Source: Flavobacterium piscisymbiosum (GTDB lineage Bacteria; Bacteroidota; Bacteroidia; Flavobacteriales; Flavobacteriaceae). Taken from it: a stretch of 64,000 nt of DNA. The notes below the pieces were generated by a model that had not been told where the DNA came from, made no database searches, and saw nothing but the letters and a program-made list of their open reading frames with translations. The stretch spans positions 4,092,001-4,156,000 of the forward strand of contig NZ_JAJJMM010000001.1 of the NCBI RefSeq assembly GCF_020905295.1. Direction: 5' to 3'. Shown here in pieces: positions 1 to 64,000 of the stretch; position 1 is the first letter of the stretch, and the number at the start of each line of letters is the position of its first letter. The position numbers and the translations under genes were made by a program.

Positions 1-1136
1 AAATAAAATTTACCACCTGCAGGAGGAGTAAAATTACCATAATACTCTACACCATCAATTGTTCCTGCTGAAAATACTGTTCCGTATTGTTCGAAAGAAG
101 TAAAAGGTTCAGTCTTTAACGTTTTTAAATCTACAAGTGCAAATTTTGTTTTCACATTTAGCCAGTCAGCAGGTTTTGCAGGGGGAGTAAATGTATTATC
201 GTGATACTGGGCAAGTGCTTTGTCTCCGTGAACATAAGCCACTACATTTACCGAATGTGCATTTAAAGCAGTTTTTAAATCTACAAAAAAGTTTGTATCA
301 AATGTCCCATTAGGATTTACCTTTAATAATCCGCTTGTGGTTGGATTACCTTTCACAGTACTATAATCTAACGATATGGCAGTCTCACGGGATGGTCTGT
401 AGTATAGCGAACCATCATTTCCTTTTGCAAACGTAAAATATCCCATTGACATACGGGAATCATTAACATAATTAACTGTTTTTGATGCTCTGTCAAAAAC
501 AGCGATTTGCGCATATTGCAGGAATTTGTTATAATCTGTTGGATTTGCTGCTACCGGTAAAATAATTTTTCCTGCAGAAGTAACATAACTACTATAGGTA
601 GATGTTTTAATCGCTGCATCATTACTAAATGGCAATGGTGTTACAGCTATAGTTTCTGTTATACTCATAGTAGTGGGATTGAACTTAATAATTTTTCCAT
701 CATTTAAGGCGAAAAAATAGGCTTCGGTTTCAGATACAAAAGCAGGAGGACCAAAAGTACCGCTAACTCCAGTACCGGCAAGGCTTAAAGCATCTGCACT
801 CGAAATTTTCATATCATTGCTTACATTATATTTGGTTAAGGTTGAAGCGGAACCACTCCACACATAAGGATGTTCACCATAAGAATATATTGTTGCACCG
901 GGACCTATTTCGGTCATCGTTTTGTAATCAAGGGTTGAAGGGAATTTATCGTATGCGCCCAAGTAAAAAATCCTGTCACCTCCTGGAATTTGGACACGAA
1001 CTGCTGCTATAACTGCAGGATTATCACCTTGTTCTCCACCTGTTTTAGAATCATCAGAACTACATGAAGTTAATAAGAATACTGAACATATTAATGCTAA
1101 TACAGTATATTTCATAAAAAATCGATTTGTTTTCAT
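1..1136 (-). CDS. XusB-like (DUF4374-type) surface lipoprotein, partial
   Basis: An open frame of about 378 codons runs off the left edge, so the C-terminus is missing. The N-terminus is a lipoprotein signal with lipobox LLTSC (lipidated Cys25 from the start at 1136; a second Met at 1115 is also possible). The mature part is rich in short beta-strand blades, with stretches such as FALNDGKIIKFNPTTMSI, as expected of a beta-propeller. It lies 24 nt downstream of the TonB-dependent receptor gene on the same strand. This is the order seen for the Bacteroides xenosiderophore system, where the lipoprotein XusB binds the ferric siderophore and hands it to the receptor XusA. The family assignment rests on fold-like repeats and context; the siderophore-binding role is inferred. 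Confidence 0.68.
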   Translation of the reverse strand, partial: MKTNRFFMKYTVLALICSVFLLTSCSSDDSKTGGEQGDNPAVIAAVRVQIPGGDRIFYLGAYDKFPSTLDYKTMTEIGPGATIYSYGEHPYVWSGSASTLTKYNVSNDMKISSADALSLAGTGVSGTFGPPAFVSETEAYFFALNDGKIIKFNPTTMSITETIAVTPLPFSNDAAIKTSTYSSYVTSAGKIILPVAANPTDYNKFLQYAQIAVFDRASKTVNYVNDSRMSMGYFTFAKGNDGSLYYRPSRETAISLDYSTVKGNPTTSGLLKVNPNGTFDTNFFVDLKTALNAHSVNVVAYVHGDKALAQYHDNTFTPPAKPADWLNVKTKFALVDLKTLKTEPFTSFEQYGTVFSAGTIDGVEYYGNFTPPAGGKFY

Positions 1137-1160
1137 AATTGGTTTGTTATATAATTATAG

Positions 1161-3530
1161 TTAAAATTGTGTTACTAATTTGATATTAAATGATCTTCCC
1201 GGTTTTTGCACACCAAAAAAATCATAGTTTTTTTCATTGCTAAAATTTTGTATTTCTGCTGTTATGGCATATTTCATTCCCTTTAAATTATTATGATACG
1301 TAGTTCCAAAATCAAAAATTTGCTGACTTGGAATAACAAATGCATTTACAGAAGCGCTTTCCCAGCTTCGGTAAAATTCATAAACGTATCTTGTATCAAG
1401 AAAAAGAGATAATTTATCTTCCTTGCCTATTATATTTCGGAAAGAATAATTGACTGCACCATTAGCAAAAAAATAGGGTTGATTGGGTATTCTGTCCCCT
1501 TTATAAGCTGCAAATATTCCTTCGTCTGAGTCATTATAAAAGTGCTGATAAGTGCTGTTTGCGTTAAATGAAAGCCTTTCATTTTTAGAAGTCCAGCTTC
1601 CTGAAACTTCAAGTCCTTTAGAGGTGGCTGCAAATACATTCTGATAAATATTGTTGCGATCGACACTTGGTACAAATAAGATTTGATCTTTTATCTTTCT
1701 TAAAAAAACATTGCTTTGAAGCTGCCAGCTACTACTCTGGTAATTTGCTTTTGACTTTAAAAAAAGTTCGAAATTAAAGTTATGACTGCGTTCGGGTTTT
1801 AAATTGAGATTACCCTGTATAAATTGGCCGTCTCCAAATAACTCGTCTGTCTGAGGCAGGCGGGTCGCATATTCGTAGGTTAATCTGGTAGAAAATTGTT
1901 CGTTAAATTTAAAACGAAATCCATTTCCAAAACCAAAATAGTTTTTGTTTGTTTCTTCTATTGCGACTGTGTTATTAGACGTTATTTTTTCTTCTGAATT
2001 GACTTTTTGCCAATAATTTTTAACAAAAAGAACATCCTCTAATCGCTCATTAAACGCATTTATTTTAAAATCTACACCATTTACCCATGTAAACAAATCT
2101 CTTATGGCGCTGGCCGGATCATAACCATTAATAAGTCTGTCGTCTCCGCTTTGTTTTGAGTAAGTAGGTGCCGAAACAAAACTCAATGCATATTGATTAT
2201 TGATTTTCCATGAAGCTTTCAAACGTGAAAAAACATCGTTATTCCATGTATAAGTCTCACTTGGCCCATTAGATTCTGAAATTTCACCTTTAACATTCCC
2301 TTCAGAACCCGGAATACGTTCTCCGTACCAATTGTAGACAAAATCAGATATATCTATAAATTGGCGTTCCCTGTAATTGTAGCCTGAAATAACATCCAGT
2401 AAAAAATTTTCTCCAAAATCATTACGATAGGTAAGTACAGCACCAGCCGATTTTCGATAGGTCATGACCTCGCCATAAGGAATTCCAACCATCAACTGAT
2501 TATGCTGAATTTCTTTCGTATAATCTGTATAAAATCCTTCTAGACTCAATTCTTTTGCCCAGCTTCTGTCTTTAACACCTGTAGTTAGCTGGATCCCGTA
2601 ACCTTTGTAGGCATCATGAAATCGAGGTACTGTTACTTTTTTAATTTTACCAATATCGTCTGGAACATCAACATCTACCTTATAATTGTTTTGTGAGGAA
2701 TCATAAAATCCGCTTCCTTTTACAAAAAAACCAGTCTTCTCATTGTAATTATTAAGTACAAGCGATGTTCTGTATGTCCCAAAAGATCCTGCCTGACCTG
2801 AAAAAGATCCACTAAAACCTGATTTTATTTTGGGAGTGATTAAATTTATGGCGCCACCAAGAGCATCTGCTCCAAATTCAATAGGCACTACTCCTTTATA
2901 AACTTCGGCACGATCAATTAAATTGACCGGAACCGTTGTGATTCCGAATGTATAACCGTGATATTCTAAGGGAATCCCATCTAAGAAAAACCGAATTTGA
3001 TTTCCTGTCAGTCCATTCATCGAAAAATTGGTCCTTGAACCCAAACCACCACTTCGTCTTACACTTATGCCTTGCGTCTGGGCAAGAACCTCGCCCAAAT
3101 CGGCAGTTTTAAACTTCGCTTCGCGCATTTCTATTACTGAAACTGCTTGTGCTGTTTGCTCTTTTTTTTGTTTTTCGGATATACCTTTTACAACTACATC
3201 ATTTAATTTTTCTGCATCTCTTGATGTTTTATCAACTTTTTCCAAGGCTATAGTAACCGAAGTATTTAGAGAATTTTCTAAAACAATAGTATGCTTTTTC
3301 GAAATATACCCATCTGAACTCACTTCGATTGTATACCTGCCATTTACCAGATTTTCTATCTGATAAAATCCGGCAGTATTTGTTTTTGCATTTATTTGGG
3401 TACCTAAAAGCTGAATGTTAACTCCTGCTAAGGGGTTTCCGTATTCATCATTGATTTTACCGGAAATTGCGTTTTGTGCCATTAAAAATGTCGACGAGAA
3501 TATAAAGAGCAATACTATTTTAAGCTTCAT
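1161..3530 (-). CDS. TonB-dependent siderophore receptor
   Basis: A 789-residue outer-membrane receptor that would import a ferric siderophore using TonB energy. Order: signal peptide (1-18), a carboxypeptidase-regulatory-like beta-sandwich (about 20-100, with ISGKINDEYGNPLAGVNIQL), a plug domain (about 125-235, with FFLDGIPLEYHGYTF and the LGGAINLITPKI segment), then a 22-strand-type barrel ending in an aromatic residue (KLVTQF). It has the length of a siderophore/cobalamin-type receptor, not of a SusC protein (about 1000 residues), and no SusD gene is adjacent. It is followed by a XusB-like lipoprotein and preceded by a palindromic candidate Fur site at 3559-3575, next to a siderophore biosynthesis operon. 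It is therefore probably the cognate uptake receptor; the ligand is inferred from context. Confidence 0.93.
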   Translation of the reverse strand: MKLKIVLLFIFSSTFLMAQNAISGKINDEYGNPLAGVNIQLLGTQINAKTNTAGFYQIENLVNGRYTIEVSSDGYISKKHTIVLENSLNTSVTIALEKVDKTSRDAEKLNDVVVKGISEKQKKEQTAQAVSVIEMREAKFKTADLGEVLAQTQGISVRRSGGLGSRTNFSMNGLTGNQIRFFLDGIPLEYHGYTFGITTVPVNLIDRAEVYKGVVPIEFGADALGGAINLITPKIKSGFSGSFSGQAGSFGTYRTSLVLNNYNEKTGFFVKGSGFYDSSQNNYKVDVDVPDDIGKIKKVTVPRFHDAYKGYGIQLTTGVKDRSWAKELSLEGFYTDYTKEIQHNQLMVGIPYGEVMTYRKSAGAVLTYRNDFGENFLLDVISGYNYRERQFIDISDFVYNWYGERIPGSEGNVKGEISESNGPSETYTWNNDVFSRLKASWKINNQYALSFVSAPTYSKQSGDDRLINGYDPASAIRDLFTWVNGVDFKINAFNERLEDVLFVKNYWQKVNSEEKITSNNTVAIEETNKNYFGFGNGFRFKFNEQFSTRLTYEYATRLPQTDELFGDGQFIQGNLNLKPERSHNFNFELFLKSKANYQSSSWQLQSNVFLRKIKDQILFVPSVDRNNIYQNVFAATSKGLEVSGSWTSKNERLSFNANSTYQHFYNDSDEGIFAAYKGDRIPNQPYFFANGAVNYSFRNIIGKEDKLSLFLDTRYVYEFYRSWESASVNAFVIPSQQIFDFGTTYHNNLKGMKYAITAEIQNFSNEKNYDFFGVQKPGRSFNIKLVTQF

Positions 3531-3558
3531 GAAATATACTTAGAATTATACACTATTC

Positions 3559-3575
3559 TTATTTAGAATAAATAA
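3559..3575. promoter_or_regulatory. Candidate Fur box upstream of the receptor gene
   Basis: Seventeen bases, TTATTTAGAATAAATAA, form a perfect 7-3-7 inverted repeat 29 nt upstream of the receptor start. The identical 17-mer occurs at 16146-16162 in front of the siderophore biosynthesis operon. On the minus strand a TTTG (-33-like) lies just upstream, so the palindrome would sit between the promoter boxes. Iron-dependent repression by Fur is the natural reading; the Fur motif of this genus was not computed. Confidence 0.55.
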
Positions 3576-3639
3576 GCGTTCAAAAGTATGAAATTATCTA
3601 TTAATAGTATCCATAAATTGCAAATAAAATATTAAAATT

Positions 3640-4731
3640 TTAATTTAGAACTTCTATAACTTTTGGTCTTTGGCTCTTTTTTCTTAAGAAATCTATAAGA
3701 ATCTGAACCGAAAAGGTCAATATAATATAAAGTACAATAAGGGCTAATACAGTGGTTATTCCATTTTCTCTAAAACCGAAAATACCTTTACCCCAGGAAA
3801 TCAGGATCCATTGTGTCATATACATTGTCGTCAGGTTTTTACTGCAGTATTTTAAAAGTTTTACAAATTTATTTTCTTTGATATTGATGGATATTTTAAA
3901 AATAACCCAAAGAAAAATCAATGTCCAGCCTGCAAAGTAAATAACACCGCCAGGGCCCATGTGGTAAAAACCATTATAGTTATAAGCTCCGTAAATAAAA
4001 ACCAAAGGAGCGCCCAGAGCAACGAACAAAAATCCGGTAAACACCATGTTTTTAAACAATTGAGGTCTATCGTAATCAAGTTCCTGATACCATTTGCCAA
4101 AAAACATTCCGATGATAATAAAGGACATCCACGGAAAAACAGGAAAATAAACGTATGCCGGAAAATCATTATTGAAAATAAGATCCAACACATAATTAAC
4201 TACAGGAAAATCAATATTGATTCCGCTGACTTCTCTGGAAACTAATGCTATTAGTATTCCTATGGCTAAAATTCCATATTTATTCGTGACATATTTTCGA
4301 ATAAAACCAATGAACAGCAAAGACATTCCTGCTAATTGAAGAATATCACCCAATAACATCAAATACAAATATTGTTGTTCTATTGGCCCGTGCCATCCAT
4401 ATCTTTGTATAAAATTATGTGGTGCAAAGCCAAATATTACAGGAAAAACGAACTTTAAAAAATTCATTAAAAGTGCTGCAGCCAGAAGCAACACGCCGCG
4501 CGTTAGAGAACTTTTAAGGCTTTGATGACGAGAGGTCATAAATGTTATTCCCATGCAGATTAGAAAGATGGAAGTTCCTCTGCCTAAAAAAAGAATAAAA
4601 GCACCAATAAAGGTTTCTGACTGAGATTTAACATCTGCAAATGTCAGCAGTGTATGTATGATTATCATTCCTATAACACTCATTCCTTTTATCAAATCGA
4701 GTGCTGCAATTCTTTTACTTTGCTGTTCCAT
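3640..4731 (-). CDS. DUF1624/HGSNAT-like membrane acyltransferase family protein
   Basis: A 363-residue integral membrane protein with about ten hydrophobic helices. The N-terminus has the RIAALDLIKGMSVIGMIIIH pattern typical of DUF1624 (heparan-alpha-glucosaminide N-acetyltransferase catalytic region) and related acyltransferase families: a D-x-x-(K/R)-G turn followed by a membrane-embedded His (His26). Such proteins move acetyl or acyl groups across the membrane. The gene is on the same strand as the siderophore genes, but a 241-nt spacer holding a dispersed repeat separates it from the adenylating enzyme, so co-transcription is uncertain. Acylation of the siderophore during maturation or export is an inference from location; the residues alone do not define the acceptor. 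Confidence 0.72.
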   Translation of the reverse strand: MEQQSKRIAALDLIKGMSVIGMIIIHTLLTFADVKSQSETFIGAFILFLGRGTSIFLICMGITFMTSRHQSLKSSLTRGVLLLAAALLMNFLKFVFPVIFGFAPHNFIQRYGWHGPIEQQYLYLMLLGDILQLAGMSLLFIGFIRKYVTNKYGILAIGILIALVSREVSGINIDFPVVNYVLDLIFNNDFPAYVYFPVFPWMSFIIIGMFFGKWYQELDYDRPQLFKNMVFTGFLFVALGAPLVFIYGAYNYNGFYHMGPGGVIYFAGWTLIFLWVIFKISINIKENKFVKLLKYCSKNLTTMYMTQWILISWGKGIFGFRENGITTVLALIVLYIILTFSVQILIDFLRKKSQRPKVIEVLN

Positions 4732-4888
4732 AGTTTTATTTTTTTTTATCTTAGGCTTTCAAGACCTAAATTTTTTATTAAATAATTACTTGTTGAGTGT
4801 AATTCAAAAATTATATATTTTGACACGAATTAGACAGATTCGTTATCAAGTTGACGCAGATTTTTACGGATTTTTTTAATTCAATACA

Positions 4889-4942
4889 GAAAATCCGTTT
4901 TTATCCGCGTTTTTGTGAAAGCAAATCTGTTTTATCCGCGTT
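4889..4942. repeat. Dispersed intergenic repeat, copy 1 of 2
   Basis: The stretch contains AAATCCGTTTTTATCCGCG followed by AAATCTGTTTTATCCGCG, two half-units of the same motif. The reverse complement matches 25153-25204 over almost its whole length. It lies between the adenylating-enzyme and DUF1624 genes. This is a non-coding repeat of the kind scattered between genes in Flavobacterium. Confidence 0.6.
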
Positions 4943-4972
4943 TAATTTTTACACATTTTAAATCTAATTGTA

Positions 4973-6388
4973 TTACCCTGCAACTGTTTTTGCGGCTGTA
5001 AATGAATTTTCGTTTTCGTTGATATGCTTGTTTATAGCAGGATAATCTACTTTACCGTTAACAGTCAGCGGTACTTGATCGAAATAATAGTTTTTTACTG
5101 AACTGGCATGCAATCCTAGTTTTTCCTTTATTACCTGTGTTATGGTTTCACGCAGCAAAGCGGCATCCTGATGTATAACTCCCAGATATTTATCCTGAAC
5201 ACTTATACAGATAAAGGTTTGTCCTCCTAATTCATTTTTTAGAAAAACTTCGACTTCATCTAGGTTTAAACGAACTCCGAATAGTTTTATAATACGTTTA
5301 ATGCGTCCCTTAATATGATAATAACCCAATTCATCTTTTTCTGCAAGATCACCTGTATAAAGTTTATCGGTATGGTTGTAATGCTGCAAATCAAAAATAT
5401 TGTTTGCATAACCTCCTGAAACATTTGGCCCGTAATAAATAAGCTCTCTTGTGTTTTCATCAATTTCAAACCTTCCGTTTTTTACAGGAAAACCTATAGA
5501 TGTTCCTTTAGTTTGGAAATCTTTTGGTGGTAAAAAAGCCATTCTGCCGCTGGCTTCGGTTTGTCCGTATTGCGCAAAAAACTGTTTATCATACATATAG
5601 GTGTAATTTGAAATAACGTTTGCCAGCTCTTTATTCAGCATTCCTCCCGTGTGGGTCAAATAACGTAAAGTAGGAGTGTCTTTTTTAAAGAAACCAAAAC
5701 GATGCAGTAATTCATAAAAATAAGGAACTCCGCTCAGTGTAGAGTAGCCATAATGAGCAAGATCTGACCAAAATTCTTTTTGAAGTACATCTTTGTCAGT
5801 ACATACAATTGTATTTGCTTTGATGCAATTGGTTGTAAAAATCGAAAAACCATACACAAAATTGATAGGTACATTTAACGGAACAACATCGTGTTCCGTT
5901 ATTGGCATGTACTCCATGATAGATAAAGCGTTTTGAACCAGATTGTGATCTGAAATCTTAACAAATTTAGGTGACCCAGTAGTTCCTGATGTACTCATTA
6001 AAAGTTTAATATCACCATGAATGGGGTAGTGGCGAATTTCTTTTCTTTTAAAAACCGAAATGCTTTTAGACGCCTGCTTTACATCATAACCTTCAACTTC
6101 AATCCTTGCGGGATCGTAGATATAAGCAGGCATGTATTCATTTTCCAGGTTTTGTTTAAACTTTTCATGTAAATCTGTATTCAGCAATGCTACTGTGTAC
6201 TTTTTTTGATAAAAATTCAAAAACGTTTCAATTGCCGGCAGCTGATTGTCATTATAAATAAAAACAACGGCACGCAAATCTTCAATATCTAAAGATTCAT
6301 GTAAATCGGTAAACGTTTTAACAACTTTGGTTTTTGCATCTATAAAATTTAATTTTTTATTTTTTTTAATTAAATCATAAAGTCCCAT
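4973..6388 (-). CDS. Free-standing AMP-forming acyl/aminoacyl ligase
   Basis: A member of the ANL superfamily that would activate a carboxylic acid as its adenylate and load it on a thiol. The phosphate-binding motif STSGTTGSPK is near residue 135. Further motifs are YGQTEASGRM (A5-like), YTGDLAEKDELGYYHIKGR (A7/A8 hinge) and a C-terminal NGKVD lysine region (A10-like). There is no condensation or carrier domain, and a separate carrier protein gene lies directly upstream. The start at 6388 (MGLYDLI) follows a purine-rich stretch 16 nt after the carrier gene; a longer frame from 6421 would overlap that gene by 17 nt. The probable role is loading an acyl or amino acid onto the carrier for siderophore decoration; the substrate cannot be read from the sequence. 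Confidence 0.84.
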   Translation of the reverse strand: MGLYDLIKKNKKLNFIDAKTKVVKTFTDLHESLDIEDLRAVVFIYNDNQLPAIETFLNFYQKKYTVALLNTDLHEKFKQNLENEYMPAYIYDPARIEVEGYDVKQASKSISVFKRKEIRHYPIHGDIKLLMSTSGTTGSPKFVKISDHNLVQNALSIMEYMPITEHDVVPLNVPINFVYGFSIFTTNCIKANTIVCTDKDVLQKEFWSDLAHYGYSTLSGVPYFYELLHRFGFFKKDTPTLRYLTHTGGMLNKELANVISNYTYMYDKQFFAQYGQTEASGRMAFLPPKDFQTKGTSIGFPVKNGRFEIDENTRELIYYGPNVSGGYANNIFDLQHYNHTDKLYTGDLAEKDELGYYHIKGRIKRIIKLFGVRLNLDEVEVFLKNELGGQTFICISVQDKYLGVIHQDAALLRETITQVIKEKLGLHASSVKNYYFDQVPLTVNGKVDYPAINKHINENENSFTAAKTVAG

Positions 6389-6404
6389 AGTTTCTTCTTT
6401 TGAA

Positions 6405-6647
6405 TTATTGGATTTCAACACCGTTTTTTTTCAATATTGCTTTTATTTTATCGATGTTTCCCATTTCCAGAATATCTTCCATAGAAATTGAAACATTATA
6501 AAATTTCTCCAGCTCATCAACCAAAAGTAAATGACTCATAGAATCCCATTCTACAATACCCTGATATTCTAAATCTGCTGTAATAGATTCTACTGGTATT
6601 TCAAACGCAGTCGCAAATACCTGATGTAATTCTTGTGTTGTGCTCAT
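6405..6647 (-). CDS. Acyl carrier protein
   Basis: An 80-residue acidic, four-helix carrier protein. The phosphopantetheine attachment serine lies in VEWDSMSHLLLVDELE (about residue 36), the canonical D-S-(M/L) context at the start of helix II. It stands immediately before the adenylating enzyme, so the pair probably forms a two-component activation and carrier module. It is unlike the housekeeping fatty-acid ACP, which has DSLD and is coded with fab genes. Its presence in a siderophore operon of the NRPS-independent type is unusual, because those synthetases use free or CoA-linked substrates. Confidence 0.87.
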   Translation of the reverse strand: MSTTQELHQVFATAFEIPVESITADLEYQGIVEWDSMSHLLLVDELEKFYNVSISMEDILEMGNIDKIKAILKKNGVEIQ

Positions 6648-6710
6648 AATAATCTTGTTTTAATTTGTTTATGTTAATTTGTTTTTAATGTGTTGGGTTT
6701 AATTATTTTA

Positions 6711-6845
6711 AACACATAGAAACATAGATTTTTGTTTTATAAAAAAGATAATTGAAAGAAACCAGTTTCTCACACATAGCTATATGAATTAAGTAAAAGT
6801 GAAACGCCTTTTCTCAAGTCAAAAAAAACTATGTTTCTATGTGTT
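6711..6845. repeat. Long inverted repeat inside the siderophore gene row
   Basis: A 17-nt arm AACACATAGAAACATAG (6711-6727) is perfectly complementary to 6829-6845. Between the arms is an element with GAAACCAGTTTC and AAGTGAAACGCC that recurs at 25307-25372. The structure lies in the 219-nt gap between the MATE and carrier protein genes, where it could act as a transcript-processing or attenuating stem-loop or separate two transcription units. Confidence 0.68.
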
Positions 6846-6866
6846 AAAAATTTATACTATTTAATT

Positions 6867-8273
6867 TTAAACTTTAGTTAATTTCCATTTTCCTGTTCTA
6901 AATATGGTAATACAGCCAAAAGCCAGTACCAGTTCTGAAATTAATATGGCTGCAAAAATGCCTTTTGGACCAAAACCCAATGCTACTCCAAAGACATAGG
7001 AAAGTGGTATTTGTATCACATAAAACATAAGGATGTAGAGCAGGGTTACAATCATTACTTTTCCGGCAGCATTAAGTGCTCTGGAAATAACCATTGTGTA
7101 ACCTAATAATACATAGGCAATAGAAATAATGTGAATGTAAGTTGTACTATTATCGACAACTTCGGGCACATCAGAAAAGATTCTGACAACGGGATCTGCT
7201 ATAAAAATCCATCCTATTGCCACCGAAATCAAAAAGCACATATTGATCATGCCTGCCCGCCAAACTGATTTTTCGGCTCTATCGGGCTGTTGAGCGCCCA
7301 AATTTTGTCCGGTTAAAATTCCTGCAGCATTGCCAATACCCCAAGCCGGAGTAGTGGCGATAGAAGCAACTCGTTGCGCTATTATATATCCTGCGAGTGC
7401 ATTGCCTCCAAAATGAGAAACAATTTTGATCATAAACAGCCAGCTCGATGCAGGAATTAAATACTGCAGCATGCCTCCAAAAGCAAGTCTCAATACTTTA
7501 TTAAAAGTTTCGCGGTGAAGTGCCAGCTGTTGTTTACCAATTTGAATAATGGTTGTTCCTTTAATTAAATGGAATGCCTGATAACTGAGTCCTATAAAAC
7601 GGGCTAGAGCGGTAGCGATACCAACTCCTAAAAGTCCGTAGGCAGGAACAGGACCCCACCCAAAAATAAGCAGCGGACACAGAAGTATGTTTAATATATT
7701 AGACAGCCAAAGTGTGCGCATTGCCATAGAAGCATAACCGGCACCTCGAAAAATACCATTTAGCGCAATACGGATAATAATAAAACCGCAGCTGGCAAAC
7801 ATTACTTTTGCATACAAACTGCCTTGTTTTATCATTTCTGGAGAAAGTCCTACGAGACTCAATATTTCATTACTCCATATAAAACAGATTAAGCTTATTA
7901 CAATACCGCAAATAACGCTTATATTTACTACTTGTCCTGCTGTAACGCTTGCTTCTTTAAAATTCTGCTCGCCAACGCGACGCGCAATTAAAGTCGAAGC
8001 GGCAATGCTTAAACCTATAGAAACCGAATAACAAAAACTGATAACAGACTCTGTAGAACCCACAATAGAAACTGCCGCTGCACCAAGTTTACTCACAAAA
8101 AACAAACTGGCACAAACAAAAACAGATTCCATTACAAGTTCTAAAACCATAGGAACGGCAAGCAATACGATGGCCCGATTGATACTGCCTGAAGTAAACT
8201 TTTTTTCGCGGCCTAATACCGCAGTAAGAAACAAATCACTATAAGATTGAAGCCTCAATACAACTACTTTCAT
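6867..8273 (-). CDS. MATE family efflux transporter (probable siderophore exporter)
   Basis: A 468-residue multidrug/toxic compound extrusion protein with twelve hydrophobic segments in two pseudo-symmetric halves. The N-terminal half begins NRAIVLLAVPMVLELVMESV, a typical MATE TM1, and the second half begins near residue 255. The start codon overlaps the stop of the preceding NIS synthetase gene by four bases (ATGA), which indicates translational coupling. MATE and MFS exporters commonly accompany NRPS-independent siderophore operons, so export of the finished iron-free siderophore is the likely function. Substrate specificity is inferred from the operon. Confidence 0.92.
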   Translation of the reverse strand: MKVVVLRLQSYSDLFLTAVLGREKKFTSGSINRAIVLLAVPMVLELVMESVFVCASLFFVSKLGAAAVSIVGSTESVISFCYSVSIGLSIAASTLIARRVGEQNFKEASVTAGQVVNISVICGIVISLICFIWSNEILSLVGLSPEMIKQGSLYAKVMFASCGFIIIRIALNGIFRGAGYASMAMRTLWLSNILNILLCPLLIFGWGPVPAYGLLGVGIATALARFIGLSYQAFHLIKGTTIIQIGKQQLALHRETFNKVLRLAFGGMLQYLIPASSWLFMIKIVSHFGGNALAGYIIAQRVASIATTPAWGIGNAAGILTGQNLGAQQPDRAEKSVWRAGMINMCFLISVAIGWIFIADPVVRIFSDVPEVVDNSTTYIHIISIAYVLLGYTMVISRALNAAGKVMIVTLLYILMFYVIQIPLSYVFGVALGFGPKGIFAAILISELVLAFGCITIFRTGKWKLTKV

Positions 8274-10123
8274 GATTGGTGTTGTATTGTTTCATTACTA
8301 ATGTCTATAAACTCGCTCATTTCATATTGCTTAATGACATAGAGTGGATTAGGAAGTTTGCTTCCTTTTTTGGGTACGGCAAAACCGGTCTGTTCTGCAT
8401 ATCCGTTATTAAGCAGTTTTAAACTGTTGATATAAAAACGTTTAAACTCCGGCTCAAAAAGATTGTATTTTTCAAAGCGGTCTGTTAAATGCGGATTATC
8501 CCGTTGGTATTCCTCAATTGAACCTATTACGGTTTTCCAAAAAAGATGTTCATCATAATCCATATGAGTATGTAAAATATCAGACAGATATCTGAAAAAT
8601 GCATCAAAAACGCCTATCAAAATAAACAAAGGTGTATTTTCTTTATTAGAGGATTGGATAAGACCGTCTTTAAGTTCAGCCGGTAATTTTGCTTTGGCTT
8701 CTTCTGTCAAGACTATATCATCAACAAAATCTTTAATAATAATACGCTGTGGTATTCCGTTTTTCATGACTAAAATAATATTCTCGCCATGAGGTGTTAC
8801 ACATAAAGAATGCTGATAGTAAATATGCAGCAAAGGCTTTAGGTAAACTTCCAGATATTGTTCCAGCCAGCGTTGCGTACTCAGCCCTGAAACGTTTATC
8901 AGTTCCTGCAGAAAAGGACGGTCGTTATCATCGATGTATAATAAAGACGCCATCGTCATTAGGTTTTCGTTAGGTTTGCGATATTTCTCGGCACTTTCCC
9001 TCCATAATGCGCCTAACATTTCACGATAATGATATGGACTGTCGGTTATGGAATTGTACTGCGGGTGACGATAAGAAACCGTAGCCACTTCGCCTAATAA
9101 CACGACTTCTTTCTCCTCAAAATAAGGATCTTTATCGAGCATTTCTTTAACCCATTTTGTTACCCTTGGCGCAATATCCATTTGTTTTGGAGATAAGCCG
9201 CGGATGTTTCCTGTGCTCAAAATAGATATTGCCGTTTTTACATAATGTTTGGAAGGATAACTTAAATTAAAGAAAGTTCGAATACTTTGCTGAGGCGAAT
9301 ATACATCGTCACTTTTGCCCAGAATAACTAAATATTGATTAGCAAGATCCTGATGAAATTGCAGCAAAATTTTATTGTTCAATTGCCAGGGATGTACGGG
9401 TATAAAAACATAATCTTCAACGATAAGTTTCATATCGCGAAGTTTTTCCTGAAATTTTTTATAAAGTTCAGCGCCTAATTCATCGGTGTAAAAATCATTA
9501 AAGTTGATCGTTTCCAAGGCATTAAATGCAGCTCTTTTTTTATGGGCTGCCAGCCAGTATAAATCCGTATTTTTATTGGCTTCGGGAGCATATTTGTGAT
9601 AATCACTATTGTTGAAACCAACGCGTCCTTTATTCGCAATTACCCACGGATGACCTTCCATTTGGTGCTCAATAGTCTGATAATCGGCTTGTGTAAGTTC
9701 AGAGGCGCTCAGCTTTTCCCTGGTATACAAATGAGCATCTGCATATAAGGTGTTGAGAAGTTCTTCGGTATATTTTGCCAGTGTAAAAGAATCTATTCCA
9801 AAGATTTTTTGTAATTCCATAAAAAAACAAAGAACATCTTTGGCAGGTGAGGCTGTGCCGTTTTCCCATCTTTGGATGCTTTCTTTTTCAATATGCCAAT
9901 ATTCTAAAAGTCTTGGATAAGCCGAAAAAGTATAGTGAACCTCCGGAAGATCAGTTGTTAGTTTAAAATGGGTAATACCCTCTTTTTCACTTCCTGTAAT
10001 TTCTGGTTTAGCAACATCTTCGTGCATTAATTCGGCTAAACTCTTGGCTAACAAATTGATATTTACTTTTTCCCAAACTGCAGCGGTAAAAACTTCTATG
10101 TGTGGTATTGTTTCTATATTCAT
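8270..10123 (-). CDS. IucA/IucC family NIS siderophore synthetase (DesD-like)
   Basis: An ATP-dependent synthetase of about 617 residues that condenses a carboxylate with an amine or hydroxamate. Signature segments are ANKGRVGFNNSDY, IPVHPWQLNNKI (active-site His), SPQQSIRTFFNLS and the VTPHGENI/IKDFVDDI portion of the FhuF-like C-terminal domain. The start at 10123 (MNIETIP) is chosen because the longer frame, from 10201, runs 65 nt into the preceding monooxygenase gene; the chosen start leaves a 13-nt gap. In the DesABCD scheme, DesD joins N-hydroxy-N-succinylcadaverine units into linear or macrocyclic hydroxamates, and this enzyme is the best DesD counterpart here. A second synthetase lies two genes upstream. 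Confidence 0.91.
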   Translation of the reverse strand: MNIETIPHIEVFTAAVWEKVNINLLAKSLAELMHEDVAKPEITGSEKEGITHFKLTTDLPEVHYTFSAYPRLLEYWHIEKESIQRWENGTASPAKDVLCFFMELQKIFGIDSFTLAKYTEELLNTLYADAHLYTREKLSASELTQADYQTIEHQMEGHPWVIANKGRVGFNNSDYHKYAPEANKNTDLYWLAAHKKRAAFNALETINFNDFYTDELGAELYKKFQEKLRDMKLIVEDYVFIPVHPWQLNNKILLQFHQDLANQYLVILGKSDDVYSPQQSIRTFFNLSYPSKHYVKTAISILSTGNIRGLSPKQMDIAPRVTKWVKEMLDKDPYFEEKEVVLLGEVATVSYRHPQYNSITDSPYHYREMLGALWRESAEKYRKPNENLMTMASLLYIDDNDRPFLQELINVSGLSTQRWLEQYLEVYLKPLLHIYYQHSLCVTPHGENIILVMKNGIPQRIIIKDFVDDIVLTEEAKAKLPAELKDGLIQSSNKENTPLFILIGVFDAFFRYLSDILHTHMDYDEHLFWKTVIGSIEEYQRDNPHLTDRFEKYNLFEPEFKRFYINSLKLLNNGYAEQTGFAVPKKGSKLPNPLYVIKQYEMSEFIDISNETIQHQS

Positions 10124-10136
10124 TTTAAGTTTGGTA

Positions 10137-11459
10137 TTAAATACTAATTTCCTCCGCTTTTTCTGCGACAATACCCGAGAGATCAAAATCCTGAAAAGCA
10201 ATTCTTTTTTCTAACTTATAGACTTCACGTTTCGCGACTTCATTAATGATATAGGAATTTCGATATGCACCCATGCCCAAATCAGATGAAATGTAGCTAT
10301 GTGTATGAATTTCTGCATTCTGCACAAAAATTTCGCTGCCGTTATGATCTATACTGTAGTTTCTTTTTACATCATAACTGCCAGTTGAAGTTCTGCTGAT
10401 GCGATGCTGTATGTCTTTAAGAAATTGAGGTTCCTGATAATGATATCCGGTGCCTAAAATTACATAGTCGGCATGCTCTGTAAACTTTTTCTGCTGTTCG
10501 ATCTGCTCCAGATGCAATTCGTAATTATGGTGAATTCCCGCCGTTATATCATCCAATTGTATGTTGGGTCTGATTTTTACACCAATATCTTCATTATCTA
10601 CACTAAGGGTATACAGATGATCATAAATCTGATTGAGTAAATCAAAGTTTACTCCTTTAAATTGTGATTTCTGGCGATCCAGCATGACACTTCGAGTCGA
10701 AGAAGGCATTTGATGAAAATAATCGATGTAATCCGGAGATGTATGCTCCAGAACAAGCTTGGAATATTCCATTGCAAAAAAACGATCCGGACGGGAATAC
10801 CAATTCAGTTTTAAGTTTTTAGGTCTGTTTTGAAGCAGATCAAAGAATACTTCGGCCGCACTTTGCCCAGAACCAATTACAGTAACCGTATCCTGTTCTA
10901 ATATTTCCTCTTTTCTGAATAAATAACTCGAGGTATGGCAAACCTTTTTCATTTCTTTAAGATCGACAAACTCAGGAAGTACAGGTACTGTACCCGTTCC
11001 TAATACTAATTTTTCGCAATAGTAAATTTTAGTTTGATCTTGATCTTTGTGAAATACGTGCAATTCATAAAGACCGTCTTTATAATAAATTTCCTTTACA
11101 CTAGAGGAGAAGCGGCAGTTTTTGAGCTGTTTGATTACCCATTGACAGTATAGATTATACTCTTTACGCAGTACAAAGAAATTTTCGCGGATAAAAAATT
11201 TATACAATCGATCGGTCTTTTTAAGAAAATTTAAAAAACTAAACTGACTTTTAGGATCTGCCATTGAAACACAGTCGCATAAAAATGGAGTCTGCAATGT
11301 AACATGGTCAATAAGCAACCCGGGATGCCAGTTGAATTGCTCTTTTTGATCAAAAAAAAGTGATGAAACGTCATCAACTGATTCTAACAAAGCAGCTAAG
11401 CCTAAATTGAAAGGTCCAATTCCGATTCCTATTAGTGAATATATTTTACGATCTTCCAT
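10137..11459 (-). CDS. Lysine/ornithine/cadaverine N-monooxygenase (DesB/IucD-like)
   Basis: A 440-residue class B flavin monooxygenase that N-hydroxylates a terminal amine, the first step towards hydroxamate iron ligands. The FAD-binding motif is GIGIGPFNLGLAAL at residues 11-24, followed by the family motif HPGLLIDHVTLQTPFLCD. The NADPH-binding motif VIGSGQSAAEV is near residue 195, and the C-terminal family motif ILGTGYHYQEP is present. It begins one base after the stop of the fused synthetase gene. As a decarboxylase is encoded upstream, cadaverine or a hydroxycadaverine is a more likely substrate than lysine; this is inferred from pathway logic. Confidence 0.93.
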   Translation of the reverse strand: MEDRKIYSLIGIGIGPFNLGLAALLESVDDVSSLFFDQKEQFNWHPGLLIDHVTLQTPFLCDCVSMADPKSQFSFLNFLKKTDRLYKFFIRENFFVLRKEYNLYCQWVIKQLKNCRFSSSVKEIYYKDGLYELHVFHKDQDQTKIYYCEKLVLGTGTVPVLPEFVDLKEMKKVCHTSSYLFRKEEILEQDTVTVIGSGQSAAEVFFDLLQNRPKNLKLNWYSRPDRFFAMEYSKLVLEHTSPDYIDYFHQMPSSTRSVMLDRQKSQFKGVNFDLLNQIYDHLYTLSVDNEDIGVKIRPNIQLDDITAGIHHNYELHLEQIEQQKKFTEHADYVILGTGYHYQEPQFLKDIQHRISRTSTGSYDVKRNYSIDHNGSEIFVQNAEIHTHSYISSDLGMGAYRNSYIINEVAKREVYKLEKRIAFQDFDLSGIVAEKAEEISI

Positions 11460-11460
11460 A

Positions 11461-13917
11461 TTATTGGTTTATAAGATTAGGTTCTGCTTCAGCATTTATT
11501 ACAATGTCTTGGTTTTGAGGAAATTTAGCCCAGTACCATTCGCGATAGCAAAAATTAAGATTGGAGGTTTTGTGCGGCATTTCAATAACTTTTTCGATTT
11601 TAAAGCCATGAAATGCTTTGTTCATCATCGAAGCTCTGGAATCGACAGCGCCTTCACCAACCATTTTACCCACTTCGGGTTGAGCAAATACATAATCGAT
11701 CATGCATTGTGTAGCAGGTGAAACAAATTTCAGTTTAGGATCTGTTGGCGCAATAAATTGATGTGTTCCGTAATCAGTAGGCAGCACATCATAATAATCT
11801 CCCAATACATCGCGGGTAGGCCAATAAACTTCAATATTAAAAGTAGGTTCCCCGTTAGCCATTCCTATATAACTGTACAAACCATCTCCTGGAAGCAGGA
11901 TTCTGTAATAGGTTTCAAGTTCGCGCAGAGGCCAGTCCATTTTCCAAGCTGCTTTTGCGTGGTCACGATGAAACCATTCGTGCAGCATTTCCAGGTCATT
12001 ATCTATATCAAGAGGGCGTAAACTTATAGTAACATCTTCTTTAGGGAAATAACGATTGTAGACTAATTCTTTTCCTTTTGGATTTATCAATTGCTCTGAA
12101 AAAAAGCGTTTGTGTAAAACATTTGGAAAATTAATGCGGGTAACGCCAGCAGGATTACCACCGCAGTCAATATCATTGAGTGCCGTAAGTAAATTGCCTT
12201 TTACTTTCCAATATCTGCTTTCGAGAATAAACGTTACCAGACCGCTTTCGTCTTCTTTTTGTAAAACTTCTAAGGCATCATAAAGAATGTTTAAGAGATT
12301 TTTTTCATCTGCAAGTCCGTTGGCGCCAAAAGTATTTACAACGGCTAATATATTTCCTACCCAGAAATAATGAAGCAGTAAATTGAATAAACGATCGTCT
12401 GGTATAAACATTTTTCCGTTTTCAGAGAAACCGGGTACGATAGCATTTAATTGCTCTTCAAAAGATTTTCGGAATAAAAAACTTTGATTATCACGGAAAA
12501 ATAATTTTTCAGGCATGAACGCTCCATTCAATTGTACAAGTGTATTTTGCTGATGCCACTCGCAAACCATTCCCTGTTCATTAAACATTTTTACTACGCT
12601 GTTAAGTATAATCTCAATGTATTTTTTGAACCAAAGCTCACTGGTTTTTTCTATAGATAATCCCGTTTGTTCAGAAGCTTTTTGAATGATGTTCTTCATT
12701 CTGGAAGGATCTCCCAATATGCTGTCCTGACATAAAGAAGCTAATAGACTAACATTATTTTCTTTTTCGGTTCCAGTACTTTTAAACGGATTGTATCGTA
12801 CACTGGTAGAAAAACTATCCAGTACATTTCCGTTATAAGATACTGATATGAAACCCGGATCACAAATCAATTCAATATCAGGATATGTTTTTCTTACATT
12901 GTCTCCCCAGGCAGTCTGCATTAATCGTGATACATCATAACCTCTGTAAAGTTCATGGTAATGATTAATACGTTCTGCCCCTGTAATTTTAACATGAAGC
13001 GAAAATTTATACATATAATCACTTTCGTTATTGTATACGGTTCTTACCGAAGAAGTTGCTGTAAATTCTTTACCGAATACACCTAAATCGATAAGCAGAT
13101 TTTCTTTTACCAGTGTATCAAATACGACTTGGTTTTTAAAATGTGAAGCTTCCCACGGATGAACCGGAAGTATTTTCCACTGCGGATATTTTTCCAGTAA
13201 ATCGTGCAGATTTTTATCTTCTTTACCTGCTTCTAATACTGTTGCTTTTGCAAAATCAGAAGGCAAAACGTCGTCTACCGATTTTTCGGTAACCAAATCA
13301 GGATGCACTAAAAAATAATGCAGCTTAAAATATCCGCCGGTTTCGGGAGCATATTTTAAAACTTCAGCTTCCGTAAATCCTTCACGTCCTTTGGTAAGAG
13401 GGTGCAGTAAATGCCCAGCCGGAAATAATTGTTCTGCTTCAATAAAAGTCATTTCAGCTTTATTAAAATCCTGCCCGGAAGTTTTAAAATGTTCTAAAAA
13501 CTGCGCTATTTTTTCGGTGCTCAGCTGCATTCTTTTTTTTACATTTTTAGAATCAGCCAAGGGATACTGCTGTCTTATATGGGTTGTAATTAGTTCCAGA
13601 AGACGATCTGCATCTATTTCTTTTATGGTTTCAGTACTAAGGTCACGTTCCATTACCGGAAAATCATATAAATGTCTGAAAGTTTCAGATCTGTAGCGTA
13701 CAGGTGCATAGACTTCAACGTTATCAACAGGAAAATCTAATTTTAGATGAAGCTTATGATCATACTTTGACATATAAGATTTCAGCACAGGATCGTATTT
13801 AGGAACCCCTTCATAAAAACTGCTGTTACCTAATTCGCGCACGCAGCAGTTAAGTAAAATACTAAATGTAATATGGACTGCTTCCTGAGCAATCTCTTTA
13901 GGAGAAGATGTAGTCAT
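11461..13917 (-). CDS. NIS synthetase fused to GNAT acyltransferase (DesD-DesC-like fusion)
   Basis: An 818-residue two-enzyme fusion. The first 600 residues are an IucA/IucC synthetase: LTKGREGFTEAE, LPVHPWEASHF (active-site His), TATSSVRTVYN and a FhuF-like C-terminal part. Residues about 635-805 form an AlcB/IucB/DesC-type N-acyltransferase with LRPLDIDNDLEMLHEWFHRD, AWKMDWPLRELETYY and GEGAVDSRASMMNKAFHGF. The acyltransferase would acylate the N-hydroxylated diamine with succinyl- or acetyl-CoA, making the hydroxamate that the synthetase part, or the second synthetase, then condenses. The start overlaps the decarboxylase stop by 20 nt. Fused versions of this kind occur in Bacteroidota; Streptomyces and gamma-proteobacteria usually have separate proteins. 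Confidence 0.92.
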   Translation of the reverse strand: MTTSSPKEIAQEAVHITFSILLNCCVRELGNSSFYEGVPKYDPVLKSYMSKYDHKLHLKLDFPVDNVEVYAPVRYRSETFRHLYDFPVMERDLSTETIKEIDADRLLELITTHIRQQYPLADSKNVKKRMQLSTEKIAQFLEHFKTSGQDFNKAEMTFIEAEQLFPAGHLLHPLTKGREGFTEAEVLKYAPETGGYFKLHYFLVHPDLVTEKSVDDVLPSDFAKATVLEAGKEDKNLHDLLEKYPQWKILPVHPWEASHFKNQVVFDTLVKENLLIDLGVFGKEFTATSSVRTVYNNESDYMYKFSLHVKITGAERINHYHELYRGYDVSRLMQTAWGDNVRKTYPDIELICDPGFISVSYNGNVLDSFSTSVRYNPFKSTGTEKENNVSLLASLCQDSILGDPSRMKNIIQKASEQTGLSIEKTSELWFKKYIEIILNSVVKMFNEQGMVCEWHQQNTLVQLNGAFMPEKLFFRDNQSFLFRKSFEEQLNAIVPGFSENGKMFIPDDRLFNLLLHYFWVGNILAVVNTFGANGLADEKNLLNILYDALEVLQKEDESGLVTFILESRYWKVKGNLLTALNDIDCGGNPAGVTRINFPNVLHKRFFSEQLINPKGKELVYNRYFPKEDVTISLRPLDIDNDLEMLHEWFHRDHAKAAWKMDWPLRELETYYRILLPGDGLYSYIGMANGEPTFNIEVYWPTRDVLGDYYDVLPTDYGTHQFIAPTDPKLKFVSPATQCMIDYVFAQPEVGKMVGEGAVDSRASMMNKAFHGFKIEKVIEMPHKTSNLNFCYREWYWAKFPQNQDIVINAEAEPNLINQ

Positions 13918-15415
13918 TTCCGTGTTTTTTTATGATTGAAAGGATATTATTAATGTGTGCAATAGTCGTTAATGGGTTCAAAATGGTGAACTTTAGGTAA
14001 AAAATGCCATTTACTTTTGTGCTTGCCACTAAAACTTCGCCATTAAAAAACATTTTCTTTTTGATATGTAAATTCATTTTACAAGTGTCTCCCGGCCAGC
14101 CGTCTAGTTTATATCTAAAAACCAAAACGCTTAAATCAGAATCTGTTAAAAGTTCAAAATCTTTGTCGTTGTCTATAATTTCAGCAGTTTGCTGCGTAGT
14201 TTCGATAATGGTTTCCGTATACTGTCCCAGTTTGGTTCTTCCCATGTGGCGCAGTGTACACCATAACTTTAAAGCATCAAAACGGCGTGTACTTTGTACC
14301 AGAGACTTGTTAATTTGAGCCGGAAGTTCATCATAATCCTGCTCCTTAGGATTTAGATAATCGGCGTGGTGTTTTATAATATGAAGATGCTGTTTGTTTC
14401 TCACCATAAAAGCACTGCTGCAGATAGGCTGAAAGAAAGATTTATGGTAATCAATCGTAACAGAATCAGCTTGTTCGATACCGTTTAGAAGATGTTTGTA
14501 TTTATCTGTCAGCAGTAATCCGCATCCATAAGCAGCGTCAACATGCATCCATAATTCATATTTTTTTGCCAGAATTGCAATTTCAGATAATGGATCAATA
14601 TTTCCGAAATCGGTTGTACCGGCTGTAGCCACAATAGCAATAGGAATGTTGCCTTTTTCCAGCTCTTCAGTAATGGCTTGCTGTAATTTTTCAGCATCCA
14701 TTCTATATCGGTTATCTGTAACAACCTGAACGATAGACTGCTCGCCAAGTCCTAAAATAGAAGCATTTTTTTGATTACTGAAATGAGATTTCTCAGAAAC
14801 AAAAATTCTGAACTTACTGGCTTCCGGAGGGCATCCATTTAATTTGATATTCCAATTCAGGAATTTCAAAGCAAAATAATCTCTTGCCAAAAGCAGTCCC
14901 ATAAGGTTACTCTGCGAGCCGCCGCCTGTAAAAATACCATCGCAATCGGCATTATATCCAATTTGTTCACCCGTCCAGGCAATCAATTTTCTTTCTATAA
15001 ATGTTCCTCCGGCACTTTGATCATACGTATCCTGCGACGAATTAATTGCACTTATCAGTACATCTGCGGCCAAAGCAGGAATCACGACAGGGCAGTTTAA
15101 ATGAGCTATATATTCTGGTAAATGATAGGCAGTTGCATGATTGACATAAATTTCATCAATCTCATTCCAAAGACTTTCATAATCCTGAAGCGGCACATCT
15201 AAGTTTACAGCTTCTACTTTATTTCTTATTTCCTCAGGTTTAATACCACTGAACGGAATTTTAGTATTTTCAAGAAAACCATTTACGCGTTTTTGCACTA
15301 ATGCTATTGCATTGTTGTATTCTGCGCCAGAATTTTCATGAAAAATATCCTGATAAAAATCGTCAGTAGAACTTTTAACTAAGACATCCTGATCGTTGTC
15401 TAATAGGTTTTGCAT
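13898..15415 (-). CDS. PLP-dependent diamine-forming decarboxylase (DesA-like)
   Basis: A 505-residue group II decarboxylase. The PLP-binding lysine is Lys325 in IDYHKSFFQP, preceded by the HVDAAYGCGLLL strand whose Asp contacts the pyridine nitrogen; TGGGSQSNLMGLLLARD is the phosphate-binding region. Relatives decarboxylate 2,4-diaminobutyrate, lysine or aromatic amino acids. In siderophore operons this type (DesA, AlcA-associated) makes cadaverine from lysine. Because a lysine-hydroxylase-like oxygenase is coded divergently, hydroxylysine is a plausible alternative substrate giving an amino-alcohol diamine. It is 24 nt downstream of the nitroreductase gene and overlaps the fusion gene, so it is part of one operon. 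Confidence 0.9.
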   Translation of the reverse strand: MQNLLDNDQDVLVKSSTDDFYQDIFHENSGAEYNNAIALVQKRVNGFLENTKIPFSGIKPEEIRNKVEAVNLDVPLQDYESLWNEIDEIYVNHATAYHLPEYIAHLNCPVVIPALAADVLISAINSSQDTYDQSAGGTFIERKLIAWTGEQIGYNADCDGIFTGGGSQSNLMGLLLARDYFALKFLNWNIKLNGCPPEASKFRIFVSEKSHFSNQKNASILGLGEQSIVQVVTDNRYRMDAEKLQQAITEELEKGNIPIAIVATAGTTDFGNIDPLSEIAILAKKYELWMHVDAAYGCGLLLTDKYKHLLNGIEQADSVTIDYHKSFFQPICSSAFMVRNKQHLHIIKHHADYLNPKEQDYDELPAQINKSLVQSTRRFDALKLWCTLRHMGRTKLGQYTETIIETTQQTAEIIDNDKDFELLTDSDLSVLVFRYKLDGWPGDTCKMNLHIKKKMFFNGEVLVASTKVNGIFYLKFTILNPLTTIAHINNILSIIKKHGNDYIFS

Positions 15416-15439
15416 AATGATTAGTTTTTAAAATTTGGG

Positions 15440-16075
15440 TTATTTAAAATAAGTTACTTTGTTAGAAACAGGGGTTCTCTTTTTTTTCGAGGGTTCAAGA
15501 TCCTCAGGATAATATCCAACATAAATTAAACCGAGAGATTGTTCATTTTCGGCCAGGTCAAATTGCTTTAAATAATCAATTGCACCGGCAGATGTACTCC
15601 AGTAGCTCCCAATATTGTGGGCAGTGCAGGTGAGTGCGATGTTTTGAACGGCAGATGAAACGGCGGCAACTTCTTCCCATTCCGGAAGGTTTATTTTGAG
15701 ATTTCGAACCATTACGACTCCAATAATACAGGCCGAATTAAGAGGATATTCTTTAAGTAGATTGTACTTTTCGATAGCTTCTTCAGCAGAAAATTTTTGA
15801 GAATAGAAGTCTTTGTAATAGTCTGCCAGAAAGGATCCTAGTTGATCTAAATAATTATCCTGTAAAATAATAAACCTCCATGGTTCGGTCATTTTATGCG
15901 TAGGTGCATAAGTTGCGTTTGTTAAAATTTCATTTAATAATTCATCCGGTATGTTTTGCTTAAAAAATTCATCAGCATAAACACTTCGTCTGGTCCGGAT
16001 GATTTTTGAAATTTTATTTTCTCTATACGTAAAATCTGATGTCTTGATTTTACTGGGTTTAGTGCTAATATTCAT
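15440..16075 (-). CDS. Nitroreductase-family flavoprotein, first gene of the siderophore operon
   Basis: A 211-residue FMN-dependent nitroreductase-fold protein: IIRTRRSVYADEFF at the N-terminus (the family's R-R-S-x-R type motif), NATYAPTHKMTEPWRF near residue 55, and AVQNIALTCTAHNIGSYWST near 140. Members reduce nitro groups, quinones or flavins with NAD(P)H. In this position it could supply reduced flavin or act as a ferric-siderophore or nitroso-group reductase, but there is no direct evidence for either. It is the promoter-proximal gene, 71 nt from the candidate Fur box, and probably shares the operon promoter. Confidence 0.84.
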   Translation of the reverse strand: MNISTKPSKIKTSDFTYRENKISKIIRTRRSVYADEFFKQNIPDELLNEILTNATYAPTHKMTEPWRFIILQDNYLDQLGSFLADYYKDFYSQKFSAEEAIEKYNLLKEYPLNSACIIGVVMVRNLKINLPEWEEVAAVSSAVQNIALTCTAHNIGSYWSTSAGAIDYLKQFDLAENEQSLGLIYVGYYPEDLEPSKKKRTPVSNKVTYFK

Positions 16076-16123
16076 ATTTTTTTAAAAAATTATTTAAGAA
16101 AATTCTTTTTTTAAATGATAAAA

Positions 16124-16135
16124 CAAATATATTTG
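16124..16135. promoter_or_regulatory. Symmetric -7 promoter box for divergent siderophore transcripts
   Basis: CAAATATATTTG is a perfect 12-bp palindrome. It reads TATATTTG on both strands and so satisfies the Bacteroidota TAnnTTTG -7 consensus in either direction. The nearest -33 TTTG is not clear on the minus strand. The neighbouring palindrome at 16146-16162 would overlap the -33 area of the leftward promoter. Confidence 0.4.
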
Positions 16136-16145
16136 TAAGTAGATT

Positions 16146-16162
16146 TTATTTAGAATAAATAA
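16146..16162. promoter_or_regulatory. Candidate Fur box of the biosynthesis operon and the divergent oxygenase
   Basis: This is the same TTATTTAGAATAAATAA palindrome as at 3559-3575, base for base, 71 nt upstream of the nitroreductase start and 186 nt upstream of the divergent oxygenase. Finding one 17-mer only at the uptake and biosynthesis promoters of one siderophore locus points to a shared iron-responsive repressor. Confidence 0.57.
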
Positions 16163-16347
16163 AAACAGTGCAAGCAAATGTAGAAATTAATCTTTATAAA
16201 AAAAATAAAACAGAAAAAATATTATACGAAATTCTCTACATTTCAAAAATGTATCAGAACAATGTTTTATTTGTATATGGTTTAGTTGTAGTAGTTTGTG
16301 TTTTTTATTTGTCCCCAATTTTTATTAACTATTAAATAAACTAATAA

Positions 16348-17460
16348 ATGAAATCACAATCATTAATTGAAGATGAAATACCAGTAAAAGAAAATTATGC
16401 TTATCAGATTCCTACAAGCCCGCTGATAGTAGAGATTACGCCTCAGGAAAGAAATATTTTATCTAATGTGGGCTCACTTTTAGAGAAAGCATTTCAGAGC
16501 TATGAAAATCCAGATTATATAGAGGCGCTTCATTTTTATTCTTTTCAGCTTCTTCCGGAACGAATAGCCAGAATCTTAAGCCGTTTTGGAACAGATTTCT
16601 CTGCTGACCAGTACGGAGCCATCATTTTTAGAGGACTTCTTGAAGTAGATCAGGATCATCTGGGACCGACGCCCGCTAACTGGCAGAGTGCCGATTATTC
16701 AAAACTCAATAAATACGGCTTTATTTGTTCGCTGCTGCATGGAGCAGTTCCTTCGAAACCTGTCCAGTATTATGCGCAGCGAAAAGGCGGAGGAATTCTG
16801 CATGCCGTTATTCCTGATGAAAATATGGTTGCTACGCAAACAGGGTCAGGGTCAAAAACAAATCTGTATGTTCATACTGAAGATGCGTTTTTGCTGCATC
16901 AGGCAGATTTTTTAAGCTTTCTTTATTTGCGAAATGAAGAGAGAGTTCCTTCAACACTTTACTCGGTGCGATCACATGGCGGGGTTAATACGGTAATGGA
17001 AAAACTTTTTGATCCTATTTATCAATGTCCTAAAGATGCCAATTATGATGAAGAAACAAGTAACGGCCCGCTGGCTTCTGTTTTATATGGAAATAAAGAA
17101 CTGCCTTTTATTAGATTTGATGCGGCAGAACAGATATTTAATGAAAAAGCAGGACAAACGCCTGAAGCGCTGTACAATTTAACTGAATTCTGGAACGAGG
17201 CTAAAGAGTTAATTAATAGTGATTATACACCAGATTCCGGAGACGTTATATTTGTTAACAATCATTTATGTGCCCATGGAAGAAGTGCTTTTACGGCAGG
17301 GCAGAGGGAAGAGAATGGTAAGATTGTAAAGTGCGAGAGACGACAGATGCTAAGAATGATGAGTAAAACCAGTCTAATTCATATAAGGTCGATGACGCAC
17401 ACAAATGATCCGTATTTTGTTATGGAAGAACATTTAGGGAAAGTTTTTGATCAGGATTAA
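16348..17460 (+). CDS. Clavaminate-synthase-like Fe(II)/2-oxoglutarate lysine hydroxylase candidate
   Basis: A 370-residue oxygenase of the clavaminate synthase/VioC-like group. The iron facial triad is His176-x-Glu178 (NLYVHTEDAF) and His310 (NNHLCAHGRSAF). The HxE form, in place of HxD, is typical of this group, and an Arg-rich stretch CERRQMLRMM follows for 2-oxoglutarate binding. Length and motifs match the free L-lysine 3- or 4-hydroxylases (KDO/K4H) described from Flavobacterium johnsoniae and Chitinophaga. The gene is divergent from the siderophore operon across a shared control region and is followed by a lysine-permease-like gene. It probably hydroxylates free lysine at C4 before decarboxylation. 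Arginine or asparagine hydroxylation is possible but less consistent with the neighbours. Confidence 0.85.
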   Translation: MKSQSLIEDEIPVKENYAYQIPTSPLIVEITPQERNILSNVGSLLEKAFQSYENPDYIEALHFYSFQLLPERIARILSRFGTDFSADQYGAIIFRGLLEVDQDHLGPTPANWQSADYSKLNKYGFICSLLHGAVPSKPVQYYAQRKGGGILHAVIPDENMVATQTGSGSKTNLYVHTEDAFLLHQADFLSFLYLRNEERVPSTLYSVRSHGGVNTVMEKLFDPIYQCPKDANYDEETSNGPLASVLYGNKELPFIRFDAAEQIFNEKAGQTPEALYNLTEFWNEAKELINSDYTPDSGDVIFVNNHLCAHGRSAFTAGQREENGKIVKCERRQMLRMMSKTSLIHIRSMTHTNDPYFVMEEHLGKVFDQD

Positions 17461-17481
17461 GTAGTAAGACTGAATTAAAGG

Positions 17482-17516
17482 AGAGATGTCAAAGTGTTTT
17501 TGATGTCTCTTTTTGT
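17482..17516 (+). terminator. Rho-independent terminator of the oxygenase gene
   Basis: AGAGATGTCAAA pairs with TTTGATGTCTCT through ten Watson-Crick and two G-U pairs around a short loop, followed by TTTTTG. It starts 22 nt after the stop codon. Confidence 0.7.
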
Positions 17517-17747
17517 TTCAGGTCAATACGAACTTTTAAGTTTTAAACTATTGATTTATAGTTTTTTAAAAGGATATAGCTTGTTTTTTTAGATCATTTT
17601 ATACAAGATGTAAATAAGTTTGTATATTAAAAATCATTAATGAATATCCCTTATAGTATAACGCATGCTTTGTGCGATTCCTTTTTTAACTTATCTTCGC
17701 TCTTTATACACTTGTGAGTGCATTTAACTCCTTTAAAAATCTAATTT

Positions 17748-19175
17748 GTGAAAATAAAACAGGAAGACGTACAAGATAATCAGCTTAAACGTGGGCTGAC
17801 TAACCGCCACATTCAGTTAATTGCTTTAGGCGGATCAATAGGAACAGGTCTTTTCCTTGGCATTGGTCCAGCGGCTGTATTAGCAGGGCCATCTGTTATT
17901 TTAGGATATGCTATTGCCGGAATTATCGCTTTTTTTATCATGAGACAACTTGGCGAAATGGTTGTCGAAGAACCTGTATCAGGAAGCTTTAGTCATTTTG
18001 CTTATAAATATTGCGGTTCTTTTGCCGGTTTTGCATCAGGTTGGAATTATTGGATTTTATATATTTTAGTCAGTATGGCTGAACTTACAGCTATTGGTGT
18101 TTATGTGCAGTTTTGGTGGCCTGAAGTTCCGCTGTGGGCATCCAGTTTATTTTTCTTTCTGGTTATTAATGCTTTGAATTTTGCCTCTGTAAAAGTTTAC
18201 GGAGAAACAGAATTTTGGTTTTCAATCATAAAAGTTGTCGCAATTATTGCCATGATTCTCTTTGGTACTTACTTGCTAATAAGTGGAACAGGAGGAGAAC
18301 ACGCTACAATTCATAATTTATACAATGATGGAGGTTTCTTTCCAAAAGGGTTCTTTGAAAAAACTGCAACCGGTGATTTTCAGGGTTTACTATCAGCAAT
18401 GGCGCTAATTATGTTTTCCTTTGGCGGTTTAGAACTCATTGGAATTACCGCTGCTGAGGCAGAAAACCCGGAGAAAAACATTCCAAAAGCAACCAATCAG
18501 GTTATTTACAGAATCCTTATTTTTTATGTTGGTGCATTGGTCATTTTATTTGCTTTATCACCATGGAGACAAATTACGACAGATAGTAGTCCGTTTGTAA
18601 TGGTTTTTCAAAATTTAAACGGAATGGAATTTGAGTTGTTTGGCCGCAAAATATTTTTTACAAGCCTTATTGCCAATGTGCTTAATTTAATTGTATTAAC
18701 CGCAGCTTTATCCGTATATAATAGTAGTGTTTATAGTAATTCACGTATGTTATATGGTTTAGCAGATCAGGGCAATGCGCCTAAATTTTTAATGAAGCTG
18801 AACAAACAATCGGTACCTATTAATGCCATTTTAATTTCTTCATGTTTTGCCGCTATTTGTATTTTAATAAATAAAATAATGCCAAAAGAGGCTTTTAGTA
18901 TTTTAATGTCTTTAGTGGTTTCTTGTTTGGTGATTAACTGGGTTATGATTTCGTATACGCATCTGCAATTTAGACGTTCGAAAGACAGGGAAAACATAAA
19001 AACGAAGTTTGCTTCATTATTTTATCCCGTAAGTAATTATATCTGTTTTGTATTTTTATTGGGTATTTTATCCGTAATGTGGATCACTAATATGAAGTTA
19101 TCCGTAGAATTAATTCCTATTTGGCTGGGTATTCTTTTTGCGTGTTATAAAGTTTTAAAAACAAAAAAGGAGTAG
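17748..19175 (+). CDS. APC-family amino acid permease, LysP-like
   Basis: A 475-residue amino acid transporter with twelve membrane helices. The first helix carries GGSIGTGLFLGIG, the AAT-family substrate-binding loop, and helix 3 follows EPVSGSFSHFAYKYCG. The start is a GTG at 17748, supported by homology of the region RGLTNRHIQLIALGG. Close families take up lysine, aromatic amino acids, proline or asparagine. Next to a candidate lysine hydroxylase and a DesA-like decarboxylase, lysine import for siderophore synthesis is the sensible guess. A terminator separates it from the oxygenase gene, so it probably has its own promoter in the preceding 230 nt. Confidence 0.84.
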   Translation: MKIKQEDVQDNQLKRGLTNRHIQLIALGGSIGTGLFLGIGPAAVLAGPSVILGYAIAGIIAFFIMRQLGEMVVEEPVSGSFSHFAYKYCGSFAGFASGWNYWILYILVSMAELTAIGVYVQFWWPEVPLWASSLFFFLVINALNFASVKVYGETEFWFSIIKVVAIIAMILFGTYLLISGTGGEHATIHNLYNDGGFFPKGFFEKTATGDFQGLLSAMALIMFSFGGLELIGITAAEAENPEKNIPKATNQVIYRILIFYVGALVILFALSPWRQITTDSSPFVMVFQNLNGMEFELFGRKIFFTSLIANVLNLIVLTAALSVYNSSVYSNSRMLYGLADQGNAPKFLMKLNKQSVPINAILISSCFAAICILINKIMPKEAFSILMSLVVSCLVINWVMISYTHLQFRRSKDRENIKTKFASLFYPVSNYICFVFLLGILSVMWITNMKLSVELIPIWLGILFACYKVLKTKKE

Positions 19176-19199
19176 GGCTTATTATATGATTCATTACAA

Positions 19200-19242
19200 G
19201 GCATTGAAAGTTAATATATCGTTGACTTTCAATGCCTTTTTT
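19200..19242 (+). terminator. Strong Rho-independent terminator after the permease
   Basis: The 12-bp perfect stem GGCATTGAAAGT/ACTTTCAATGCC with a 13-nt loop is followed by TTTTTT. It lies 25 nt after the permease stop. Confidence 0.87.
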
Positions 19243-19286
19243 AATGCTATGTTTTCGTTTTTAATATCAAAATTAAGACACAAAAG

Positions 19287-19320
19287 AAATCCCATTTCTA
19301 TTGAAATGGGATTTTATTTT
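19287..19320. terminator. Hairpin between convergent genes
   Basis: AAATCCCATTTC pairs perfectly with GAAATGGGATTT around a 4-nt loop and is followed by a T-rich tract. It is the same hairpin type found at 61863-61898 and, with one change, at 32691-32727. It may terminate read-through from either side. Confidence 0.55.
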
Positions 19321-19386
19321 CGTTTGTTAATGTGCTTAATTACAACTATTTATTAGAGATATTGACTAAAATATTTTATACACACT

Positions 19387-20028
19387 TTATATTTTTAAAA
19401 TATCACTAATTACCTTAATAAAACCATATTCTTCAAAATGACTCCAAAGGATAGGTACTGTCAAATTGTATTCTTTTCCTTTTGCCCATATAAGTTTGTA
19501 TCCGCTATCTTCCATGTAAATACAACCATAATCTGCTTCTGTAGCACTACATAACTCTTTAAAATATTTGTCAATTGATGTTGAATTAGCAAAAAGACGA
19601 CTCATACTACTAGTAACTGCCCAGAATTGAAGCTCTATGCAATTCTCCATTTTTGAAGAATAGTCATTAATGTAAATTTCAACATTGCCTATCCACCATT
19701 TGTTATCAGTAGTCTTATAATAATCGATAAAGTCAGATTCATCAACAGAATTTGGCTGATAAGATTGAGTTAGATCATATAAATGATACTCAATTATTTT
19801 ATTGTCTTCATCAACTAAAATACATGTATCTATTTTTTGATTTATTCCAAAATTTTCAAGTAAGGTTTTGGATGTTTGTCCATTGGCATAATTATGAATT
19901 CTGTATAGTTCTTCATTAATGATTTCAAATGAGACTCTTTTTTTATCTGAACGCTCATAAATGAGTTTTAGAGCCCTCTTAAGGTTTTCTTTTTTAATGT
20001 ATATTCTGTAATCGTAATCTAGTCCCAT
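19387..20028 (-). CDS. Hypothetical protein, 213 residues
   Basis: Not recognised. The protein has no signal peptide or membrane segment. It is rich in Tyr, Asn, Asp and Lys, with a mixed alpha/beta pattern and two Trp-containing strands (KWWIGNVEIYINDYS and CIELQFWAVTSSMSRLF). The N-terminus MGLDYDYRIYIKK and the C-terminal ILWSHFEEYGFIKVISDI suggest a small single-domain cytosolic protein of the kind often found as orphan or immunity-like genes in Bacteroidota. No toxin or partner gene is adjacent, so this remains a shape resemblance only. It stands alone, with a convergent terminator on one side and a 259-nt spacer on the other. Confidence 0.6.
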   Translation of the reverse strand: MGLDYDYRIYIKKENLKRALKLIYERSDKKRVSFEIINEELYRIHNYANGQTSKTLLENFGINQKIDTCILVDEDNKIIEYHLYDLTQSYQPNSVDESDFIDYYKTTDNKWWIGNVEIYINDYSSKMENCIELQFWAVTSSMSRLFANSTSIDKYFKELCSATEADYGCIYMEDSGYKLIWAKGKEYNLTVPILWSHFEEYGFIKVISDILKI

Positions 20029-20287
20029 TTTTGCAATTCGTTTGAGTCAAATATATTGCTTTTAACTTTAAAAAGATTAAAAAGGAATTTTTGTCAGAGA
20101 TATTTTTCCCACTTAAATTCGTTTGTGTTTATTGTTTTCGAACAAGAGAATCTATTATGATTAATATAATATATATCATTCTAAACTCTTAAAATGCGGT
20201 TAAGGCTCTTATACAAATGTTTGAATTGGAGTACAATCCGTTGAAACAAAAAACAATAAAAGATTATGGATTAAGGCAGTATTTTAG

Positions 20288-21418
20288 TCATTTTTTTTCA
20301 ATTAATGCCATTTTTTCGAATATTTCATTTAATGCATCTTCCATAATTCTGGCTGTATCCGTACCACTTTGATTAGTAATAATAAATGCACCCAGATCGT
20401 ATTTTGGAACTACATAGATATAGCATTGAGAACGTGGCACTCCACCGTGGTGAAGATAAAAGGTTCCCAGTTTTTTATCATCGGTTGCGATATTCCAGAA
20501 ATAACCAATACTAAACGTATCATCAAATTTTGCAATTGTTTTATGTGATTCAGCAACGATTTTATTATTTTTCAACTGAAACTTAATATATTTAACCATA
20601 TCAGGTATCGTCGATTTCATATTACCTGATGCTCCCCATGGTAATTGCGGCATTGGCGACGTGATTACACTATTATCGCTGTGATAACCCACCGCAAGCT
20701 TTTTGGCTTCCTGATTAGAAAGGTTGATTTTAGTGTTCTGCATTGCAATGTTTTCACCCAGGTAATCTGTTAGTAGTTTTTCATACTTTGTTTTATAAAC
20801 TTTTTCTAAAATAAAAGCTATAAGTTGGCTGCCTGCACTTGAATAAGAATATTTATATCCCGGAACAGTATCAATTTTGACTTTATGAAGATCTCTTAAA
20901 AAATCTTTTTGTCCGTAATTTTTATAAAGTGCATTGATTTTTGCAGGAGTATCGTGGCTTGTGAAGTTCTGCAGAATTGTATTTGCTTCAAGTGGCAGCA
21001 TATTTGGTAATCCGCTTGTATGAGAAAGCAAATGTTTTACAAGAATAGGCTGATTCCCGTACTTTAGATTTGGATAATTTTCTGGTAAATACTTCTGAAC
21101 TTCATCTTCGATATTCAATTTCTTTTCGCTGACTGCTTTTGCGGCAAGTGTTCCTGCAAATGTTTTGCTTAAAGAACCTATTTCATAAATTGTTTCATTA
21201 TCAGGGCAATTATTTTTTCCTTGCTCTAATTCTCCGTAATGACCAATGAATTCTTTTCCCTGATAAACTATTGCTATCGAAGCAGAATGAATTAAAGGTT
21301 TTTTAATCATTCTATTTGCCGCACTATCGATTATAATTTTAATGTTTTCTGTTTGTGAACTCTGAGCCAGACAAAAGATAGAGGATAGCAAAAGAATTAA
21401 AAGGAATCTATTTTTCAT
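20288..21418 (-). CDS. Secreted serine hydrolase of the class C beta-lactamase family
   Basis: A 376-residue periplasmic protein with a signal peptide ending at FCLAQS. The catalytic SxxK motif is Ser82-Leu-Ser-Lys85 in EIGSLSKTFAG. YSYSSAGSQ, near residue 190, supplies the YxN-like tyrosine, with Ser where Asn is usual, and HHGGVPRS supplies the third (H/K)xG motif. Such proteins include D-Ala-D-Ala carboxypeptidases, esterases and true AmpC enzymes. With YxS in the second motif, an esterase or peptidase is more likely than an efficient beta-lactamase. The upstream small lipoprotein gene (77 nt away) could share a transcript. Confidence 0.87.
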   Translation of the reverse strand: MKNRFLLILLLSSIFCLAQSSQTENIKIIIDSAANRMIKKPLIHSASIAIVYQGKEFIGHYGELEQGKNNCPDNETIYEIGSLSKTFAGTLAAKAVSEKKLNIEDEVQKYLPENYPNLKYGNQPILVKHLLSHTSGLPNMLPLEANTILQNFTSHDTPAKINALYKNYGQKDFLRDLHKVKIDTVPGYKYSYSSAGSQLIAFILEKVYKTKYEKLLTDYLGENIAMQNTKINLSNQEAKKLAVGYHSDNSVITSPMPQLPWGASGNMKSTIPDMVKYIKFQLKNNKIVAESHKTIAKFDDTFSIGYFWNIATDDKKLGTFYLHHGGVPRSQCYIYVVPKYDLGAFIITNQSGTDTARIMEDALNEIFEKMALIEKK

Positions 21419-21494
21419 AGTTTTAAGCGGTTATACTTTTTATATGGAATTGATTAGATTATTGAATGCCTTTTTTAATGGAGATAAGGATAGC

Positions 21495-21896
21495 TTAATT
21501 CGCTTTTTCATATTGCATCATTTCTGCATTATTTTCAGAGATGATAACCAATTTGGCTTTAGTAAGCTCCTTGATTTTTACTTTTCTGTTCTCCTTAGGA
21601 AATGTTATCGATAACGTATTGTCGCTTCTTGAAAAAGTACCTTCTACGGTACTTATGTCACAGGATGTGTTGCTGGTTTCGTCAGTCTGTACCACAATAA
21701 TAGAGTTTTGCTCAAAAGCCAAGCTTTCGTTCAGACGGCATTCACTTAAAGGCTGTCTCATACCGGAAACATACAATGCCTTTAGCTGCCAGACACCTTG
21801 AATATCTCCTGATGTGTCATCTGGGATAATTTCACTACTGTTTGAGCAAGAGGTTAAGATGAGTAAAAATAGTGAGAGCAAGTATCCTTTTTTCAT
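21495..21896 (-). CDS. Small lipocalin-like lipoprotein
   Basis: A 133-residue protein with lipobox LILTSC (lipidated Cys17). The mature domain starts GDIQGVWQLKALYVSG and continues as a row of short beta strands (SLAFEQNSIIVVQ, VEGTFSRSDNTLSITF, LVIISENNAEMMQYEK). This is the usual layout of the lipocalin-like domains common in Bacteroidota, in which G-x-W opens the barrel. Two Cys residues in the mature part may pair. No specific ligand can be named. It is divergent from an SDR gene, with 97 nt between the starts. Confidence 0.66.
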   Translation of the reverse strand: MKKGYLLSLFLLILTSCSNSSEIIPDDTSGDIQGVWQLKALYVSGMRQPLSECRLNESLAFEQNSIIVVQTDETSNTSCDISTVEGTFSRSDNTLSITFPKENRKVKIKELTKAKLVIISENNAEMMQYEKAN

Positions 21897-21993
21897 CGTA
21901 TTGGGTTTTCTTTTTTTTATAGTCTATTTGAAATTGAATGTGCAAATCAAATATAGAATTAATCTTTATATTTGGATTATTAAATTAATAAAA

Positions 21994-22782
21994 ATGAGCG
22001 AAAAAATTAAACCGTATGCCTTAATAACTGGAGCCAGCAAAGGCATTGGAAAATCAATTGCTTATGAATTGGCTAAACAGGGTTATGCACTATTGCTTGT
22101 TGCAAGAAGTGAGAAGGAATTAAAAGCACTATCTGACGATCTTCAACTTAAATTCGGTATAAATGCTTTTATTTTGCCAATTGATCTTTTGATAAATGGT
22201 GCATCACTAAAAGTAACCGATTGGATAAAAACGAATCACTATCCGGTTGGCATTTTAGTCAACAATGCAGGTTATGGTGTGTGGGGCGATTTTAGTCAGT
22301 CTTCTCTAACCGATCAGCTTGGCATGATGCAGCTAAATATGAATGTAGTTGTAGAATTTTCACATTTATTAATACCCATACTTTTACAAGAAAAGCAATC
22401 CTATATTCTAAATATATCCAGTACTGCTGCCTACCAGGCTGTACCTACGCTGGCTGTTTATTCGGCTACAAAGGCTTTTGTTTTATCGTTTACACGTGCC
22501 TTGCGTTTCGAACTTGCCCAAACTTCAATTTCAGTAACTTGTTTTAGTCCGGGTCCTGTAGATACTGGTTTTGCCGAAAGAGCTGGTTTAAGCGCTTTTA
22601 GCAAAATGGCCGAAAAGTTTAATATGCAGCCTGATGAAGTTGCAAAAATGGCTGTAAAAGCCATGTTCAGCAAAAAATCAGAGGTTATTCCGGGTTTTAC
22701 CAATATTATTTCGGTTTATGCCAACCGTATACTACCAAAGGCATTTATCGAAAAAACCGCAGCCGGAATTTATAAAATTTAA
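21994..22782 (+). CDS. Short-chain dehydrogenase/reductase
   Basis: A classical SDR of 262 residues. The cofactor motif TGASKGIGK is at residues 13-21, NNAG follows near 90, and the catalytic Ser and Tyr-x-x-x-Lys are in ISSTAAYQAVPTLAVYSATK. The start at 21994 (MSEKIKPYAL) gives the normal SDR N-terminus; the open frame extends upstream to 21814 but that part overlaps the divergent lipoprotein gene and is not SDR-like. Substrate unknown. The C-terminus (RILPKAFIEKTAAGIYK) resembles the acyl/ketoacyl-reducing DltE/YqjQ-like subgroup, a weak hint. Confidence 0.88.
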   Translation: MSEKIKPYALITGASKGIGKSIAYELAKQGYALLLVARSEKELKALSDDLQLKFGINAFILPIDLLINGASLKVTDWIKTNHYPVGILVNNAGYGVWGDFSQSSLTDQLGMMQLNMNVVVEFSHLLIPILLQEKQSYILNISSTAAYQAVPTLAVYSATKAFVLSFTRALRFELAQTSISVTCFSPGPVDTGFAERAGLSAFSKMAEKFNMQPDEVAKMAVKAMFSKKSEVIPGFTNIISVYANRILPKAFIEKTAAGIYKI

Positions 22783-22866
22783 TTTTTTCAAAAAAATAAA
22801 AAAATATTCTTTATAAAATAAAAAATTATATTAAGTTTGTATTAAATTCTACTAATTCTATAGAGT

Positions 22867-23001
22867 ATGTCAAATAATAGAAAAAATATGTTCAATTTAT
22901 CTGAAAACCGAATGCACGCCAACATGCTAATGTTTTGTTGTTGCTGTTGTTGTTATTCTGTTTTAGATAAAATTACAAACTATATTATTTCATTTATTTA
23001 A
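22867..23001 (+). CDS. Short ORF with six consecutive Cys codons, possible leader peptide
   Basis: A 44-codon ORF. Codons 24-29 (22936-22953) are TGT TGT TGC TGT TGT TGT, giving MLMFCCCCCCYSVLDK around them, and the stop at 22999 is 11 nt before the start of the PhyH gene. It is preceded by a 22783-22866 AT-rich region suited to a promoter. Runs of Cys codons in a short ORF tightly coupled to a downstream gene are the hallmark of cysteine-responsive attenuators known from mycobacteria. No such system is known to me for this gene neighbourhood in Bacteroidota. Alternatives are a small Cys-rich metal-binding peptide or chance. No strong hairpin is visible, so control would be translational. Confidence 0.45.
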   Translation: MSNNRKNMFNLSENRMHANMLMFCCCCCCYSVLDKITNYIISFI

Positions 23002-23012
23002 TCTATATTATC

Positions 23013-23819
23013 ATGGTATCTTCTTATAAAACCTTTACCCTTACTGACCAATTAACTAATGAGCAAATTGCGTTTTTTAACGAACATGGATTCATCCATT
23101 TCAAAAAATTTATAAATCCGGAAACGGTTTCATCCATCATTGATGCTTCCAAACAAGTGGAGCAAAAATGGATTGACAACGATCTTCAAAAAGTAAACGG
23201 CGTTCCAATTAAATACGGAAAAGATTTAGACGGCTCTCCAATTGTACAACGTTTTGCTTTTATCAATCAACATCATCAAACATTAAGCGGTCTTTTACTT
23301 GATCCAAGATTCAATAGTTTATTACCATTGGCAGGCGAGGGTTCGAGATTAGGTACTGAAGAAAAAGACGGAATGGTTTTTAATCATTATATCAACGGAC
23401 CTGAAAGTAAGTTTACTAAAATGGGCTGGCATACAGATGGTTTGAGAGATATTTTTTATGGTGCAAAATTAAACCCGATGCTCAATGTGGGGATTCATTT
23501 AAGCACTTTAAAACCTGAAAACGGAGGCCTTAAAATCATTCCGGGTACTCACAAGCAAAGTGTTTATCAAATGCTTTTTCGTAAAAAATACTTTTTAGAT
23601 AATAAACCTGATCCACAGGAAGTTTCTATCACTCCGGAAGCTGGAGATTTAACCATTCACGATGGCCGTTTGTGGCACAGAGTGGCAGAATCAACTATCC
23701 GTGGCGAAGAGAGTAGAAGGAGGGTTATTTATATTCCGATTATTGCAGGAAAATATGCTCCTAAAAATGAGAACAGTCCAACGGTTTTCTATCAACGTTT
23801 TGCGGGTATTGTTAAGTAA
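23013..23819 (+). CDS. Phytanoyl-CoA dioxygenase (PhyH) family oxygenase
   Basis: A 268-residue Fe(II)/2-oxoglutarate oxygenase. The metal ligands are His140-x-Asp142 (MGWHTDGLRD) and His222 (RLWHRVAEST), followed by an Arg-rich strand for 2-oxoglutarate. The N-terminal helix ends in FNEHGFIHFKKFINPETV, the standard PhyH opening. Members hydroxylate lipids, amino acids or phosphonates. The next genes encode a CDP-alcohol phosphotransferase, a GtrA protein and a DUF4833 protein, which suggests a lipid or lipid-linked substrate. The six-Cys ORF directly upstream raises the possibility of sulfur-dependent control; a link to sulfonolipids is only a guess. Confidence 0.88.
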   Translation: MVSSYKTFTLTDQLTNEQIAFFNEHGFIHFKKFINPETVSSIIDASKQVEQKWIDNDLQKVNGVPIKYGKDLDGSPIVQRFAFINQHHQTLSGLLLDPRFNSLLPLAGEGSRLGTEEKDGMVFNHYINGPESKFTKMGWHTDGLRDIFYGAKLNPMLNVGIHLSTLKPENGGLKIIPGTHKQSVYQMLFRKKYFLDNKPDPQEVSITPEAGDLTIHDGRLWHRVAESTIRGEESRRRVIYIPIIAGKYAPKNENSPTVFYQRFAGIVK

Positions 23820-23972
23820 TATGCTGATTATTATCGCATTTAGTTATCTGGTTAGATCAGGTAAGCTAAAAAGAACCACTGATTTTTTTAAAAATACGCA
23901 AAGAAAAATAAAATTTAAAATTATAAAAGTAGAACTGGCTATAGTGTCAGGCTTACAAATATTGCGCTATTA

Positions 23973-24659
23973 ATGGAGAACGAAACACAGGTTGAAAATC
24001 ATAATGTAATTGTACAACGAACATTTTCAGACCGTAAGAGAACTAATATTTTAAAAAGGGCAGAACAGTCAACGATTGTATTTTTGCTTCCAAAAGTGCC
24101 TAAATTAATTTCACCAAACGTACTCACCCTAATTGGTACGCTTGGTTCTGGATTGGTTTTCCTGGCTTTTGTTTTAGGTACTTATTTCGCCAATTGGTAT
24201 TTACTTTTGGGTATTATTGGTTTGGTTATAAATTGGTTAGGAGATTCATTAGACGGAAGATTGGCTTATTTCAGAAATATTCCACGCCGTTGGTATGGTT
24301 TTGCACTCGATATTATTGCCGATTGGATTGGTATTGTACTTATTGGCTTTGGCTACTACATTTATGCTGAAAATGGCACACAAATAATAGCCTTTGCTTT
24401 TGTCGCATTGTATGGCTGGTCGATCATCATCAGCCAGTTGCGCTACAAAATAACCAATGAATACAGTATAGATTCCGGATTTGTTGGTCCAACAGAACTA
24501 AGGTTTATTATTGCTTTAATTTTAATTCTGGAAGTTTTATTTCAGGGATCAATAACCTATTTGGCTGGTTTCATCACTATTCTCTTATTTATAATCAATG
24601 TTATTGATAGCTTAAAACTTTTAAAGCTGGGCGATTTAAGAGATAAAAACCAAGACTGA
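23973..24659 (+). CDS. CDP-alcohol phosphatidyltransferase family membrane protein
   Basis: A 228-residue protein with about six membrane helices. The active-site signature reads GDSLDGRLAYFR...GFALDIIAD. It keeps the Asp-x2-Asp-Gly-x2-Ala and Gly-x3-Asp-x3-Asp elements of the CDP-alcohol phosphotransferase family, but the usual Ala-Arg is Ala-Tyr-Phe-Arg. That is a variant arrangement and may mark a distinct subfamily or substrate. Such enzymes exchange CMP for an alcohol, making phosphatidylserine, phosphatidylglycerol, inositol phosphate lipids or ether lipids. A soluble N-terminal tail (1-45) precedes the first helix. The gene begins 153 nt after the PhyH gene and ends 1 nt before the GtrA gene. 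Confidence 0.84.
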   Translation: MENETQVENHNVIVQRTFSDRKRTNILKRAEQSTIVFLLPKVPKLISPNVLTLIGTLGSGLVFLAFVLGTYFANWYLLLGIIGLVINWLGDSLDGRLAYFRNIPRRWYGFALDIIADWIGIVLIGFGYYIYAENGTQIIAFAFVALYGWSIIISQLRYKITNEYSIDSGFVGPTELRFIIALILILEVLFQGSITYLAGFITILLFIINVIDSLKLLKLGDLRDKNQD

Positions 24660-24660
24660 T

Positions 24661-25092
24661 ATGTTCAGCAAAAAATCCATTTCCACTTTTCTGCAAGCAC
24701 AAGTTGCGGCATTTTTAGGCGGCATTACCGATTATGGTTTAATGATTTTATTGACAGAAGTATTCAAATTGCATTTTACCTTTTCTATTCTAATCTCCGG
24801 AACCATTGGCGCAATTGTCAATTTCAGTATCAATAGATTTTGGGTTTTTAAGAATCAATCCGGTTATAGCAGCCGTATCAATAGTCAGCTTTTTAAATTT
24901 GCATTGGTGGTTTTGGGAAGTATTTCCTTGAAATCATTTGGTACACTTATTTTGCAAAAATCATTTCAAATCGATTACAGAATCGGAAGACTAATCACCG
25001 ATAGTTTTGTTTCTTATGGTTTTAATTATCCACTGATTAAAAATTGGGTTTTTAGGGCAAAAGAAAAGCAGAATGTAATTGAATCAAATTAG
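24661..25092 (+). CDS. GtrA family membrane protein
   Basis: A 143-residue protein with four membrane helices: FLQAQVAAFLGGITDYGLMILL, FSILISGTIGAIVNFSINRFWVF, the helix near residue 80, and a short C-terminal one. The conserved N-F-x-x-N-R-x-W-V-F stretch is the hallmark of GtrA proteins, which flip or accept polyprenyl-linked sugars in O-antigen, teichoic acid or glycolipid modification. It starts one base after the CDP-alcohol transferase stop, so the two are translated from one transcript and may act together in making or moving a lipid. Confidence 0.86.
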   Translation: MFSKKSISTFLQAQVAAFLGGITDYGLMILLTEVFKLHFTFSILISGTIGAIVNFSINRFWVFKNQSGYSSRINSQLFKFALVVLGSISLKSFGTLILQKSFQIDYRIGRLITDSFVSYGFNYPLIKNWVFRAKEKQNVIESN

Positions 25093-25152
25093 AAAATCAA
25101 TATTTATCAGCGTTTTCGCTTTAGCGAATCAGTAAAATCAGTGTCTAATTGT

Positions 25153-25204
25153 GACGCGGATAAAACAGATTTACTTCGTAAAAACGCGGATAAAAACGGA
25201 TTTG
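25153..25204. repeat. Dispersed intergenic repeat, copy 2 of 2 (opposite orientation)
   Basis: Contains GACGCGGATAAAACAGATTT and AACGCGGATAAAAACGGATT, matching the reverse complement of 4889-4942. The 25093-25438 spacer carries this copy, the element at 25307-25372, a hairpin GATCCC...GGGAT near 25255 and the short motif CACTGAGCGGAGTCGAAGTG near 25400; no gene is seen. Confidence 0.6.
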
Positions 25205-25306
25205 ATTTGCAATAATTTTATTTTCTAAAAGCTTGACTTAATGACATTGCCCGATCCCAAAACTTTGGTACGGGATAGATTTTATATATAAAAAAATAAA
25301 ACAAAA

Positions 25307-25372
25307 AGAAACTCAGTTTCGGACACATAACCGACTATGTTTTTTGTAAACAAGTGAAACGCCTTTTTCAAG
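25307..25372. repeat. Repeat shared with the siderophore operon gap
   Basis: AAAGAAACTCAGTTTC, CACATA and CAAGTGAAACGCCTTTTTCA occur in the same order and spacing as inside 6755-6818. The AGAAACTCAGTTTC part is itself palindromic. It is a non-coding dispersed element. Confidence 0.6.
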
Positions 25373-25459
25373 CGCGCCAAATCTATTTTTCGAGCCTGCA
25401 CTGAGCGGAGTCGAAGTGTGTTTAAATAATTACACCCAATGTTATATAAAAATTTCTTT

Positions 25460-26038
25460 ATGAATAAATTACCATTTAAATATTTTACAAAAACACTAAT
25501 CGTTATAACGATCTTAGTAAATATAATTTCCGGAAATCTATTGGCACAATCTAAAAATCCGTCGCCATTGACTTTTCCAACGCCTAAAAACATAGATAAT
25601 ATGCTATTTTACATTCAGCGCGACCCCAATACAAACACTGCTATTTATGCCATAAACTATCAGGAGAATGGAAAAATAGACAAAACCAATCCTATAAAAG
25701 CCTATTGGATTAGATATGCTGAAAAAGGAGAAAAAAAAGATTTTAGTTATATACAACGCAAATTTGCATACGGAATAGAAAGTAAATCCTTGAATAATGA
25801 GGAGTTTGAGCTTCAGTTTGTATCCTATAAAAAGTTACCCTTAACCTTGAAAAAGATAGATTCAGATCAAAAATATCACGTTTTTGTTAGTGTAAATCAG
25901 AAAAAAATCCAGGTAGAAAAAATATTTGTGCGCATTGAAGGAGGTTCTTTTTGGTTACCCAATGTAAAATATGCCGAAGTTACCGGAATTGATGTTTATT
26001 CGAATAAAATGATTACTGAGAGGATGTTGTTGAAATGA
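25460..26038 (+). CDS. DUF4833 domain protein, exported
   Basis: A protein of about 192 residues with a signal peptide (KTLIVITILVNIISGNLLAQ). The mature part matches the DUF4833 pattern: a FYIQRDPNTNTAIYAINYQ opening, NPIKAYWIRYAEKG, and a C-terminal FVRIEGGSFWLPNVKYAEV strand pair. The start at 25460 (MNKLPFKY) is preferred over 25439 because it gives a normal charged n-region. DUF4833 has no assigned function. In this neighbourhood it follows lipid-type genes on the same strand after a 346-nt repeat-rich spacer, so a role in envelope lipid metabolism is possible but unsupported by motif. Confidence 0.68.
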   Translation: MNKLPFKYFTKTLIVITILVNIISGNLLAQSKNPSPLTFPTPKNIDNMLFYIQRDPNTNTAIYAINYQENGKIDKTNPIKAYWIRYAEKGEKKDFSYIQRKFAYGIESKSLNNEEFELQFVSYKKLPLTLKKIDSDQKYHVFVSVNQKKIQVEKIFVRIEGGSFWLPNVKYAEVTGIDVYSNKMITERMLLK

Positions 26039-26047
26039 GAATAGTAT

Positions 26048-26527
26048 TTAATTCTCTTTATTTTCGTGATCTTCATCAAATTTAATAGAGTCTGTCTTTA
26101 TAGTTTTTAAAATAGATTCTATTTTTTTTCTCCGTGACTCTACATATTCCTTTTTATAAATAAGATAAATACTATCCTTCTCTCTTTCTAGTTTAAAATA
26201 TTTCGTAGAGGTAGCTCTAGTGGTGTAATTCCAAACCATATTCATGTCGTTTAGAAATTTATTTCGAACATAAATAACTCCATTTTCTTCAATATAATCC
26301 ACTCTAGAATCATCCAAAACCCATTTTATATTCTTGTAGTAGCTTGGAGAAATCTCATTTGGCTTGGCAAATTTGTAAAGATCATTGTCAAAAAATATTA
26401 TTTGACGGGTATATTTTTCTTCAGCTGAAATTACAGGCTTAAGTTCGACGTATCTATTTTCCCAATAAAAGTAAGCCGAAAGCAAAAGAATTAGAGTCGC
26501 TAAGGTTATGTATATCTTTTTTTTCAT
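26048..26527 (-). CDS. Hypothetical membrane-anchored protein, 159 residues
   Basis: Not recognised. An N-terminal signal anchor (KIYITLATLILLLSAYFYW, residues 4-22) is followed by a Lys/Glu/Tyr-rich periplasmic domain with several predicted strands. A charged C-terminal helix (YIESR-type, KKIESILKTIKTDS) ends the protein. It is convergent with the DUF4833 gene with only 9 nt between stops. Nothing links it to a known family. Confidence 0.58.
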   Translation of the reverse strand: MKKKIYITLATLILLLSAYFYWENRYVELKPVISAEEKYTRQIIFFDNDLYKFAKPNEISPSYYKNIKWVLDDSRVDYIEENGVIYVRNKFLNDMNMVWNYTTRATSTKYFKLEREKDSIYLIYKKEYVESRRKKIESILKTIKTDSIKFDEDHENKEN

Positions 26528-26670
26528 AATTCTATTTTAATTTTAGTTTTAAATCTCCTGAAGAATTAAATTGAAAGGTTAAATTGAAGTTTTGTTTCCA
26601 CTGACTTCGCATGTCAAACGGTTTGGCTCCGCAATATTTTTTGACTAATAAAGCGTCTGAATCTCCAATG

Positions 26671-27517
26671 TTACCGTTAGCGCAGATTTGCAATCTGTGC
26701 TCGCATAGAAGAGTAAATACAAAGGTTAAGCATTTAAAATAAGTACAACAAAACAACATCTAAATCATTTTCTAATCCTGAATAATTCCTTGCTGAACTA
26801 AAATAATAATCTTCAGCCGAACTAACAGTTTTATCTTTTACGGGATTATTATGGATGTAATCTATTTTTTGTTTAATAAATTTATTGCTGTAAATATGTT
26901 CCGCATGATAACCATTTTGCCAAACTTTATAATTCTGATCCTTTTTTAAATGCTCACATGACTTTTGAAAATATTCCAGCATCCATTCTCTTCTGCTTTT
27001 TTCAGGTTCATTTATTATAGTCTGTATCATTTTTTTTGATGTAAATTTTTTAAAATCTCTAATAATATCAGATAATATAAAACCATTCGTCCCTTTGCAG
27101 AGTAAATGAATATGGCTGCTCATAATGCAATAGGCATAAATTTCTAAACCTTTATTTTCCTGACAATATTTTAAAGCATTTATTAAAATATTTTTTTGAT
27201 TTAGTCTGGTGAATATATCTATCCATCCTACAGCAGTTATAGTTATGAAATATGCTTCCTCAGTGGTTGTTGCTTTGTATTTTGTCGACACCTTCTTTTT
27301 TCCTACAAAAATAAAAAGTATACTGGAAAATTTTACTTTTTATTTATGGGTTTTTAAAGGAATTAATTTGCGGGCACAAATTGCAAATCTGCGATATTGT
27401 TGCGGAAATATATCTGCAATAACGTTTTTTTTACAAAGAGAACTAACCAAACCAATCTTTGCGTGCACGGATTGCAAATCCGCGCTATCGTTGCCGAGAT
27501 AAATCAGTGCGATCGGG
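26671..27517. mobile_element. RAYT/REP unit A
   Basis: A transposase gene with REP palindromes on both sides: GCGCAGATTTGCAATCTGTGC at 26680-26700 on the downstream side, and the GCAC...GCGC palindromes at 27372-27393 and 27465-27485 on the upstream side. The whole unit is nearly identical to 30318-31171, including non-coding flanks. The small open frame at 26532-26759 is only the translated flank. Confidence 0.72.
26734..27291 (-). CDS. REP-associated tyrosine transposase (RAYT), copy A
   Basis: A 185-residue Y1/HUH-fold transposase of the IS200-like RAYT branch. The metal-binding HUH pair is His60-x-His62 in MSSHIHLLCKG, and the catalytic tyrosine is expected near Tyr145 in IDYIHNNPVKDK, the usual RAYT signature. 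These single-copy-like transposases act on REP palindromes in single-stranded DNA. This copy differs from copy B essentially by one extra codon (EPEKSRRE against EPESRRE). Both frames are intact and may be active. Confidence 0.9.
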   Translation of the reverse strand: MSTKYKATTTEEAYFITITAVGWIDIFTRLNQKNILINALKYCQENKGLEIYAYCIMSSHIHLLCKGTNGFILSDIIRDFKKFTSKKMIQTIINEPEKSRREWMLEYFQKSCEHLKKDQNYKVWQNGYHAEHIYSNKFIKQKIDYIHNNPVKDKTVSSAEDYYFSSARNYSGLENDLDVVLLYLF

Positions 27518-27739
27518 TTATCAGGTCATCAAAGCATCAAGACCAACGATATTTGCACCATGTTAGTACGAAAAGTATTCAATAAATGAAAAGCCCGTTT
27601 GATAATTTATGAAATAAAAATCCTATTTTTGAAAGATAATGAATACTAGTATTTATCATGCATATCGACCAAATTTAGAGTATATAAGTCGGATATCGTT
27701 AGGCATATAATAAGTTAGCTGTTATTTAAAACTGAAATT
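27518..27739. other. Spacer before the HEPN-like gene
   Basis: No gene is seen. The sequence ends with a CGTTAGGCAT junction at 27697-27706, resembling the 3' core of integron cassettes (GTTRRRY, here GTTAGGC). A TATATAAG-rich stretch just upstream may serve as promoter. Confidence 0.35.
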
Positions 27740-28351
27740 ATGAATAAATTTATCGATGAATTTAATGGCTCAATTGAGCGAATTAAAAATAATTTTTACT
27801 TTAGTTTTTTATCATTGAACTTTATTAATCAAAGACCATTTCATAATGATATTGTTTTAGCTTCAGGCTTGACTAATAATATTATGAGTGCTGCTTCAAT
27901 TAATAACTTTGATTTAGACGGGGTAAATGAATATGGAAATTCAATAAGAAGGCACTATTTAAATGATTTAGTAATTGCATATGAAAGGTATGCTATGTCA
28001 ATGATTGCATCACACCAAAATGGACAGACAATAACAGAACCTGCCACACTTAACAACAGAACTCTTGGGGCTCACCTTTTTGAACAATTACCAAATATTT
28101 TCTCAATGGATGAATTAAATTTTTTAGTGCAATTGAGACGCTTAAGAAACTCAATAGTTCACTATAATGGAAATTATTCAGCAACAAATCTTTTGGACTA
28201 TTCATTCGGAACAAATATCTATAATTCCAATGGCCAAGAAGGTCAACCAATTTCAATTGAATTTGATAATATCATTTGGATTAATAGTGAACTAAAAACA
28301 ATTGTAACGAACGGAAATAACAATTATTTTATGCAATATCCGACATCATAA
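27740..28351 (+). CDS. HEPN-like hypothetical protein
   Basis: A 203-residue, largely helical protein without signal peptide. RRLRNSIVHYNG contains Arg136-x4-His141, the R-x4-6-H motif of the HEPN superfamily. The long helix before it (LVIAYERYAMSMIASHQ, with an acidic residue) matches the typical HEPN arrangement. HEPN proteins are often RNases or structural partners in toxin-antitoxin, Abi and other defence systems; many HEPN-like genes of this size in Bacteroidota have no assigned role. No nucleotidyltransferase partner is next to it. The motif is seen; family membership is likely but not proven. It stands within a RAYT-bracketed accessory segment. Confidence 0.55.
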   Translation: MNKFIDEFNGSIERIKNNFYFSFLSLNFINQRPFHNDIVLASGLTNNIMSAASINNFDLDGVNEYGNSIRRHYLNDLVIAYERYAMSMIASHQNGQTITEPATLNNRTLGAHLFEQLPNIFSMDELNFLVQLRRLRNSIVHYNGNYSATNLLDYSFGTNIYNSNGQEGQPISIEFDNIIWINSELKTIVTNGNNNYFMQYPTS

Positions 28352-28356
28352 ACAAT

Positions 28357-28490
28357 AGCTAACAGTTACTACAACGTATTTGGGCAATTGGCTTGAAGTT
28401 GATTTTGTATTTGGAGTGATTTGGCAAACCCGAAGAATGGGCTTAATTTAGTCTCAAACCCGCTCTAGCGCCAGAACGTTATATGGCATA
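28357..28490. other. Imperfect palindromic junction between two orphan genes
   Basis: TACAACGT (28370-28377) and ACGTTATA (28476-28483) form inverted ends of an approximately 115-nt sequence beginning 6 nt after the HEPN-like stop, with an ATGGCAT tail like the CGTTAGGCAT in front of that gene. The layout resembles a gene cassette recombination site, but the integron RYYYAAC/GTTRRRY core is not fully matched. Confidence 0.3.
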
Positions 28491-28533
28491 GCCTCAAATG
28501 AAAGCTTTAAAATTTGATTAAATAAAAATTGAA

Positions 28534-28890
28534 ATGGATTTAGAAATTTTAAAAAAGTATAATATTAAATTCGAGAATTCATCCGAATTTGGAAAATTGA
28601 TGTTTTCTCCTATTTTAATTCTAAACCAATTTGCTGTCGACACAATTACTCAGTATGATATAATTGACACAATTGAAGGATTAAATTCAGTTTTAAAAAG
28701 AGACGTTTTAAATTTATCTTTTTCAACAGATTCTTTTGTCACGTTGGATGTGGAAAAAGAAATTACCAAATTTTATGATCATCCCGAATTCATTAAAAAT
28801 AATAATGTTCTTTTTTCTTTGCCTACAAATGACTTAAAAGAAATTATATTGTCGTGGAAAGAATATTTAGAACTAGACTATCGTTGCTGA
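28534..28890 (+). CDS. Hypothetical protein with REP-derived C-terminus
   Basis: Not recognised. This is a 118-residue cytosolic protein with mixed helix/strand content (KYNIKFENSSEFGKLMF, TLDVEKEITKFYD, NDLKEIILSWKEYLEL). The last four residues and the stop codon (DYRC, stop) are encoded by a REP fragment starting at 28878, CTATCGTTGCTGA. The original C-terminus may therefore have been replaced by REP insertion, or the gene may tolerate it. The start follows a cassette-like junction by 44 nt. Confidence 0.5.
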   Translation: MDLEILKKYNIKFENSSEFGKLMFSPILILNQFAVDTITQYDIIDTIEGLNSVLKRDVLNLSFSTDSFVTLDVEKEITKFYDHPEFIKNNNVLFSLPTNDLKEIILSWKEYLELDYRC

Positions 28891-28916
28891 GATAAATCTG
28901 CGCGATCGGAGTACAA
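28878..28916. repeat. Partial REP element
   Basis: CTATCGTTGCTGAGATAAAT and the following CTGCGCGATC match the outer end of the RAYT units at 31140-31171 almost base for base. The inner palindrome GCACGGATTGCAAATCCGCG is missing, so this is a half element without a transposase. Confidence 0.67.
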
Positions 28917-29042
28917 AAAAAAACATTTTGTAAGAAATAGCATTTTAATTTTGTAACCTCGAATGGAAACAAATCTTATGTGTAATGTGTTGTAAATCAA
29001 TTTTGGTATTAATCTATTGGAAAGTTTATGGGAAGTTAAATA

Positions 29043-29900
29043 TTAATAAAAATTGTTTTTATATAAATATGATCTAAAAATATCTTCATGAATCTGTAAA
29101 GGAAACTGAAAATAGTTTAACTTTTGCCTTGGGCGTAGAAGATAAAAGTTATCAATATCAATTTTTGTTTTGTCATGTTTAAAATAATAGCCTTTTAATC
29201 TAAATGCATAAAATGAATAAAATGAAGTATCTTTTGGAATAGTAATAGTGTTAGATAGTTCTTCATTTGTTTGTATTATTTGTCCTCTATACAAAATATT
29301 TATATTACGTTTTATTGTATAAATATTGGAATTTGGACTAACAGCAAAGATATCTACAGTAATGTTTGTATTATAACTATCAGCTTTTTTACATATTAAA
29401 GTAAATTTAACGGAGTAAGTTTTTTTAAAGTATGAACTATCTACTATTTGCAAATTTGAGAAGCTAAGTATGGGAGGTTCTCCATTAATTATTGTAGTTT
29501 TTACGGAATCTTTTAATTTGATGACTTGATTCTTAATAGTGTCGTACTGTAAGCCTTGTTTTTTAAATGCTAATGAAAGACCATCAAAAAGCTGGTCTGT
29601 AGCATTTTTAACACCTGCTTTAATTTCTTTTGCTCTTAATGTTTCTTTATCACTTAACTTTTTATCATTATCCTTTGAAACGTTTCTATTGTTTATATCT
29701 TGCAAAAAAAGTGTCAAAGCAACAAGAAGACCAAAACCAATTGCTTGTTTACCTCTAGGGGTGTACCTTTTCCACTTGTACCATTTATATCTATGATCTG
29801 TTAAACTTCCCTTTGCCGTTATCATTGTTAAAACAAATGTAAAAAACGCAATTATAGCAACATAGTAATAATTTTCAATAATAGGTAGTTTTTCTAACAT
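29043..29900 (-). CDS. Hypothetical inner-membrane protein, 285 residues
   Basis: Not recognised. There are two N-terminal membrane helices (YYYVAIIAFFTFVLTMITA, about 11-29; QAIGFGLLVALTLFLQD, about 53-69) separated by a basic loop. A Lys-rich helical stretch (KDNDKKLSDKETLRAKEIKA) follows, which may be coiled-coil, and then a beta-rich C-terminal domain of about 150 residues (SVKFTLICKKADSYNTNITVDIF). The topology suggests an envelope protein with a sensory or binding domain. It is the third gene between the two RAYT units and is on the opposite strand to the other two. Confidence 0.62.
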   Translation of the reverse strand: MLEKLPIIENYYYVAIIAFFTFVLTMITAKGSLTDHRYKWYKWKRYTPRGKQAIGFGLLVALTLFLQDINNRNVSKDNDKKLSDKETLRAKEIKAGVKNATDQLFDGLSLAFKKQGLQYDTIKNQVIKLKDSVKTTIINGEPPILSFSNLQIVDSSYFKKTYSVKFTLICKKADSYNTNITVDIFAVSPNSNIYTIKRNINILYRGQIIQTNEELSNTITIPKDTSFYSFYAFRLKGYYFKHDKTKIDIDNFYLLRPRQKLNYFQFPLQIHEDIFRSYLYKNNFY

Positions 29901-30317
29901 AGTCTAAAAATATGGTTATAAGAAGATACTAATTTCTTTTTAGTTGTTGAATTAATTTGTTATCAAATTTCCTAATTGATTTTCACTTTAATAAAATTAA
30001 AAGTAATCCTTTTATTTAATGATTCCCGAATTTATTATTTGGGAAGATTTTGGAAAATTGAGAATCACATTTTCTATAAAATAATTTTCCGTATTCTATG
30101 AGTTGGACATTTTTTTCAAAGAGCTTTCTATGTTTGCAATTTTTTTATAAACTTCCCATATTAAAAATATTATGAAGTTTGTGGGGGTAATAAGATTATA
30201 GATGTCTAATAAAGTTTCTTGATTTAAAACCCGCTCTCCAAAGCCTTTGCTAAGAAAAGCTCCGCAAATGTCTCTAGACTTCGCGCAATTTTTTTGTTTC
30301 TTAAAAATTATAAATTC
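29901..30317. other. Intergenic stretch before RAYT unit B
   Basis: No convincing gene. A 106-codon open frame at 30096-30416 runs from the RAYT flank through the REP palindrome and is not protein-like. A -7-like promoter for the membrane protein gene may lie near 29905-29950. Confidence 0.4.
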
Positions 30318-31171
30318 GTTACCCGTTAGCGCAGATTTGCAATCTGTGCCCGCATAGAAGAGTAGAAGAGCAAATACAAAAGTCAAGCATTTAAAATAAG
30401 TACAACAAAACAACATCTAAATCATTTTCTAATCCTGAATAATTCCTTGCTGAACTAAAATAATAATCTTCAGCCGAACTAACAGTTTTATCTTTTACGG
30501 GATTATTATGGATGTAATCTATTTTTTGTTTAATAAATTTATTGCTGTAAATATGTTCCGCATGATAACCATTTTGCCAAACTTTATAATTCTGATCCTT
30601 TTTTAAATGCTCACATGACTTTTGAAAATATTCCAGCATCCATTCTCTTCTGCTTTCAGGTTCATTTATTATAGTCTGTATCATTTTTTTTGATGTAAAT
30701 TTTTTAAAATCTCTAATAATATCAGATAATATAAAACCATTCGTCCCTTTGCAGAGTAAATGAATATGGCTGCTCATAATGCAATAGGCATAAATTTCTA
30801 AACCTTTATTTTCCTGACAATATTTTAAAGCATTTATTAAAATATTTTTTTGATTTAGTCTGGTAAATATATCTATCCATCCTACAGCAGTTATAGTTAT
30901 GAAATATGCTTCCTCAGTTGTTGTTGCTTTGTATTTTGTCGACACGTTCTTTTTTCCTACAAAAATAAAAAGTATAATGAAAAGTTTTACTTTTTATTTA
31001 TAGGTTTTTGAAGCAATTATTTTGCGGTCACAGATTGCAAATCTGCGATATCGTTGCGGAAATAAATTTGCGCTAACGTTTTTTTTACAAAGAGAACTAA
31101 CCAAACCAATCTTTACGTGCACGGATTGCAAATCCGCGCTATCGTTGCTGAGATAAATCTGCGCGATCTGG
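30318..31171. mobile_element. RAYT/REP unit B
   Basis: Near-identical to 26671-27517 in the same orientation. REP palindromes are at 30329-30349, 31027-31047 and 31119-31139. Differences are small indels (one codon in the gene and a few bases in the flanks) and scattered substitutions, pointing to recent duplication or gene conversion. Confidence 0.72.
30391..30945 (-). CDS. REP-associated tyrosine transposase (RAYT), copy B
   Basis: 184 residues, identical to copy A apart from one missing Lys codon near residue 98. The HUH motif SSHIHLL and the YIHNNPV tyrosine are intact. The two copies are in direct orientation 3.65 kb apart, so homologous recombination between them could delete the intervening three genes. 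Confidence 0.9.
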   Translation of the reverse strand: MSTKYKATTTEEAYFITITAVGWIDIFTRLNQKNILINALKYCQENKGLEIYAYCIMSSHIHLLCKGTNGFILSDIIRDFKKFTSKKMIQTIINEPESRREWMLEYFQKSCEHLKKDQNYKVWQNGYHAEHIYSNKFIKQKIDYIHNNPVKDKTVSSAEDYYFSSARNYSGLENDLDVVLLYLF

Positions 31172-31288
31172 GTACAAGTAGAAGATTAATGTAATCAATA
31201 GCGAAAATAAAGATTTATAAAATGAAAATCAGTCAGTAAATAGTTTTGGAATTACTTTTTAATGTTTGAGTTATTTTTATGATATAAA

Positions 31289-31322
31289 AAATGGCGCCAA
31301 TTGTCTTCAATTGGCGCCATTT
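31289..31322 (-). terminator. Perfect 15-bp hairpin, terminator of the SDR gene
   Basis: AAATGGCGCCAATTG pairs perfectly with CAATTGGCGCCATTT around TCTT. Read leftwards it is followed by TTTTTTATATC, so it suits transcripts of the SDR at 31436-32179. A dispersed repeat copy lies between the stop codon and this hairpin. Confidence 0.7.
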
Positions 31323-31327
31323 GGCTG

Positions 31328-31410
31328 TGGTGACCACGACGGAACAAATTTCTATAAATTTAATGGAAGATTTGAAGAGATTGGCGTATTTTATGCAGAG
31401 TCTGAGATCG
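31328..31410 (+). repeat. Six-copy dispersed repeat, copy 1 (truncated)
   Basis: Shares ACAAATTTCTATAAATTT and ATGGAAGATTTGAAGAGATT with the copies at 32729, 52543, 56190, 58858 and 61900, then diverges after about 80 nt. It lacks the 3' half that contains GATGTCCTGTTGGGGATTG in the full copies. Confidence 0.75.
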
Positions 31411-31435
31411 GGTCATTTAGCAGCTGGCAATGAAT

Positions 31436-32179
31436 TTATTTTAGAGCATAATTTATATAACCTCCATCTGCTAACAGCTCTGTTCCGGTAATAAAACTTG
31501 CATCATCTGAAGCAAGAAATAATACTGTTTTTGCGATTTCTGCCGGGTCTCCTAATCTCTGCATTGCAGTAGCATTGGCTAGGAATTCTTTTGCGTCTTC
31601 TGGTACAGCTTTATGAAGTCCCGGTGTAGAAACCGGACCAGGGCTCACAATATTGACACGAATTTTTCTTCCTGCTAATTCGTTTGCAGCGATTTGAGCA
31701 ATTTTATTTAATGCTCCTTTTGTAGCCGAATAAATACTGCTTCCTAAATTTGCGGCCGTTGCAACGGTTGACGAAGTAAAAATTACCGATGAACCTTCTG
31801 CCAGATGAGGAAGCAATTTCTGAAGTGTAAAGAAATGACCTTTTACATTGGTATTAAACTGCGCATCAAAATCAGCCTCCGTTACTTCTTCTATTGAACT
31901 AAATGTTGCTATTCCTGCATTTAAAAAAAGCGTATCCAATTTATTCCCACTTTCTGCAAAAGCTTTTTCTAATAGTGAAAGATCAGATAAGTTTGCTGTA
32001 TCAGCCACGATGGTTTTCAAATTGGGATTGTTAATTTCGTCAGCTGCATTTTTAAGATTTTCGCTGTTTCTTCCGGTGATCCAAACGTTAGCGCCTGATT
32101 TTATGAATTCTTTTGCTGTTGCTAATCCAATTCCTGTAGTTCCTCCTGTTATAAGAACATTTTTATTTGTGAAATTCAT
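31436..32179 (-). CDS. SDR family oxidoreductase under HxlR control
   Basis: A 247-residue classical SDR. The cofactor motif is TGGTTGIG (residues 11-18); LNAG is near 88, and the catalytic Ser and YSATKGALNK are near 136-155. The C-terminal ASFITGTELLADGGY is the usual end of the classical family. The gene is divergent from an HxlR-type regulator with repeated GTTACTTTGTAAC-like sites between them. This arrangement is very common for stress- or quinone-responsive oxidoreductases in Bacteroidota. The physiological substrate cannot be read from the sequence. Confidence 0.9.
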   Translation of the reverse strand: MNFTNKNVLITGGTTGIGLATAKEFIKSGANVWITGRNSENLKNAADEINNPNLKTIVADTANLSDLSLLEKAFAESGNKLDTLFLNAGIATFSSIEEVTEADFDAQFNTNVKGHFFTLQKLLPHLAEGSSVIFTSSTVATAANLGSSIYSATKGALNKIAQIAANELAGRKIRVNIVSPGPVSTPGLHKAVPEDAKEFLANATAMQRLGDPAEIAKTVLFLASDDASFITGTELLADGGYINYALK

Positions 32180-32234
32180 TTTTTCTATATTTTAAATTTA
32201 TACGAGCAAAGTTAATTCAGTTAAGTTTATTTTT

Positions 32235-32282
32235 GTTACTTTGTAACTAAAAGTAACAGTAACGTTTGAGTAACAAAGTAAC
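32235..32282. promoter_or_regulatory. HxlR operator pair
   Basis: GTTACTTTGTAACT (32235-32248) and AGTAACAAAGTAAC (32269-32282) are inverted copies with one mismatch. Each contains a GTTAC/GTAAC dyad, and further GTAAC half-sites lie between. The second ends 2 nt before the regulator start codon, so binding would block both its own expression and the divergent SDR. Confidence 0.6.
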
Positions 32283-32284
32283 TT

Positions 32285-32632
32285 ATGAGTAACGAATGTC
32301 AGGTTGAACACAGAAAAGAGATAATGGCTGTCCATGATACGATGGATATATTGAATGGAAAATGGAAAATTTCTATAATTTCATCGATCTGTTATCATAA
32401 TAAGAGAAGATTTACAGATATTTTGAATGATGTAAACGGGATTTCTAATAAAATGTTAAGCAAGGAATTGAGGGATTTGGAAATAAATAAATTGATTAAA
32501 CGCACAGTTCTCGACACGCAGCCTGTTACAATTCATTATCAGCTGACGGAGTATGGATTGACGTTAAAAACGATCATAAATGATCTTGCAGAATGGGGAA
32601 TAAAACACCGAAAAGTCATTATTGACGGTTAA
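32285..32632 (+). CDS. HxlR-family transcriptional regulator
   Basis: A 115-residue winged-helix protein with the family pattern: Cys near the N-terminus (NECQVEHRKE, Cys5), DTMDILNGKWKISIISSI (helix 2), the recognition helix in RRFTDILNDVNGISNKMLS, and the wing TQPVTIHYQLTEYG. HxlR proteins such as YodB and HypR sense electrophiles or disulfide stress through the N-terminal Cys, so Cys5 may be the sensor here. Its target is most probably the divergent SDR. Confidence 0.91.
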   Translation: MSNECQVEHRKEIMAVHDTMDILNGKWKISIISSICYHNKRRFTDILNDVNGISNKMLSKELRDLEINKLIKRTVLDTQPVTIHYQLTEYGLTLKTIINDLAEWGIKHRKVIIDG

Positions 32633-32690
32633 CAGACATGCTGATTTTTTACTGTAGAATTGGGTTTAATAATTATTTCAATATCATCAA

Positions 32691-32727
32691 AAAAAAATCC
32701 CATTTCGTAAGAAATAGGATTTTTTTT
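32691..32727 (+). terminator. Terminator after the HxlR gene
   Basis: AAAAATCCCATTTC pairs with GAAATAGGATTTTT with one mismatch around a GTAA loop, followed by a T run. It has the same core sequence as the hairpins at 19287 and 61863. Confidence 0.75.
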
Positions 32728-32728
32728 G

Positions 32729-32800
32729 TGACAGGAATAGGACAAATTTTTGTAAAATTTCTATAAAATTTATGGAAGATTTGAAGAGATTGGCGTACTC
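32729..32800 (+). repeat. Six-copy dispersed repeat, copy 2 (truncated)
   Basis: Contains GACAGGAATAGGACAAATTT and ATGGAAGATTTGAAGAGATT followed by GGCGTA, with about 12 nt inserted after ACAAATTTTT. The 3' half is absent. It lies directly after the HxlR terminator hairpin. Confidence 0.75.
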
Positions 32801-32821
32801 CAAAGCAGCGAGAACCTGTTA

Positions 32822-34729
32822 TTATTGCCAATTATCTGTTCTAAATGGGGGTGTAGGTAAACCACTTGTGTTATAAAGCATGATTTCTCCTGGTGCATCA
32901 GCCCACAAATAACGGACTTCTACAGGATGTGAAACTTCAGAACTTGTCAATTTTATCGTTTTTAAATCGGCTTGCAAAAAAGCATTTGCCGGATAGAATT
33001 TTTTATCGCTTCCGGCAATCATAAAACCGTTTATGTTTGATTTTACAGATTCGGTAGCGAAAGTTCCTTCTTTAAAAGTTACCGTAATAGAATTTTTGTC
33101 AGCTTTGTAACTGTCAAAAACAGGTGCTGAGGCTGGAACTTCTTTTTCTCCATAAGCAATATTTTGGGCAATTAAAGCCATTCTTTTTCCAACAACTTGT
33201 TTGTGAATGGGATGTATATTGTCATTCTCACCAACATCAATTAGGACAGCCATTCCTGTATTTTTCAAATTCAATGCTTTTGCTTGTGACTCACGAAGCG
33301 TAATCCAGCGGTTATTTTGATTATCATAATTTGGTAATTGTGCAAAAATAAACGGAACGTCCGATTTCCAATTTTTTCTCCAATCAGTAATCATTTCCTG
33401 AAACATTGTTGCGTATTCTTTTGCGTTTTTAGAATTTGCTTCGGCTTGGTACCAAATAATTCCTTTAATTTTTATTCCGAAGAAAGGTGCGACCATTCCG
33501 TTGTAAAGCGACGTAGCATATTTCGTTGGATGCTGTCTCTCAGGAACTTCCTCGATGTCTTTTGTTCCCACTTCATAACGCCATTCTCCCGCCAGGGAAA
33601 GTTTTTGCGAAGCTGTTTTTAAATTTAAAGAAGAAGCATCTCCACGAAAACCTCCAATGTCTCCTGTATTTTTTACACGAATTGTGATAATATTTTTTCC
33701 AGCCACCAAAACAGTTTTTGGAACCTTGTAAAAGCGGTCTAAGTCTTTTTGAGTGCTTTCACCAACTTTAATTCCATTGATGTAAGTAATGTCTTCATTA
33801 TCAACACGTCCGATGCTTAAGATAATATCGTCTGAAGCTAGATCTTTTGCCGTTAGATCAAAACTTCTGGTTACCCAAATCACACCATCATTAGGCGTTA
33901 TTTTAGCTTTGCTCCAATAAACAGGAAGATTAATAGGTTTCCAGGAGGAAGTGTTATATGTTTTTTCGTGCCATTTTTCTTGTGTTCCAACATCAAGCCG
34001 ATCCGCTTTTTCTTCCCAGGCTTTAAATTCCTTTTTGTACGTTTCTACTGTATCAGAAAAATTCATTGTTTTCATTTTGTCAATGACTTTCCTTGCTGAA
34101 GCATGTTTTCCCATCAAATCTTCGCTCATCCAGGCTTCAATGTTGGTACCTCCCCAAGATGAATTTATCAAACCTATTGCTACATTATATTTTTGGAATA
34201 ATTCTCTTCCAAAGAAATAAGCCACTGCCGAAAAACCTTCACCGCTTTTTGGCGAACACGTTTCCCATTGGCCTTTTTCAATGTCTTTTTGTGGCGTTCC
34301 GGCCATTGTTCTTGAAACCTGAAGCAGTTTTATTTTTTCGTAATTCGCTTTTGATAATTCTTCTTTTCCGTTTAAAGCGTCTTCCAGTTTCCAGCCCATA
34401 TTAGATTGTCCAGAACAAAACCAAACATCTCCTATATATATGTCTTTAAAAGTAATTGTGTTTTCTTCTGAAATTTTCATTTCAAAAGGGCCGCCAGCTT
34501 TTTCTGCCGGGAAATCAATAGACCATTCACCTTTTTGATTGGCTTTTGTCTCCAGATTTTTATTATTAAAACTCACTTTGACTGTTTTTCCGCTGCCAGC
34601 CCAACCATAAACTGTGATTGTAGCTTCGCGTTGCAGGACCATGTGGTCTGAGAAAAACTTTGGTAGTGAAACTTTTGCAAAAGCTCCTGTAAAAATCGCT
34701 AAAAAGAGTAGGGAAAATATACGTTTCAT
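32822..34729 (-). CDS. SGNH acetylesterase, sialate O-acetylesterase (SASA) family
   Basis: A 635-residue exported carbohydrate esterase. A signal peptide (1-18, ending TGAFA) is followed by an N-terminal beta domain opening SLPKFFSDHMVLQRE, the usual SASA start. The SGNH catalytic serine is Ser109 in FCSGQSNMGW, and IIWYQAEANS (block with Gly/Asn region) and GENDNIHPIHK (Asp/His block) supply the remaining family motifs. A galactose-binding-like insert lies near 270-390. It removes acetyl groups from sugars. A TTGGTTAACCAA site upstream matches the one at the GntR gene of the alginate locus, so it may deacetylate O-acetylated alginate; this substrate is inferred, not seen. Confidence 0.9.
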   Translation of the reverse strand: MKRIFSLLFLAIFTGAFAKVSLPKFFSDHMVLQREATITVYGWAGSGKTVKVSFNNKNLETKANQKGEWSIDFPAEKAGGPFEMKISEENTITFKDIYIGDVWFCSGQSNMGWKLEDALNGKEELSKANYEKIKLLQVSRTMAGTPQKDIEKGQWETCSPKSGEGFSAVAYFFGRELFQKYNVAIGLINSSWGGTNIEAWMSEDLMGKHASARKVIDKMKTMNFSDTVETYKKEFKAWEEKADRLDVGTQEKWHEKTYNTSSWKPINLPVYWSKAKITPNDGVIWVTRSFDLTAKDLASDDIILSIGRVDNEDITYINGIKVGESTQKDLDRFYKVPKTVLVAGKNIITIRVKNTGDIGGFRGDASSLNLKTASQKLSLAGEWRYEVGTKDIEEVPERQHPTKYATSLYNGMVAPFFGIKIKGIIWYQAEANSKNAKEYATMFQEMITDWRKNWKSDVPFIFAQLPNYDNQNNRWITLRESQAKALNLKNTGMAVLIDVGENDNIHPIHKQVVGKRMALIAQNIAYGEKEVPASAPVFDSYKADKNSITVTFKEGTFATESVKSNINGFMIAGSDKKFYPANAFLQADLKTIKLTSSEVSHPVEVRYLWADAPGEIMLYNTSGLPTPPFRTDNWQ

Positions 34730-34773
34730 AATAATTAGGAATAAATAAGTGCGGTAAATGTATATAATTAAAA

Positions 34774-34785
34774 TTGGTTAACCAA
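34774..34785. promoter_or_regulatory. GntR (FadR-type) operator at the esterase promoter
   Basis: TTGGTTAACCAA is a perfect palindrome of the TGGTnnACCA type bound by FadR-subfamily GntR regulators. On the minus strand a TTTG (-33-like) overlaps it and TACATTTA (-7-like) follows 20 nt later, 28-35 nt before the esterase start. Confidence 0.55.
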
Positions 34786-35295
34786 AAAATAAATTGCGAT
34801 TTTTGTAATTTTAATTAATAATAATTGCTTTGTCCGCAATTATAGAGCTAAAACGTTGATGAATATTTAGAGGTGGTAAAAGGTTGAATTTTGGGTCTGA
34901 CTTGTAGAAAACAAAACAGGAGTCTTATCTGCTGATAGACTCCTGTTTATTGGTACGTTACACATCCATTGTGCAAAGTTGCATCGCTTTTGGGAAGTGG
35001 AAAATGGTTTTACCGTCTGAATGCAGTATAATTGTACCTTTATAAAACAAAAATACATATAAATATTAGTTTTAGTATGAAAAGTCTGTTAATAATTATT
35101 GAAAAAACGATATAGTTTGAATAATTTTCTATTTATTATTTGCGAAAACGTTTTAGTTTTAATGTTAAAAGCTAACATATTTCAAATTATAAGGTTTGTA
35201 TTTAACCTTTTTGTTAAATTATAATTAATATAATTGTCATTAGATTTTATTATCTATAAAAAATGAGTTAATATTTGCTAATATAAAAAAATGCG
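34786..35295. other. Long control region between esterase and gntR
   Basis: No gene is seen; a 63-codon frame at 34867-35058 is not protein-like. It contains a hairpin ACAGGAGTC...GACTCCTGT at 34915-34948 (one bulged base, no clear T run). It also holds a 33-nt sequence at 34968-35001 that recurs at 36089-36122, and a very AT-rich 200-nt stretch before the gntR promoter. Confidence 0.5.
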
Positions 35296-35312
35296 TATAT
35301 TTGGTCAACCAA
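35296..35312 (+). promoter_or_regulatory. gntR promoter with overlapping operator
   Basis: TATATTTG (35296-35303) fits the Bacteroidota -7 box. TTGGTCAACCAA (35301-35312) begins inside it and is a near-perfect palindrome related to 34774-34785. The start codon is 14 nt further on. This geometry indicates autorepression relieved by an alginate-derived ligand. Confidence 0.58.
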
Positions 35313-35325
35313 TTTATAATTACAA

Positions 35326-36057
35326 ATGCAAGAATTTAGTTTAAATAGTTTTAAATCTCCGGAAGAAGAGCAAATCATTCAAAAGTTGAAGGAATTAATT
35401 ACTTCACAAAAACTGAAACCTGGTGACCGATTGCCTTCAGAACGAAAATTATCTGAAGAATTTGGTGTGAGCAGAGGCAACGTAAGAGAAGTGATTCAGA
35501 AATTGGAATTTTACGGATTGCTGAAAACATTGCCACAAAGCGGAACTTTTGTTGCAAATCTTGGAGTTCCAGCATTAAGCGGAATGATTACAGATATTTT
35601 GCAATTAAAAAAACCTGATTTTAAGTCATTAGTTGAAAGCAGGATTATGTTGGAAATGCAAGTTGTGGCTTTAGCTTCTGAGAGAAGAACTGAAGCACAA
35701 CTAAAAAATATTGAAGAAGCATTAATCGCTTATAAAAATAAAGTGGAACAAAATGAAAGTGCCGTTGAAGAAGATTTAATGTTTCACTTGAAAATTTCTG
35801 AAGCCAGTGGAAATCCTGTGCTGAATACCTTGATGTTAATCATCACTCCGGAAATTATTACAAATTTTGAAAAATACCATGTTTGTAAAAATTCGATGAA
35901 TGGAGAAAATATTATAGAACACCAACAAATTTATGAAGCTATAAGAGAAAAAAATCCTGAGAAAGCCAAACGTGAATTGCAATTTCATTTTAAGACGTTA
36001 TATGAGTATTGCAATAAAACAGAAACTTTAATGAATATCAACGAAAGTATTTTTTAA
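35326..36057 (+). CDS. FadR-subfamily GntR regulator of the alginate locus
   Basis: A 243-residue regulator. The GntR winged helix spans residues about 12-75, with LKPGDRLPSERKLSEEFGVS and RGNVREVIQKLEFYGLL. The C-terminal FCD effector domain (about 95-225) contains ESRIMLEMQVVALA, DLMFHLKISEASGNPV and HQQIYEAIREKNPEKA, including the Asp/His metal-ligand residues typical of FCD proteins. FadR-type regulators in hexuronate and alginate loci respond to KDG or related 2-keto-3-deoxy acids. It lies 197 nt upstream of susC on the same strand. Regulation of the downstream operon is probable, although the palindromic operator was seen only at its own and the esterase promoters. Confidence 0.9.
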   Translation: MQEFSLNSFKSPEEEQIIQKLKELITSQKLKPGDRLPSERKLSEEFGVSRGNVREVIQKLEFYGLLKTLPQSGTFVANLGVPALSGMITDILQLKKPDFKSLVESRIMLEMQVVALASERRTEAQLKNIEEALIAYKNKVEQNESAVEEDLMFHLKISEASGNPVLNTLMLIITPEIITNFEKYHVCKNSMNGENIIEHQQIYEAIREKNPEKAKRELQFHFKTLYEYCNKTETLMNINESIF

Positions 36058-36088
36058 AAGTTTCTTCGAAAATAATAGACGGTTATGA

Positions 36089-36122
36089 CCATTGTGTGAA
36101 GTTGCATCGCTTGGGGAAGTGG
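36089..36122. repeat. Direct repeat upstream of susC
   Basis: CATTGTGTGAAGTTGCATCG followed by CTTGGGGAAGTGG matches 34968-35001 (CATTGTGCAAAGTTGCATCG, CTTTTGGGAAGTGG) with four differences. The two copies flank the gntR gene in the same orientation, 1.12 kb apart. Confidence 0.55.
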
Positions 36123-36253
36123 ATTTTACTACGCATTTAAGTCAAGATTAAACATCTGATTTTCAGATCTTATTTATGAAAAAAGCATTATCGGCCATAA
36201 GCCGGTCAGGATGCTCTATATCTTAATGTTACTGATTGTAAGCTTATATCTTT

Positions 36254-39200
36254 ATGAAATTAAAAAACTTTATTTTACTCTCGGCTTTGATGCTGACCTC
36301 TTTTGTTTTTGCGCAAGAGAAATATACTTTAACAGGAACAGTCATTGCAGATTTTGATAAATTATCATTGCCTGGCGCAAATGTCACTGTTCTGGGTTCA
36401 AAAACTACAATAATCACAGATGCCGAAGGTAAATTTTCTATTCCTGTAAATGAAAACAGCTCAATTCAAGTTTCTTTTGTGGGAATGAAAACCAGAGTTG
36501 TATTAGTTAACGGCCAACGAAATATCACAATTTCTCTTGTAGAAGACAGCAAAAATCTTGACGAAGTTGTGGTTGTTGGATACGGAACTCAGAAAAAATC
36601 TTCAATTACAGGATCTGTTTCCAAATTAGAAAATACAAATCTTGACGAAATTCCGGTTTCTCGTGTAGACAAAGCTTTGCAAGGAAGAATAGCCGGTTTA
36701 CAAATCCAGAATACAACTTCGGAAGTTGGTGAAGCGCCACAAATCAGGATCCGGGGAATGGGCTCTATTTCTGCAAGTAGTGATCCATTGGTTGTTGTTG
36801 ATGGTTTCCCGATTTCAAATGGTTTGGAGTTTATAAATCCAAGCACAATCGAATCTATCGAGGTTTTAAAAGATGCAAGTTCAACGGCAATTTATGGTTC
36901 TCGCGGAGCAAATGGTGTTATTTTAGTGACTACTAAATCGGGTTCTGAAACAAAAACTTTATATCAATTCAAATCATTCTTTGGGGTAAAATCGGTTTAT
37001 GAAAAAATCGATATGTATGATACTTATGAGTATACGGATATGTTGCGAAGAGAGCGTCAACTGCAAGAAAATTACACCGCTGGTTTAAGTGGAGCTGTTC
37101 CGGCTACAATAGGTTATACTTCTCGTGAAAAAGGGATGCGTGAGGTAGCAAATCATTCTGGTGGTGGTACTGATTGGCAAGATGAAGGCATTAGAAATTT
37201 TGCAACCATAAAAAATTATGAACTGAATGTTTCTGGTGGTGGAAAAAATGCAACATATTATATTTCAGGTCAATATATTGAAGATGAAGGTTTAATGAAA
37301 GACAATTTCCTGAATCGTGTTAATTTTCAAACCCGCGTAAAAGCAAAATTAAGTGATAAACTTACGCTTGACGTGAATTTAAGACCCTCTTATAGTTTTA
37401 AAAGAAGATCTACAATTTCTTATTCAGATTTGACTCGTTCTTTAAGTTTTATGCCTTCAAAACACAACGAATATACTTCTGCATTGACAGGTTATCCTGT
37501 TGGTGAGTACGCGCACGGAAGACATTTTAATAATGTAAATTTTAATTATACAGATGAAAATGGTGTACAGCAAAACTTCACGACTTCGCTTTGGGGAACG
37601 AACAACAATAGCCCGATTTCAAGAATGGAAAACGAAGAAAGATACATTCACGATTATAGAATGCTCACCAATTTTGTATTAGAATATAAAATCAATAAAC
37701 GTCTTACTTTTAAGACTTCTGGTGGTGTAAATCTGGATTATTCAAATTATGAGCGTTTTAGAAATTCACAAGCAGATCAAACCGGGCAAGCGATCGGGGA
37801 AGATGACAGCAATTTAAAAGCAGATCTTCTTACAGAAAACACTTTAAATTATAAATGGAAAAATAAAAAACACAGCATTGATGCCTTGGGAGGAATCACA
37901 TACCAAAAAACAAATATTAAAGGAACCGGAATTTATGGAACGCAGTTTCCTTCAGATTATATTGGGACTTTAAACGGAGCCAACGTAATTGACGCCAACG
38001 AAACATTCACAAGAAAAGAACAAATTGGTTTGCTTTCTTTTCTGGCAAGAGTAAATTATGCTTATAAAGATAAATATTTGCTTTCGATTGCAGCACGTGC
38101 TGACGGTTCATCTTTGTTTGGACCAGATAATAAATACGGAATTTTCCCTTCTGCTTCTGTGGGATGGAATGTGAGCGAAGAAAATTTCTGGAAACAAAAC
38201 ATCCAATGGGTAAATAGGTTTAAATTGAGAACCAGCTTTGGGATTACCGGAAACAATGATATTACCAATTATTCTTTTACCAATTTATTATATTCTTCAA
38301 ATTATTCGTTAGGTCAGGGTGCTGGAAGCGTGACTTCAGGACTTGGTGAAACGGGGGATGTTCTTGGAAATCCGGAAATCGGTTGGGAGCAGACTTTAGA
38401 GTATGATTCAGGTGCTGACTTGAGTTTCTTCGGAAATAAATTAAACGCGACTTTTGACTATTATTATTCGATTACAGATAAATTGTTACTGCAGCAAAAC
38501 GTCTCTTACATCACAGGTCACAATCAATTTTTCAACAACATCGGAAAAATCCAAAATAAAGGTTTTGAGGTAGAAATTTCAGGAAATGTTCGTGCCAAAA
38601 ACTTCACATGGAAGCCAGCATTTAATATTTCTTTTAATCAAAATAAGTTAATTTCTCTTGGTGGTGAAGCACAATTCATTAGTCAGGGTGAAAGAAACGA
38701 AGAATATATTGCCAAAGTTGGCGAGGAAGCAGTTCAATTTTATGGTTATAAAATGATTGGAGTCTGGCAGACTGCTGATGAATTGGCAAATAATCCACAC
38801 TCTGCTGATGATGCTGTTGGAGGTATTAGAGTGGCTGATATCAACGGTGACGGAGTTATCAATGCTTCAGACAGAACCACTTTAGGCAGCCCATTCCCGG
38901 ACTTTACCTGGGGGTTCTATAATGCTATCACTTTCAATCGTTTTGATATGAATTTTCTAATTCAGGGTTCTGTTGGCGGCGAAGTTTTCTTTGGGGACGG
39001 TTACTATAATGAGATGCGTTATTTATACAAAGATTTTGCCCAGGACAGATGGTTCAGCGAAGGTGTTCCGGCTTCAAAACCTCGTGAAAATAATGGTAGA
39101 GCATGGCAAAATACTTCTTATTTAGTTCAGGATGCAACTTATATGTCATTAAGAAATGTGACTTTAGGTTTCTCTGCTCCAGAAGTTTTTACAAGTAAAT

Positions 39201-39394
39201 TAGGAATTACAAAAGCAAGATTTTATTTGTCAGGAGAAAATCTGCTTTTTGTAAAATCATCAGGATTCTTCGGATTAAATCCAGAAGGAATTACAAATTC
39301 AGGAGTTTACAGCTCGCCATTGATTTCAGGTTATCAAAGAGGTGCTTTCCCTGTTCAAAGAACAATTTCTTTCGGAATTGACATTAATTTCTAA
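36254..39394 (+). CDS. SusC-type TonB-dependent transporter for alginate oligosaccharides
   Basis: A 1046-residue SusC/RagA-family outer-membrane transporter. Order: signal peptide (1-20, ending FVFAQ), CarboxypepD-regulatory-like domain (about 23-105), the linker VVVVGYGTQKKSSITGSVS, a plug domain with VVDGFPISNGLEF and VLKDASSTAIYGSRGANGVI (the SusC signature), then the barrel, ending in SFGIDINF. It partners with the SusD protein encoded 16 nt downstream, forming the hinged uptake complex. The alginate substrate is inferred from the PL6, PL17, KdgF, KdgK and KdgA genes that follow in the same direction. Confidence 0.95.
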   Translation: MKLKNFILLSALMLTSFVFAQEKYTLTGTVIADFDKLSLPGANVTVLGSKTTIITDAEGKFSIPVNENSSIQVSFVGMKTRVVLVNGQRNITISLVEDSKNLDEVVVVGYGTQKKSSITGSVSKLENTNLDEIPVSRVDKALQGRIAGLQIQNTTSEVGEAPQIRIRGMGSISASSDPLVVVDGFPISNGLEFINPSTIESIEVLKDASSTAIYGSRGANGVILVTTKSGSETKTLYQFKSFFGVKSVYEKIDMYDTYEYTDMLRRERQLQENYTAGLSGAVPATIGYTSREKGMREVANHSGGGTDWQDEGIRNFATIKNYELNVSGGGKNATYYISGQYIEDEGLMKDNFLNRVNFQTRVKAKLSDKLTLDVNLRPSYSFKRRSTISYSDLTRSLSFMPSKHNEYTSALTGYPVGEYAHGRHFNNVNFNYTDENGVQQNFTTSLWGTNNNSPISRMENEERYIHDYRMLTNFVLEYKINKRLTFKTSGGVNLDYSNYERFRNSQADQTGQAIGEDDSNLKADLLTENTLNYKWKNKKHSIDALGGITYQKTNIKGTGIYGTQFPSDYIGTLNGANVIDANETFTRKEQIGLLSFLARVNYAYKDKYLLSIAARADGSSLFGPDNKYGIFPSASVGWNVSEENFWKQNIQWVNRFKLRTSFGITGNNDITNYSFTNLLYSSNYSLGQGAGSVTSGLGETGDVLGNPEIGWEQTLEYDSGADLSFFGNKLNATFDYYYSITDKLLLQQNVSYITGHNQFFNNIGKIQNKGFEVEISGNVRAKNFTWKPAFNISFNQNKLISLGGEAQFISQGERNEEYIAKVGEEAVQFYGYKMIGVWQTADELANNPHSADDAVGGIRVADINGDGVINASDRTTLGSPFPDFTWGFYNAITFNRFDMNFLIQGSVGGEVFFGDGYYNEMRYLYKDFAQDRWFSEGVPASKPRENNGRAWQNTSYLVQDATYMSLRNVTLGFSAPEVFTSKLGITKARFYLSGENLLFVKSSGFFGLNPEGITNSGVYSSPLISGYQRGAFPVQRTISFGIDINF

Positions 39395-39410
39395 AAAAAA
39401 TATAAAGGTT

Positions 39411-40910
39411 ATGAAAAAATATAATTGGTCTGTCAAAAGCTTAAAAGTTTTAATATTAAGTACGGCATTTCTTTTTGCAAGTTGTGATGAGACACTTGAT
39501 TTGCAACCCATTTCAGAAATTAGTGTAGGCGAATTTTATACTACTCCCGCAGAAGTAAACCTGGCAGTAATCTCTATTTACAACAGCCTTTACGGAATGC
39601 AGAATAGAGAATGGCTGCTGACAGAAATCCGTTCTGATAATACCTATATGAATCCAAATTCTACTGAAACTAAAGATTTGGCTGTGAGAGAAGTAGATCG
39701 TTTTGTGCAAAGTTCACAAAATGTTTATCTGCAGGAATATTGGAAAGCGTGTTACAAAACGATCAATCTTTCAAATGTTGTTTTGCAGAATTTAAATGTA
39801 GTTACTGACCAGGCACAAAGAAATCAATATGAAGGAGAAGCACGTTTTTTAAGAGCGCACGCTTACTTTAATTTGGTGCGTCTTTGGGGTGGGGTTTTCA
39901 TAATTGAAACTCCTGTTTCAGGAAAGGAAGCGAAAACAATGGATAGAAGTCCGCAAAGCGAAGTATATGAATTTATTGCAAATGATCTGCACTTAGCATC
40001 AGAAATGTTGCCTCCAACGCAAAGTGGCGCCAACCTTGGAAGAGTGGCTTCTGATGCGGCGAAAACATTACTTGGAAAAGTATTGCTTACTTCAGGTGGT
40101 AACGCAAATTTAAGTGAAGCTGTAACTGTTCTGACAGAAGTTGTTAGTGGTAATTTTAGTTTGCAGCCCACATACGGAGCAGTTTTCAATATTGGAAATG
40201 AATACAATAACGAAATCATGTTTGCAGTTCGTTACCAATCAGGAAGCGTAGGTTTAGGTTCTCCGCATCCCAACTTTTTCGCGCCTTTGCAAAGCGATAA
40301 TTATGTAGTTTTTGGAAATGGCGATGGTTTGAATGTGCCAACAGATAATATGTCGCAGGCTTACACGGCTGGCGATCCACGAAAAGCGGCTTCAATGGCT
40401 GACACCTGGCTAGGTTTCAACGGAGGAGTTAAGGCAGATAAACATGTTACAAAATACAATTCGACATTTAACGCAGTTGATGATGGTGGAAACGACTGGA
40501 TTATCCTTCGTTACGCTGATGCTTTGCTTTTGTTGTCAGAAGCAATTAATGAACAAAGTGGGCCAAATTCAGAAGCTTTGAGTTACCTTAATAAGGTTAG
40601 AACGCGTTCACTTGGAGCGAGTGCTGCTTTAAAATTGGCAGATGTTTCGACTTATTTCAATTTCAAAATTGCTTTGGAAAATGAAAGAAGAGTAGAGTTT
40701 GCTTTTGAAAATCACCGTTGGTTTGATTTGGTCAGAACCGGCAGAGCAGAAGTGGTTATGACACAGCATTTTGCTACTGAATTTCAATATAATGATCCGG
40801 CGCATCCTTCTTTAAACACAGGTCCGTTACAACATTACCAAATTTTATTGCCGATTCCGCAATATGAAATCGACCTGAACCCGAAGATCGCACAAAACAC
40901 AGGATATTAA
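39411..40910 (+). CDS. SusD-type starch-binding-like lipoprotein
   Basis: A 499-residue surface lipoprotein that acts as the lid on the SusC transporter. The start at 39411 (MKKYNWSVKS) gives a lipoprotein signal with lipobox FASC (Cys25). The frame open from 39342 overlaps susC and is not used. Family features are LQPISEISVGEFYTTPAE after the Cys, the TPR-like helices with GEARFLRAHAYFNLVRLWGGV (residues about 140-165) and the C-terminal ENERRVEFAFENHRWFDLVRTG block typical of SusD/RagB. Confidence 0.95.
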   Translation: MKKYNWSVKSLKVLILSTAFLFASCDETLDLQPISEISVGEFYTTPAEVNLAVISIYNSLYGMQNREWLLTEIRSDNTYMNPNSTETKDLAVREVDRFVQSSQNVYLQEYWKACYKTINLSNVVLQNLNVVTDQAQRNQYEGEARFLRAHAYFNLVRLWGGVFIIETPVSGKEAKTMDRSPQSEVYEFIANDLHLASEMLPPTQSGANLGRVASDAAKTLLGKVLLTSGGNANLSEAVTVLTEVVSGNFSLQPTYGAVFNIGNEYNNEIMFAVRYQSGSVGLGSPHPNFFAPLQSDNYVVFGNGDGLNVPTDNMSQAYTAGDPRKAASMADTWLGFNGGVKADKHVTKYNSTFNAVDDGGNDWIILRYADALLLLSEAINEQSGPNSEALSYLNKVRTRSLGASAALKLADVSTYFNFKIALENERRVEFAFENHRWFDLVRTGRAEVVMTQHFATEFQYNDPAHPSLNTGPLQHYQILLPIPQYEIDLNPKIAQNTGY

Positions 40911-40920
40911 TTTTAAGTAT

Positions 40921-43218
40921 ATGAAAAGTTTAAAATATTCACTAACAGCTTATTTATGTTTGCTTTTTTTAGCCAATGCCAATGCCTCAGAAATAAAAGT
41001 TTCAAACATGGAGGAATTGACAGCAGCTATTTCAAAAGTAAAACCAGGAGACAGAATCGTAATGTCAAATGGAATATGGAAAGACACGGCAATTGATTTT
41101 AATGCAAAAGGAATTTCAAAAGATTCCATTTTTCTGGAAGCGGAAACAGCAGGAAAAGTAATTCTTTCCGGCAATTCTTCCTTGAAATTATCAGGCGAAT
41201 ATTTGGTTGCAAAAGGGCTTTGGTTCAAAGATGGTTACAGCAAATTTGTAATCTCTTTTATGAACAAAAGCAAAGTAGCCAATAATTCAAGAGTAACCAA
41301 TTGCGCGATCACAAATTTTAATCCGGAAACAAAGACAGAATCAAACCATTGGGTAGAATTATGGGGAAAAAACAATCGTTTTGATAACAATTATATCGCT
41401 GGAAAAACAAACGAGGGATGCACTTTGGTCGTTTGGTTAAAAGGCGAAGAAAACCATCAGAATAACCACAGAATTGACCATAATTATTTTGGAGAACGTT
41501 CTCCTTTAGGTTCAAATGGTGGAGAAACCATCCGAATTGGAACAAGCCATAATTCAATGTTTCAATCCAATACAATCGTGGAATGGAACAAGTTTGAAAA
41601 ATGCAATGGCGAAGTAGAAATCATTTCGAACAAATCGTGCAATAACATTTTTAGAAACAATTTATTCTTAGAATCTCAAGGTTCTATGGTTTTTCGTCAT
41701 GGAAATAATTGCCTTGTTGAAAATAATGTTTTCCTTGGAAACAAGCAGCCTTACACTGGTGGAGTTCGAATTATAAATGAAGGTCACACGGTAAAAAACA
41801 ATTACTTCTATGGCTTGACCGGAGAAGATTTTAGAGGTTCGCTGGTCATGATGAACGGCGTTCCAAACAGTCCGCTAAATCGTTACAATCAAGTAAAAAA
41901 TGCGAAGGTAATAGATAATGTGTTTTACAATTCCAGCTCGTTTCAATTAGGCGCCGGAAAAGATGAAGAACGCTCTTTGGCGCCTATTAACTCTACGATT
42001 TATAATAATATTATTTACAATGAAAGCGATACAGATGCGATAGTTTTTTTTGATGATATGAAAGGAATTATATTCAAAGACAATATAATTGACAGTAAAA
42101 GTTCAAAGAAAATAGAAGGCTTCACGGCAAAGAAATTATCGTGGAAAAAAGAAGGCGAAATTTTTATACCAAATGAAAAAAGCGGCATTGATTTTTCTGT
42201 TTTCTCCAAGGTAATGGCAAATAAAACGGGAACTTCTTGGAATCCAAAGACATCAAAAGTTGCTATTCAAGAGCAAACTATTACTGTAGAACCAGGAATT
42301 GGAACTCTGGAAAAAGCAGTAAAAAAAGCAAAAGGAAAAACAAAATTGGTTTTGACACCCGGGAATTATCTTTTGGATCGTTCTATTGTAATTTCTGATG
42401 ACATTTCTATCATAGGTGAAAGTGCCGAAAAAACAATTATCAGCTTCAATCCAGCTGCTGAAAAAGCCTCAAATTATTTGTTCAGAGTGGAATCCGGCGC
42501 AAGATTATCTTTTGAAAATGTAAACCTTACGGCAAAAAATACGGCAGCTATAAAATATGCAATTGTTTCTCCAAAGGAAGATACTCCGGGTTCTTACAGC
42601 ATTTTTGTAAACAAATCAATTATCTCGGATTTCACAAATGCAGAAGGCGGTTCTGTAATTAAAGCTTCAAAAGGAACCTTTGCAGATACTATCAAAATAA
42701 GCAATTCGATTTTGAGAAATAATTTCCGCGGCATCAACCTTTCTTCTGAAAAAGACGACACCGGAAAATACAATTCAGAGAATGTAATCCTGGAAAATAC
42801 AGTTTTTATCGATTTCAGCCAATGGGTTTTGAATTATTACAGGGGTGGAAATGACGAATCGACTGTGGGCGGAAATTTAGTTGTAGATCATTGCATTTTT
42901 ACCAAAACCGGAGCTACAGAAAAAGATATGGTTTTTCAAAACAAAGGAATTGTGAACGTAAAAATTACCAACAGCGTTTTCTTTGACAATCCAAAAGTAA
43001 CGAACCCAATTCGCCTGAACGGAAAAAATAACTCCATTAAAAATTCGGTAATCTACAATTCAGGAGAAATGAAATTATCAGGAAAAGCCGTTTCAGAAAA
43101 TATAATTGATAAAAATCCTTCGTATCAAGAGGTTAAGAATTTTATACTAAAAGATAAATCACCTCTAAAAGCAGCGGGTACAGATAAAAAAGACATTGGA
43201 ATTTTAGTTGTTAAATAA
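40921..43218 (+). CDS. Two-domain PL6 alginate lyase (AlyGC-like)
   Basis: A 765-residue exported lyase with a signal peptide ending ANANA and two right-handed parallel beta-helix domains (about 25-430 and 445-765). The catalytic Lys238 (SNKSC) and Arg259 (VFRHG) are 21 residues apart, and acidic Glu231 and Glu233 precede the Lys by 7 and 5. The exolytic PL6 enzyme AlyGC has the same spacing: calcium ligands Glu213/Glu215, Lys220 and Arg241. It cleaves alginate by beta-elimination, probably as an exo-enzyme preferring guluronate-rich ends. It begins 10 nt after susD and is part of the same operon. Confidence 0.94.
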   Translation: MKSLKYSLTAYLCLLFLANANASEIKVSNMEELTAAISKVKPGDRIVMSNGIWKDTAIDFNAKGISKDSIFLEAETAGKVILSGNSSLKLSGEYLVAKGLWFKDGYSKFVISFMNKSKVANNSRVTNCAITNFNPETKTESNHWVELWGKNNRFDNNYIAGKTNEGCTLVVWLKGEENHQNNHRIDHNYFGERSPLGSNGGETIRIGTSHNSMFQSNTIVEWNKFEKCNGEVEIISNKSCNNIFRNNLFLESQGSMVFRHGNNCLVENNVFLGNKQPYTGGVRIINEGHTVKNNYFYGLTGEDFRGSLVMMNGVPNSPLNRYNQVKNAKVIDNVFYNSSSFQLGAGKDEERSLAPINSTIYNNIIYNESDTDAIVFFDDMKGIIFKDNIIDSKSSKKIEGFTAKKLSWKKEGEIFIPNEKSGIDFSVFSKVMANKTGTSWNPKTSKVAIQEQTITVEPGIGTLEKAVKKAKGKTKLVLTPGNYLLDRSIVISDDISIIGESAEKTIISFNPAAEKASNYLFRVESGARLSFENVNLTAKNTAAIKYAIVSPKEDTPGSYSIFVNKSIISDFTNAEGGSVIKASKGTFADTIKISNSILRNNFRGINLSSEKDDTGKYNSENVILENTVFIDFSQWVLNYYRGGNDESTVGGNLVVDHCIFTKTGATEKDMVFQNKGIVNVKITNSVFFDNPKVTNPIRLNGKNNSIKNSVIYNSGEMKLSGKAVSENIIDKNPSYQEVKNFILKDKSPLKAAGTDKKDIGILVVK

Positions 43219-43233
43219 TTTTAAAAAAAATAT

Positions 43234-44670
43234 ATGAGAAGTACAATACTTAAAAATATTTACAAATCAATCTGTTTTGTTCTTGTAGCTGCAGTTTTTG
43301 CCTGCGATGCTAATGTAGAAGTAGATCAGACTTTTGAAGAAATATTGGCAGCACAACCAACAGTGGCATCATTTGCCCCAGCGTCTGCACCCATCCAAAG
43401 CCTGGTAACCATTACTGGAACAAACTTAAATTTCGTAACTCACGCTTACATTGGTGACGTCGCAGCTGAAATTTATTCTCGTGAAAACCAGCATACTTTA
43501 ATCATAAAAGTACCAGCCAGTGCAACAGGTGGTACTATCAGATTGACAACAGATTCTAATAAGGAAGCTTCATCAGCAGAGAGTTTGACAATCATTTACC
43601 CGGTTCCGGAAATTAAATCTGATATTCCGGTAATGTCGGCGGTAAATGAAGTTATTACGATTACGGGAAAAAATCTTCAAGTGGTAACAAGAGTAACTTT
43701 TGGAACCGTTGACGGAATTATCGAACACCAGGATGACCGAACTCTAATTGTGAAAACGCCAAACACAGGACCAAGCCCATTGACTTTAAAGTACAGCTAC
43801 AACACAGTTTCGGGCGAAGTTTCGGTTCCTTTAAACGACAATTATACCATCGATATTCCAACTCCGGAAGTTTCCGGTTTCCCAAAAGCAGTCTTAAAAA
43901 ACACGCAAGTGGTTATTGGAGGAACAGATATGAATTTAGTTACGGCAATTAGTTTTGGCGGAACTGCAATTGCAACTTTTGACGTAACCCCAACCAGCGT
44001 TTCATTCGCACCGCCGGTAAATTTGCCAACCGGGTTTTATGTAATCAATTTGATTTATGGGGGCGGACTAGTAGTTTCAAGTCCGCAAGTGGCATACATC
44101 AATCGTGATGTTCAGACGTATTTTAACTTTGAAACACAAGGAATAGAGGTAATTACTGCGGGTCAGGCTGCACAAATTACGGCTAACCAACTTAACGGAA
44201 CAGTAGAGCAGCCTCCGTTTCCAAGCAGTACAAGTTACCATCACTTAAAAATGAAGTCTCCAACAGATAATGGAAGCAGTATCGCATACATGAGATTCTC
44301 TCTTGCCACAAACACCACTTGGAAAACAGCATTTGACAACGGTGCTTTTAATAACAATCCGGTATTGCATTTTTGGTTGAATACAAACAATACTACGCCA
44401 ACATTACGCTTGTACGCAACTGCTGCAGCAAGCAAAAAACTGGTTCATTATAATACAAATGGAAAATGGGTTTTAGTAGCTGTTCGTTTAAGAGATATGT
44501 TTCCAACGGTTACAGCTTCTGATTTCGCAGGCGGAAACTACATGAGAATGAATTACCTGACAGATAATCAAGCCAATATTCCTTTAGAAGTGAACACAGA
44601 TTGGTACATCATCACTGATGAAGTTTTGACAGGAGTTGGAGCAGTCGATTTGACAAGCTCTTTTAATTAA
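43234..44670 (+). CDS. Surface glycan-binding lipoprotein with three IPT/TIG domains (SusE/F position)
   Basis: A 478-residue lipoprotein (lipobox VFAC, Cys24). Three IPT/TIG immunoglobulin-like repeats follow: about 37-120 (opens TVASFAPASAPIQSLVTITG), 122-203 (PVMSAVNEVITITGKNL) and 208-290 (FPKAVLKNTQVVIGG). A distinct C-terminal beta-rich domain of about 185 residues, with aromatic patches such as HYNTNGKWVL and NTDWYIIT, probably binds the glycan. Proteins in this position between susD and the enzymes extend from the cell surface to hold polysaccharide; alginate is the expected ligand. Confidence 0.86.
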   Translation: MRSTILKNIYKSICFVLVAAVFACDANVEVDQTFEEILAAQPTVASFAPASAPIQSLVTITGTNLNFVTHAYIGDVAAEIYSRENQHTLIIKVPASATGGTIRLTTDSNKEASSAESLTIIYPVPEIKSDIPVMSAVNEVITITGKNLQVVTRVTFGTVDGIIEHQDDRTLIVKTPNTGPSPLTLKYSYNTVSGEVSVPLNDNYTIDIPTPEVSGFPKAVLKNTQVVIGGTDMNLVTAISFGGTAIATFDVTPTSVSFAPPVNLPTGFYVINLIYGGGLVVSSPQVAYINRDVQTYFNFETQGIEVITAGQAAQITANQLNGTVEQPPFPSSTSYHHLKMKSPTDNGSSIAYMRFSLATNTTWKTAFDNGAFNNNPVLHFWLNTNNTTPTLRLYATAAASKKLVHYNTNGKWVLVAVRLRDMFPTVTASDFAGGNYMRMNYLTDNQANIPLEVNTDWYIITDEVLTGVGAVDLTSSFN

Positions 44671-44681
44671 AAAATACAAGG

Positions 44682-46892
44682 ATGAAAATTAAAACCATAA
44701 AAGCAATAGGGCTTACAGTACTTTTTTTAGTGCTTTCAGATACTGCTTTTGCCCAACAATATGAGCCTCTGTTACTTTTGTCAAAATCTGAAGCAAAGAA
44801 TATCAGTCAGCATTTAGGTGACTATAAAATTTTAGAAAAATCTTTTTCAAAAGTAAAAAAGGATGCTGATAAAGCATTGGAAAATAAAATTGAAGTACCA
44901 ATTCCTGTAGATAATGGTGGTGGTTACACGCACGAAAAACACAAAAAAAATTACAGAGAATTGTATTATGCAGGATTGGCTTTTCAAGTTACCGGCGAAA
45001 AAAAATATGCCAAATTCGTTGAAGAATTGCTTTTGGAATATGCCAGGATTTATCCAGGTCTGCCCCTGCATCCAAAGAGAAAAGCAGAGCAGAATTCCGG
45101 AAAATTATTCTGGCAGGGGCTGAACGATTGCGTTTGGCTGGTACATGGAATCCAGGCGTATGATTTGGTTAAAGAAAGCATCGATGCAAAAAATCGTGAA
45201 ATTATAGAAAGAGATGTTTTTAGAAGTATGGTTGCCTTTTTAAGCGAAAGCGAAGGCGGTAAGGATACCTTCAATAAAATCCACAATCATGGAACCTGGT
45301 CTGTAGCCGGAGTGGGAATGACAGGTTATGTATTAGGTGATAAAGATATGGTGGAACGTGCATTGACCGGTTCGGCAAAAGACAAAAAAACAGGATTTCT
45401 GAAACAAATTGATATGCTTTTTTCGCCTGACGGATATTATTCTGAAGGACCATATTATCAACGATATGCATTGCAGCCGTTTATGGTTTTTGCAGAAGCC
45501 ATCAATAGAAATCAGCCGGAGCTAAAGATTTTTGAATATAGAAAGCAATTGCTTAAAAAAGCATTAAACACGGTTTTGCAATTGACGGATGCCAAGGGTT
45601 ATTTCTTCCCGATAAATGATGCTTTGAAGGAGAAAAATTATATGACAGAAGAATTGGTTTTTGCCACAAATATTGTCTTTGAAAATTATAACGATGCTTC
45701 GGTTTTGCCGGTTATTCAACAGCAAAATGAAGTTTCAATTACAGGACCGGGTTTAAAATCTGCAGAAGCTGTAAATGGAATGAAGAAGCAGGAATTCGTA
45801 AAAAAACCGTTGATTATTACAGACGGGCCAGAAGGAACATCAGGTGGTTTGGCGCTTTTCAGAATGCATACGAAGAAAAAAGACGAACAGTTGACAGCAG
45901 TTTTCAAATTTGCTTCGCAAGGTATGGGACATGGGCATTTTGATCGTTTGGGAATACTGCTTTTCAATAATGACAAAGAGATTTTGCAAGATTACGGCGC
46001 GGCTCGTTTCTTAAATGTAGAATCAAAAAGCGGTGGAAGATATTTGGATGAAAATAAGACCTGGGCACAAACTTCAGTTGCACATAATACGGTAATTATT
46101 GATGAAAAATCACATTTCGATGGAGATTGGAAAGAAGCTGAAAAACAAGTACCAAAAACAATTTTCTCTGATATTTCGTCTCCGGAAAAAATACAGATTG
46201 CAAGTGCTTTGGAAGTAAATGCATATCCTGGCGTTGAAATGCAAAGAACAGTTGCTTTGATTGGAGCTGATACGCCTTTTATAGTCGATATCTTTTCTTT
46301 AAAATCAAAAGAAAACCATCAATACGACTTGAACTTTATGTTCAGCGGTCACATTATGGAAACCGATTTTAAATACGAACCAGCCTTGACAACGCTTTCT
46401 CCATTAGGAAAAAATAACGGTTACCAGCATTTATGGAAGTTGGCAGAAGCCAAGGGAAATCAAGGGATTTCAAAATTTACCTGGTTAAATGACAGCCGTT
46501 TTTACACGATTTCAACTTTGACAGATGATACAAATAGTCTGGTTTTAACAAGACTTGGAGCAAATGATCCAAATTTCAACTTGAGAAATGAATCGGGTTA
46601 TATGGTAAGAACGAAAGACAAGAAAAATTACACATTTGTCAGTATTATTGAGCCTCACGGAAGCTTTGACCCAAAACTAGAGTCGGTTCAGGACCCGCAT
46701 TCAAAAGTAGAAAGTATTCAAATTTTGAAACAAGATGATAATTATACAGCAGTTTTGGTGACTTTCAAAAATAAGAAATCATACACGTTGGCATTTTCAA
46801 ATAAAGAAGCAAAACCCGATTCAAAACATAAGGTTTCCATTAACGGAAAAAATATGGAGTGGAAAGGAAATTACATATTAATTACAAATTAG
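44682..46892 (+). CDS. PL17 oligoalginate lyase
   Basis: A 736-residue exported enzyme with a signal peptide (ending TAFAQ). The alpha/alpha toroid (about 30-370) carries Asn202-His203 in IHNHGTWSV and Tyr258 in EGPYYQRYA, the residues that serve as neutraliser and catalytic acid/base in the PL17 enzyme Alg17C. The heparinase II/III-like C-terminal beta-sheet domain (about 380-736) includes GMGHGHFDRLGILLFNND, with the expected metal-binding His. It degrades alginate oligomers exolytically to unsaturated monouronate, which rearranges to DEH. The spacing of 11 nt from the preceding gene supports one operon. Confidence 0.95.
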   Translation: MKIKTIKAIGLTVLFLVLSDTAFAQQYEPLLLLSKSEAKNISQHLGDYKILEKSFSKVKKDADKALENKIEVPIPVDNGGGYTHEKHKKNYRELYYAGLAFQVTGEKKYAKFVEELLLEYARIYPGLPLHPKRKAEQNSGKLFWQGLNDCVWLVHGIQAYDLVKESIDAKNREIIERDVFRSMVAFLSESEGGKDTFNKIHNHGTWSVAGVGMTGYVLGDKDMVERALTGSAKDKKTGFLKQIDMLFSPDGYYSEGPYYQRYALQPFMVFAEAINRNQPELKIFEYRKQLLKKALNTVLQLTDAKGYFFPINDALKEKNYMTEELVFATNIVFENYNDASVLPVIQQQNEVSITGPGLKSAEAVNGMKKQEFVKKPLIITDGPEGTSGGLALFRMHTKKKDEQLTAVFKFASQGMGHGHFDRLGILLFNNDKEILQDYGAARFLNVESKSGGRYLDENKTWAQTSVAHNTVIIDEKSHFDGDWKEAEKQVPKTIFSDISSPEKIQIASALEVNAYPGVEMQRTVALIGADTPFIVDIFSLKSKENHQYDLNFMFSGHIMETDFKYEPALTTLSPLGKNNGYQHLWKLAEAKGNQGISKFTWLNDSRFYTISTLTDDTNSLVLTRLGANDPNFNLRNESGYMVRTKDKKNYTFVSIIEPHGSFDPKLESVQDPHSKVESIQILKQDDNYTAVLVTFKNKKSYTLAFSNKEAKPDSKHKVSINGKNMEWKGNYILITN

Positions 46893-46898
46893 GACAAA

Positions 46899-47240
46899 AT
46901 GAATATTAAAACAGAAGCATTTTATGTAGAAAACGAAAATCCCTGGGAAACAGTTTCTCAAGGTGTAAAAAGACAAATTACAGGTTATGATGTCAGTATT
47001 ATGATGGTAAAAGTATCCTTTGAAACAGGAGGAATCGGTCCCATTCACCAGCATTATCATTCGCAGACTTCTTATGTAGTTTCAGGAAAATTTGAAGTGA
47101 CAATTAATAACGAAAAGAAAATTCTTCAAACAGGAGACGCTTTTTACATTGAGCCCAATATTCTTCACGGAGCAATTTGTCTCGAAGCCGGAATGTTAAT
47201 AGATGTTTTCAGCCCCATCAGAGAAGATTTTTTACCGTAA
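46899..47240 (+). CDS. kdgF: KdgF-type cupin for unsaturated uronate ring opening
   Basis: A 113-residue single-domain cupin. The metal site is formed by His50, His52, Gln56 and His90 (GPIHQHYHSQTSYV and PNILHGA), and the first cupin motif ends GKFEV. KdgF accelerates the conversion of 4,5-unsaturated monouronates, the products of PL17, into the linear ketose DEH. It starts 6 nt after the PL17 gene, which is the expected metabolic order. Confidence 0.9.
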   Translation: MNIKTEAFYVENENPWETVSQGVKRQITGYDVSIMMVKVSFETGGIGPIHQHYHSQTSYVVSGKFEVTINNEKKILQTGDAFYIEPNILHGAICLEAGMLIDVFSPIREDFLP

Positions 47241-47446
47241 TCCCTGCCTGCTGCAAGACGTTGAAGTAGCTAATAAACCAATATTTAATCAATAAGGTTT
47301 TAGAGCCGTTGATAAAAGTATAAATAAAGAAGGAATTGTGGATATGTGAGGTTTTGCATCTGTAAACGTGCAGTGCGAAAAAAACGTAAAGACCTATTAA
47401 GTAGTTAAATAGTAATCTGGCTTGAAAAAGCCTTTTAAAGTAAATT

Positions 47447-48712
47447 ATGAAAGTAAAAGGATTAAGATGGTGGATCATTACCTTGATTGGTATTGCAACA
47501 ATCATCAATTACATCGACCGTTCTGCATTATCGATTATGTGGCCGGCTATAAGCAAGGATTTGCAAATGGATGAAAAAGATTATGCTTTTGTACTCAATT
47601 GCTTCATGATCGCTTATGCCGTGGGACAATCTTTATCGGGCAAGCTTTTTGACAAAATTGGTACGCGTCTTGGGTTTGTAATTGCCATCGGAGTCTGGTC
47701 GCTTTCTTCGTTACTTCATTTTGCTGCAAAAGGTGTAATGTCATTAACATTAGTAAGGGTGACACTCGGAATTTCTGAAGCCGGCAACTGGCCAGGCGCC
47801 GTAAAAAGTAACTCTGAATGGTTTCCTTTAAAAGAAAGGGCAATTGCACAAGGAATTTTTAATGCAGGAGCTTCTATTGGAAATGTAATTGCACCACTTT
47901 TTATCGCTTACATGTTTGCAGGTTATGGATGGAAAACAACCTTTGTCGTTATTGGTGCTATGGGATTAATCTGGATTATTCCGTGGTTAATTGTTTATAA
48001 AAAACTTCCAAAAGACCATCCCTGGATTACTGAAGAGGAGAGAAGATTAATCTTAGACGGAAAAGCAGCAACATCAACAGTAGAAGAAGATCAAGTAAAA
48101 GGTAAATCAATATCAGAAATACTCTCTTTTAAAGAAAGTTGGGGCGTCATTGCCTGTCGCTTTTTTATGGAACCAATATGGTGGCTTTTTGTGGGTTGGA
48201 TGCCTTTATATCTTCAAAAAACGTATGGTTTTGATGTAAAGCAAATAGGTCTTTTTGCCTGGGTTCCTTATGTTGGAGCAGCAATAGGAAGTTTAGCAGG
48301 CGGATGGTGTTCCGGAATGATTATAGCCAAAACACAATCGGTTGACAAAGGACGAAAAATTGCCATTATCATTGGCGGAGTCATTATGTTTTTAGGATTA
48401 TTGGCCACCATATTTTACGGAGACACACCACTGAAATTCGTGGTAATCGTTTCTTTCGTATTGTTTGGATTTCAGTTTGCGATTGGAAATATTCAAACAT
48501 TACCCAGCGACTTGATGGATAAAAAATCAGTGGGAACATTGGCCGGTTTAGGAGGTTCAATAGGAGTTGTTTCTGTTATTTTAATGAATTTTATGATCCC
48601 CGTAATCACCCAGACATCCTATACTCCGGCATTTATTATCATTGCCGCCTTTGTGCCGCTGGGAGTCGTTTCAGTCTTCGCATTAATCAGGAAAATACAG
48701 CCAGTAAAATAG
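47447..48712 (+). CDS. MFS hexuronate/DEH transporter (ExuT/ACS family)
   Basis: A 421-residue inner-membrane symporter with twelve helices. The anion:cation symporter signature region RWWIITLIGIATIINYIDRS opens the first helix, the cytoplasmic loop 2-3 reads GKLFDKIGTRLGFV, and GISEAGNWPGAVK lies in helix 4. Relatives carry galacturonate, glucuronate or DEH. In alginate loci such a transporter brings DEH or unsaturated uronates from periplasm to cytoplasm. The 206-nt gap before it holds no gene and may carry an internal promoter. Confidence 0.91.
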   Translation: MKVKGLRWWIITLIGIATIINYIDRSALSIMWPAISKDLQMDEKDYAFVLNCFMIAYAVGQSLSGKLFDKIGTRLGFVIAIGVWSLSSLLHFAAKGVMSLTLVRVTLGISEAGNWPGAVKSNSEWFPLKERAIAQGIFNAGASIGNVIAPLFIAYMFAGYGWKTTFVVIGAMGLIWIIPWLIVYKKLPKDHPWITEEERRLILDGKAATSTVEEDQVKGKSISEILSFKESWGVIACRFFMEPIWWLFVGWMPLYLQKTYGFDVKQIGLFAWVPYVGAAIGSLAGGWCSGMIIAKTQSVDKGRKIAIIIGGVIMFLGLLATIFYGDTPLKFVVIVSFVLFGFQFAIGNIQTLPSDLMDKKSVGTLAGLGGSIGVVSVILMNFMIPVITQTSYTPAFIIIAAFVPLGVVSVFALIRKIQPVK

Positions 48713-48747
48713 TTAGAATTTAAATAAACATTATAAATAGAATCAAA

Positions 48748-49500
48748 ATGAAATTAAAAGGAAAAACAGCCGTAGTAACAGGCGGAGCAAGAGATATTGG
48801 AAGAGAAGTCGCTATCAAATTAGCTAAAGAAGGTGCCAATGTTGTCGTAAATTATTATTTAAACCAAGAAGATGGGGACACGACTTTGAAATTAATAGAG
48901 GAAGCCGGCGGAAAAGCCATTATCGTGCAAGGTGATATGACAAAACAGGAAGATATCGATACCCTGGTAAGCGAATCTAAAAAAGCTTTTGGTGAAGAGG
49001 TACACGTTTTAGTAAACGTTGCCGGAGGCCTGATCGCTCGTAAAACAATTGAAGAAATGGACGTAGATTTCTTTGATGTGATGATTAATGTGAATTTTAA
49101 ATCTGTTTTCCTGGTAACAAAAGCATTCAAGCCATTGATGAAATCAGGTGCTTCAATCATCAACTTCGCTTCTCAGGCGGGTCGTGACGGTGGTGGTCCG
49201 GGTGCTGCACTTTATGCTTCTGCAAAAGGTGCTGTGATGACTTATACAAGAGGCTTGGCAAAAGAATTTGGTCCTCAGGGGATCCGTGTAAATGCGCTTT
49301 GCCCAGGGATGATTGCAACAGCTTTCCATGATACTTTTACAAAACCGGAAGTTCGTACAAACGTGGCAAACGGAACACCTTTGAGAAGAGAAGGAAAAGC
49401 ATCTGAAGTAGCTGATTTAGTAGCTTACCTGGCTTCTGACGAATCTTCTTTCCTGACAGGGAACAACATTGATATCAACGGTGGTTTGGCATTTAGTTAA
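48748..49500 (+). CDS. SDR, DEH reductase of alginate catabolism
   Basis: A 250-residue classical SDR. The cofactor motif is TGGARDIGRE (residues 11-20), with Asp-Ile-Gly where Gly-Ile-Gly is usual; catalytic Ser and YASAKGAV follow near 140-165, and the protein ends in FLTGNNIDINGG. Together with KdgK and KdgA directly downstream, its job is very probably reduction of 4-deoxy-5-keto-uronate (DEH) to 2-keto-3-deoxygluconate with NAD(P)H. Within the SDR fold the substrate is assigned from the operon. Confidence 0.9.
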   Translation: MKLKGKTAVVTGGARDIGREVAIKLAKEGANVVVNYYLNQEDGDTTLKLIEEAGGKAIIVQGDMTKQEDIDTLVSESKKAFGEEVHVLVNVAGGLIARKTIEEMDVDFFDVMINVNFKSVFLVTKAFKPLMKSGASIINFASQAGRDGGGPGAALYASAKGAVMTYTRGLAKEFGPQGIRVNALCPGMIATAFHDTFTKPEVRTNVANGTPLRREGKASEVADLVAYLASDESSFLTGNNIDINGGLAFS

Positions 49501-49519
49501 TAATTTAGAATAAAAATAA

Positions 49520-50527
49520 ATGAAGAAAGTAGTCACTTTTGGTGAAATACTAGCCAGGTTGACACCTCCGGGATTTAAAAAAATATCCCAGACCAATCAG
49601 CTTGAAATTTATTATGGAGGGACCGAGACAAATGTTTCGGTTTCCCTTTCCATTTTAGGTTGCAAAGCTGTTCACGTTAGCCGGGTTTCAGATGATTTCT
49701 TAGGCAAAGCTGCTATTTGCAATCTAAAAAGTAATGGAGTCGATACTTCTTTTGTACAAAAAGGGGAAGAACCTTTGGGCTTATATTTTGCAGAACCTGG
49801 AGCTGTTGTTCGTTCGGGTGTCATTGCTTACAACCGAAATCATTCGGCTTTCAGAGCATTAAAACCAAATTCAATTCCGTGGGTTTCAATCTTAAAAGAT
49901 GCCGACTGGTTTCACTGGACAGGAATTACACCTGCTCATTCTGAAAATAATTTTCTGGCTTTAAAAGAAGGTTTGATGGTTGCCAAAGAAATGGGAGTAA
50001 CCGTTTCTTGTGATCCTGCATACCGGGCCGGACTTTGGAAATATGGAAGAAAAGCTGGTGAAGCCTTAAAAGAATTAGTAGCTCTTTCAGATGTTTTTAT
50101 CGGAGGATCTGAAGAATTCAATGAACTTTTAGGCACTGATTTTTCGTTTTCTGATGAAGATTTTAAAGACGGAAGCAAGGCATTGATGGCACAATTTCCC
50201 AGGCTGAAAAAGGTTTATGACAAGACAAGAACCGGAAAGAATGCGTCGTGGCACAAAATCGAAGCCCGAATGTGGAATGGTAAAGATATGTTTTCCTGCG
50301 AACCGATTGAAATAACCCACATCGTAGACCGAATAGGGACAGGAGATGCGTTTGCAGCCGGAGCGATTTTTGGAGAACTCCATAATTTTTCTGAAGAAGA
50401 TTCGGTGGCTTTTGCCAATGCAGCTTGTGCCATAAAACATACGATCGAAGGTGACGCCAATTTGGCCGACTTTAACGAAATAAACCAAATTGCGGAAGGA
50501 AATACTTCCGGTAGATTAATACGATAA
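49520..50527 (+). CDS. kdgK: 2-keto-3-deoxygluconate kinase
   Basis: A 335-residue PfkB-family sugar kinase. It opens VTFGEILARLTPPG, followed by GGTETNVSVSLSILG (first PfkB signature) and the catalytic DRIGTGDAFAAGAIFG near residue 270-285, with the GTGD anion hole and catalytic Asp. It phosphorylates KDG to KDPG with ATP. The stop is 3 nt before the aldolase start. Confidence 0.93.
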   Translation: MKKVVTFGEILARLTPPGFKKISQTNQLEIYYGGTETNVSVSLSILGCKAVHVSRVSDDFLGKAAICNLKSNGVDTSFVQKGEEPLGLYFAEPGAVVRSGVIAYNRNHSAFRALKPNSIPWVSILKDADWFHWTGITPAHSENNFLALKEGLMVAKEMGVTVSCDPAYRAGLWKYGRKAGEALKELVALSDVFIGGSEEFNELLGTDFSFSDEDFKDGSKALMAQFPRLKKVYDKTRTGKNASWHKIEARMWNGKDMFSCEPIEITHIVDRIGTGDAFAAGAIFGELHNFSEEDSVAFANAACAIKHTIEGDANLADFNEINQIAEGNTSGRLIR

Positions 50528-50530
50528 ACA

Positions 50531-51202
50531 ATGGCAGGATTTTCAAAATTACAGGTTTTAAATGCGATAAATGAAAACGGAATAGTTCCCGTTTTTTACC
50601 ACCAGGAAGCGAATGTCTGCAAAGAAATTCTGAAAGCGGTCTATGATGGAGGTATTCGGATTTTTGAATTTACAAATAGGGGAGACAACGCCCACAAGGT
50701 TTTTGAAGAATTGGTGACTTTCGCCCAGGAAAAACTTCCGAATTTAATCTTGGGAATCGGTTCGGTAATTGATGCGGGAACTGCTTCATTATATATTCAG
50801 AGTGGTGCCAATTTTATAGTTGCGCCAATTGTTAACCATGAAGTTGCTTCAACTTGCAATAGAAGAAAAATCCCCTGGATGCCGGGTTGTGGTTCTTTGA
50901 CCGAAATTAATTATGCTGAAAGTCTTGGTGCTGATATCGTAAAGATTTTTCCGGCACAGCAGGTTGGTGGCCCAGAATTTATAAAAGCAGTAAAAGGTCC
51001 GTGTCCGTGGTCAAACATTATGCCAACAGGCGGTGTACAACCTGAAGACGAAAATCTAAAAGAGTGGTTTTCTGCAGGCGCACATTGCGTTGGCTTAGGT
51101 TCTCAGCTTTTTGTAAAAAATAAAGAAGGTCATTTTGATTTTGAAGAAATTAAGAGGGCAGCAAAATTATCTGTTGAAGCGTTTAAGAAGTATAAAAAGT
51201 AA
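50531..51202 (+). CDS. kdgA: KDPG/KHG aldolase
   Basis: A 223-residue class I aldolase of the Eda family. The Schiff-base lysine is Lys138 in ADIVKIFPAQQVG; the catalytic glutamate lies in the IFEFTNRGDNA segment, and IMPTGGVQPE forms the phosphate site. It splits KDPG to pyruvate and glyceraldehyde 3-phosphate, finishing the alginate route. It is translationally close to kdgK. Confidence 0.94.
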   Translation: MAGFSKLQVLNAINENGIVPVFYHQEANVCKEILKAVYDGGIRIFEFTNRGDNAHKVFEELVTFAQEKLPNLILGIGSVIDAGTASLYIQSGANFIVAPIVNHEVASTCNRRKIPWMPGCGSLTEINYAESLGADIVKIFPAQQVGGPEFIKAVKGPCPWSNIMPTGGVQPEDENLKEWFSAGAHCVGLGSQLFVKNKEGHFDFEEIKRAAKLSVEAFKKYKK

Positions 51203-51299
51203 GCTTAAGTCAAACATTTAGCTTTGCTAAACTTTACAAAAAAGCTTAAATGCAAAATAAAATAAGGTTTCGCAAAGAAAAAATAATTAATCCGGAAAC

Positions 51300-52352
51300 A
51301 TGAAAACACTACATCTTTCAATCCTCTTACTAACCCAGATTTCTTTGGCTCAAGTCACGTTATCTGCAGATGGTCCAGGAAATACCTATGAATTAATTAA
51401 CAGCGTTTTTGCTCCGGGTTATGACGTTACCGAAACCCCGGATTGTGTGCATACTAAGTTTGGCCGCCACATAGAAGAAGTTTGGGACACACAACTGAAC
51501 AAGTATGTTTTCAAATTTCATATTCACGTTACACCGGATGACGACCGATGCATCAAGTTTGACAGACAGCGTAACGAAATCAAGACCTACAATCAATCAC
51601 CAGATAATTTGATTGGAACGTATGGAGAAACAGTAATTTACAAATGGAAATTTAAGCTGGATGCAGGTTTTCAGCCATCGAATAAATTCACGCACATTCA
51701 CCAGATAAAAGCCTATGGAGGTCCGCACGAAAGTATTCCTGTAGTTTCCTTGATTACAAGAGGAGGAAGTAACCAAAAGCTGCAGGTAATGTATTCTGAT
51801 AGTTTGGTAGCAAATGAAGTAGCGAGTGCAAGTTTGTCTTCTTTTAAAGGAAATTGGGTAGAAGTTACCGAAACAATTACCTATGGAGAGAATGGAAAGT
51901 ATGCTGTTTTAATTAAGAAAATCAGCGACAATTCTACATTAATAAATTACTCCAATAATAATATCAGAACGTGGCGCGACAATGCAGACGGAATTCGTCC
52001 AAAATGGGGAATTTACAGGAGCCTTTTAAGTCAGGAGCAATTGCGCGATGAAGAACTTTTGTTTGCAGATTTCTCTATACAAGAAATTGGAACTACATCA
52101 CTTTCCACTTTAAATATAGAGAAAGAACCATCTTTTGTATTTCCAAATCCGGTAGATAACACATTGAATTTTAACCAGCAAAGACAATTCGAATATATAA
52201 TAATTGTGGATTTTCAAGGTAAAAAAGTTTACGAAAGAAAAGATATAAATGTAAGTTCAATAGATGTTTCCCATCTGGAAGAAGGGACTTATATATTAAA
52301 ATTGAAAACCGATAAAAAGCTATTTACGGAAAAATTTATAAAGAAGAAATAA
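51300..52352 (+). CDS. T9SS-secreted jelly-roll polysaccharide lyase candidate
   Basis: A 350-residue protein with a signal peptide (1-17), a beta-jelly-roll domain (about 20-265) and a type IX secretion sorting domain (about 275-350: FVFPNPVDNTLNF, VDFQGKKVYER, LEEGTYILKLKTDKK). The jelly roll carries FDRQRNEIKTYN, GETVIYKWKFKLD and FTHIHQIKAYGG, an arrangement like the concave face of PL7/PL13/PL20-type lyases, with an R-x-E strand and a Q/H pair. I cannot place it in one family. An extracellular endo-lyase for alginate or a related uronan would complement the exo-acting PL6 and PL17. It is 97 nt after kdgA and may be the last gene of the locus. Confidence 0.72.
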   Translation: MKTLHLSILLLTQISLAQVTLSADGPGNTYELINSVFAPGYDVTETPDCVHTKFGRHIEEVWDTQLNKYVFKFHIHVTPDDDRCIKFDRQRNEIKTYNQSPDNLIGTYGETVIYKWKFKLDAGFQPSNKFTHIHQIKAYGGPHESIPVVSLITRGGSNQKLQVMYSDSLVANEVASASLSSFKGNWVEVTETITYGENGKYAVLIKKISDNSTLINYSNNNIRTWRDNADGIRPKWGIYRSLLSQEQLRDEELLFADFSIQEIGTTSLSTLNIEKEPSFVFPNPVDNTLNFNQQRQFEYIIIVDFQGKKVYERKDINVSSIDVSHLEEGTYILKLKTDKKLFTEKFIKKK

Positions 52353-52506
52353 CATGTCCGTTTTCATGTGATATATTTTAAGTAATAAGTCAAACATAAA
52401 TTTTAATTCTGATAGATTTCAACCGTAGGCAGAATTTAATTTATTGGTCTAAGACTCGGGTTTAAAACTCTGCAATTTAAGGTAATAGATTAAGGACAAA
52501 AAAACA
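52353..52506. other. Spacer after the alginate locus
   Basis: No gene is seen. The 332-nt interval to the next stop codon continues with a hairpin at 52507-52535 and a dispersed repeat copy at 52543-52675. Confidence 0.4.
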
Positions 52507-52535
52507 GGACAAAAGATGATATTTTTCTTTTGTCC
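52507..52535 (-). terminator. Hairpin serving the leftward hydrolase gene
   Basis: GGACAAAAG pairs with CTTTTGTCC. Read leftwards it is followed by TGTTTTTTTG, so it would stop transcripts from the hydrolase at 52685-53659, with the repeat copy forming the 3' untranslated part. Confidence 0.55.
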
Positions 52536-52542
52536 CGAATAT

Positions 52543-52675
52543 TGACAGGAACAGGACAAATCTCTATAAAATTTATGAACGATTTGAAGAGATTGTCATA
52601 TTACATGTACTGCCTTTCTTTCATTGGCTTTATGAATTTGGTTTGGATGTCCCGTTGGGGATTGACATAAAAATT
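52543..52675 (+). repeat. Six-copy dispersed repeat, copy 3 (full length)
   Basis: Contains GACAGGAACAGGACAAATCT, GATTTGAAGAGATTG, TTCATTGGCTTTATGAATTT and GATGTCCCGTTGGGGATTG. It matches copies 4-6 along about 130 nt. Confidence 0.8.
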
Positions 52676-52684
52676 TATTTGATT

Positions 52685-53659
52685 TTATTTAGGAAGTTTG
52701 GCAAGAAATAACAATATATCAGTACCGATTTCTTTATAATGAGTTTCAAGGGCAAAATGCCCCGTTTTATAAAACTTTACAGTAACATTTGGATTGTCAT
52801 GTTTGTACGCTTCTGCTCCTGCGGGAAGAAAATAAGGATCCTGACTGCCCCAAACAGCTAACATCATAGGCTTTTTATCTCTAAAATAAGCTTGAAATTT
52901 AGGATATAAAGCAACATTGGTTCTGTAATCTTTTAGCAGGTCAAGCTGTATCTCGATATTTCCCGGGCGATCCAGAAAATGCTGGTCTAATGTGTATGTT
53001 TCAGGTGCGATAAGAGAAACATCCGAAGCACCTTCGTGATACTGAAACCACGTTGATTCTTTTGAAACAAGATCCTTAAGAGCGTATCTGTTAGCCTGCG
53101 AAGGATCTTTCCAGTATTTCTGGATAGGATTCCACCCTGTACTTAAACCTTCTTCATAAGCATTGCCATTTTGTGATATAATGCCGGTTATTTTTTCAGG
53201 ATTAGCAAGAGCAAGCCTGTATCCGGTTGGCGCGCCATAATCGAATACATAAATGGCAAAACGTTTTAAACCAAGCTTATCGATAAATCCCTGCATAGTT
53301 TTGGCAAGATTATCAAAGGTGTATTGAAAACTAAGATGGTCCGGTGCATCTGAATAGCCAAAACCAGGAAGGTCCGGAGCTATTACATGATATTTTTTGC
53401 TTAAAATAGGAATAAGATTTCTAAACATGTGAGATGATGTAGGGTAACCATGCAGTAATAATATAGTGGGAGCATCTTTAGAGCCTGCTTCACGATAGAA
53501 TATCTTTAGTCCGTTTACTTCCGTGTTATTGTAATGAGTGGTCTGATTTTCAGTGTTCTCTTTTGTAGTTAAAGAGTTTTTAACTTGTGCATTTACAGCT
53601 GTTTGTTGTAGCATAATTATAGCTAGAATTAGAGTTAAGGATTTAATTGTATTTTTCAT
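52685..53659 (-). CDS. Exported alpha/beta hydrolase (epoxide hydrolase/haloalkane dehalogenase-like)
   Basis: A 324-residue protein with a signal peptide (ending AVNAQ). The oxyanion region is LLLHGYPTSSHMFRN, then APDLPGFGYSDAP. The nucleophile is Asp140 in YVFDYGAPTG, not Ser, which marks the epoxide hydrolase/dehalogenase-type group. The acid region VWGSQDPYFLP and catalytic His in KTGHFALETH complete the triad. Localisation is periplasmic. It is divergent from a LysR gene with 89 nt between the starts, so it is probably regulated by it. The natural substrate is unknown. Confidence 0.9.
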   Translation of the reverse strand: MKNTIKSLTLILAIIMLQQTAVNAQVKNSLTTKENTENQTTHYNNTEVNGLKIFYREAGSKDAPTILLLHGYPTSSHMFRNLIPILSKKYHVIAPDLPGFGYSDAPDHLSFQYTFDNLAKTMQGFIDKLGLKRFAIYVFDYGAPTGYRLALANPEKITGIISQNGNAYEEGLSTGWNPIQKYWKDPSQANRYALKDLVSKESTWFQYHEGASDVSLIAPETYTLDQHFLDRPGNIEIQLDLLKDYRTNVALYPKFQAYFRDKKPMMLAVWGSQDPYFLPAGAEAYKHDNPNVTVKFYKTGHFALETHYKEIGTDILLFLAKLPK

Positions 53660-53730
53660 ATTTTCAATTGTTTAAGACAAAAATACATCCTATATTTGAT
53701 ACCTGAAAACGATTTATAATGATCTAATCA

Positions 53731-53745
53731 ATCACTAAAAGTGAT
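53731..53745. promoter_or_regulatory. Candidate LysR operator
   Basis: ATCACTAAAAGTGAT is a perfect 6-3-6 inverted repeat three bases before the LysR start codon, inside the short divergent region. It could mediate autoregulation. Confidence 0.42.
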
Positions 53746-53748
53746 ACT

Positions 53749-54621
53749 ATGAATAGTAATGACCTGAAAATATTTGAAGCTGCAGCAACACTCGGAAGTT
53801 TTACAAAAGCTGCAGAAGCAACCTTTACGGTACAATCAAACGTAACGGCTCGCATAAAAAATCTCGAAGATGAATTTGGAGCTGAACTGTTTAGAAGAGT
53901 ATCCAGAAAAGTGGTTTTAACTGAAGCAGGAGAAACACTTTTGCAATATGCTAAAAAAATAGGGCGATTATTGGATGACGCAAAAAGTGATATACAGAGT
54001 GCAGACAAAATAGGAGGGACAATACGCATAGGGTGTATTGAGACCACTATGGCTCTTAAAGTGCCCGAAATCATCAAAGGTTTTGCAGAACTTTATCCCA
54101 ATGTAGAGCTTGAATTTTATTCTTCCATGTTATCAGCATTGATAAACGATGTAATCAGTTATAAACTTGATGCTGCTTTTGTTGCAGCACCCATAAATAT
54201 TCCGGGTTTACAGCAGCTTACTGTTCGTGATGAACAACTTGTAATAATTGCAGGTGGTGATGTGGATAAACTTTCGGTAGTATTGAAACAAGAACCTTTA
54301 AAAATAGTAGTTTTTGAGCAAGGTTGTTTTTTCAGGGCACGACTTGAAACCTGGCTCGGTTCAAAAGGAATCCTCCGTTATAAAAGCACCGTAATCAATT
54401 CTATAGAAGGCATTATTAATTTTGTGGAGGCAGGTCTTGGTATCAGTATACTTCCTGCAGAAGTGTTAAATCAGTATTACAGCAACAGAAATATAAAAAC
54501 ATTTCCTTTAACGAAAGAACTTGCCACGATGACTACAGTGTTAATTTATAGAAATGATGAAGCACCTTCAAAGGCTTTAAATGTATTTTTAGATCAGTAT
54601 AGCCGAGATAGCAGTAGCTAA
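53749..54621 (+). CDS. LysR-family transcriptional regulator
   Basis: A 290-residue LTTR. The N-terminal winged helix-turn-helix is LKIFEAAATLGSFTKAAEAT...QSNVTARIKNLEDEFGAELF (split here), followed by the linker helix. The effector domain begins GTIRIGCIETTMALKVPEI (about residue 90). It resembles the subgroup with a methionine/CysL-type effector fold, but no ligand can be inferred. Target: the divergent hydrolase. Confidence 0.92.
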   Translation: MNSNDLKIFEAAATLGSFTKAAEATFTVQSNVTARIKNLEDEFGAELFRRVSRKVVLTEAGETLLQYAKKIGRLLDDAKSDIQSADKIGGTIRIGCIETTMALKVPEIIKGFAELYPNVELEFYSSMLSALINDVISYKLDAAFVAAPINIPGLQQLTVRDEQLVIIAGGDVDKLSVVLKQEPLKIVVFEQGCFFRARLETWLGSKGILRYKSTVINSIEGIINFVEAGLGISILPAEVLNQYYSNRNIKTFPLTKELATMTTVLIYRNDEAPSKALNVFLDQYSRDSSS

Positions 54622-54802
54622 TAAAATATCTTTTAATAATTGTAAATCAGTAATTTATATGTCAAAAAAGTTAGTGATCAGACACCAAATGAATATAAGA
54701 ACGCTAGCAAATAAGTACCAATTTATAAAGTTTTAAGCTTTTGAAACCTTTTCTAGTTTTTCTTATCTGAAGTTTGCATTCAAATAATTAAGATCACATT
54801 TT

Positions 54803-55921
54803 ATGAAAAAGTTTTTATTACTAGCTGTTGTTACTTTTATCACCTCATGTAGCAATGACGATTCTAAACCCTCACCTGATAAAAAAGCGCTGGCACAGCA
54901 AAAACTTGAAGCAGCTTTGTCCAACTTCCCTGGCCTAAGCCTTAGTGTAAAAACAATTTCCGAGAATTATACCTTAGTTGCAGGAAACGCTGTAATTAAT
55001 GAAAAGCCGATGGCTATTTCTGCTCTTCACTATATGCAGAGTATTTCAAAAACCTTTACTGCAGTTGCTGTACTCAAACTGAAAGAGGAGGGCAAAATCA
55101 ATCTCGATGCCAAAGTAAATACCTATCTTCCTGATATTTGTAATAAGCTGCCAAACGGAAATATCATTACGGTAAGGCAACTGCTTAATATGACATCAGG
55201 GCTTCCTGATTATTTAGATAGCGAAGAGTTTTTAAATGATCTTGTTGCAGGGCCACTGCCTATGACGAGCGAACAGGTATTGAGCTATGTATATGATCAA
55301 CCCGCAAAATTCGCACCCGGCGTGTCATTTGGTTATTGCAATATAAATTATCATTTGCTGGCAATAATTATTGATAGTGTCACTCCAAACGGGCATCGAA
55401 GCTATATTACCGACAAAATAATTAACGAGATTGGACTTTCCAATACCTATTATATAGCGGGCTTGGCAGGCACTACTGCTCCACAAGGCACAACGGCTAG
55501 CTATCTGGAAATAGACGGCACTTTTACCGATGTGAGCGAATTGCAGTTGGGTACAGTACTTACCTTCATTGGTGATGACGGCATTGTTGCTTCTGTTCAG
55601 GATATAGCTGGGTTTTACTACAAGCTGCTCCATGACAAAACCATACTGTCACCAATATCGCTGGAAGAAATGAAGAGTGCTGTTAATTATCAGGGTACGC
55701 CCATATATGGCTTAGGACTGCATTTTTATAAATCCAATGGTCGCCTGCAGGCAATCGGCCACGAGGGTAGTGGAGCCGGAGCCGGAGCCTATGCTTTTTA
55801 TTTTCCTTCTAAAAATACCAGCGTCGTCCTGTGTACAAACACGGGAACGCTTACTGATACTATAAAAGAGGAACAGTTCCTGGCATTGTGGGAGCAAATT
55901 ATAGGTGTATTATTTGAGTAA
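54803..55921 (+). CDS. Serine hydrolase lipoprotein, class C beta-lactamase family
   Basis: A 372-residue lipoprotein (lipobox ITSC, Cys16). The catalytic motif is Ser80-Ile-Ser-Lys83 in YMQSISKTF; the second motif is Tyr-Cys-Asn in FGYCNINYH (near 180) and the third HEGSGAGAG (near 315). The complete SxxK/YxN/HxG set fits D-alanyl-D-alanine carboxypeptidase or esterase activity at the envelope. A true beta-lactamase cannot be excluded. It is the second member of this family in the window and is only distantly similar to the first. It appears monocistronic. Confidence 0.89.
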   Translation: MKKFLLLAVVTFITSCSNDDSKPSPDKKALAQQKLEAALSNFPGLSLSVKTISENYTLVAGNAVINEKPMAISALHYMQSISKTFTAVAVLKLKEEGKINLDAKVNTYLPDICNKLPNGNIITVRQLLNMTSGLPDYLDSEEFLNDLVAGPLPMTSEQVLSYVYDQPAKFAPGVSFGYCNINYHLLAIIIDSVTPNGHRSYITDKIINEIGLSNTYYIAGLAGTTAPQGTTASYLEIDGTFTDVSELQLGTVLTFIGDDGIVASVQDIAGFYYKLLHDKTILSPISLEEMKSAVNYQGTPIYGLGLHFYKSNGRLQAIGHEGSGAGAGAYAFYFPSKNTSVVLCTNTGTLTDTIKEEQFLALWEQIIGVLFE

Positions 55922-56546
55922 AAACTAATTTAAACCATCGCATCGCATTTCCTTACTTACGAATATATCAGCTAATCCCTCGTAGTAGGGATAGGGGTAT
56001 TGCTTTTGTAGTATCTTAGTTTATCAAATTAGTTCGTGAAAATTAACTGTAATTTTGTTAATGGTAAATGCATAAAGAATGGATTTCAATTTAGCGGAAA
56101 TCAACTGTAGTAATACCGTGTTTGTGAGTAGAAGCGACAGTTTTGATTATGAGTATATATTTAAAACAGATTAAGGACTCCTCATGAAAAATTCGAACCA
56201 TAAATTTTATAGAGGATTTGAAGAGATTGACGTATTATATTTAGTGCCTGTCTTCCATTGGCTTTGTAAATTTGGTTTAGATGTCCTGTTGGGGATTGAG
56301 AGAAAATTGATATCGTTTTATTTTTTGATTTTACCACAAAATATAATCTGATATTTTTTACTTTATTTAATTAATTGTAAAAGATACCGCCTTAACTTTT
56401 GTGGCAAAAAAGGTTTCCATTCCAGAGTAAAACAGTAATTTCAGGTTATTCGTTAAAGGAAGATCAACCAATTCTTTTTAAAATCCATGTACTTGTTTAT
56501 TTTGCTTTGAAAGATTCGATTAAGAATTGGTGGCTTATAAAAATTG
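55922..56546. other. 625-nt intergenic region
   Basis: No gene is seen on either strand. The middle holds full-length repeat copy 4 (56190-56310). The rest is AT-rich sequence without a clear hairpin terminator for either convergent neighbour. Confidence 0.5.
56190..56310 (+). repeat. Six-copy dispersed repeat, copy 4
   Basis: Contains GGATTTGAAGAGATTGACGT, CTTCCATTGGCTTTGTAAAT and TTTAGATGTCCTGTTGGGGA. The first 20 nt of the consensus have decayed. Confidence 0.8.
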
Positions 56547-57098
56547 CTATAATTTATTGAGTTTATTTACCAGATAACTTATCATTTGTGCAATACTTTC
56601 AGCAGGAATAGAGAAATCATTTTCGATCCAATTTTTGATGACAGCAATACTTCCTTTTTCGCCAAATTGGTATGCCATTTCAACAAAAGGCTTTACTTCG
56701 GCAGTAAGTTCTATTTGATTTTCAACTGGAAAATTAGTCCGAACACTTCTTAGTATTCGCGAGAGAATTCCGCTTCCATCCGCTTTGGTAAACACAATTT
56801 TACTCATCTGTTTATCGCTTTCCAGTAACTGGCAGCTGAGCAGTATCACATCATCCATATTGGTGCTTTTACGCAAAACCGCTGAGAGTTTTTCAAAAAC
56901 ATCATCTTCTATTTCAAGCAGTATATCCAGCGGAATATTATAATGCCGATAAAATGTATTGCGGTTGACATCGGCTGTTTTACACAGTTCGGTTATGGTG
57001 ATTTCGCTTAATTCCTTCTCGTGCAGCAAAATAAATAATGCCTCACGCAATATTTTTTTAGTATACTGAACCCTTCTGTCTTTTCTTAAATCCATCAC
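56547..57098 (-). CDS. TetR/AcrR-family regulator
   Basis: A 183-residue regulator. The N-terminal helix-turn-helix spans residues about 8-55: QYTKKILREALFILLHEKEL, then EITITELCKTADVNRNTFYR, with the YRHY end of the recognition helix. The C-terminal region resembles the dihydroxyacetone-kinase-regulator-like TetR group. It is divergent from an epimerase gene; CATTAG (57125-57130) and CTAATG (57141-57146) form an inverted repeat in the 214-nt space between them and may be its operator. Confidence 0.9.
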   Translation of the reverse strand: MMDLRKDRRVQYTKKILREALFILLHEKELSEITITELCKTADVNRNTFYRHYNIPLDILLEIEDDVFEKLSAVLRKSTNMDDVILLSCQLLESDKQMSKIVFTKADGSGILSRILRSVRTNFPVENQIELTAEVKPFVEMAYQFGEKGSIAVIKNWIENDFSIPAESIAQMISYLVNKLNKL

Positions 57099-57124
57099 AA
57101 ATTATTTTATATACGCTACAAAAG

Positions 57125-57146
57125 CATTAGTCTTTGTTCGCTAATG
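57125..57146. promoter_or_regulatory. Possible TetR operator
   Basis: CATTAG and CTAATG arms are separated by 10 nt, 27 nt upstream of the tetR start. This is a weak candidate, short and in AT-rich DNA. Confidence 0.28.
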
Positions 57147-57312
57147 AACAGTAGCATCCTTTTTTGAAACAGCAAATAAATTCTTCTGTAATAGTTTTAC
57201 GTAGTAATCAAAAAGAACACAAAGTTACATATTGAACATATTGTATAACAAATATAGCTTTTTGATCAAAATTTAAGCGGATTGAAAAGGACAAATGTTA
57301 AATTAAAAAAAG

Positions 57313-58371
57313 ATGGAAAATAAGATATCACGAAAAAAAATACTTCTGACCGGTGCATCTGGAACTGTAGGTCTTGAAACTTTACAGCATCTGGTTCAGC
57401 ATACGGATTATGAAATAACGGTTTTTGATTTAAAAACTCAAAATTCGGTAAAAAAACTAGCTCCCTTTCGATCTCGTGTAGAGATTATATATGGCGACAT
57501 CAGCAATAGAGAAGAAGTGCTAAAAGTTGCCCAAAATAAGGATGTAGCTATCCATTTGGCAGCGGTTATTCCACCTCTTGCAGATATAGATCCGGATATG
57601 GCTTACAGTGTCAATGTGAAAGGGACCGAAAATCTTGTTTACGCTTTAGAGAAGAATTCACCGGATTGTTATTTGATTTTTAGTTCCAGTATTTCAGTTT
57701 ATGGCGATCGGATGAAGAATCCGCAGATAAGTGTCACTGATATTTTGCAGCCCAGTCCGGGAGATCAGTATGGAGAAACAAAGGTGTTGTGTGAGTCGTT
57801 GATAGGGAAATCCAAATTATCATGGAGTATTTTTCGTCTGGCTGCAATTATGGGTAACCATAAGATATCCAAATTGATGTTTCATATGCCGCTGGATACA
57901 CCAATGGAAATCTGCACTCCAAAAGATACGGGTAGAGCTTTTGCTAAAGCAATTGAAAACCAAAAAAAACTAGAGAAGCAAATATTCAACTTAGGAGGGG
58001 GAGAGGATTGTGTTATTACTTATGGATCTTTTCTAGACAAAATGTTTGCTGAATTTGGCTTAGGCAAAGCAGATTTTCCACAAAAGGCGTTTGCAGAGAA
58101 AAATTTTCACTGCGGGATTTTAAAAGATGGTGAAGACTTAGATAATATTTTAGGTTTTAGACAGCAAAACTTGAACGATTATTTCGAGATGGTCCGCCAG
58201 AAAATTCATCCTCTCCAAAAAAAGATCACCTTCATTTTTAAAAGTATTATAAAAAAATGGCTGCTCTCACAATCAGAACCCTACCAGGCGTTTAAAAAAG
58301 GGAATGTAAAAAAAATGAATCACTTTTTTAACCCATTAGAGAAAGAGAAGCTAGAAAAGGTTCTATTATAA
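57313..58371 (+). CDS. NAD(P)-dependent epimerase/dehydratase family protein
   Basis: A 352-residue extended SDR. The cofactor motif TGASGTVG is at residues 13-20; HLAAVIPPLADIDPD is near 77, the catalytic Ser in IFSSSISVYGDR, and Tyr-x-x-x-Lys in YGETKVLCE (about 155). The C-terminal 60 residues are basic and helical (KKITFIFKSIIKKWLLSQ), beyond the usual fold. A sugar nucleotide or sterol-like substrate cannot be told apart. It is followed 19 nt later by a DUF2141 gene, and the pair is probably controlled by the divergent TetR. Confidence 0.86.
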   Translation: MENKISRKKILLTGASGTVGLETLQHLVQHTDYEITVFDLKTQNSVKKLAPFRSRVEIIYGDISNREEVLKVAQNKDVAIHLAAVIPPLADIDPDMAYSVNVKGTENLVYALEKNSPDCYLIFSSSISVYGDRMKNPQISVTDILQPSPGDQYGETKVLCESLIGKSKLSWSIFRLAAIMGNHKISKLMFHMPLDTPMEICTPKDTGRAFAKAIENQKKLEKQIFNLGGGEDCVITYGSFLDKMFAEFGLGKADFPQKAFAEKNFHCGILKDGEDLDNILGFRQQNLNDYFEMVRQKIHPLQKKITFIFKSIIKKWLLSQSEPYQAFKKGNVKKMNHFFNPLEKEKLEKVLL

Positions 58372-58390
58372 ATCCTAAAAAATATTAATT

Positions 58391-58816
58391 ATGAAAATTA
58401 AAATGATAAGCTTGATAGTACTTGTAACAGTTAATTCAGCATTGTTTGCACAACATAATTTCAGCGTTGAAGTATCGGGCGTAGAACCCGGCAAAGGATC
58501 TGTTTTTTTTGGATTGTATGATAAAGAGAAAGGCTTTCTTGATAATGCGTCACAGATTGCCACCGGAAAAGTAAAAGCTTCAGAAAATAAAGTGGTCTAC
58601 ACGTTCAAAAACCTACCGGATGGCGATTATGCTATTGCTGTTTATCAAGACTTGAATAATAACGGAAAATGTGATAGAAATATGATTGGTTATCCGACAG
58701 AAGGATTTGGATTTTCTAAAAATTATAAACCAAAACTCTCAGCACCTAATTTTGATGAGGTGAAAATTGCAATTAATCAGTATGCTAAAACCAGTATCGC
58801 ATTGATTTCTAGATAG
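58391..58816 (+). CDS. DUF2141 exported protein
   Basis: A 141-residue protein with a signal peptide (ending ALFAQ). The mature domain carries the DUF2141 pattern: GSVFFGLYDKEKGFLD, YTFKNLPDGDYAIAVYQDLN, NNNGKCDRNMIGYPTEGFGF. The repeated Asp/Asn loop (DLNNNGKCD) looks like a calcium-binding loop. Function is unknown; such proteins often accompany lipid or carotenoid genes in Bacteroidota. Confidence 0.88.
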   Translation: MKIKMISLIVLVTVNSALFAQHNFSVEVSGVEPGKGSVFFGLYDKEKGFLDNASQIATGKVKASENKVVYTFKNLPDGDYAIAVYQDLNNNGKCDRNMIGYPTEGFGFSKNYKPKLSAPNFDEVKIAINQYAKTSIALISR

Positions 58817-58857
58817 AATAGCCTTGCTAAGTTATGGGAATTACTTTTGGAAGTGTG

Positions 58858-58990
58858 GTGATCTCGACAGGACAAATTTCTATAAATTTTATGAAAGATT
58901 TAAAGAGATTGCTTATTAATGGTAGAGCATGTCTTTGATTGGCTTCAGCAATTTGGTTTAGATGTGTTGGGGATTGGTGGAAAATCTATT
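58858..58990 (+). repeat. Six-copy dispersed repeat, copy 5
   Basis: Contains ATCTCGACAGGACAAATTTC, ATTTAAAGAGATTG, GTCTTTGATTGGCTTCAGCA and GGTTTAGATGTGTTGGGGAT. Relative to copies 4 and 6 it lacks exactly three bases in GATGTCCTGTTGGGG, an in-frame loss, as well as a short deletion near the middle. Confidence 0.8.
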
Positions 58991-59085
58991 GCTTTCTCAA
59001 ATGATTTTCGAGAAAGCATTATGGTATAATTTATTAAAAGAAAAAAAGCCAACCTTAAATTCTTGTGGTAGAAAAGATATCAATT

Positions 59086-60507
59086 CTAAAGATTTGATGC
59101 AGCAATATCTCCAAGGTTTTTAATGGCAATTTCAATTTTATTGTTCCATAGAGGGCAATAATTTAATCTAATAAAGTTTTCATAATATTCCAATGAAGAA
59201 AAGATATGACCAGGACAAATGCCTATTCCTTGACTCAGTGCCTTCTTCTGAAATTCGAATGCATTAAGACCGGCCGGGAGTTCAATCCATATACTTAATC
59301 CTCCTTTGGGGACAGCAAGCTTTGTTCCATGCGGGAAATATTGATTAATCGTCCCAATATATTTTATCATTTGTCCCTGCAGATCATTACGCATTTTTCT
59401 GATATGCTTATTATAAAAACCACTTTCTAAATATTTAGCGATAGCATCCTGCAAAATTCCGTTGGTCGATATATTAGAACCAAATTTTAATTTTTCAATA
59501 TTTAGATGATGTTTTCCCGCTGATACCCAGCCTATCCGGAAGCCTGGTGCCAGTGTTTTTGAGAAAGAGTTACAATACAAAACATTATCATAATTATCAT
59601 ATGCTTTTGCAGGATAGCTCTTGGTAATTCCAAAGGACAATTCTCCAAGGCAGTCATCTTCTATCATCGGAATATTTTGCCTGCCTAATAATTCAACAAG
59701 TCGAATCTTATTTTCTTCAGACATACCACTTCCGGTAGGATTATTGCAGCGAGGCATAAAAATACATGCCGCTACCTTATTATTGGCTAAAGCCAATTCC
59801 AGATCATCAATACATAAACCGTTTTGTGGATCTACTTTGATTTCAAGCGCTTTTAATCCACGACGTTCCAAACTTTGAAGAATTCCGTGATACGTAGGCG
59901 ATTCAACTGCTATAATATCTCCCTTACTCGTAATGGAATCAAGGCAAAGATTGATAGCTTCCATACCGCCATTTGTAACTAATATTGTATCGGGCGATAG
60001 CGGTTTTTCCCATTCAAGGGAAAGAACTGATATTTGCTTGAGAAGGTTAGGGTGGCCATCTACAAGAGGATACTGAAAGTTGTCATTACCTGCCTCGCTA
60101 AGGGATGCCTTTACTGCTTTGTTAAGACTTGTTATGGGAATAAATTCATTTACTGGTGCAAGGATCGAGAAATTTACTATACCATTTTCTTTGGCATTTT
60201 TCATCATGGCAACCGCCATCGCCGTAATCTCAACATTTGCCGGCAGCATCGGTCGTGATTTTGTTTCAGGTATTTTTAAAGAAGAACCCAGTGAATTTAT
60301 TATATATCCCGACCGGGGACGGGAAATGATTAAGCCTTTTGCTTCCAGTAAGGAGTACGCCTGAAATACTGTATTCAAACTTACATTCAAATCTCTTCTA
60401 ACCTGACGTACAGACGGAGCTTTATCTCCGGGTCTTAGCTGCAGAATATTTATATTCTCTTCTATTTTTTGGGCAACCTGTTCATATCGAAAGCTTTTAA
60501 CTGACAT
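59086..60507 (-). CDS. MocR/PdxR-type GntR-aminotransferase regulator
   Basis: About 473 residues. The N-terminal GntR winged helix (about 5-75) includes LRPGDKAPSVRQVRRDLNVS and LNTVFQAYSLLEAKGLI; a fold-type I aminotransferase-like domain follows (about 110-470) with the PLP lysine in NSFSKTLAPGFRIGW and NNPTGSGMS. MocR proteins use the PLP domain as sensor, for example of PLP or amino acids. The start at 60507 (MSVKSFRYEQ) is chosen because the upstream 75 codons are not protein-like and overlap the divergent gene. Direct repeats in the divergent region fit its known style of binding. Confidence 0.9.
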   Translation of the reverse strand: MSVKSFRYEQVAQKIEENINILQLRPGDKAPSVRQVRRDLNVSLNTVFQAYSLLEAKGLIISRPRSGYIINSLGSSLKIPETKSRPMLPANVEITAMAVAMMKNAKENGIVNFSILAPVNEFIPITSLNKAVKASLSEAGNDNFQYPLVDGHPNLLKQISVLSLEWEKPLSPDTILVTNGGMEAINLCLDSITSKGDIIAVESPTYHGILQSLERRGLKALEIKVDPQNGLCIDDLELALANNKVAACIFMPRCNNPTGSGMSEENKIRLVELLGRQNIPMIEDDCLGELSFGITKSYPAKAYDNYDNVLYCNSFSKTLAPGFRIGWVSAGKHHLNIEKLKFGSNISTNGILQDAIAKYLESGFYNKHIRKMRNDLQGQMIKYIGTINQYFPHGTKLAVPKGGLSIWIELPAGLNAFEFQKKALSQGIGICPGHIFSSLEYYENFIRLNYCPLWNNKIEIAIKNLGDIAASNL

Positions 60508-60543
60508 AATTTCTCTCGTTTTAAAAATTGATGAGGCAAAGAT

Positions 60544-60585
60544 ATAAAATCTGATCTCGTTTTTTTTATAAAATCTGATTCTGTT
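60544..60585. promoter_or_regulatory. Direct-repeat operator of the MocR regulator
   Basis: ATAAAATCTGATCTCGTT (60544-60561) and ATAAAATCTGATTCTGTT (60568-60585) are direct repeats 24 bp apart, between the divergent starts at 60507 and 60633. MocR regulators such as GabR and PdxR bind paired direct repeats, so this is a good operator candidate. Confidence 0.55.
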
Positions 60586-60632
60586 CTTGTGTTCATAATA
60601 GTTGGATATTTGCATCATAAAATATTTAAGAT

Positions 60633-61664
60633 ATGACACCAGAAAAAAACACAATGAAAGCCTGGCAATTAAAAGGGTTTGGTTTAGATAATTTGAAATT
60701 AGAAGATATTGCAGTACCAACTCCGGGGGCAAATGAAGTTTTAATAAAAGTCGGAGCAGTTTCGCTAAATTTTAGAGACAAAGCGATTGTTGATGGAATT
60801 TATGAACCGGATATGGTACCCAATCCTTTAACACCGGTATCTGATGCTGCCGGAACAATTGTAGAGATTGGGGCCGATGTAACACGATTTAAAGTAGGCG
60901 ATAGGGTAACTTCTCATTTATATTCAAAGTGGATCGAAGGGGCGCCCGCTCCTAATGAGCCAGATTTCTGTTTTGGTTCTCCTCTGCCTGGAGGTTTGGC
61001 AGAATATATGATTATTCACGAAGAATCCGCAGTCTTGGCACCATCTACTTTGACTGATGAAGAAGCATCTACTTTGCCAATCGCAGCACTTACAGCCTGG
61101 TACTCTCTGGTTACCTATGGTAACTTGCAAAAAGGAGATTCGGTTTTGATACAAGGTACCGGAGGCGTTTCAATATTCGGTATTCAGCTTGCAACTGCTT
61201 TGGGGGCAAGGGTTATTGTTACAACAAGCAGTAATGAAAAAGGCGAATGGGCCCGCAAACTCGGTGCTCATGAAGTAATTAATTATGTCCAAACTCCAGA
61301 CTGGGCTTCTGAAGTAGTTAGATTAACAGATGGAAAAGGTGTTGATCAGCTATTGGAAGTAGTTGGAGGAGATGGATTAAATGATTCTGTTAAAGCGACA
61401 AAGGTTACCGGGCAAATTTCAGTTATAGGATTCTTAGCGGGGCAGACCACCGATCTTAACTTAATGCAGGTGATTTTCAGACAAACCAAAATTCAGGGTA
61501 TTGCAGTTGGAAACCGATCTGCATTCGAGGAAATGAATAAAGCTTTTGACCAGTATAATATTAAGCCTGTTATCGATAAAGTATACCGATTCGAAGAGGC
61601 TATTGAAGCGTATCAGCACTTGGCAAAAGGAGCATTTGGAAAAATTGTAATTAAAATTAGTTAA
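60633..61664 (+). CDS. Medium-chain dehydrogenase/reductase, quinone-oxidoreductase-like
   Basis: A 343-residue GroES-like/Rossmann enzyme. The catalytic domain opens AWQLKGFGLDNLKLED. It lacks the GHE zinc motif (VSDAAGTIVEIG instead) and the Cys ligands of zinc alcohol dehydrogenases. The cofactor motif is GTGGVSIFGIQLATALGA (residues about 172-189). These points suggest a zinc-free, NADPH-dependent quinone or enoyl reductase. It is divergent from and probably controlled by the MocR regulator. Confidence 0.88.
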   Translation: MTPEKNTMKAWQLKGFGLDNLKLEDIAVPTPGANEVLIKVGAVSLNFRDKAIVDGIYEPDMVPNPLTPVSDAAGTIVEIGADVTRFKVGDRVTSHLYSKWIEGAPAPNEPDFCFGSPLPGGLAEYMIIHEESAVLAPSTLTDEEASTLPIAALTAWYSLVTYGNLQKGDSVLIQGTGGVSIFGIQLATALGARVIVTTSSNEKGEWARKLGAHEVINYVQTPDWASEVVRLTDGKGVDQLLEVVGGDGLNDSVKATKVTGQISVIGFLAGQTTDLNLMQVIFRQTKIQGIAVGNRSAFEEMNKAFDQYNIKPVIDKVYRFEEAIEAYQHLAKGAFGKIVIKIS

Positions 61665-61862
61665 TCAGCAGACATCAAAATAGATAAAAAAAAACACTAA
61701 ACTAATGACTTCTAGTATGTTTACTATGCCTACAATTACCAGGAATTAATTTTCCCTGTTAAATTTTTTGCTATTAACATCCCACTAAAATTCAGTGTGA
61801 AGTTTGTGTGAAGTTCTGATTTTTTTTTGGATATATAAGGACTAAACGCAAAGAGAGACTCA
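61665..61862. other. Spacer after the quinone-oxidoreductase-like gene
   Basis: No gene is seen. The 435-nt gap to the DUF1203 gene continues with a hairpin and repeat copy 6. Confidence 0.4.
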
Positions 61863-61898
61863 AAAAAAAATCCCATTTCATTAGAAATGGGATTTTTT
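61863..61898 (+). terminator. Hairpin terminator preceding repeat copy 6
   Basis: AAAAAAATCCCATTTC pairs perfectly with GAAATGGGATTTTTT around ATTA. It has the same stem as 19287-19314 and is directly followed by repeat copy 6, as the copy 2 hairpin is. Confidence 0.7.
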
Positions 61899-61899
61899 A

Positions 61900-62035
61900 T
61901 GACCTCTACTGGACAAATTACGGTAAATTTTATGGAAGATTTGAAGAGATTGGCTTCCTATATGTATGAGCTGTCTTTGATTGGTATCAACATTTTGGTT
62001 TAGATGTCCTGTTGGGGATTGGTGGAAAATTGAGC
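61900..62035 (+). repeat. Six-copy dispersed repeat, copy 6 (full length)
   Basis: Contains GACCTCTACTGGACAAATTA, ATGGAAGATTTGAAGAGATT, GTCTTTGATTGGTATCAACA and GATGTCCTGTTGGGGATTGG. Read from 61900 it stays open except for one stop (TGA) in the middle. Confidence 0.8.
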
Positions 62036-62099
62036 AAGAAATGGATTTTTAATAAAAGGAACAGGATATAAATTTGTTTTGATTTAAAATATAGAAAAT

Positions 62100-62579
62100 A
62101 TGAAAAAATTTAAAATTGTCCCGTTGTCTAAAGATTTTGTAAGCCAAATTCGGAAAACAAATATTGATAATTTTGGTAATGCTGTTTACGAGCAATTGGC
62201 AACGGGAAAAGGACCATGCCGAATTTCGTTGAAACCATTTAATGTTGGTCAGGATATTCGTTTGGTTTTTGCTTATAGTCCGTTTTCAGAAAACAATGCT
62301 TTTAATCAATCCGGGCCTATATTTATTCACAAAAATGAAGTGGAGCAATATTTAGATATTTATAATTTTCCCACAGAATTAAAAGCAGATAAAGAAAATT
62401 TCCCTTTATCTCTAATCGGCTATACCAAAGAACAAAAAATGATTTTTACTAAATTAGTTGGAGATAATGATATCGATTTACTAATTGCTGAGATCTTTGA
62501 AACAAAAAGCGATGTTGAATATCTTCACGCAAGAAATTCAGAAGCCTGTTGTTTTATTTGTAAAATTGAAAGGGTATAG
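62100..62579 (+). CDS. DUF1203 family protein
   Basis: A 159-residue cytosolic protein with the family pattern: GKGPCRISLKPFNVGQDIRL, VFAYSPFSENNAFNQSGPIF, then a C-terminal Cys-containing strand CCFICKIERV. Function is unknown. The usual Cys-x-x-Cys near the N-terminus is reduced to a single Cys40 (GPCRIS). It is not linked to a neighbouring gene. Confidence 0.8.
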   Translation: MKKFKIVPLSKDFVSQIRKTNIDNFGNAVYEQLATGKGPCRISLKPFNVGQDIRLVFAYSPFSENNAFNQSGPIFIHKNEVEQYLDIYNFPTELKADKENFPLSLIGYTKEQKMIFTKLVGDNDIDLLIAEIFETKSDVEYLHARNSEACCFICKIERV

Positions 62580-62749
62580 TAAGGTACTTTTTAAAAATTG
62601 AAATTACAGATAATTTAAAAGAAGTAATTTTTTCAATTAAAACTTTACTTCCCAATAAAATTTATTGGGAAGTTTCCGGGATCTTTTAAGAATTTATAAA
62701 AATCCAAGGTATCAACAATGAATGTTGTGGATAAACATTGAAAATTTTA

Positions 62750-62935
62750 TATTCCCTAATTATTTTTAACGCAGAGAACTCAATCCCGATAGCTATCGGG
62801 ATTCGCAAAGTTCACTAAGATTTAAGTAGTGTTTACACAATCAAAGTCCACAAAGCTTTGTGAACTTTGTGTTTTTTTCTAAACTTGGTATATTTAAAAA
62901 ACTTTGCGTTCTCCGTGGTAATTTTTTCTATATCC
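62750..62935. repeat. Cluster of palindromic intergenic repeats
   Basis: AATCCCGATAGC and its mirror GCTATCGGGATT make a perfect 22-nt palindrome at 62782-62803. Related AAAGTTCAC/GTGAACTTTG and CGCAGAGAAC/TTTGCGTTCTC segments surround it. The 418-nt gap between the DUF1203 and nitroreductase genes holds nothing else. Confidence 0.55.
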
Positions 62936-62997
62936 ACAGATTTTAGGATTGATCCATTGTAAGGGTTAAACGTTAAAACATATGTATTCTTATAACA

Positions 62998-63627
62998 TTA
63001 ATAAACTTTCGTTATCATTTCATCTATAGGTAAACGAACTTTTTTCGTAGCTGCCATATAGTCTTTTTCGGAATCCCGATATCCTAAAGCGAGGATAACT
63101 GTAGAATGCAACTCTTTTTCTTTCAATCCCAAAACCTCATCAATAGTGGCGGCATTAAATCCTTCAATAGGAGTGGCATCCACTTTCAATTCTGCTGCAG
63201 CAATAAGTGCTGTTCCTAGTGCAATATAAGCCTGTTTGGCCGCCCAAAGTGCTTTTTGCTCTGCGTTAATAGTGCTGAAATAGGAATGCAATCCATTTCT
63301 AAATCCTGATAAGGCACCAGTATCAAGACCTCTTTGCTTTTCTGTCATTGCCATATAATCGTCAATGTAAGTTGAAGACATGTCAGTGAATGCAGCAAAA
63401 ACCAATAAATGAGAGCAAGAGCTAATCTGTCCATTATACGAATCAGCACCTAATTTTTTTTGAATTTCCGGGTTGCTTACAACAAAAACACGGTAAGATT
63501 GCAGACCACAAGAAGATGCTGAAAGATTTATAGCCTCTAAGATCTGATCGATCTTCTCTTCTGTTACTTTGATGTTATTGTAAGCTTTTGTGGCGTAGCG
63601 CCATTTTAAATTTTCTATCAAATTCAT
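62998..63627 (-). CDS. NAD(P)H-dependent nitroreductase-family oxidoreductase
   Basis: A protein of about 209 residues from the start at 63627 (MNLIENLKWRYATKAYN), which matches the family N-terminus better than the 63654 start. It has NLSASSCGLQSYRVFVV (FMN/cofactor loop), AAKQAYIALGTALIAAAEL and a C-terminal LGYRDSEKDYMAATKKVRLP. This is the NfsB-like branch, which reduces nitroaromatics or quinones. It differs from the siderophore-operon nitroreductase in size and subgroup and appears monocistronic. Confidence 0.9.
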   Translation of the reverse strand: MNLIENLKWRYATKAYNNIKVTEEKIDQILEAINLSASSCGLQSYRVFVVSNPEIQKKLGADSYNGQISSCSHLLVFAAFTDMSSTYIDDYMAMTEKQRGLDTGALSGFRNGLHSYFSTINAEQKALWAAKQAYIALGTALIAAAELKVDATPIEGFNAATIDEVLGLKEKELHSTVILALGYRDSEKDYMAATKKVRLPIDEMITKVY

Positions 63628-63895
63628 TACTATTTCTATCTTAAATTTTGACAAATATAAATGATATTGTTTTCTTTTTTCGAGTTTTTAAAGTGCTCTG
63701 GGAAACTCCAAATCAATCATCTTAGGCCACTAAAGAATATTTATCTGTTTTACTTCATTATTACATTTGTTTAAAGGTTAATAATCTTTAAAATTTAATA
63801 TAAAAAGAATAATTAACTGATTTTAAGTATAAATAAAAATATTTAATCTTTTATATTCAAATTTGCAGGGTAAAAAAACTAAACATTGTCATCAT

Positions 63896-64000
63896 ATGAA
63901 AGCGAACATACAAGAAGATAGGGGAATAAACGAAAAGCAAAATAATGAAAACACCCAGGATACAATCCAAAATGATTTTGCATTCACACTAAAGAGCACT
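63896..64000 (+). CDS. Partial CDS at the right edge
   Basis: The first 35 codons of an open frame, MKANIQEDRGINEKQNNENT and onward, run off the window. The visible part is polar and Asn/Gln/Glu-rich, without signal peptide or motif. The ATG is preceded by a TAnnTTTG-like box (TCAAATTTGCAGG region near 63860). Function cannot be assigned. Confidence 0.45.
   Translation, partial: MKANIQEDRGINEKQNNENTQDTIQNDFAFTLKST

Follow-up and report, generated by a model that had tools for sequence, protein, structure and literature searches.

A KDO-family lysine hydroxylase gene shares a candidate iron box with a probable citrate dihydroxamate siderophore operon in Flavobacterium piscisymbiosum

What does a free-lysine hydroxylase do next to a siderophore operon? 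A 64,000-nucleotide stretch of the Flavobacterium piscisymbiosum genome (hereafter the window; contig NZ_JAJJMM010000001.1) carries the gene for an Fe/2OG oxygenase divergent from genes for hydroxamate siderophore assembly. An earlier note on this DNA proposed that lysine is hydroxylated and then decarboxylated to a hydroxycadaverine that enters a siderophore of the DesABCD/bisucaberin kind. We examined the locus gene by gene and compared it with related loci.

The PLP decarboxylase, the N-monooxygenase and the two NIS synthetases named in the earlier note are all present in the minus-strand operon, and the HxE-type, lysine-hydroxylase-like oxygenase is encoded divergently (Table 1). The acyltransferase listed there is present as a domain (GNAT, PF13523) and not as a separate gene, being fused to the first synthetase (residues 637–780). 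Three genes inside the segment covered by the note had been omitted (the nitroreductase, the MATE exporter and the AMP-forming ligase, with which that segment begins), and the HGSNAT-type acyltransferase and the TonB receptor with its own box copy lie beyond it. The permease, described as LysP-like, is instead AroP-like, scoring 664 bits against the AroP model versus 274 bits against PRK10836, which we take to be the LysP model. None of 25 related loci contained a match to it (E ≤ 1e-8) in the flanking DNA retrieved, and on these two grounds it was ruled out as a member of the system.

Table 1. Features of the siderophore locus, in window positions.
Feature	Position	Strand	Basis
Predicted L-lysine 4-hydroxylase of KDO4/5 type (Fe/2OG oxygenase, clavaminate-synthase-like)	16348..17460	+	6euo (KDO5) match, conserved pocket
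Candidate iron (Fur) box TTTATTTAGAATAAATAAA, 19 bp, hydroxylase/operon intergenic region	16145..16163	.	
Nitroreductase-family flavoprotein encoded at the operon start	15440..16075	-	PF00881
PLP decarboxylase, proposed to act on 4-hydroxylysine (and lysine)	13898..15415	-	5o5c match
IucA/RhbC-type NIS synthetase with fused GNAT N-acyltransferase	11461..13917	-	PF04183+PF06276+PF13523
Flavin diamine N-monooxygenase	10137..11459	-	5o8p, 6xbb, 7us3 matches
Type C-like NIS synthetase	8270..10201	-	DesD/DfoC/AlcC matches
MATE exporter, probable siderophore export	6867..8273	-	PF01554
AMP-forming acyl ligase, proposed fumarate activation for hydroxamate	4973..6421	-	PF00501
HGSNAT-type membrane acyltransferase, possible tailoring enzyme	3640..4731	-	PF07786
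Second iron-box copy, before TonB receptor	3558..3576	.	2 mismatches
TonB-dependent receptor, probable ferric-siderophore receptor	1161..3530	-	PF07715/PF00593
AroP-like permease	17748..19175		AroP model match

The best solved match of the oxygenase is the L-lysine 4-hydroxylase KDO5 (6euo; 677 bits, full-length), and 293 of 370 residues (79%) are identical to the crystallised protein. All 18 KDO5 pocket residues checked, those named in PMC6224419 and PMC11066847, are kept in the window protein, and 16 of them are invariant in 27/27 readable alignment rows. The protein has the 2-His-1-Glu iron site and Arg145, which is linked to C4 selectivity. It belongs to the KDO family of L-lysine 4-hydroxylases and is predicted to act on free L-lysine at C4; free lysine 4-hydroxylases of this family do exist in Flavobacterium, as had been stated. 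PMC12930750 also names such enzymes from Chitinophaga pinensis and Niastella koreensis.

Calculations tie a further residue, Tyr233, to C4 selectivity (PMC11066847). This position is Leu in 8/8 Chryseobacterium homologues, His in two and Phe in genome G506, changes that count against the hydroxycadaverine reading; the Tyr-Asp couple is apparently not conserved among lysine dioxygenases (PMC11066847).

The shared candidate Fur site proposed between hydroxylase and operon holds up. TTTATTTAGAATAAATAAA recurs with at most two mismatches in 24/24 testable related intergenic regions; when the window's own intergenic region was resampled by a Markov model, 5 of 2000 sequences reached this level. Five other sites in the genome have at most one mismatch to the box, every one of them upstream of a TonB plug protein, and the second copy in the window starts 28 bases upstream of the TonB receptor. 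The hydroxylase/operon region thus shares its box with further iron-uptake loci in this genome. TTTATTTAGAATAAATAAA is probably an iron (Fur) box, and the locus would be under iron control.

The synthetase part of the first synthetase scores 163 bits against IucA, 53 against AcsD and 28 against DesD, and the protein groups with the RhbC-position protein at 100/100 in our tree. The second synthetase scores 434–444 bits against DesD/DfoC/AlcC chains versus 281 against IucC; in the tree it forms a clade with the Chryseobacterium and other Flavobacterium copies (97/97; the window and L007 copies are 90% identical) and lies outside the DfoC clade (100/100). The RhbF-position protein falls outside both type C groups, so that of the two synthetases it is the first that argues for citrate. 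A first fetched stretch of Sinorhizobium meliloti pSymA (L114) had no match to the window operon genes; a second (L116), presumably the rhizobactin 1021 cluster (rhbBCDEF), has the gene order of the window: decarboxylase, IucA-type synthetase, GNAT, monooxygenase, type C synthetase. The IucA/RhbC-type synthetase and this gene order predict a citrate dihydroxamate, and the operon encodes the set typical of citrate-based NIS dihydroxamates, namely an IucA-like type A and a type C synthetase, an N-monooxygenase and an acyltransferase. Its synthetases are not confined to the DesD/DfoC clade, and no full copy of the IucA/RhbC-type synthetase was found in either desferrioxamine-type stretch examined (L075, L115).

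The decarboxylase matches 5o5c, a decarboxylase of desferrioxamine biosynthesis (465 bits), and is 47% identical to the decarboxylase-like protein of the Pantoea cluster. The best solved matches of the N-monooxygenase are 5o8p, from the desferrioxamine pathway (409 bits), 6xbb (395) and the putrescine N-hydroxylase 7us3 (370). The MATE exporter lies within the operon at 24/24 testable loci, and the nitroreductase was matched at 16/16 testable Flavobacterium and 0/8 Chryseobacterium loci. FjdA, a decarboxylase of F. johnsoniae that may be a different enzyme from the one in the operon, had 1.1% relative activity on the hydroxylysine from a 3-hydroxylase (PMC9288024), a figure that counts against hydroxylysine decarboxylation.

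From the gene content and order, their conservation, the pocket residues and the box, we infer the reactions, acyl group and product in F. piscisymbiosum as follows. The KDO would hydroxylate free L-lysine at C4, and the PLP decarboxylase would convert the product to 3-hydroxycadaverine (1,5-diamino-3-pentanol), one amine of which would be N-hydroxylated by the flavin monooxygenase. A small acid would be activated by the AMP-ligase, and the GNAT domain would acylate the hydroxylamine; citrate would then receive its first arm from the IucA/RhbC-type and its second from the type C-like synthetase. The siderophore would leave through the MATE exporter and its ferric complex re-enter through the TonB receptor. 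The cluster probably makes an iron-regulated siderophore of the chryseochelin type, a citrate dihydroxamate with 3-hydroxycadaverine units, whichever acyl group it bears. The route from lysine through 4-hydroxylysine and hydroxycadaverine to a hydroxamate siderophore, as first proposed, is supported by the pocket (18/18), by co-occurrence (77/77; see below) and by the 3-hydroxycadaverine established as a building block of chryseochelin (PMC9989332); the DesABCD/bisucaberin frame is not supported, in view of the type of the first synthetase and the rhizobactin-region gene order.

Chryseochelin A consists of citrate, two 3-hydroxycadaverines and two fumarates, as determined by NMR and MS/MS, and its measured m/z is 621.22385 (Rehm et al., 2023, PMC9989332). 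3-Hydroxycadaverine corresponds to 4-hydroxylysine after decarboxylation. The nearest solved match of the AMP-ligase is an oxalate-CoA ligase (weak, 79 bits), and because of this match and the chryseochelin structure we lean, by a little, towards fumarate as the acid activated in the window. The same scaffold with acetyl, succinyl or another acid, which would give a hydroxylated arthrobactin-like product rather than chryseochelin A, has a smaller but appreciable chance of being correct. The ligase may act on an acid other than fumarate; the operon proteins are just 39–73% identical among the window, B-type Flavobacterium and Chryseobacterium; and the window has the additional HGSNAT gene. The latter has a 91% match in L077 and a 43% match in the desferrioxamine-type cluster L075 and no match in the inspected Chryseobacterium or B-type Flavobacterium stretches; its absence from Chryseobacterium means that the window product may differ. 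Against another acyl group, a strong ligase match accompanies the cluster, 8.9–10.5 kb from the hydroxylase, in 24/24 genomes, whereas L075, where by analogy the donor would be succinyl-CoA, has no ligase match.

It is improbable that the hydroxylase serves some purpose outside the adjacent operon (such as supplying hydroxylysine to a different product) while the siderophore is made from plain cadaverine. The hydroxylase occurs in 22/299 Flavobacterium genomes, with NIS synthetases in 22/22 (at most 9 kb away in 21), and in 55/148 Chryseobacterium genomes, with synthetases at most 8 kb away in 55/55 (hypergeometric 1e-22 and 2e-22, respectively, uncorrected for phylogeny). Co-occurrence of 22/22 and 55/55 means that the link is not chance. 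Synthetases are thus present in 77/77 hydroxylase-bearing genomes, nearby on one contig in 76, across hydroxylase identities of 59–95%. At 24/24 testable named loci the KDO is divergent from the decarboxylase, synthetase with GNAT, monooxygenase, synthetase and MATE genes. The common box and the existence of a 3-hydroxycadaverine siderophore in Chryseobacterium also stand against plain cadaverine. In its favour, G480 and G556 retain the operon and box without the hydroxylase, so that the operon is separable from it and lysine may be a substrate of the decarboxylase, and the hydroxylase of F. psychroterrae (G505) has an early in-frame stop as read.

Equally improbable is a linear or macrocyclic product of the hydroxylated desferrioxamine or bisucaberin kind, which was rejected because of the synthetase type and the order of the genes: it would suit the top scores of the second synthetase against DesD/DfoC/AlcC and genome G506, where a KDO lies beside two DfoC-clade (desferrioxamine-type) synthetases, but the window's IucA/RhbC-type synthetase, the position of its second synthetase outside the DfoC clade and the rhizobactin-like order all oppose it.

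With the 3-hydroxycadaverine citrate dihydroxamate as the preferred product, a broader view is more speculative. The KDO may be a portable module that gives the diamine a central hydroxyl across different siderophore lines, citrate dihydroxamates (window, Chryseobacterium) and the desferrioxamine type (G506), with the assembly operon swapped beside a constant hydroxylase. The hydroxyl could serve as an acyl acceptor, which would account for the ester in chryseochelin B and for the lipidation of the C forms.

The Zaparucha group is said, in work of Baud dated 2017, to have paired KDOs with decarboxylases for cascades, and may have noted the gene neighbourhood. No paper among the matches listed from the open-licence PMC literature connected siderophore clusters with a lysine hydroxylase, and the word "siderophore" appears nowhere in the main text of PMC6224419, PMC11066847 or PMC12930750. 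The cluster gives the KDO4/5 hydroxylases, so far structures or biocatalysts in the cited papers, a testable native role. It also supplies candidate genes for chryseochelins, and relatives provide natural controls: operon-bearing genomes without the hydroxylase and one hydroxylase beside the other synthetase type.

The nearest known systems each share part of this locus. KDO4 and KDO5 (6euo) resemble the window protein in sequence (79% identity to KDO5) and in their iron-, 2OG- and lysine-binding residues, and differ in being handled as structures or biocatalysts (PMC6224419). Chryseochelins A–C come from Chryseobacterium and share with our prediction citrate, two N-hydroxy-3-hydroxycadaverines and an activated small acid; at low iron the plant pathogen Ralstonia solanacearum grew more slowly with the purified compound, and the authors regard the pathway as still to be proved (PMC9989332). 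They are known as chemistry, whereas the window offers Flavobacterium genes, with an extra nitroreductase and HGSNAT gene; biosynthetic genes were neither named in the available text of that paper nor found in the literature searches made. The genus has the hydroxylase beside both synthetases (55/148 genomes), with full orthologous clusters in L080–L082 that include the AMP-ligase, which could activate fumarate. For the producers CHR2/5/6 only 16S typing is given (PMC9989332), so these strains may carry genes other than the orthologous cluster.

The rhizobactin 1021 region shares the biosynthetic gene order, with a GNAT separate there and fused in the window, and its pSymA stretch has no hydroxylase or AMP-ligase match. 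Rhizobactin 1021 itself is diaminopropane-based. Desferrioxamine/bisucaberin clusters (DfoJAC, DesABCD) have a related decarboxylase and diamine N-monooxygenase, with synthetases of another clade and, in L075 and L115, without the IucA type. Alcaligin, like the product proposed here, is a hydroxamate siderophore with a C-hydroxylated diamine, but it is macrocyclic, contains hydroxyputrescine and depends on a different hydroxylase (AlcE).

The gene cluster in the window, within a 6.49-Mb genome in two contigs, comprises a lysine hydroxylase (KDO type) and a divergent set of minus-strand genes running from position 16075 downward. The closest named relatives of the hydroxylase belong to Flavobacterium, the probable genus of the window. 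The minus-strand set begins with a nitroreductase gene, the first of the operon, followed by genes for a PLP decarboxylase, an NIS synthetase fused to a GNAT domain, an N-monooxygenase, a second NIS synthetase, a MATE exporter, an AMP-ligase, an HGSNAT-type acyltransferase and a TonB receptor. All 16 Flavobacterium operons that could be tested have a match to the nitroreductase, and none of the eight from Chryseobacterium does.

Features of the hydroxylase region (window coordinates)
Feature	Position	Strand	Remark
AMP-forming acyl ligase	4973-6421	-	follows the MATE gene
Nitroreductase	15440-16075	-	first operon gene
Probable iron box TTTATTTAGAATAAATAAA	16145-16163		between hydroxylase and operon
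Fe/2OG oxygenase, KDO type	16348-17460		divergent from operon; best solved match KDO5 (6euo)
Amino acid permease, AroP-like	17748-19175		adjoins hydroxylase

The hydroxylase matches KDO5 end to end at 677 bits (293 of 370 residues identical, 79%); the next-best solved match, an arginine beta-hydroxylase, scores 80 bits. KDO5 yields (4R)-4-hydroxylysine (PMC6224419). All of 18 pocket positions named in PMC6224419 and PMC11066847 are retained in the window protein, and 16 are invariant across the 27 readable rows of 28 compared (window included). S167 is replaced by Ala in the related loci L074 and L076; Y233 is Leu in eight Chryseobacterium rows, His in two rows and Phe in L074. As read, the hydroxylase gene of L014 (F. 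psychroterrae; from 10001) meets an in-frame stop near codon 20 and is unreadable past codon 19, with the operon present. Calculations link Tyr233 to C4 selectivity, and the Tyr-Asp couple seems not to be conserved across the class (PMC11066847). Sequence therefore does not guarantee C4 selectivity in the Chryseobacterium hydroxylases, which have Leu in place of Y233.

A single scan turned up 25 named hydroxylase loci: eight come from Chryseobacterium and 17 from Flavobacterium, counting one listed as [Flexibacter]. Operon order was testable in 24, the L016 sequence starting ~200 bases from the hydroxylase. In all 24 the decarboxylase, fused synthetase, monooxygenase, second synthetase and MATE genes diverge from the hydroxylase, and 24 of 24 genomes hold a strong ligase match (50-91% identity) 8.9-10.5 kb from it. 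Seven of these ligase matches are flagged with an internal stop, so we make no claim of intactness for all 24 genes. The window genus was sampled with 299 genomes (window included); the 22 with a hydroxylase all fall within the 40 with a PF04183 synthetase, and among 148 Chryseobacterium genomes all 55 fall within 78, counts that ignore shared ancestry. A synthetase lies within 9 kb of the hydroxylase in 21 of the 22 (the exception has the two genes on different contigs), and both synthetases lie within 8 kb in 55 of 55. The other 23 Chryseobacterium synthetase genomes carry one PF04183 gene (21 genomes), two (1) or three (1). The hydroxylase is rare in wider samples (3/299 family, 26/376 order and 6/385 phylum genomes, window counted in each). 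The permease, which the earlier note had included in the system, has no match in the flanks of the 25 related loci and, being AroP-like, probably lies outside it.

The shared candidate Fur site proposed earlier is borne out as a prediction. Every one of the 24 testable loci, some of which supplied the consensus, has the box with at most two mismatches; genomes G506 and G321 show three and four. Six sites in the window genome, including that beside the operon, have at most one mismatch, and the other five all lie upstream of TonB plug domain proteins (106 plug matches genome-wide). At two mismatches or fewer there are 29 sites, with neighbours chosen by eye for domain scanning and several sites inside genes; TonB receptors follow at least ten of them, including the window site at 3558-3576, and a Fur-family gene follows another. 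Since the 159 sites at up to three mismatches are not far above the 100 of a reversed-pattern control, weak sites are mostly noise.

Clusters L070 and L071 have the complete operon with nitroreductase, ligase and box, and their genomes (G480, G556) have no hydroxylase at the threshold used; these natural hydroxylase-less versions count against the proposed hydroxylase role. L072 and L073 (genomes G378, G557) are reduced clusters: only the decarboxylase, fused IucA-type synthetase and monooxygenase are present, with a MATE-like gene at a distance, and there is no second synthetase or ligase. Among the 148 Chryseobacterium genomes, 21 likewise have just one PF04183 gene and lack the hydroxylase. 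In L008 and L018 the hydroxylases are 92-93% identical to that of the window and the neighbouring operon proteins only 50-69%, which suggests operon exchange alongside a constant hydroxylase.

The synthetase part of the fused protein scores 163 bits to IucA, 53 to AcsD and 28 to DesD, and its 103-bit match to the desferrioxamine-type synthetase DfoC falls on the GNAT part. The second synthetase scores 434-444 bits to DesD, DfoC and AlcC, and 281 to IucC. A stretch of S. meliloti pSymA, which we take to be the rhizobactin 1021 cluster, shares the window's gene order: decarboxylase, IucA-type synthetase, GNAT protein, monooxygenase, type C synthetase. In a tree of 14 proteins, the first synthetase pairs with the RhbC-position protein (100/100, long branch); the second falls outside a 100/100 group of Pantoea DfoC with the G553 and G506 synthetases, and the RhbF-position protein falls outside both type C groups. 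A citrate dihydroxamate is therefore the predicted product class, mainly from the first synthetase and the gene order, and is well supported by synthetase type and order; the desferrioxamine or bisucaberin of the earlier note is not upheld for the window. That idea may be right in G506 (locus L074, G506:C82:213000-232900; 9241-14020), a candidate hydroxylated desferrioxamine-type cluster. There a 64% KDO precedes two NIS synthetases of the DfoC clade, and its other side bears a decarboxylase, a GNAT-only protein, a monooxygenase, a MATE gene and an AMP-ligase.

Counting against the proposed route, an F. johnsoniae decarboxylase, FjdA, acted on the hydroxylysine of a 3-hydroxylase cascade with 1.1% relative activity, although that isomer differs from 4-hydroxylysine (PMC9288024). 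Production of 3-hydroxycadaverine in an engineered host with the F. johnsoniae lysine hydroxylase is cited in PMC12930750. Three Chryseobacterium strains yielded chryseochelin A (C24H36N4O15), in which citrate is joined to two units of 3-hydroxycadaverine that are N-hydroxylated and carry fumaric acid as acyl group; by mass spectrometry, B has one arm ester-bound to citrate via the cadaverine hydroxyl, and C differs from B in bearing a fatty acid at the free amine (PMC9989332). The available part of that paper names no biosynthetic genes, and its authors state that the pathway needs further study. The 3-hydroxycadaverine hydroxyl is on the middle carbon, C4 of lysine. The hydroxylysine-derived hydroxycadaverine unit anticipated earlier is retained as a prediction, 3-hydroxycadaverine being well supported as building block by the hydroxylase-synthetase association and the known chryseochelin structure. 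Fumaryl-CoA is not known as a common metabolite, and a dedicated ligase is therefore expected; the closest solved relative of the window ligase is oxalate-CoA ligase, likewise a dicarboxylate enzyme (weak score, 79 bits). Fumarate activation by this ligase and a window product identical with chryseochelin A are both plausible. Three Chryseobacterium stretches read completely (L080-L082) carry, besides the hydroxylase and the five genes from decarboxylase to MATE, the ligase, a TonB receptor and a PepSY-type neighbour (TonB and PepSY domains confirmed in L080), so that candidates for the parts that chryseochelins would need are present there.
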